This document shows, piece by piece, positions 1 through 16,676 of a DNA stretch of 16,676 bases. Source of the DNA: Lachnospiraceae bacterium (lineage in GTDB: Bacteria > Bacillota_A > Clostridia > Lachnospirales > Lachnospiraceae). Each line of letters opens with the position of its first letter. Within the stretch, counting starts at the first letter, position 1. The stretch is from NCBI GenBank assembly GCA_031262285.1, contig JAISHZ010000129.1, positions 1 through 16,676 on the forward strand, in the 5' to 3' direction. Position numbers and translations under genes: made by a program. The notes under the pieces were generated by a model, which saw only the letters and a program-made list of their open reading frames with translations, was not told where the DNA came from and did not search any database.

Positions 1-1
1 T

Positions 2-772
2 AACTTGGCAAAAGGTCTGCTCTACGCGATCAACGGCGGTGTTGATGAAGTGTCCAAAAAGCAAATCGGACCTAGATATCGCAAAGTGGAAGGCGATGTT
101 TTAGAGTATAACGATGTAATGAGCAAATTCCTGGATATGATGGAGTGGCAAGCAGACGTATATGTCAATACCCTTAACATCATTCACTATATGCATGATA
201 AATACTGCTACGAAAGAGCACAGATGGCGCTCCATGACAGAGATGTGAAGAGATACTTCGCAACCGGTATCGCCGGTCTTTCCATCGTAGCGGATTCCTT
301 CTCCGCGATTAAGTACGCAAAAGTAGAAGTGGTACGTGACGATGATGGAATCATTGTTGACTTCAAGATCACAGGAGACTTCCCGAAATACGGCAACGAT
401 GATGACCGTGTTGACAGCATTGCACAAGAGATCGTACACAAATTTATGACGGCTGTCAGAAGACATCACACCTACCGTAACGGCGTACCTACCACCTCCA
501 TATTGACGATTACCTCCAACGTAACCTACGGGAAAGCTACCGGCAACACACCGGACGGTCGCCGCAAAGGTCAACCTTTCGCACCCGGTGCCAATCCGAT
601 GCACGGACGCGATACCCACGGAGCAGTCGCTTCTCTTTCTTCAGTCGGCAAATTACCGTTTGAAGACGCACAGGACGGTATCTCCAATACCTTTACGATT
701 ATCCCCGGTGCGCTTGGCAAAGAGGATAAAGTCTTTTCGGGAGATTTGGAAATTGATTTGAATCTTTCATAA
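2..772 (+). CDS. pflB: Pyruvate formate-lyase (formate acetyltransferase), catalytic body, 5' end outside the window, no glycyl-radical domain
   Basis: PFL converts pyruvate and CoA to acetyl-CoA and formate in the anaerobic cytoplasm. The 256 visible codons match the PFL barrel: [16 protein letters not shown] at the left edge, then [16 protein letters not shown], [39 protein letters not shown] and [17 protein letters not shown]. In the family, the catalytic Cys-Cys pair lies about 20 residues before the first visible residue, so it should be just off the window. The unusual point is the end. After [12 protein letters not shown], where family members run on into the roughly 65-residue glycyl-radical domain, this frame reads about 15 more residues and stops. 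Two small ORFs with their own ribosome binding sites follow, one of them a full glycyl-radical domain. The reading frame is otherwise intact and well conserved, so I read this as a split enzyme rather than a decaying gene. A sequencing or assembly error cannot be excluded, but is unlikely given two clean downstream starts. Confidence 0.93.
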
Positions 773-800
773 ATATGCAAACAGAACAGGAGGAGTCCCC

Positions 801-995
801 ATGAATGACAAAGAAATGATTGATGATCTGGTACAAATGCTGGATGCCGGGATGACACAGGGAGTCGGTCATATCAACGTGGAAGCCGGAAAAGGCAAAA
901 GCGAAGTTCAAACAATGGGGTGCACCGACTGCTCCAGAACACCCTTAGCTTGCAGTGTTCCGACCCTACAGCAAGGGCTAGACGATTACCGTTGA
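801..995 (+). CDS. Small protein with a partial glycyl-radical-domain-like N-terminus and a Cys-containing tail
   Basis: This 64-residue ORF has a strong ribosome binding site (AGGAGGA about 7 nt before the ATG) and starts 28 nt after the truncated PFL body. Residues 7-29 ([21 protein letters not shown]) align without gaps to residues 9-31 of the stand-alone glycyl-radical domain downstream ([21 protein letters not shown]), so the two look like paralogous segments. The rest differs. There is no RVSGYAV radical loop; instead there is a tail with Cys41, Cys44 and Cys51 (C-x2-C-x6-C) ending QQGLDDYR. I do not recognise this tail. The three cysteines could bind metal or act in redox chemistry, which is inference only. 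The DNA for the tail also contains several potential RNA stems, so part of the ORF could be the read-out of a structured RNA. Its position inside a PFL operon suggests a role in PFL assembly, protection or activation. Confidence 0.6.
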
Positions 996-1086
996 GGGAG
1001 GCACTTCCCCAATAGGGAAAGGAAGCCACCACATAGTGAGAGGATGGGAGTGTAAGCACTTCCAATCAAAAGAAGGAGGTATTGCT

Positions 1087-1332
1087 ATGGCAGCAACAAG
1101 CGCAGCGCAAGTGGATAACTTAGTATCTTTATTAGACGGATACGCAACCAAAGGCGGACATCATTTAAATATCAATGTTTTGAACAGAGAGACCTTATTG
1201 GATGCACAACAACATCCGGAAAACTACCCGCAACTTACGATCCGGGTATCCGGATACGCAGTAAACTTTATCAAGTTAACTCCGGAACAGCAAGCAGATG
1301 TCATTTCTCGTACATTCCACGAGCAAATCTAA
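1087..1332 (+). CDS. Stand-alone glycyl-radical domain of pyruvate formate-lyase (GrcA/YfiD-like)
   Basis: The 81-residue protein is a complete PFL C-terminal domain: [20 protein letters not shown], then [19 protein letters not shown], then [11 protein letters not shown] with the glycine that carries the radical, then [17 protein letters not shown] 1087 is chosen because a near-perfect Shine-Dalgarno AAGGAGGT ends 6 nt before it, and the homology begins about 9 residues in. The frame is open further upstream, but that part shows no homology. In E. coli the similar protein GrcA (YfiD) is a spare part that restores oxygen-cleaved PFL. Here the adjacent PFL body itself lacks this domain, so the protein probably supplies the radical glycine in normal operation. 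The activase PflA, encoded next, would be expected to act on this small subunit. Confidence in the domain identity is very high; the obligate-subunit role is inferred. Confidence 0.93.
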
Positions 1333-1377
1333 GCATTGACACAGTCGTGGTTGCGGCTGTTGACGAAGAATACCGAG

Positions 1378-1413
1378 CACAAGACCGTTGGAGGATACCC
1401 CAACGGTCTTGTG
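1378..1413 (+). other. Strong stem-loop after the glycyl-radical domain gene
   Basis: CACAAGACCGTTGG and CCAACGGTCTTGTG form a perfect 14-bp stem with an 8-nt loop. GAATA and TATTC can extend it below a small bulge. It lies about 45 nt after the stop codon. No run of T follows, so it is not a typical intrinsic terminator. It may act as an mRNA 3'-end protector, a processing site, or a partial terminator that keeps pflA expression below that of the PFL subunits. Confidence 0.6.
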
Positions 1414-1428
1414 TATTCTACGTATGTT

Positions 1429-1542
1429 ATGCAATGTCATTTACCTAAGGATTTTCAGCATCGCAAGCCTAAAGAGGCTGATTCTGTGCTGGTTTGCGAA
1501 GTTGGCAAATGTATCAGATGTATTATGCGAATGACATTGTAT
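1429..1542 (+). repeat. Nested imperfect inverted-repeat element between the glycyl-radical domain gene and pflA
   Basis: ATGCAATGTCATT (1429-1441) pairs with AATGACATTGTAT (1530-1542), 12 of 13 positions as Watson-Crick pairs plus one G-U. Inside, TCGCAAGCC (1461-1469) pairs with GGTTTGCGA (1491-1499), allowing a G-U, and AGCC-TAAAG-AGGCT can form a small hairpin at its start. CAGCA (1456-1460) and TGCTG (1487-1491) offer an alternative pairing. The 114-nt block could be a structured leader of pflA or a small inverted-repeat mobile element. I do not recognise a known riboswitch class. Confidence 0.4.
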
Positions 1543-1600
1543 GTCATGAGTAACAATTTTGCATATGCTTATCAGTAATGAGTTGCGAAAGGAGTATGGA

Positions 1601-2353
1601 ATGCAAGGAAGAATACATTCGATTGAGAGCTTTGGCACAGTAGATGGTCCGGGGGTGCGTTTTGTCGTCTTTACCCAAGGCTGTCCCATGCGTTGTGCAT
1701 ACTGTCACAATCCGGATACGTGGAATACAAACGGCGGTACGATGACAGAACCCAAAGAGATCATAACGCAATATGAACGGAATAAAGAGTTTTACAAGGG
1801 CGGCGGGATTACAGTCACGGGTGGCGAACCGATGCTACAAATGGATTTTTTGATCGAATTGTTTACTTTGGCGAAAGCAAAAGAGATACACACATGTATC
1901 GACACTTCCGGCATTCCCTACAATCCCGATGATCAGATCTTCATGGATCAATTAGATCGACTGATGCCATTAACCGATTTGGTGATGCTGGATATCAAGC
2001 ACATCGATCCAGCAAAACACAAAGAATTGACCGGACAGCCCAATACCGGAATCCTTGCCTTTGCCGCTTATTTAGCGCAGCGTAATGTCGCCATGTGGAT
2101 ACGTCATGTCGTGGTACCCGGTATCACAGATGAATCGAAGTACTTGTATGATTTAGGCTATTATATCGGTCAATTTCACAATCTAAAAGCTTTGGATGTG
2201 CTTCCGTACCATACCATGGGAGAAGTCAAGTATGAGAAAATGGGGATTCCTTATCGCTTAAAAGATGTTCCTGCGATGGACAAGGATCTTGTCGTGGAAA
2301 AGAAACAGATCATACTAGAGGGGATTCGGAAAAGGCGGGAAGAAACGAGTTAG
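1601..2353 (+). CDS. pflA: Pyruvate formate-lyase activating enzyme (radical SAM)
   Basis: PflA uses S-adenosylmethionine and a [4Fe-4S] cluster to place the radical on the glycine of PFL. The 250-residue protein has the expected family length. It opens with GRIHSIESFGTVDGPGVRF, then the cluster motif C28-x3-C32-x2-C35 (GCPMRCAYCHNP), then GGGITVTGGEP with the SAM-binding GGE around residues 74-76, then MLDIKHID and the HVVVPGITD segment. ATG 1601 is chosen because AAAGGAG lies about 7 nt upstream and the family N-terminus starts here; the in-frame ATGs at 1559 and 1565 lack such a site. The neighbours fit, since the substrate glycine is encoded in the small ORF just upstream. A ferredoxin gene follows and could supply the electron for SAM cleavage, which is an inference. 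Confidence 0.96.
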   Translation: MQGRIHSIESFGTVDGPGVRFVVFTQGCPMRCAYCHNPDTWNTNGGTMTEPKEIITQYERNKEFYKGGGITVTGGEPMLQMDFLIELFTLAKAKEIHTCIDTSGIPYNPDDQIFMDQLDRLMPLTDLVMLDIKHIDPAKHKELTGQPNTGILAFAAYLAQRNVAMWIRHVVVPGITDESKYLYDLGYYIGQFHNLKALDVLPYHTMGEVKYEKMGIPYRLKDVPAMDKDLVVEKKQIILEGIRKRREETS

Positions 2354-2524
2354 ATAGTAACGCGTGAACTGTAACTGAATTTGCGTAGTGTCGTCAAATT
2401 TCTTTATTGTCTATTGTGCTTGGAGGCATTTTATATTACAATAGTTGCATTGAGGCGTTTTCTACCTCGATGTTATTATCAGCAACATGAAGGAAATATT
2501 TTTATTGAATAGGAGGATGAGTAA

Positions 2525-2695
2525 ATGGCATTTGTAATTGATGATTCATGTGTATCTTGTGGCGCTTGTGCCGCAACGTGCCCGGTGGGAGCTATTTCTG
2601 ATGGTGGTTCTAAGTATGAGATTGATCCCGAAAAATGCATCAGCTGTGGTGCATGCGCGGGTGTCTGCCCGGTAGGCGCTATTTCAGAAGGCTGA
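2525..2695 (+). CDS. 2[4Fe-4S] ferredoxin, clostridial type
   Basis: The 56-residue protein carries two cluster motifs, CVSCGACAATCP and CISCGACAGVCP, each the classical C-x2-C-x2-C-x3-CP. This is the usual size and layout of low-potential bacterial ferredoxins that carry electrons for pyruvate metabolism, hydrogenases and radical SAM enzymes. AGGAGG at 2511-2516 lies 8 nt before the ATG, and the stop is followed by a strong terminator. It starts about 170 nt after pflA, so it may have its own promoter. The spacer contains a weak candidate (TTGTCT at 2407, TATATT at 2432, 19-nt spacing) that I do not trust enough to list separately. The two halves of the protein are near repeats of each other, as is typical of the family. 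Confidence 0.96.
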   Translation: MAFVIDDSCVSCGACAATCPVGAISDGGSKYEIDPEKCISCGACAGVCPVGAISEG

Positions 2696-2719
2696 AATAC
2701 TTAGTATTTATTCGTATTT

Positions 2720-2759
2720 AAAGAAAAAGACGTTCATTCTAATGAACGTCTTTTTCTTT
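2720..2759. terminator. Bidirectional intrinsic terminator between the ferredoxin gene and the dnaB operon
   Basis: AAAGAAAAAGACGTTCATT and AATGAACGTCTTTTTCTTT are perfect 19-bp inverted arms separated by 2 nt, giving a GC-containing stem with T-runs on both strands. It serves the + strand ferredoxin gene and the - strand merR-like gene. The last codons and the stop of the latter (2734-2736) lie inside the stem. Confidence 0.9.
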
Positions 2760-3426
2760 TTTCCTTTTTGGTCGATCTGTCCAATTCGGTTCGCAGGGAT
2801 TGATCCGGCGAATCTTTTCGTAATTTCTCGGCTTTTCTGCCACGGCTTTTGGTTCGTAAGAGCTCGTCCATTTTCTTATAATATTCGTCACTACGCTGAT
2901 CAAGTGTTCGACTGCGTTCTTCTTCGCGTTCTTCGAGTAAGCGGAACTGGTAATCCATCTCTTTGACGACGGTTTCTTTGATCTCGCGGGTCAATTCCTT
3001 GTTGTTTTCTAAAAGTGTTTCGCGGATGAGTTGCTGTAAAAGCCATTGGAGTCGTCTGGCCTTATCTTCGCGGCTTTCCGACGCGACTTGTGTGTTTGGT
3101 GTCGATAAGATATCAAGTGTTGAGGGTTCAGTATCCGTATCAATATCGGAAATTTGTAGTTCGTCTTGTTTTGCTTTGTTTTCTTCCGATGTGATGACAT
3201 CCAATTTGCCGTCTTTTAGAATCATTTTGATCGCCTTCAACTGCAATCCCCTTTCTTTCATCCCCTTGATTTGCTTAAATCGATCCACATCCTCCTTTGT
3301 ATAGTAGCGATGCCCTAGTTCATTGCGCTTAATGGGCAAATGCAATTCTTCCTCCCAGTATCTTAGTACATGGCTCTCTACATGTACTTCTTTTGCGGCG
3401 TCTGAAATTAACAGAACATTACTCAT
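2734..3426 (-). CDS. MerR-like HTH protein with a long charged coiled-coil tail
   Basis: The first 75 or so residues (LLISDAAKEVHVESHVLRYWEE, GHRYYTKEDVDRFKQIKGMKERG) are a MerR-type winged helix-turn-helix. The rest, to residue 230, has no MerR effector domain. It is an acidic linker (around DIDTDTEPSTLD) followed by a helical stretch rich in Glu, Lys and Arg and a basic C-terminus (KKEKRKRRSLE). ATG 3426 is chosen because AGGAG lies 7 nt upstream and the HTH starts there; the frame stays open further upstream into dnaB but shows no homology there. It is the last gene of the rplI-dnaB operon, 83 nt after dnaB. Proteins with this layout in Bacillota are annotated only as MerR-family or HTH proteins; the DNA target is not known to me. 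Its stop lies inside the shared terminator stem. Confidence 0.85.
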   Translation of the reverse strand: MSNVLLISDAAKEVHVESHVLRYWEEELHLPIKRNELGHRYYTKEDVDRFKQIKGMKERGLQLKAIKMILKDGKLDVITSEENKAKQDELQISDIDTDTEPSTLDILSTPNTQVASESREDKARRLQWLLQQLIRETLLENNKELTREIKETVVKEMDYQFRLLEEREEERSRTLDQRSDEYYKKMDELLRTKSRGRKAEKLRKDSPDQSLRTELDRSTKKEKRKRRSLE

Positions 3427-3509
3427 AAGCCAGCTCCTATCCGCGCACTTTTGGCGCTCACGCATATACAGATTAAAAAAGGATGAACAACTACTTATAG
3501 ACGGAGAAA

Positions 3510-4841
3510 TTAATGTTGAAGGTTGACAAATTTTGTATATTGAGGAAGCCAACGTAGTTCAATGGCTCCGATCGGACCATTTCGCTGTTTCGCAATATTT
3601 ACTTCTGCAATCTCTTTTTTGTCCGTATCTTTATTGTAGTAGTCGTCCCGATACAAAAACATGACGACATCAGCATCTTGTTCGATTGCGCCGGAATCAC
3701 GCAAATCGGATAAAATTGGTCTGTGATCGGGTCTTTGTTCTACTGCTCGACTCAGCTGTGACAATGCCAACAGCGGGACGCCCAATTCTCTGGCGATTGA
3801 TTTGAGCGATCTGGAAATATCGGAAATTTCCTGTTGTCGGGAGTCTTTTCTTTGCGTGCTTCCGGTCATTAACTGTAAGTAGTCGATAATGACCATCTCG
3901 ATATGATGTTCCAATTTAAATTTACGACATTTCGAGCGTAGTTCGGCAACGGTAATACCCGGGGTGTCGTCTATGATCAGATTGGAACGTCCAATCATTC
4001 CGGCACTCTCGATGAGTTTTTCCCACTCCGGATCCGTGAGTTGTCCTGTTCGTAGGTGTTGCGCGTCCACTCTCGATTCTAAGGAAAAGAGGCGGTTGAC
4101 CAACTGTTCTTTGCTCATTTCCAGACTGAATATCGCGACAGCTTTTTTTTGTCGAAAAGCCACGTGTTCGGCGATATTGAGAGCAAATGCTGTTTTACCC
4201 ATAGAGGGTCTTGCGGCGATTAAAACCAAATCTGAAGGTTGCATCCCGGCTGTGCGATAATCTAAATCAGTAAAACCGGTTGCGATACCGGTGACGACTC
4301 CTTTATTTCGAGATGCCAATTCGATTTTTTCTAAGGCATCCATGACAATGCGGCGAATGGGAACGAATTCACTAATATTGCGTCGTTGAATGAGCCCAAA
4401 TACTTTCTTTTCGGTCTCCTCCAAAATGACTTCCAGCGATTCTTTTCCGGCATAGCAGGTATTTAGAATCTCTTCGTTTAATCGAATCAATTTACGGAGT
4501 GTGGATTTCTCCGCTACGATATCCGCGTAATATTTGATGTTAGCTGTGGTAGGGACGATCGTTACCAATTCACGAGCGTACTCCAAATTGCTGACTTCCG
4601 AGGGGACATCTTTTTCTTTGAGTCGATTCTGAAGGGTGATCAAATCCACAGGATGACCTTGTTCCCATAGTTCAGCGATGGTTTCAAATAAGATACCGTA
4701 CTGACGGTTGTAGAAGTCCTCCTCCGTCAGAATACCGGCTGCGATCCCGATCGCTTCTCTGTCGAGAATCATCGCTCCGATCACGGATTGTTCCGCTTCA
4801 AGGCTATGTGGTAAGATTCTCTGCAATACATTTTCTTCCAT
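3510..4841 (-). CDS. dnaB: Replicative DNA helicase DnaB (DnaC in B. subtilis naming)
   Basis: This hexameric helicase unwinds DNA at the replication fork. The 443 residues show the N-terminal helicase domain (LPHSLEAEQSVIGAMIL, then EDFYNRQYGILFETI), a linker, and the RecA-like ATPase core. The core has TGFTDLDYRTAGMQPSDLVLIAARPSMGKT (Walker A with K216, T217), SLEMSKEQL, the Walker B MVIIDYLQLM (D320), ALSQLSRAVEQR and DLRDSGAIEQDADVVMFLYR. Length is normal and there is no intein. It starts 15 nt after the rplI stop, so the two are co-transcribed, the conserved arrangement in Bacillota. Confidence 0.98.
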   Translation of the reverse strand: MEENVLQRILPHSLEAEQSVIGAMILDREAIGIAAGILTEEDFYNRQYGILFETIAELWEQGHPVDLITLQNRLKEKDVPSEVSNLEYARELVTIVPTTANIKYYADIVAEKSTLRKLIRLNEEILNTCYAGKESLEVILEETEKKVFGLIQRRNISEFVPIRRIVMDALEKIELASRNKGVVTGIATGFTDLDYRTAGMQPSDLVLIAARPSMGKTAFALNIAEHVAFRQKKAVAIFSLEMSKEQLVNRLFSLESRVDAQHLRTGQLTDPEWEKLIESAGMIGRSNLIIDDTPGITVAELRSKCRKFKLEHHIEMVIIDYLQLMTGSTQRKDSRQQEISDISRSLKSIARELGVPLLALSQLSRAVEQRPDHRPILSDLRDSGAIEQDADVVMFLYRDDYYNKDTDKKEIAEVNIAKQRNGPIGAIELRWLPQYTKFVNLQH

Positions 4842-4856
4842 GCGGATTGTGCCTCT

Positions 4857-5303
4857 TTAGGATGATTTGACATTGATTTTGAGGGTACCTTGAACTTTGG
4901 GGTGAAGTTTGATTACGACTTCATGTAGTCCAAACGTTCTGATGTTTTCGGAAAGTTGTATTTTCTTCTTGTCCAATTCAATTTCAAATTGCGCTTTGTA
5001 CGCTTCCGCAATTTCTTTTCCGGAAATCGATCCAAATGCTTTTCCACCTTCACCGGCTTTCATATAGATAGATATTTCTTTTTCTGAAAGGGTACTAGCG
5101 AGGGTTTGTGCAGCTTCTAATAGTTTCTTTTCTTTTTGCGCAATACGTTCTTTTTGCAATTTTAAATCATTTAAATTTGCGGGGGTGGCTTCTACCGCAA
5201 GCTTTCGAGGTAGTACATAGTTTCTCGCGTAGCCATCGTTGATTTCAATGAGATCCCCTTTTTTGCCAAGGTTTTTATCGTCTTGTAACAAGATTACTTT
5301 CAT
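4857..5303 (-). CDS. rplI: 50S ribosomal protein L9
   Basis: L9 is a two-domain 23S rRNA-binding protein of the large subunit. The sequence starts MKVILLQDDKNLGKKGD and continues EINDGYARNYVLPRKLAVEAT, the signature N-domain. A long charged helix (about residues 41-75) and a C-domain ending in LHPKVQGTLKINVKSS follow. The 148-residue length is typical. The putative ribosome binding site, GGGAG about 5 nt before the ATG, is the tail of the GC-rich palindromic repeat that fills the gap to gdpP. The mobile or amplified repeat has therefore come to lie in, or to provide, the translation start region. Confidence 0.97.
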   Translation of the reverse strand: MKVILLQDDKNLGKKGDLIEINDGYARNYVLPRKLAVEATPANLNDLKLQKERIAQKEKKLLEAAQTLASTLSEKEISIYMKAGEGGKAFGSISGKEIAEAYKAQFEIELDKKKIQLSENIRTFGLHEVVIKLHPKVQGTLKINVKSS

Positions 5304-5307
5304 GCTC

Positions 5308-5441
5308 GCTCCCGTCTGCGCGCCTATGGCGCGCGTTCAAATCAAGGCGTTTGAAAGTCGCTTTCAAACATGCTCCCGTCTGCGCGCCTATGGCGCGCGT
5401 TCAAATCAAGGCATTGCCCCATCTGCGCGCCAAAGGCGCGC
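5308..5441. repeat. Tandem GC-rich palindromic repeats between gdpP and rplI
   Basis: Two identical 41-bp copies lie at 5308-5348 and 5372-5412. Each contains the palindrome GCGCGCC-TAT-GGCGCGC plus the tail TTCAAATCAAGGC. A third, shorter copy lies at 5422-5441 with loop AAA. Between copies 1 and 2, GTTTGAAAG-TCG-CTTTCAAAC (5349-5369) forms a separate perfect hairpin. On the coding strand the unit reads palindrome then GACGGGAGC. A related unit occurs at 7700-7727. The whole gap between gdpP and rplI consists of these units. Confidence 0.85.
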
Positions 5442-7493
5442 TTAGATTTCTCCGTTTTCCAACATGGAATCAATGGTCTGCTTGAGGATACCAATTGCTT
5501 CCGCCATACTCATTCCTTCAATCTGACAAGCAGCGATACTCATGTGTCCGCCGCCGCCCATGTGCTCCATGATGATCTGTACATTTACCTCGTCGATAGA
5601 TCGTGCGCTGACGTACACTTTGCCTTGATATTGTGTCAATACAAAGCTGGCTTTGATCCCTTTGATGTTGAGCAATTCGTTGGCGGCTTGTGCTCCGACG
5701 ATCGTAGGACTGGGCAAATCTTCTCCGGTACATACGGAAATCGCAAAATATTGGCGATAAATCTCTGCTTGGCTGACAGCATCCGCTTTTGCTTTGTATT
5801 CCAAAGCACCTTCGCGGAACAATTTACGGACACGAGTCACATCGGCACCGTTTCTGCGTAAAAATGCAGCCGCTTCAAACGTACGTACACCGGTTTTGCT
5901 CATAAAGTTGCTTGTATCGATCATAATACCCGAATACATACAATCCGCTTCTTCAGGTCGTATCTTAATATCATCGTACGTATATTGCAGAATCTCAGAT
6001 ACCATCTCGCATGAGGAAGAAGCATAAGGCTCTACATAGGATAATGTGGCGTTTTCTACAGTTTCTGATCCTTGTCGATGGTGATCCAATACAACGATGG
6101 ATTTGCAAAATCGTATCAGTTCGGGGCATTCGGTGATGGATGGCTTGTTGACATCTACGATGACCAGTACTGCGTTGCTGCCGACCGCTTCCATAGCTTG
6201 TTGGTTTGTTAATATCATATCATCGTCATATTCCGGGTTGTTGCGGAATAGATCTACCAAAGGTTGAATGGAAGTAGAAATATCATTTAGAACAATGTGT
6301 GTCTTGCGTCCAAGCGTCTGCGCTACCCGATAGATACCGACTGCAGCTCCGAAACTATCCACATCAGCCATGCGATGTCCCATCACCAAAACCTTATCTT
6401 TGGCTGTAATAATCTCACGCAGTGCATGAGCCTTTACGCGCGCTTTTACGCGGGTGTTTTTCTCCATTTGTTGACTCTTGCCACCGTAATAGGTGATACG
6501 CTCCGGAGTCTTGATCACCGCTTGATCGCCACCTCGTCCCAGAGCCAAATCAATGGAATTGCGTGCAAATTCGTAATTTTGTGCATAACTAAGTCCATCA
6601 ACACCGATACCGATACTCAGTGTCACAGCCATTTCATTGCCGATATTGACCGTTTTGACGTCTTCCAACAGTTCAAAGCGTGTTTCTTGAAGAGCAGAAA
6701 GTGCTTTCTTGCGCATGACGACCAAATACTTGTCCTTCTCTAACTTTTTACAAATACCGTCAATGGCAGAAACATATTTATTTACTTTTCGGTCGATTAA
6801 GGCGATCAGAAGGGATCTTCGAACCTCCTCCACACTGTCTAACGCTTCTTCATAATTGTCTAGATAGATCATACCGACAGCCAGACTTTGGTCATCTACT
6901 TCCTGCAATGCGATACGAAGTGCCGTCTGGTCAATCAAAAAAACGGAAATCATAAAACCGCCGAAAGAGGAACCATCTATGAAGTCGCTGTTTTCCATCA
7001 TGTTTTTGAGGGAAATCTTCTTGAACTTCGCTATGTAGTCGTTACCTTCATATTCTAACTGATACGCCGCTTCGTCCACACCGGAGTCGTCCGGAAGCTT
7101 GTCTCTTGTAATTGCGGGAAATACGGCGGTAATGGAACGATTGTATCCTTTGGGTTGATGAATGATCGTTTCAAAAGCTTGGTTGGTCCAGATCACCTTG
7201 CCGGAGTCGTCAAGTAAAGCGTAGGGCATCTCAAGTTCTCGTAAGACGCGTCTTTGAATCTGTCCGTATTCTGTAGCAAAGTTAATCAACTCGTTTAAAA
7301 TGATGGGTTTGTTATAAATATATAGTGTTAAAGTAACCGCTAGACAGATCAGCGTATAAACAGATGCAATCAATCCGGCATTCACATTTTGAAAGAAAAT
7401 CGCTACATCAATAAGGCACAGTAATATTAAAAGATAAAGATGAAACTGTAAGTAGGACTTGATTCTTCCTTTGAGCTTCATGTGTTTTTTCAT
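5442..7493 (-). CDS. gdpP: Cyclic-di-AMP phosphodiesterase GdpP (DHH/DHHA1 family, membrane bound)
   Basis: GdpP hydrolyses c-di-AMP to pApA and so sets the level of this signal, which controls potassium and osmolyte balance and the cell wall. The 683-residue protein has two N-terminal membrane helices (about residues 14-62, ending LTLYIYNK), a PAS-like domain (YALLDDSGKVIWTNQAFE), a degenerate GGDEF domain (around IYLDNYEEALDSVEE), and the DHH-DHHA1 catalytic half. The catalytic half shows GHRMADVDSFGAA near 372-384, IVDVNKPS, LDHHRQG (DHH at 470-472), MIDTSNF and GGGGHMSIAACQ. ATG 7493 is chosen over an upstream TTG because AGAAAGG lies 9 nt before it. The protein follows rpsR and precedes rplI, the standard order; the yybS-like membrane gene often found here is absent. 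It probably has its own promoter (7543-7548 region). Confidence 0.96.
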   Translation of the reverse strand: MKKHMKLKGRIKSYLQFHLYLLILLCLIDVAIFFQNVNAGLIASVYTLICLAVTLTLYIYNKPIILNELINFATEYGQIQRRVLRELEMPYALLDDSGKVIWTNQAFETIIHQPKGYNRSITAVFPAITRDKLPDDSGVDEAAYQLEYEGNDYIAKFKKISLKNMMENSDFIDGSSFGGFMISVFLIDQTALRIALQEVDDQSLAVGMIYLDNYEEALDSVEEVRRSLLIALIDRKVNKYVSAIDGICKKLEKDKYLVVMRKKALSALQETRFELLEDVKTVNIGNEMAVTLSIGIGVDGLSYAQNYEFARNSIDLALGRGGDQAVIKTPERITYYGGKSQQMEKNTRVKARVKAHALREIITAKDKVLVMGHRMADVDSFGAAVGIYRVAQTLGRKTHIVLNDISTSIQPLVDLFRNNPEYDDDMILTNQQAMEAVGSNAVLVIVDVNKPSITECPELIRFCKSIVVLDHHRQGSETVENATLSYVEPYASSSCEMVSEILQYTYDDIKIRPEEADCMYSGIMIDTSNFMSKTGVRTFEAAAFLRRNGADVTRVRKLFREGALEYKAKADAVSQAEIYRQYFAISVCTGEDLPSPTIVGAQAANELLNIKGIKASFVLTQYQGKVYVSARSIDEVNVQIIMEHMGGGGHMSIAACQIEGMSMAEAIGILKQTIDSMLENGEI

Positions 7494-7525
7494 ATAATGG
7501 TACCTTTCTAAAAACAAAAACGAAA

Positions 7526-7565
7526 AATCGGTTGTTTCGTACAGTATAACAAATACAAACCGATT
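7526..7565 (-). promoter_or_regulatory. gdpP promoter with extended -10 inside an inverted repeat
   Basis: On the - strand TGTTATACT (TATACT at 7543-7548) is an extended -10 element about 50 nt before the gdpP start; no good -35 is seen. It is framed by AATCGGTT (7526-7533) and AACCGATT (7558-7565), a perfect 8-bp inverted repeat whose arms lie near the expected start of transcription and in the spacer. This is the layout of a repressor operator, but no regulator can be named. Confidence 0.45.
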
Positions 7566-7699
7566 GTGCTATATCTTAATTTGTCGAAATGAACAAGGGA
7601 TTGCCGTAATTTGAGGGCGTAGCCGTGAATTTGTGTGTAGAAATTGGTGGGAGATGCAAAGTTTGAAAGTAAGGAACTATCAACCTCCTTGAGTGGTAC

Positions 7700-7727
7700 G
7701 CGCGCCGGTGGCGCGCAGGCGGGAGCA
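7700..7727. repeat. Dispersed copy of the GC-rich palindromic repeat
   Basis: GCGCGCC-GGT-GGCGCGC (7700-7716) is followed by AGGCGGGAGCA. It is the same unit as the copies at 5308-5441 but in the opposite orientation and with a different loop. Loop changes with conserved arms point to selection for, or spread of, the hairpin. Confidence 0.75.
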
Positions 7728-7748
7728 AGTGTGAAAGTTTATGACAAA

Positions 7749-7777
7749 GGGCGGCTGCTTTTGTAAAACAGTCGCCC
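7749..7777. terminator. Probable terminator after rpsR
   Basis: On the - strand GGGCGACTGTTTT-ACA-AAAGCAGCCGCCC folds into a stem of about 13 bp with one mismatch, beginning 9 nt after the rpsR stop. The T-run after it (TTTG) is weak, so termination may be partial and allow read-through to gdpP. Confidence 0.65.
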
Positions 7778-7785
7778 CATTTTAG

Positions 7786-8049
7786 TTAATCACAAACATA
7801 AGGCATGAGAGCCAAATGACGAGCACGCTTAATCGCCACCGTTAATGCGCGTTGATGTTTCGCACAGTTGCCGGTAATACGGCGAGGAAGGATCTTCCCG
7901 CGTTCCGATACATATTTCTTGAGTTTTAAGCTATCTTTGTAATCAATCACGTTATCTTTGCCACAGAAAATGCAAACTTTCTTTTTTCTGCGAAGACCGC
8001 CTCTTTTTCTGATGGGCGCGTCGCCTTTGTCTTGCCTATTAAAAGCCAT
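7786..8049 (-). CDS. rpsR: 30S ribosomal protein S18
   Basis: S18 binds S6 and 16S rRNA in the platform of the small subunit. The 87 residues contain [32 protein letters not shown] and [24 protein letters not shown], which define the family. Cys26, Cys29, Cys62 and His65 form a zinc-binding set, so this is the Cys-containing form of S18. The gene lies 22 nt after ssb with a GAGGAGG site (TGCCTCCTCC on the + strand) before the ATG, and is the last gene of the rpsF-ssb-rpsR operon. Confidence 0.98.
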
Positions 8050-8071
8050 TGTTATGCCTCCTCCTGCTTAT

Positions 8072-8536
8072 TTAATTGAAAGGTAACTCCTCGTCGATAC
8101 CATCGGGGATATTCATGAACCCTTCTCCGGCACCGGATAAAGAAGATCGGTTGGATCCTGTCGGATTGGAATAAGATCCGTAGTCACTATTGCCACCGCC
8201 GGACGCTCCTTTGCTTTCTGCAAATTCTTGGTCGTCTACGATGACTTCTGTGGTATAGACTTTTATTCCGTCTTTGTTGGTGTAACTGCCGGTCTGGATC
8301 CTGCCACTGACAGCTATCTTTGTCCCTTTGTGTAAATATTTTTCTGCGAATTCCCCGCTCTTTCCAAAAGCGACACAGTTGATAAAATCGGCGGTCTGCT
8401 CGTCGGAGTTGTTGGAACGCGCCATACGGCGGTCTACAGCCAAGGTGTATCTGGCGATTGCTAAGGGTGGTTGCGCCTGTGAGTATCTAACATCGGGATC
8501 TCTGGTGAGTCTTCCCATTAATACGACTTTATTCAT
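8072..8536 (-). CDS. ssb: Single-stranded DNA-binding protein
   Basis: SSB coats single-stranded DNA during replication and repair. The 154 residues start MNKVVLMGRLTRDPDVRYSQ and continue through an OB fold (FINCVAFGKSGEFAEKYLHKGTKIAVSGRIQTGSYTNKDG) to about residue 108. A Gly/Ser/Asn-rich linker follows, and the protein ends with the acidic tip DGIDEELPFN that recruits partner proteins. It sits between rpsF and rpsR, the conserved position, so its supply is tied to ribosomal protein synthesis. Confidence 0.98.
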   Translation of the reverse strand: MNKVVLMGRLTRDPDVRYSQAQPPLAIARYTLAVDRRMARSNNSDEQTADFINCVAFGKSGEFAEKYLHKGTKIAVSGRIQTGSYTNKDGIKVYTTEVIVDDQEFAESKGASGGGNSDYGSYSNPTGSNRSSLSGAGEGFMNIPDGIDEELPFN

Positions 8537-8587
8537 GATTGCTCCTATCTGTCTTGTGTGACAGCGTTAAATCGGGTAGTCCTATTG

Positions 8588-8878
8588 TTATGACTCGTCT
8601 TGTTTCACAACAAGATAACGAAGTACATTCTCCATGATGCGAATGCGGCTTTCGATTTCAGCCGGCGCGAAGGTCGGAGCTTTAAAGTGAATGAAGTAGT
8701 AATAAGCTTCCTTCATTTTTTGAATCTCGTAAGCAAGTCTTTTCTTGCCCCATTCATCAACTTGCAAATCTTCGCCGCCGAATCTTTCGATCAACGTTTT
8801 GCATCTGTCGATTACTGCCGTTCTCTCGTCGTCCTCGATTTTCGCGCTGACAGCGACGGCTAACTCATACTTTGTCAT
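8588..8878 (-). CDS. rpsF: 30S ribosomal protein S6
   Basis: S6 forms a heterodimer with S18 on the 16S rRNA. The 96 residues start MTKYELAVAVSAKIEDDERTAV and contain WGKKRLAYEIQKMKEAYYYFIHFKA and a C-terminal RIMENVLRYLVVK, all typical. A strong AAAGGAGG precedes the start by about 8 nt and can pair with an upstream TCCTT in the leader. With S18 encoded in the same operon, autoregulation by the S6:S18 complex is likely. Confidence 0.98.
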   Translation of the reverse strand: MTKYELAVAVSAKIEDDERTAVIDRCKTLIERFGGEDLQVDEWGKKRLAYEIQKMKEAYYYFIHFKAPTFAPAEIESRIRIMENVLRYLVVKQDES

Positions 8879-8905
8879 TGTTACAGTGCCTCCTTTTGGT
8901 CTCTG

Positions 8906-8925
8906 GCCCCCGTCCTACCGGGAGC
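8906..8925 (-). promoter_or_regulatory. rpsF leader hairpin, possible S6:S18 autoregulatory site
   Basis: On the - strand GCTCCCG-GTAGGA-CGGGGGC forms a 7-bp stem (one G-U) with a 6-nt loop in the short leader between the promoter at 8953-8981 and rpsF. The CCGGTAGG part resembles the ACCGGTGGCG of the 16S rRNA region where S6 and S18 bind. Flanking TCCTT and AAGGA can form an outer stem that would cover the ribosome binding site. The function is inferred from the known S6:S18 leader motif of rpsF operons. Confidence 0.5.
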
Positions 8926-8952
8926 AAGGAATTTGACATATCACGAACCGCT

Positions 8953-8981
8953 ATGATACCATGTTTCGGACAAGTTTTCAA
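8953..8981 (-). promoter_or_regulatory. Promoter of the rpsF-ssb-rpsR operon
   Basis: On the - strand TTGAAA and TATCAT are separated by 17 nt, close to the sigma-A consensus. The -35 box overlaps the stop codon of the DUF951 gene. Transcription would start near 8946, giving a leader of about 68 nt that holds the hairpin at 8906-8925. Confidence 0.7.
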
Positions 8982-9160
8982 GTCTTTTTGGTAATTTCGC
9001 GCACTCTTTTTTCTAAAAGTGGACGAGCGATCATGATTTGATGCTGGCACCCCAGACATTTGAGTCGAAAATCAGCACCGCTTCGTAAGACTTCCCAAGA
9101 AGCGTTTCCGCAGGGATGGTTTTTTTTGAGTGTTAAGATATCACCAATTTGGATATCCAT
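8978..9160 (-). CDS. DUF951 family protein
   Basis: The 60-residue protein reads MDIQIGDILTLKKNHPCGNASWEV, then RSGADFRLKCLGCQHQIMIARPLLEKRVREI, which is the DUF951 pattern: a small beta-rich protein with HPCG and CLGC motifs that may bind zinc. Its function is not known. It is commonly found just upstream of rpsF in Bacillota, as here. ATG 9160 is chosen over ATG 9181 because AGGAG lies between the two, 10 nt before the former, and the family begins with MDIQ-like residues. Confidence 0.9.
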   Translation of the reverse strand: MDIQIGDILTLKKNHPCGNASWEVLRSGADFRLKCLGCQHQIMIARPLLEKRVREITKKT

Positions 9161-9208
9161 GTGTTGAGTGCTCCTATTCATGTGATTGGGTTGCTGCTGT
9201 CTATTCCT

Positions 9209-9784
9209 TCAATTCTCAAGAAACTGCCGAGCTGTTTCAATATGATGCTGAAAATCAACCTTACAAAAATCTGTAGTATCTATCTTCACAACTTTGCCGC
9301 CTACATGGAAGGCATCCAAATTGCGACACCATTGATCAAAATCATGATACAAAACCTCAGTAAACAGTTTGTTTGCTTCGCCACGCTCAGAGGTGTTTTC
9401 ACGGTCAACAAATCTTTTGTGCAGGATATGTGTATCACCAATGAATTTAAAAGTGAGAGATTCGCAGCAATATTGGTCGATTAACGATCGAATCATCTTC
9501 GCTTCGTCTATATGCTTAATACCTGCGGGGACAAAGTTCCCTTCCAAAATGAGCGGGATTCCTGCTTCAAAAAGTCTCTCGGTCACATACATCATAGCGT
9601 TGAACGTGACGGCAGAAAAGCGACTGCTTTCATTTCGATCCGGAATCTTTATGTCGGAACATAACGCGATTTTAAAAGTGTCTTTTACAAAGTATGGAAT
9701 ATGTAGTGCCTCTGCTAATAAAGTTGCAAAGGTTGATTTTCCGGATGCCAGATAGCCTTCTATTAATATGATTTTATTCGTCAT
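9209..9784 (-). CDS. P-loop kinase-like protein (AAA_33/zeta-like fold)
   Basis: The 191-residue protein begins MTNKIILIEGYLASGKSTFA, a Walker A loop (G10 to T18) at the extreme N-terminus as in small nucleotide, shikimate and zeta-type kinases. Further on are LILEGNFVP, which resembles the strand and acidic residue of such kinases, and HKRFVDRENTSERG, a likely lid with arginines. The substrate cannot be told from the sequence. The best-supported statement is ATP-dependent phosphotransferase of the adenylate-kinase-like fold. GAGGT about 8 nt before the ATG is the likely ribosome binding site. No antitoxin-like partner is visible, so a zeta toxin role is not supported. It lies 48 nt upstream of the DUF951 gene. 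Confidence 0.75.
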   Translation of the reverse strand: MTNKIILIEGYLASGKSTFATLLAEALHIPYFVKDTFKIALCSDIKIPDRNESSRFSAVTFNAMMYVTERLFEAGIPLILEGNFVPAGIKHIDEAKMIRSLIDQYCCESLTFKFIGDTHILHKRFVDRENTSERGEANKLFTEVLYHDFDQWCRNLDAFHVGGKVVKIDTTDFCKVDFQHHIETARQFLEN

Positions 9785-9811
9785 AGATCCTACCTCTCGT
9801 TTATTTTCCTA

Positions 9812-9840
9812 ATTATAAACGGCAAGATTGATGAAATCAA
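9812..9840 (-). promoter_or_regulatory. Promoter of the P-loop kinase gene
   Basis: On the - strand TTGATT and a perfect TATAAT are 17 nt apart. Transcription would start near 9804, about 20 nt before the ATG. This is a strong sigma-A match. Confidence 0.75.
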
Positions 9841-9987
9841 ATGATTTGCGAAAACCAAGCAAATCGGACTATCATCCTATCGACAAAGGATTTACAAAAT
9901 GTGGTTGATTGTGTTACGCTGATTAGGGAATGGCAAGATGAAATTGTGCAGTAGCAATAGCGAAGCAAGGAGAAAGGAGTTCAGAAC

Positions 9988-10782
9988 ATGGCGGTATTAC
10001 AAGTTAGTTATTACACTACGACACTAATGAGGTCAACGGTTTTCCATGCAGTGTTACCAAATGATTTATTGCCGGATGCGAAAAAGGGAAATCCTCATTA
10101 TGAGAGACCGATGAAGACATTGTACCTCTTACACGGTTATGCCGGTAATTCCGGTGATTGGCTGTTCAACTGCAATCTCGGCGATTTGTCAGCGAAGTAT
10201 AATCTGGCGATCATTATGCCCACGGGAGAGAACAGCTTTTACTTAAATGGGAAAGGCACCGGGTCAGCGTATGAGACATTGACAGGGCAGGATCTGGTGG
10301 ATTATACCAGAAATATGTTTGGGTTGTCCTGTAAGAAGGAAGATACGTTTATCGGTGGATTGTCCATGGGGGGATTTGGAGCAATCCATACAGGTCTGAA
10401 GTATCCGGAGACTTTCGGTAAAATAGTAGGACTTTCTTCGGCGCTGATTACCGGATCCTTAAAGAATATGAAACCCGACACCAACAATGGTATCGCAGAT
10501 TATGACTACTATGTGCGGGTCTTTGGGGATTTGGAACAGGTGGAATCTGGGGAGAACAGTCCCAATTATTTAGTGAAACATCGGAAGGAAAAGGGGGACA
10601 CCATACAACCTATTTTCATTGCTTGTGGGAAAGATGACTTTTTGCTTCAAGCCAATAGGGAGTTTGTGAAAGTATTGGAGGAGCAGGGAGTGGATTGTAC
10701 TTATCAGGAGAGCGAAGGGGTGCATGACTGGCACTTTTGGAATAAAACGATTGAACCTGCGATTCAATGGTTACTTCAATGA
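9988..10782 (+). CDS. Serine esterase of the esterase D / tributyrin esterase family
   Basis: This is a 264-residue alpha/beta hydrolase. Landmarks are the LYLLHGYAGNSGDW oxyanion segment (His49-Gly50), GGLSMGGFGA with nucleophile Ser126, the acid near CGKDD (Asp216 or Asp217), and VHDWHFW with His246. There is no signal peptide, so the enzyme should be cytoplasmic. Relatives hydrolyse short-chain acyl esters such as tributyrin, acetylated sugars or S-formylglutathione. The exact substrate here is unknown; the short, intact form fits EstA-like enzymes. AAAGGAG precedes the ATG. It is a single-gene unit, divergent from the P-loop kinase gene, with its own terminator. Confidence 0.9.
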   Translation: MAVLQVSYYTTTLMRSTVFHAVLPNDLLPDAKKGNPHYERPMKTLYLLHGYAGNSGDWLFNCNLGDLSAKYNLAIIMPTGENSFYLNGKGTGSAYETLTGQDLVDYTRNMFGLSCKKEDTFIGGLSMGGFGAIHTGLKYPETFGKIVGLSSALITGSLKNMKPDTNNGIADYDYYVRVFGDLEQVESGENSPNYLVKHRKEKGDTIQPIFIACGKDDFLLQANREFVKVLEEQGVDCTYQESEGVHDWHFWNKTIEPAIQWLLQ

Positions 10783-10804
10783 AATGTTCCTTCCTCAGAG
10801 GTGG

Positions 10805-10840
10805 ACGGATATGGCTTGATCATAATAGCCATATCCGTTT
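10805..10840 (+). terminator. Intrinsic terminator of the esterase gene
   Basis: ACGGATATGGCT (10805-10816) and AGCCATATCCGT (10827-10838) form a perfect 12-bp stem with a 10-nt loop, 22 nt after the stop, followed by TTTATCGTTTG. Confidence 0.85.
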
Positions 10841-11240
10841 ATCGTTTGTGATTTTCTACTCGGACTGAGTTTCTCTAACGATGTAGTTTGTAAGAAGTTT
10901 GAGTTGTTTTGGGTAAATAAGCAGATATAGCATTAGGGAATGTCATCTAGGGAACTTGGAATAGAAGTGAACTTGGATACTTAACCTCTTTCAAACCTGT
11001 ACTACATCATGTATAAGTGAATTTAAATATCTTTATGTTATTAATTTGCGGATCACAGTAATGCTCTCAAGCGTTCTGTGTAGAAACGTAAAGATGATTA
11101 AAAACGTTTATACTAGACGTTCCGATGAGCCCGTAGAACGTAAAATACTCTTAAATATCCCCGACTCAATGCGGTTCTGTGGGTTGATAAGCTATTAAGA
11201 CGAAATTTAGAACGTTCTTTATGTTCGAAAGCAGCAATAG

Positions 11241-11423
11241 TGCAAACCACGCAATTTACCGTCCAAGGATGAGTTCCTCCGATACACTGATGGCGAGTAT
11301 TTCGAGCCGACTAAACCTTATGTCGACTTACGAGCATTCATTATCAAATCGAAGCTCAGCATACAAATGGGGATAGAGGGGTGGATGGCGATTAATGATT
11401 TGGGACTGCGGGATAAGAGATAG
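11241..11423 (+). pseudogene. Orphan protein-like open frame without a start, possible gene remnant
   Basis: Sixty codons lie open between two stops, with no plausible start codon or ribosome binding site in the first half. The translation (for example PSKDEFLRYTDGEYFEPTKP and QMGIEGWMAIND) has a natural-looking composition with many acidic and aromatic residues. I do not recognise it. The simplest reading is a remnant of a longer gene; chance is also possible. Confidence 0.3.
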
Positions 11424-11508
11424 AAATGTGTGATTTTTTTTGTCGAATTGTGAAAAATAGGAACTATAGATGGTTTTATTTTAGTGAGATAAGAGATAGA
11501 ATGTGTGA
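11412..11508. repeat. Imperfect direct repeat
   Basis: GATAAGAGATAGA-A-ATGTGTGA at 11412-11433 recurs as the same words less one A at 11488-11508, 76 nt apart. It could be a duplication scar or a pair of protein-binding sites. Confidence 0.5.
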
Positions 11509-11778
11509 AGGGGTTTGAATGTATAACATTTGTAGCGGTCTTATAGGATAATTGAATATATTTATCACGCAAATACGACTGCTCTTCGATTTTATCTCGA
11601 TGTAAGCTTGAATTTGCAATATATGTCATTAATAGCTATTGAAGAAACAGGAAACGTTTACATTTAAACTGAAAATAAGATTAGTAAAACTCATAAATAT
11701 TTGCCAATGTCATTTGCAGTTCTTGTACGAAAACAATACAGTAATTGCGAAATGGAATAGAGATAAAAACCATATAAT

Positions 11779-11800
11779 CTGATTTCTATATAGATATCAG
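11779..11800. promoter_or_regulatory. 22-bp palindrome upstream of the peptide cluster promoter
   Basis: CTGAT-T-TCTATATAGA-T-ATCAG is a dyad with 20 of 22 positions symmetric, 56 bp before the -35 box. Its size and position suit the binding site of a dimeric regulator. No regulator gene is seen in the window. Confidence 0.45.
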
Positions 11801-11855
11801 AAAATCAAATGATTTAGATTAACAGAAAAAGTTTCAGAAAATACACATATTATCC

Positions 11856-11884
11856 TTGACATATTTTGCGCTTAATGTTATCTT
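11856..11884 (+). promoter_or_regulatory. Promoter of the PqqD-like/radical SAM operon
   Basis: A consensus TTGACA (11856-11861) is followed after exactly 17 nt by TATCTT (11879-11884). Transcription would start near 11891, right at the AAAGGAG of the first gene, leaving a very short leader of about 16 nt. Confidence 0.7.
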
Positions 11885-11906
11885 AGACCAAAAGGAGTTG
11901 ATTTTT

Positions 11907-12194
11907 ATGTTAAACGATTTCGAACATATTGATCAAAAATATAGTTTTTCCAATGCCATCTCATGGCAAGTAGCAGATAATATATTTATTATTCAACATG
12001 AAATAAATAATCAGTTGTATGCTTTTGATCAAGTTGCTTTTGAAATATGCCATGCGCTCATGGTTCATGGTGAAGGCGTTATAAGCGTTATTAATAAATT
12101 AAGCATTAAATATGAAATTCCAAAGGAAGTTATACGAGATGATGTTTTACAATTTTTGAATTCTATGGTTGAAAAGGGACTTATGTATGTATAA
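11907..12194 (+). CDS. PqqD-like RiPP leader-recognition protein
   Basis: The 95-residue protein fits the PqqD / RiPP recognition element (RRE) fold. There is an N-terminal strand region (SWQVADNIFIIQHEINNQLYAF), then DQVAFEICHALMVHGEGVISVINKLSIKYEI, then a helix PKEVIRDDVLQFLNSMVEKGLMYV. These match the PqqD pattern of an 'N/D-x-x-A/G-xx-I-w-xll' helix followed by a small winged-helix C-terminus. Such proteins bind the leader of a precursor peptide and present it to a radical SAM enzyme. ATG 11907 has AAAGGAG 9 nt upstream; the open frame before it contains the promoter and is not used. Its last codons overlap the start of the radical SAM gene by 8 nt, implying coupled translation. Confidence 0.8.
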   Translation: MLNDFEHIDQKYSFSNAISWQVADNIFIIQHEINNQLYAFDQVAFEICHALMVHGEGVISVINKLSIKYEIPKEVIRDDVLQFLNSMVEKGLMYV

Positions 12195-13242
12195 ACTTGA
12201 TAATGATTTTGATAGCGATTTTATCACGCTGCTTGCGCATGAAAAAAATATACCGATGTATGTATCAATTGAGTTACTGACAAGTTGCAATTGGAATTGT
12301 GCACATTGTTATTTAGTCAATCATTCCAACTCGGGCATATCACAAGCAAAAATATTTCAGATTTTTAATGAACTAAGAAATTTAGGAACAAAAGACTTAG
12401 TTTTAACTGGTGGCGAGATTTTCACACGACCCGACATTATGGATATTATTAGCAGAGCGCGCAAAATGGGTTTTCGTGTAAGTTTGTTTAGTAATGCGTC
12501 GTTATTAAATGAAAATATAGTTGATAAATTAGTCGAATGGGCAGTTTACGAATATTCGTGTACAATTTTTTCAATTGTGGATGAGGTTCATGATAAATTA
12601 ACTGGAGTAAATGGTTCGTTAAAATGTGTACTGAAAAATATTAAATTGCTCATGTCGAAGGGTGTAAACGTTGAAGTGAAAACTCCATTAATGATGATGA
12701 ATTATGATACACTACAAGAAACAAAAAAATATTTTGAAGATTTGGGTGTAAAATATGCAATAAATCCAAATATAAGCTTGAAAATGGACGGGTCGGAAAC
12801 AACTAAGGAATTTAGGCTAAATGAAGAATTACTTAGAGGTGTTCTGCCATCTATTGATAATGTCGATGATTTTCGTACATATAGTGACTTAAACAATGAA
12901 ATATGCCCGAATTTGCGATATACGATGACTATAGCTGCAAATGGTGATATCTTTCCATGTAGTTCGTTTTATATGCCTGTTGGTAATGTTTACAAGAAAT
13001 CTTTACATGATATTTGGAATAGTCCTTATTATGTAGACTTGAGAAGTCTACGGCGTAATTCGTTAAAAAATTGTGCGGACTGTGATGATTATGATTTTTG
13101 TTCGTTTTGCCCGGGTACTGCATATTTAGAAGGAGGAGATATGCTAACTTGTTGCGACTCAATAAAGCTAGCTTCTCATATAGGAAGAGATGTTTATTAT
13201 GCAAAACATGAAAAGGAGAGTAAAAATGGAAAACAAGTATGA
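12187..13242 (+). CDS. Radical SAM/SPASM peptide maturase
   Basis: The 351-residue protein holds a radical SAM domain: SIELLTSCNWNCAHCYL with cluster cysteines Cys34, Cys38 and Cys41, then LVLTGGEIFTRPD with the SAM-binding GGE at 75-77. A C-terminal SPASM domain follows. Cys240-x12-Gly253-x4-Cys258, Cys296-x2-Cys299-x5-Cys305-x2-Cys308 and Cys322/Cys323 would bind two auxiliary [4Fe-4S] clusters. The segment GNVYKKSLHDIWNS is typical of SPASM proteins. Enzymes of this type make thioether or carbon-carbon links, epimers or similar changes in RiPP precursors. ATG 12187 is preferred to TTG 12169: AAAAGGGA lies just upstream and the start overlaps the PqqD-like gene. The gene is clearly more AT-rich than the housekeeping genes, suggesting transfer. 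The bond it makes cannot be told from the sequence. Confidence 0.92.
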   Translation: MYKLDNDFDSDFITLLAHEKNIPMYVSIELLTSCNWNCAHCYLVNHSNSGISQAKIFQIFNELRNLGTKDLVLTGGEIFTRPDIMDIISRARKMGFRVSLFSNASLLNENIVDKLVEWAVYEYSCTIFSIVDEVHDKLTGVNGSLKCVLKNIKLLMSKGVNVEVKTPLMMMNYDTLQETKKYFEDLGVKYAINPNISLKMDGSETTKEFRLNEELLRGVLPSIDNVDDFRTYSDLNNEICPNLRYTMTIAANGDIFPCSSFYMPVGNVYKKSLHDIWNSPYYVDLRSLRRNSLKNCADCDDYDFCSFCPGTAYLEGGDMLTCCDSIKLASHIGRDVYYAKHEKESKNGKQV

Positions 13243-13387
13243 AAAGCCAGAATTAAAAGCAGCAAAGATGCTCCCGATTACAATGTGTAAGCATGCAATA
13301 TGTAATGGGAAATCTCACATAGTCACAACACCGGAATTAAAACACGAGTTGAGTGCTATAATTCTTAAGGATGAGAAAGTTGCATAA
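13226..13387 (+). CDS. Candidate RiPP precursor peptide, 53 residues
   Basis: The ORF has a good ribosome binding site (AAAAGGAG about 7 nt before ATG 13226) and overlaps the end of the maturase gene by 17 nt. The N-terminal part MENKYEKPELKAAKMLPI resembles the leaders seen beside PqqD/radical SAM pairs (the YEKPEL type). The middle and C-terminal part has Cys21 and Cys26 (MCKHAICNGKSHIVTTPELK) followed by Ser30, Thr35 and Thr36 and a charged tail ELSAIILKDEKVA. Cysteines N-terminal to possible acceptor residues would suit a sactipeptide- or ranthipeptide-like thioether hairpin, but this is speculation. No double-Gly cleavage site is present. Position, size and neighbours are the main evidence; no family match is claimed. 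Confidence 0.75.
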   Translation: MENKYEKPELKAAKMLPITMCKHAICNGKSHIVTTPELKHELSAIILKDEKVA

Positions 13388-13418
13388 TCTTGTGAACTGA
13401 TTAGTTGACTTTGTGAAA

Positions 13419-13468
13419 AATGAATGAACGAGATTGCATTTATTGTAGTGCAATCTCGTTCATTCATT
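13419..13468 (+). other. Perfect 20-bp hairpin between precursor and transporter genes
   Basis: AATGAATGAACGAGATTGCA and TGCAATCTCGTTCATTCATT form a perfect 20-bp stem with a 10-nt loop, 31 nt after the precursor stop and 15 nt before the transporter start. No T-run follows. It probably protects the precursor mRNA 3' end or attenuates read-through, so that precursor is made in excess over the transporter. Confidence 0.7.
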
Positions 13469-13483
13469 GGAATGGAATTTAAT

Positions 13484-15307
13484 ATGATAAAAAGGATTTT
13501 GTCTTTAATTAAATTACTAATTACGTTATCGCCTTTGCAGGTCATACTAAAAATTATCTTACAGATTTCGTTGGGACTTCTTGGCTCTATGGGGATCCTT
13601 TTTTTGCAAAATGCTATTGATGCAATTGGCGGTTTTATAAAAAATGAAAATAATGGCTATATTGCTCAAATATGGTGCGGGGTATATGTTGTTTCGTTGT
13701 TGGTAGTTGCAGTTGGGAATAATTACATTAATCATACACTCAACATCTCACTTAAGAGAAAACTGAATGATAAAATGGCATCTACTATTATAGATAAACT
13801 AAAAAAAATTGATTACGCCTATTATGAAAGCAAACGATTTCATGATACCCTTGCGCGTATGTCTGATGCACCGGAGGAACAGTTATTTAGTCTGTTTTCG
13901 GATTTGTGTGAAATCGGCGCAAGTTTTGCCGGTGTGTTGGGTTTAGCAGTGATTTTTTTCCAAGCTAATGCGTTATTTGTCATTAGCTTTGTGATCCTCT
14001 TTACGCCGACTGTTTTTCTGATGTTTCGTATTGAAGATATACTAGAAGAAATGTATGATGACCAAACGCCCGACGAACGTGAACTAGGCTACTTATCTGA
14101 GCTTATGGCGAATAAGGATTCGCTAACCGAATTCAAGGTATTCCAAGCATTTCAATACATTGCTAAAAAATGGAATGCCAAGGCGGATATTGTTACAGAG
14201 GAAAGACGTAAAACGGTAAAGCGAGCTGAAATGTATGCCTTCCTGTCCAGTGCTTTGTTACAGTTATGGACGATCAGCACGATAGTTGCGCTTGTCATGC
14301 TTGCGATCAACGGCATACTGACATTCGGAACACTGGTTGCGTTGGCGGCTTCGACTGAAGCTATGATAGCGACCGCCGGGGAATTTTCATTGTTTGCGCG
14401 TGAATTGAGAGCAAATTTAAATATACTGAAGCATTATTTCAAATTCATGAAATTACCTAATATGCCTTTCGAAAAAAGCGTCGCCATATATAATAAACCG
14501 TCTTTTTCAACAATCGAATTTAAAGATGTATTTTTTAAATATCCGGAATTTGACGATGAAGGGAATGTTATCACAAATAGCGATGAAAGCCATGCAGTAT
14601 ATGTTTTGAACGGCTTTAATGCAACCTTTCACACCCAAAAGCATACAGCAATTGTGGGTACCAACGGAAGCGGAAAATCTACAATTGTGAAATTGTTGCT
14701 TGGCTTATATCAACCAAACAAAGGAGAAATTCTTGTGGATGGTCGCAATATTTCAAGCATACCACGTGAGGAGCTTCGCAAATCGTTTTCAGTGCTGTTT
14801 CAAGATTATGGGAAATATCAATTTTCTGTTCGTGAAAATGTCGCGTTACATAACACGAGCAAAATGGATTGTGACCTAGCGATCAAACAAGCATTACGCG
14901 AGTCGGAGTCCGATTCAAAACTTAGCGAAAACTTGGATATGCCATTAGGTAAGCTGGCTGCGGAAGGCATCGGATTATCCGGTGGAGAGTGGCAAAAAAT
15001 TGCATTGGCACGTTCGTTTTTCGAACAGCGTGATGCGTCACAAAATGAGAAATTTGTCATTTGGGACGAACCGACCGCAAGCTTAGATGCCATAGCGGAG
15101 AGCAAACTCTACGATGGACTTTTGAAGCGATTGGACGGAAGCGGCGGAATCATTATTTCACATAGACTGGCGAGCACGCGGTTGGCGGATGAAATTATCG
15201 TTCTGGAAGATGGAAAAACGATTGAAATGGGTGGATTTGATGCATTACTGGCTGCAGATGATCATTTTGCCAAAATGTTCGAAAGTCAACGCGAATGGTA
15301 TGGATGA
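13484..15307 (+). CDS. ABC exporter half-transporter (fused permease and ATPase), first of a pair
   Basis: The 607-residue protein begins with several hydrophobic helices (about residues 10-320, for example LQISLGLLGSMGILFL and GASFAGVLGLAVIFF). It ends in a nucleotide-binding domain: Walker A GTNGSGKST at 392-400, signature LSGGEWQK at 498-505, Walker B FVIWDEPTASLD with Asp528-Glu529, and the H-loop in IIISHRLAS. No N-terminal C39 peptidase domain is present, so it would not cut the leader itself. ATG 13484 is chosen because it lies just 3' of the hairpin with a GGAATGGA sequence before it; the longer frame from 13424 would start inside the hairpin. Exporters of this type next to radical SAM RiPP genes usually export the mature peptide or give immunity. 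Confidence 0.9.
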   Translation: MIKRILSLIKLLITLSPLQVILKIILQISLGLLGSMGILFLQNAIDAIGGFIKNENNGYIAQIWCGVYVVSLLVVAVGNNYINHTLNISLKRKLNDKMASTIIDKLKKIDYAYYESKRFHDTLARMSDAPEEQLFSLFSDLCEIGASFAGVLGLAVIFFQANALFVISFVILFTPTVFLMFRIEDILEEMYDDQTPDERELGYLSELMANKDSLTEFKVFQAFQYIAKKWNAKADIVTEERRKTVKRAEMYAFLSSALLQLWTISTIVALVMLAINGILTFGTLVALAASTEAMIATAGEFSLFARELRANLNILKHYFKFMKLPNMPFEKSVAIYNKPSFSTIEFKDVFFKYPEFDDEGNVITNSDESHAVYVLNGFNATFHTQKHTAIVGTNGSGKSTIVKLLLGLYQPNKGEILVDGRNISSIPREELRKSFSVLFQDYGKYQFSVRENVALHNTSKMDCDLAIKQALRESESDSKLSENLDMPLGKLAAEGIGLSGGEWQKIALARSFFEQRDASQNEKFVIWDEPTASLDAIAESKLYDGLLKRLDGSGGIIISHRLASTRLADEIIVLEDGKTIEMGGFDALLAADDHFAKMFESQREWYG

Positions 15308-15318
15308 GGTGTTTCTAA

Positions 15319-16676
15319 ATGAATACTTTTGCTTATATTTATAAGTTCTTTTTTAAAAAATTACCTAGTGCGTGTATTGTGCTTTTCGCATCTTTATTGG
15401 TTTCTGCAATGGTTCCATCCGCATTGACCATATCGTCCGCGCATTTATTTGACTCGGTATTCGCCATTGTATCACAGCAGCAAGATGCTTCTGCCAAAAT
15501 GCCAACGGTGTTCTTTTTTATGTTTTTATATCTTGGGGTTTACTTATTTGATAATATTTTGGGTTCTCGTGCCGATTTGATTAAGAATGCCGACATTTTT
15601 AATAAAGGAAGTATGTATTTTAAGTCGCAGCTGAACCAAAAAACACTCGAAATCCCGATTATCAACTATGAAAACGCTGATTTCCTCAATGAGTTAGAAG
15701 CAGCAAAAAAAGCAGTTGAGGGAGAGAAAATGTCCTCTTTGTTCTACAGCCAGGCGGAAGCACTCGGAGCGCTTATCGCGCTACTTGGTATTTGTATAAC
15801 GGTTGGAAGTATTAACTGGATGTTGCTTCCTATTAGCGCGTTGTCGCTTGCCCCCTATTTCATAACTCGTATGTTGCGCGGTCGCGACTATGACAAATTG
15901 AAAAGAATACAATTACCGGAACATAGAAAAAAGACATATTTGTGGAAATTGTTCACAGGATCCAGTTCTGTGAAAGAAATGCGGGTTTCAGGATTTAGCG
16001 ATTTCATTTTCAATAAATGGGAAAATACTCGAAAGGAAATTAGGGACAAAGCTTGGGCGATTGAAATGAAAGATGCAAAGATACTTGTTCTTTGCTCCCT
16101 TATACAAGCAATCGGTTTTGCCGGCGCATTTGGGATATTGCAATATTTAACGTATCATAGAAACATTACAATTGGTGAATTCGGTGCAATGTGTATTGCG
16201 TTTAAAGCATTGCAGGATTCAATGAAAAACTTTTTGTATCAAACGGGACGATTGAAAATAACGATGTCCGAGGCGAGCGATTTTATAAGGTTTATGAATC
16301 GTAAATTCAATATGGATGTCGATATTGGCGCAAATGCCACGCCAAATAGCATTTTTCATTCCACGTATAAGGAGAGAGATGGAGATAGTGTAATGCCATG
16401 GGCGAGACTCACAGATGTTTGCTTTGATTATCCGGGAAGCAGCGGTCACGCTATTGACCATGTGAATATGGAAATCAAACGAGGCGCTAAAACAGCAATC
16501 GTCGGTCTCAATGGAAGCGGTAAAAGTACACTGGTAAAGCTTTTACTTGGACTTTATGAACCATCCGTTGGGGTGATCGAACGTTATGGCAATGACGCAT
16601 CCGATGAGAAGAAAGAGCGTTTGGGTAATGACCCATCCATAAAGAATGAGACCGGCGTTGACGAAAGCTTGCAGAA
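15319..16676 (+). CDS. ABC exporter half-transporter, second of a pair, 3' end outside the window
   Basis: The start is ATG 15319 with GAGGTG 7 nt upstream and 11 nt after the first transporter. The 452 visible codons are open to the window edge. Hydrophobic segments (ACIVLFASLLVSAMVPSAL, TVFFFMFLYLGVYLF, ALGALIALLGICITVG, ILVLCSLIQAIGFAGAFGI) form the membrane domain. The Walker A GLNGSGKST lies at 396-404, after an inserted linker (around NATPNSIFHSTYKERDGDS). The signature and Walker B are beyond the window. Adjacent non-identical half-transporters normally form a heterodimer, so this is probably the partner of the previous protein. The stretch after Walker A is charged and polar (NDASDEKKERLGNDPSIK), longer than usual before the Q-loop, which could be an insertion. 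Confidence 0.88.
   Translation, partial: MNTFAYIYKFFFKKLPSACIVLFASLLVSAMVPSALTISSAHLFDSVFAIVSQQQDASAKMPTVFFFMFLYLGVYLFDNILGSRADLIKNADIFNKGSMYFKSQLNQKTLEIPIINYENADFLNELEAAKKAVEGEKMSSLFYSQAEALGALIALLGICITVGSINWMLLPISALSLAPYFITRMLRGRDYDKLKRIQLPEHRKKTYLWKLFTGSSSVKEMRVSGFSDFIFNKWENTRKEIRDKAWAIEMKDAKILVLCSLIQAIGFAGAFGILQYLTYHRNITIGEFGAMCIAFKALQDSMKNFLYQTGRLKITMSEASDFIRFMNRKFNMDVDIGANATPNSIFHSTYKERDGDSVMPWARLTDVCFDYPGSSGHAIDHVNMEIKRGAKTAIVGLNGSGKSTLVKLLLGLYEPSVGVIERYGNDASDEKKERLGNDPSIKNETGVDESLQ

Follow-up and report, generated by a model that had tools for sequence, protein, structure and literature searches.

A predicted RiPP gene cluster of a Lachnospiraceae-like bacterium with a precursor distantly related by sequence to the streptococcal KIS and SSH families

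Introduction

KIS (NCBIfam model NF050044) and SSH (NF050043) are two streptococcal RaS-RiPP families. In the parts of a 2026 review available to us (PMC13361665), KIS is listed for Streptococcus suis as functionally uncharacterised, and no product or function is given for either family. A comparable set of components is described for tryglysin (WGK) in the available parts of PMC8092268: a RaS enzyme (the maturase WgkB), a discrete RiPP recognition element (RRE) protein (the PqqD-like chaperone WgkC), and a transporter.

Here, we analyze a radical SAM peptide cluster at the right end of a contig of 16,676 nucleotides. The window (i.e. the whole stretch of DNA analyzed) is identical with this contig, whose end at 16676 cuts the last gene. 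The cluster and its candidate promoter comprise the following features:

11856..11884, + strand: candidate sigma-70-type promoter (TTGACA-17 nt-TATCTT, with TG ahead of the second hexamer; 10/12 matches)
11907..12194, + strand: PqqD-like leader-binding protein (RRE), 95 aa, start ATG 11907; PF05402
12187..13242, + strand: radical SAM/SPASM peptide maturase, 351 aa, start ATG 12187; PF04055 and PF13186
13226..13387, + strand: RiPP precursor, 53 aa, start ATG 13226 after AAAAGGAG; overlaps the maturase gene by 17 nt
13419..13468, + strand: hairpin with a perfect 20-bp stem (20/20 pairs) and a 10-nt loop, 31 nt past the precursor stop
13484..15307, + strand: ABC exporter subunit 1 (ABC1), 607 aa, likeliest start ATG 13484; PF00005
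15319..16676, + strand: ABC exporter subunit 2 (ABC2), PF00005 with 47.7 bits; ATPase domain cut by the contig end

Results

The original prediction of a radical SAM RiPP cluster was borne out, as all parts were found, on the same strand, and the Pfam domains scored above their gathering thresholds. Its description as a complete minimal operon holds for the gene parts but not for completeness: the contig stops short of the right end, and in the ORF list, which reaches as far as 16676, no gene beside the cluster was read as a peptidase, a regulator, or an immunity gene. Neither a lysis nor an immunity gene was read elsewhere in the same list, and no ORF left of the cluster was read as an Rgg (the right side ends at 16676); an adjoining Rgg/SHP regulator is expected for streptococcal RaS-RiPP systems. 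Rfam returned no match in the window at the gathering threshold.

The candidate promoter heads a list of 14 sites, one other of which likewise reaches 10/12 matches. Since 14.9 such sites are expected from shuffled sequences, the promoter is unproven, although the site itself is present as claimed. A TTG start of the PqqD-like gene at 11856 was rejected, as it corresponds to the -35 hexamer of this candidate. The GC content of the first three genes (0.29-0.36) is indeed lower than that of the ABC genes (0.40) and of the region 1-10782 (0.44). However, low GC was also found in several relatives from other hosts, so the composition argues only weakly for a recent acquisition by this genome, as had been suggested.

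A discrete PqqD-like protein was confirmed by PF05402 (33.4 bits versus a gathering score of 23.4, scanned from residue 2), which places it among the RREs. Aligned with 11 counterparts of related loci, it displayed 16 to 26% identity.

The maturase matched both PF04055 (70.5 bits versus 29.5) and PF13186 (54.9 versus 21.5; both scanned from residue 2). Together with the CX3CX2C motif (C34/C38/C41) and six more cysteines (240, 258, 296, 299, 305, and 308) that are invariant across 17 aligned sequences, these matches assign it to the radical SAM/SPASM enzymes. Its predicted structure has a mean pLDDT of 88 and a pTM of 0.86. Placement in a characterised family, named in the original prediction as telling against it, was not observed: among the best 25 of 70 NCBIfam models, the maturase stayed far under every cut-off (top score 102.6 bits versus 500). 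The best matches among solved structures, both very distant, were SkfB (6efn, E 5.6e-11) and 5v1q (E 1.1e-10), which we take to be SuiB, the streptide maturase; their chains (412 and 459 residues) are approximately 60 to 110 residues longer. In the maturase tree, the enzyme sits on a long branch outside any starred group, with a best identity of 39% within the tree set.

In tblastn searches, the maturase matched 195 plasmid and 26 phage records; a Macrococcoides plasmid is the one plasmid record that was used. Relatives in viral contigs (27 loci) were at most 28% identical, and a search of genome G104, run without a positive control, gave no maturase match at E 1e-10.

The 53-aa precursor consists of a leader with YEKPEL, the core C21KHAIC26NG28KSH31, and a C-terminal extension of approximately 20 aa. 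It was its own sole match when searched as a single sequence against 5.8 billion proteins, and tblastn detected no match to it in viral contigs. A hidden Markov model (HMM), built from 26 relatives with the window left out, ranked the precursor first among 238 small window ORFs (33.2 bits, E 3.8e-10); against 5000 shuffles, the real precursor reached 33.4 bits and the best shuffle 11.9. Leaving out the KIS peptide as well gave 31.8 bits (E 1.2e-9). This model and its controls place the precursor in a wider group related to KIS and SSH, as defined in this analysis. The precursor is also conserved in homologous loci; a lack of such conservation was the other outcome that the original prediction had set against itself. 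C-x-G occurred in 26 of the 27 distinct precursors and [YF]x[KQ]P in 24 of them; the peptides compared were 28 to 55 aa long (from the starts used in the HMM set), and their cores vary among loci. Neither family cut-off was reached: NF050044 matched with 27.7 of 70 bits (E 1.5e-6; residues 5-48 on model positions 9-52 of 55) and NF050043 with 13.9 of 45 bits. Judged by sequence, KIS and, more weakly, SSH are distant relatives of the precursor; both are uncharacterised RaS-RiPP families of streptococci.

The hairpin arms occupy 13419-13438 and 13449-13468. Folding of 13385-13500 gave a z-score of -7.2, and none of 200 shuffles was as stable. Counting perfect stems of at least 10 bp that begin within 60 nt of the precursor stop, 11 of the 14 precursor loci, this one included, have a long hairpin at this place; in L001, L003, and L007 the stem reaches just 5 or 6 bp. 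The hairpin was not scored as a terminator, and a classical terminator was rejected because a T-run is absent. A longer ABC1 frame from 13424 was also discarded, as its start falls inside the hairpin.

ABC1 carries Walker A (GTNGSGKS), signature (LSGGEWQK), and Walker B (WDEP) motifs, and ABC2 carries Walker A (GLNGSGKS). In agreement with the original prediction, neither ABC1 nor the portion of ABC2 on the contig matched a C39 peptidase domain in Pfam, which sets the pair apart from the C39 exporters. The nearest of 14 compared exporters were the ABC1 proteins of L134, L013, and L014 (E 3e-63 to 2e-54), and the best single exporter matched with E 9e-14.

Relatives combining a SPASM maturase with a small C-x-G peptide were found in Macrococcoides, Streptococcus, Lactococcus, Paenibacillus, Clostridiales, and Lachnospiraceae, most of them also with an adjoining PqqD-like gene and an ABC exporter. 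The [YF]xKP leader and C-x-G core are common to the Bacillota relatives. Three of these loci (L013, L014, and L134) repeat the layout of one maturase, two ABC genes of approximately 600 aa, and a two-Cys core; their maturases lie apart from that of the window: L013 and L134 belong to a different set of six rows (88/55), and L014 joins the outgroups (94/94). Two maturases flank the precursor in L001, L003, L007, and L009, and the precursors of L001, L003, and L009 reach the SSH cut-off. The window has one maturase, with ABC1 following the precursor, and so departs from this SSH arrangement.

Searches with NF050044 in 245 genomes (family of G001) and 284 genomes (genus of G104) found no intact KIS locus, only one remnant (L095/L097) and one chance-like match (L096). 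The KIS peptide P0045 was also compared with plasmids, phages, and viral contigs, with no credible result: hits had E values of 3 or higher, or tblastn found none.

Discussion

Most probably, the cluster is a RiPP operon of a Lachnospiraceae-like bacterium, in which modification, processing, and export would proceed as follows. The PqqD-like protein would hold the precursor leader around YEKPEL and deliver the peptide to the maturase, which would abstract hydrogen within the core and most likely form Cys-based crosslinks of the thioether type, either one or two; Cys26 and Gly28 would be the fixed points. In sactipeptides and ranthipeptides, such a Cys thioether leads to an alpha or a beta/gamma carbon. 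A protease from outside the visible cluster would cleave off leader and C-terminal extension, and the two ABC half-transporters would export the product and possibly give self-protection. The hairpin probably lifts precursor mRNA over exporter mRNA via stabilisation or partial termination. Both Cys-centred crosslinking and export are what we infer from family membership.

A divergent but true KIS member, with a product type as in Streptococcus suis moved to another host, is a possibility that we regard as doubtful. In its favor, the NF050044 match extends over residues 5-48, CNGKSH and the C-terminal IIL tail recur in the true KIS peptide P0045, and a 29-residue alignment with the remnant L095 contains 10 identities. 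However, the score of 27.7 bits falls short of the cut-off of 70, and, of the exporters compared with ABC1, the one adjoining the KIS remnant in L097 is the remotest (E 7e-7). The comparison with KIS covers precursor and exporter, as no intact KIS locus was found in the genomes, plasmids, phages, and viral contigs searched. Less likely still is a signal or cofactor-like molecule instead of a bacteriocin-type RiPP, with the exporter pair serving signalling or immunity. Such a product would suit the ORF list, in which neither a lysis nor an immunity gene was read, and streptococcal RaS-RiPP families are described as quorum-linked in the accessible parts of the review (PMC13361665); yet no receptor or quorum regulator was read beside the cluster in the ORF list, and the variable cores resemble diversifying products rather than a fixed cofactor. 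Decay of these AT-rich genes is highly improbable: the contig stops within ABC2 and broken relatives do occur (the first maturase of L135 and the KIS remnant L097), but all frames that can be seen are open, their starts overlap, purine-rich ribosome sites were noted by eye, and the radical SAM and SPASM cysteines, the three ABC1 motifs, and Walker A of ABC2 are all present.

Under the preferred reading of a RiPP operon, a small gene set appears, from its sequence, to make, modify, and export a short peptide in a gut-type bacterium. KIS and SSH both have their core in common with clusters from Lachnospiraceae, Paenibacillus, Lactococcus, and Macrococcoides, and SSH has the leader and enzyme types in common with them as well. 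These loci form a natural variant set (one versus two maturases, one versus two core cysteines, with or without a C-terminal follower), and the residue modified by each enzyme is therefore directly testable. Tentatively, and with considerable reserve, KIS and SSH may be two streptococcal branches of one broad RiPP class in Bacillota, whose hallmarks would be a Cys-x-Gly core and a [YF]xKP leader bound by a free PqqD-like protein. In the single-maturase layout (window, L013, L014, and L134), one SPASM enzyme might then form two crosslinks from CX2-4C-x-G, and the window and KIS might have a removable C-terminal follower. We know of no precedent for a two-crosslink ring topology from such a core.

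That no class could be named with certainty, as originally stated, holds for the product chemistry; the class is nevertheless partly nameable because the precursor belongs to the wider KIS/SSH-related group, and three relatives likewise have the PqqD-like gene together with a pair of exporters. Tryglysin has the same kinds of components as the window, but its models scored only 78.6 of 650 and 20.4 of 110 bits there, and its precursor is different. SSH loci have in common with the window a PqqD-like gene, a SPASM maturase, a [YF]xKP leader, a C-x-G-x-S...H core, and an ABC exporter; they differ in that there are two maturases and a single exporter (505 to 527 aa), the core has one cysteine, and the tail is short. 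KIS resembles the window in its two-Cys core with CNGKSH and its C-terminal extension of approximately 20 aa with an IIL stretch, whereas its peptide has a third cysteine after the motif and lacks the [YF]xKP leader, present in the window as YEKPEL. Neither precursor cut-off is reached, no Rgg was read beside the cluster up to the contig end, and the C-terminal extension is like that of KIS; as far as its sequence tells, the cluster is a distinct variant.

Gene content of the cluster

The window spans an entire contig of 16,676 bases. Left of position 10,782 lie genes that we take to be housekeeping (the end of pflB, pflA, dnaB, rplI, gdpP, rpsR, ssb and rpsF). Among 14 genomes searched, the protein read as GdpP was most similar to that of the Acetatifactor MAG behind the related locus L015 (74% identity), followed by the Lachnospiraceae MAG behind L051 (64%), which makes a Lachnospiraceae host probable. 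Between the genes read as rplI and gdpP, a 55-nt direct repeat was noted (5297-5415; two copies 64 nt apart, 91% identity, containing CGCGCCTATGGCGCG). An AT-rich stretch of about 1.1 kb without obvious gene (10783-11906, GC 0.34) separates an esterase gene from the cluster, which comprises:

From 11,907, + strand: genes for a PqqD-like protein (pqqD), a radical SAM/SPASM maturase, a peptide of 53 aa and, beyond a hairpin, two ABC exporters (ABC1, ABC2)
31 nt 3′ of the precursor stop, + strand: the hairpin, a perfect stem of 20 bp

The maturase start overlaps the pqqD stop by 8 nt and the precursor start overlaps the maturase stop by 17 nt; ABC2, the last gene, is cut in the window. The pieces named in the original prediction (PqqD-like protein, maturase, small overlapping ORF, hairpin and two ABC exporters) were all present, and the cluster is a real RiPP cluster.

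Precursor peptide and its relatives

As a single query against a large protein set, the precursor matched only itself, and relatives were therefore sought via the maturase. This search returned 22 proteins besides the query at E 1e-10 or better. From genome contigs, 80 of 293 loci were kept; one locus was examined out of 195 plasmid records, and 5 of 397 genomes from the family of the Acetatifactor MAG contained relatives (two of the five already in the set). Neighbourhoods were read for 15 of the 80 kept loci. Nine contained a C-x-G peptide (L003, L007, L009, L011, L012, L013, L014, L015, and L026) and two a peptide of a different type (L035 and L062); in L002, L010, L040, and L051 no peptide was found, with contig ends or broken frames interfering. 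A pattern scan covered the loci then in the set minus the Streptococcus loci L004, L005, L006, and L008; most other lines resembled chance and were discarded by eye. Thirteen loci with a peptide gene resulted, i.e. these nine plus L001, L134, L135, L136, and L137 (the same locus as L015).

In the alignment, the relatives' peptides are anchored by a [YF]xKP leader and a C-x-G core. Among 27 distinct peptides, window included, C-x-G occurs in 26 (absent from database peptide P0037) and [YF]x[KQ]P in 24 (absent from L013 and database peptides P0044 and P0045), counts that are not independent of choice because relatives were partly selected by that motif. Searching with a profile of the peptide alignment gave 22 proteins (E ≤ 10). 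One of them, P0045 (E 4.2, by itself not significant), scores under the NCBIfam model as a full peptide of KIS, a streptococcal RaS-RiPP precursor family (106.6 bits against a cut-off of 70), and shares an identical CNGKSH with the window precursor.

An HMM of the 26 other peptides, the window sequence itself being left out, placed the precursor ORF at the top of the 238 small ORFs of the window (33.2 bits, E 3.8e-10; runner-up 9.1 bits), and is not wholly independent of the window because twelve to fifteen of the 26 came from the profile search of a window-inclusive alignment. Removing the KIS peptide as well left 31.8 bits (E 1.2e-9). Since the best of 5000 shuffles reached only 11.9 bits, and given the rank and the distance to the next ORF, the identification of this ORF as the precursor lies far beyond chance.

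Several related loci displayed further features: (i) in L035 and L062, the maturases (442 and 443 aa) seem to include a PqqD-like part fused at the N terminus, and the small peptides encoded after them (9018-9128 and 2780-2905) combine a KKP or VKP leader with a core of two Cys (HCTQIKEC, HCHQVKDEC) and represent a further related type of precursor; (ii) in L013 (Paenibacillus tuaregi), the region ahead of the cluster (3764-7433) encodes a further radical SAM protein, a DUF1611-like part joined to a subtilase (PF00082, 42.9 bits) and a 76-aa protein lacking a Pfam match, candidates for additional maturation and leader-peptidase genes; (iii) the L013 precursor (7487-7579) scored 19.4 of 26 bits against the CLI_3235 bacteriocin precursor model (TIGR04065), hinting at a common leader type; (iv) the PqqD-like protein of L014 (7622-7969) has a C-terminal extension ending in SSSCIVGGSHNGVR, which resembles the core of related precursors, possibly by chance; (v) in L135 the first of two maturases is split into two frames (4874-5887), while those of the second maturase, PqqD gene and precursor are open; and (vi) L097 (~5005-6815, genome G104 of the Streptococcus search) holds, after a stop, a KIS precursor remnant of 31 C-terminal residues (51.3 bits) and then an ABC exporter frame, at a position read as between ksgA and rsgA. 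In G104, the window maturase had no match at E 1e-10 in a search without positive control.

Cluster layouts and exporters

Loci of the SSH type, another such precursor family (L001, L003, L007, and L009), consist of pqqD, maturase 1, precursor, maturase 2, and one exporter of 505 to 527 aa. L012 has a similar layout, but its peptide falls under the SSH cut-off (19.9 of 45). Four loci (the window, L013, L014, and L134) combine a single pqqD and a single maturase next to it with two exporters of 595 to 609 aa (window ABC2 being cut). The position of the precursor varies among them: between maturase and ABC1 in the window and L014, upstream of pqqD in L013, and in L134 also upstream but separated from pqqD by a transposase.

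Window ABC1 was nearest to ABC1 of L134, L013, and L014 (26 to 27%, E 3e-63 to 2e-54), next to their ABC2 (E 3e-51 to 7e-41), and distant from single exporters (best E 9e-14; E 7e-7 for the one beside the KIS remnant). A two-Cys core (CX2-4C-x-G) was present in all four loci of the exporter-pair layout. Two Cys also occur outside this layout, as C-x-C-x-G in L012, L026, and three similar peptides from the database and as CSGC in L135.

Maturase phylogeny

The window maturase scored far under the cut-offs of the best 25 of 70 NCBIfam models (top 102.6 of 500 bits). Its predicted structure is confident (pLDDT 88, pTM 0.86), and its solved relatives by sequence are SkfB and 5v1q. In a tree of 44 rows it formed a single long branch outside the 22-row group that contains the two-maturase-locus enzymes used (support 94/92 without a star), and none of the starred sets with up to half the rows included it. 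The maturases of L013 and L134 fell in a six-row set (88/55) and that of L014 with the outgroups (94/94), none joining the window's. The four loci share a gene layout; the tree does not show one common single-maturase lineage.

Hairpin downstream of the precursor

In 11 of the 14 precursor loci, a perfect stem (10 to 20 bp) starts no more than 60 nt after the precursor stop. In the same loci, the longest stem per 150-nt stretch averages 5.4 to 6.2 bp, and 1 to 8 of 119 to 225 stretches per locus equal the hairpin, counts that include stretches overlapping it. L001, L003, and L007 had no long perfect stem there (5 or 6 bp); in L001 and L003, the two of these that were folded, the region forms long imperfect stems. 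Comparison of the stems by eye revealed no common sequence. Probably, the hairpin acts as an expression device.

Base composition and distribution

Base composition is weak evidence for the recent acquisition originally read from it, as AT-rich biosynthetic genes recur against richer flanks in L014 (GC 0.39-0.44 vs 0.57), L134 (0.24-0.29 vs 0.40), L136 (0.34-0.37 vs 0.45), and L137 (0.29-0.30 vs 0.46). The contrast was not clear in L012 and L003, and L013 was poorer throughout relative to its right flank only. Distribution was sporadic, with matches in 5 of 397 genomes at E 1e-42 and, in two classes (391 and 398 genomes) at E 1e-45, only in the centre genome itself. Together with one copy of a related cluster on a plasmid, this fits horizontal spread, undated.

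Relation to described RaS-RiPP families

A paper on tryglysin describes RaS-RiPP operons as made up of a precursor, a RaS enzyme, in some cases an RRE protein, and transport functions (PMC8092268). A 2026 review divides the streptococcal RaS-RiPPs into 16 subfamilies, named after their core motifs, and lists SSH and KIS as 'function not characterized' (PMC13361665). Neither name occurs in the accessible part of PMC12445099, and in titles and abstract openings of non-subscription papers no product of either family was described. Against the NCBIfam models, the window precursor scored 27.7 bits for KIS (cut-off 70, E 1.5e-6) and 13.9 bits for SSH (cut-off 45, E 0.031). To call its class unnameable was thus too strong: the cluster is a new variant at the edge of the KIS/SSH kind.
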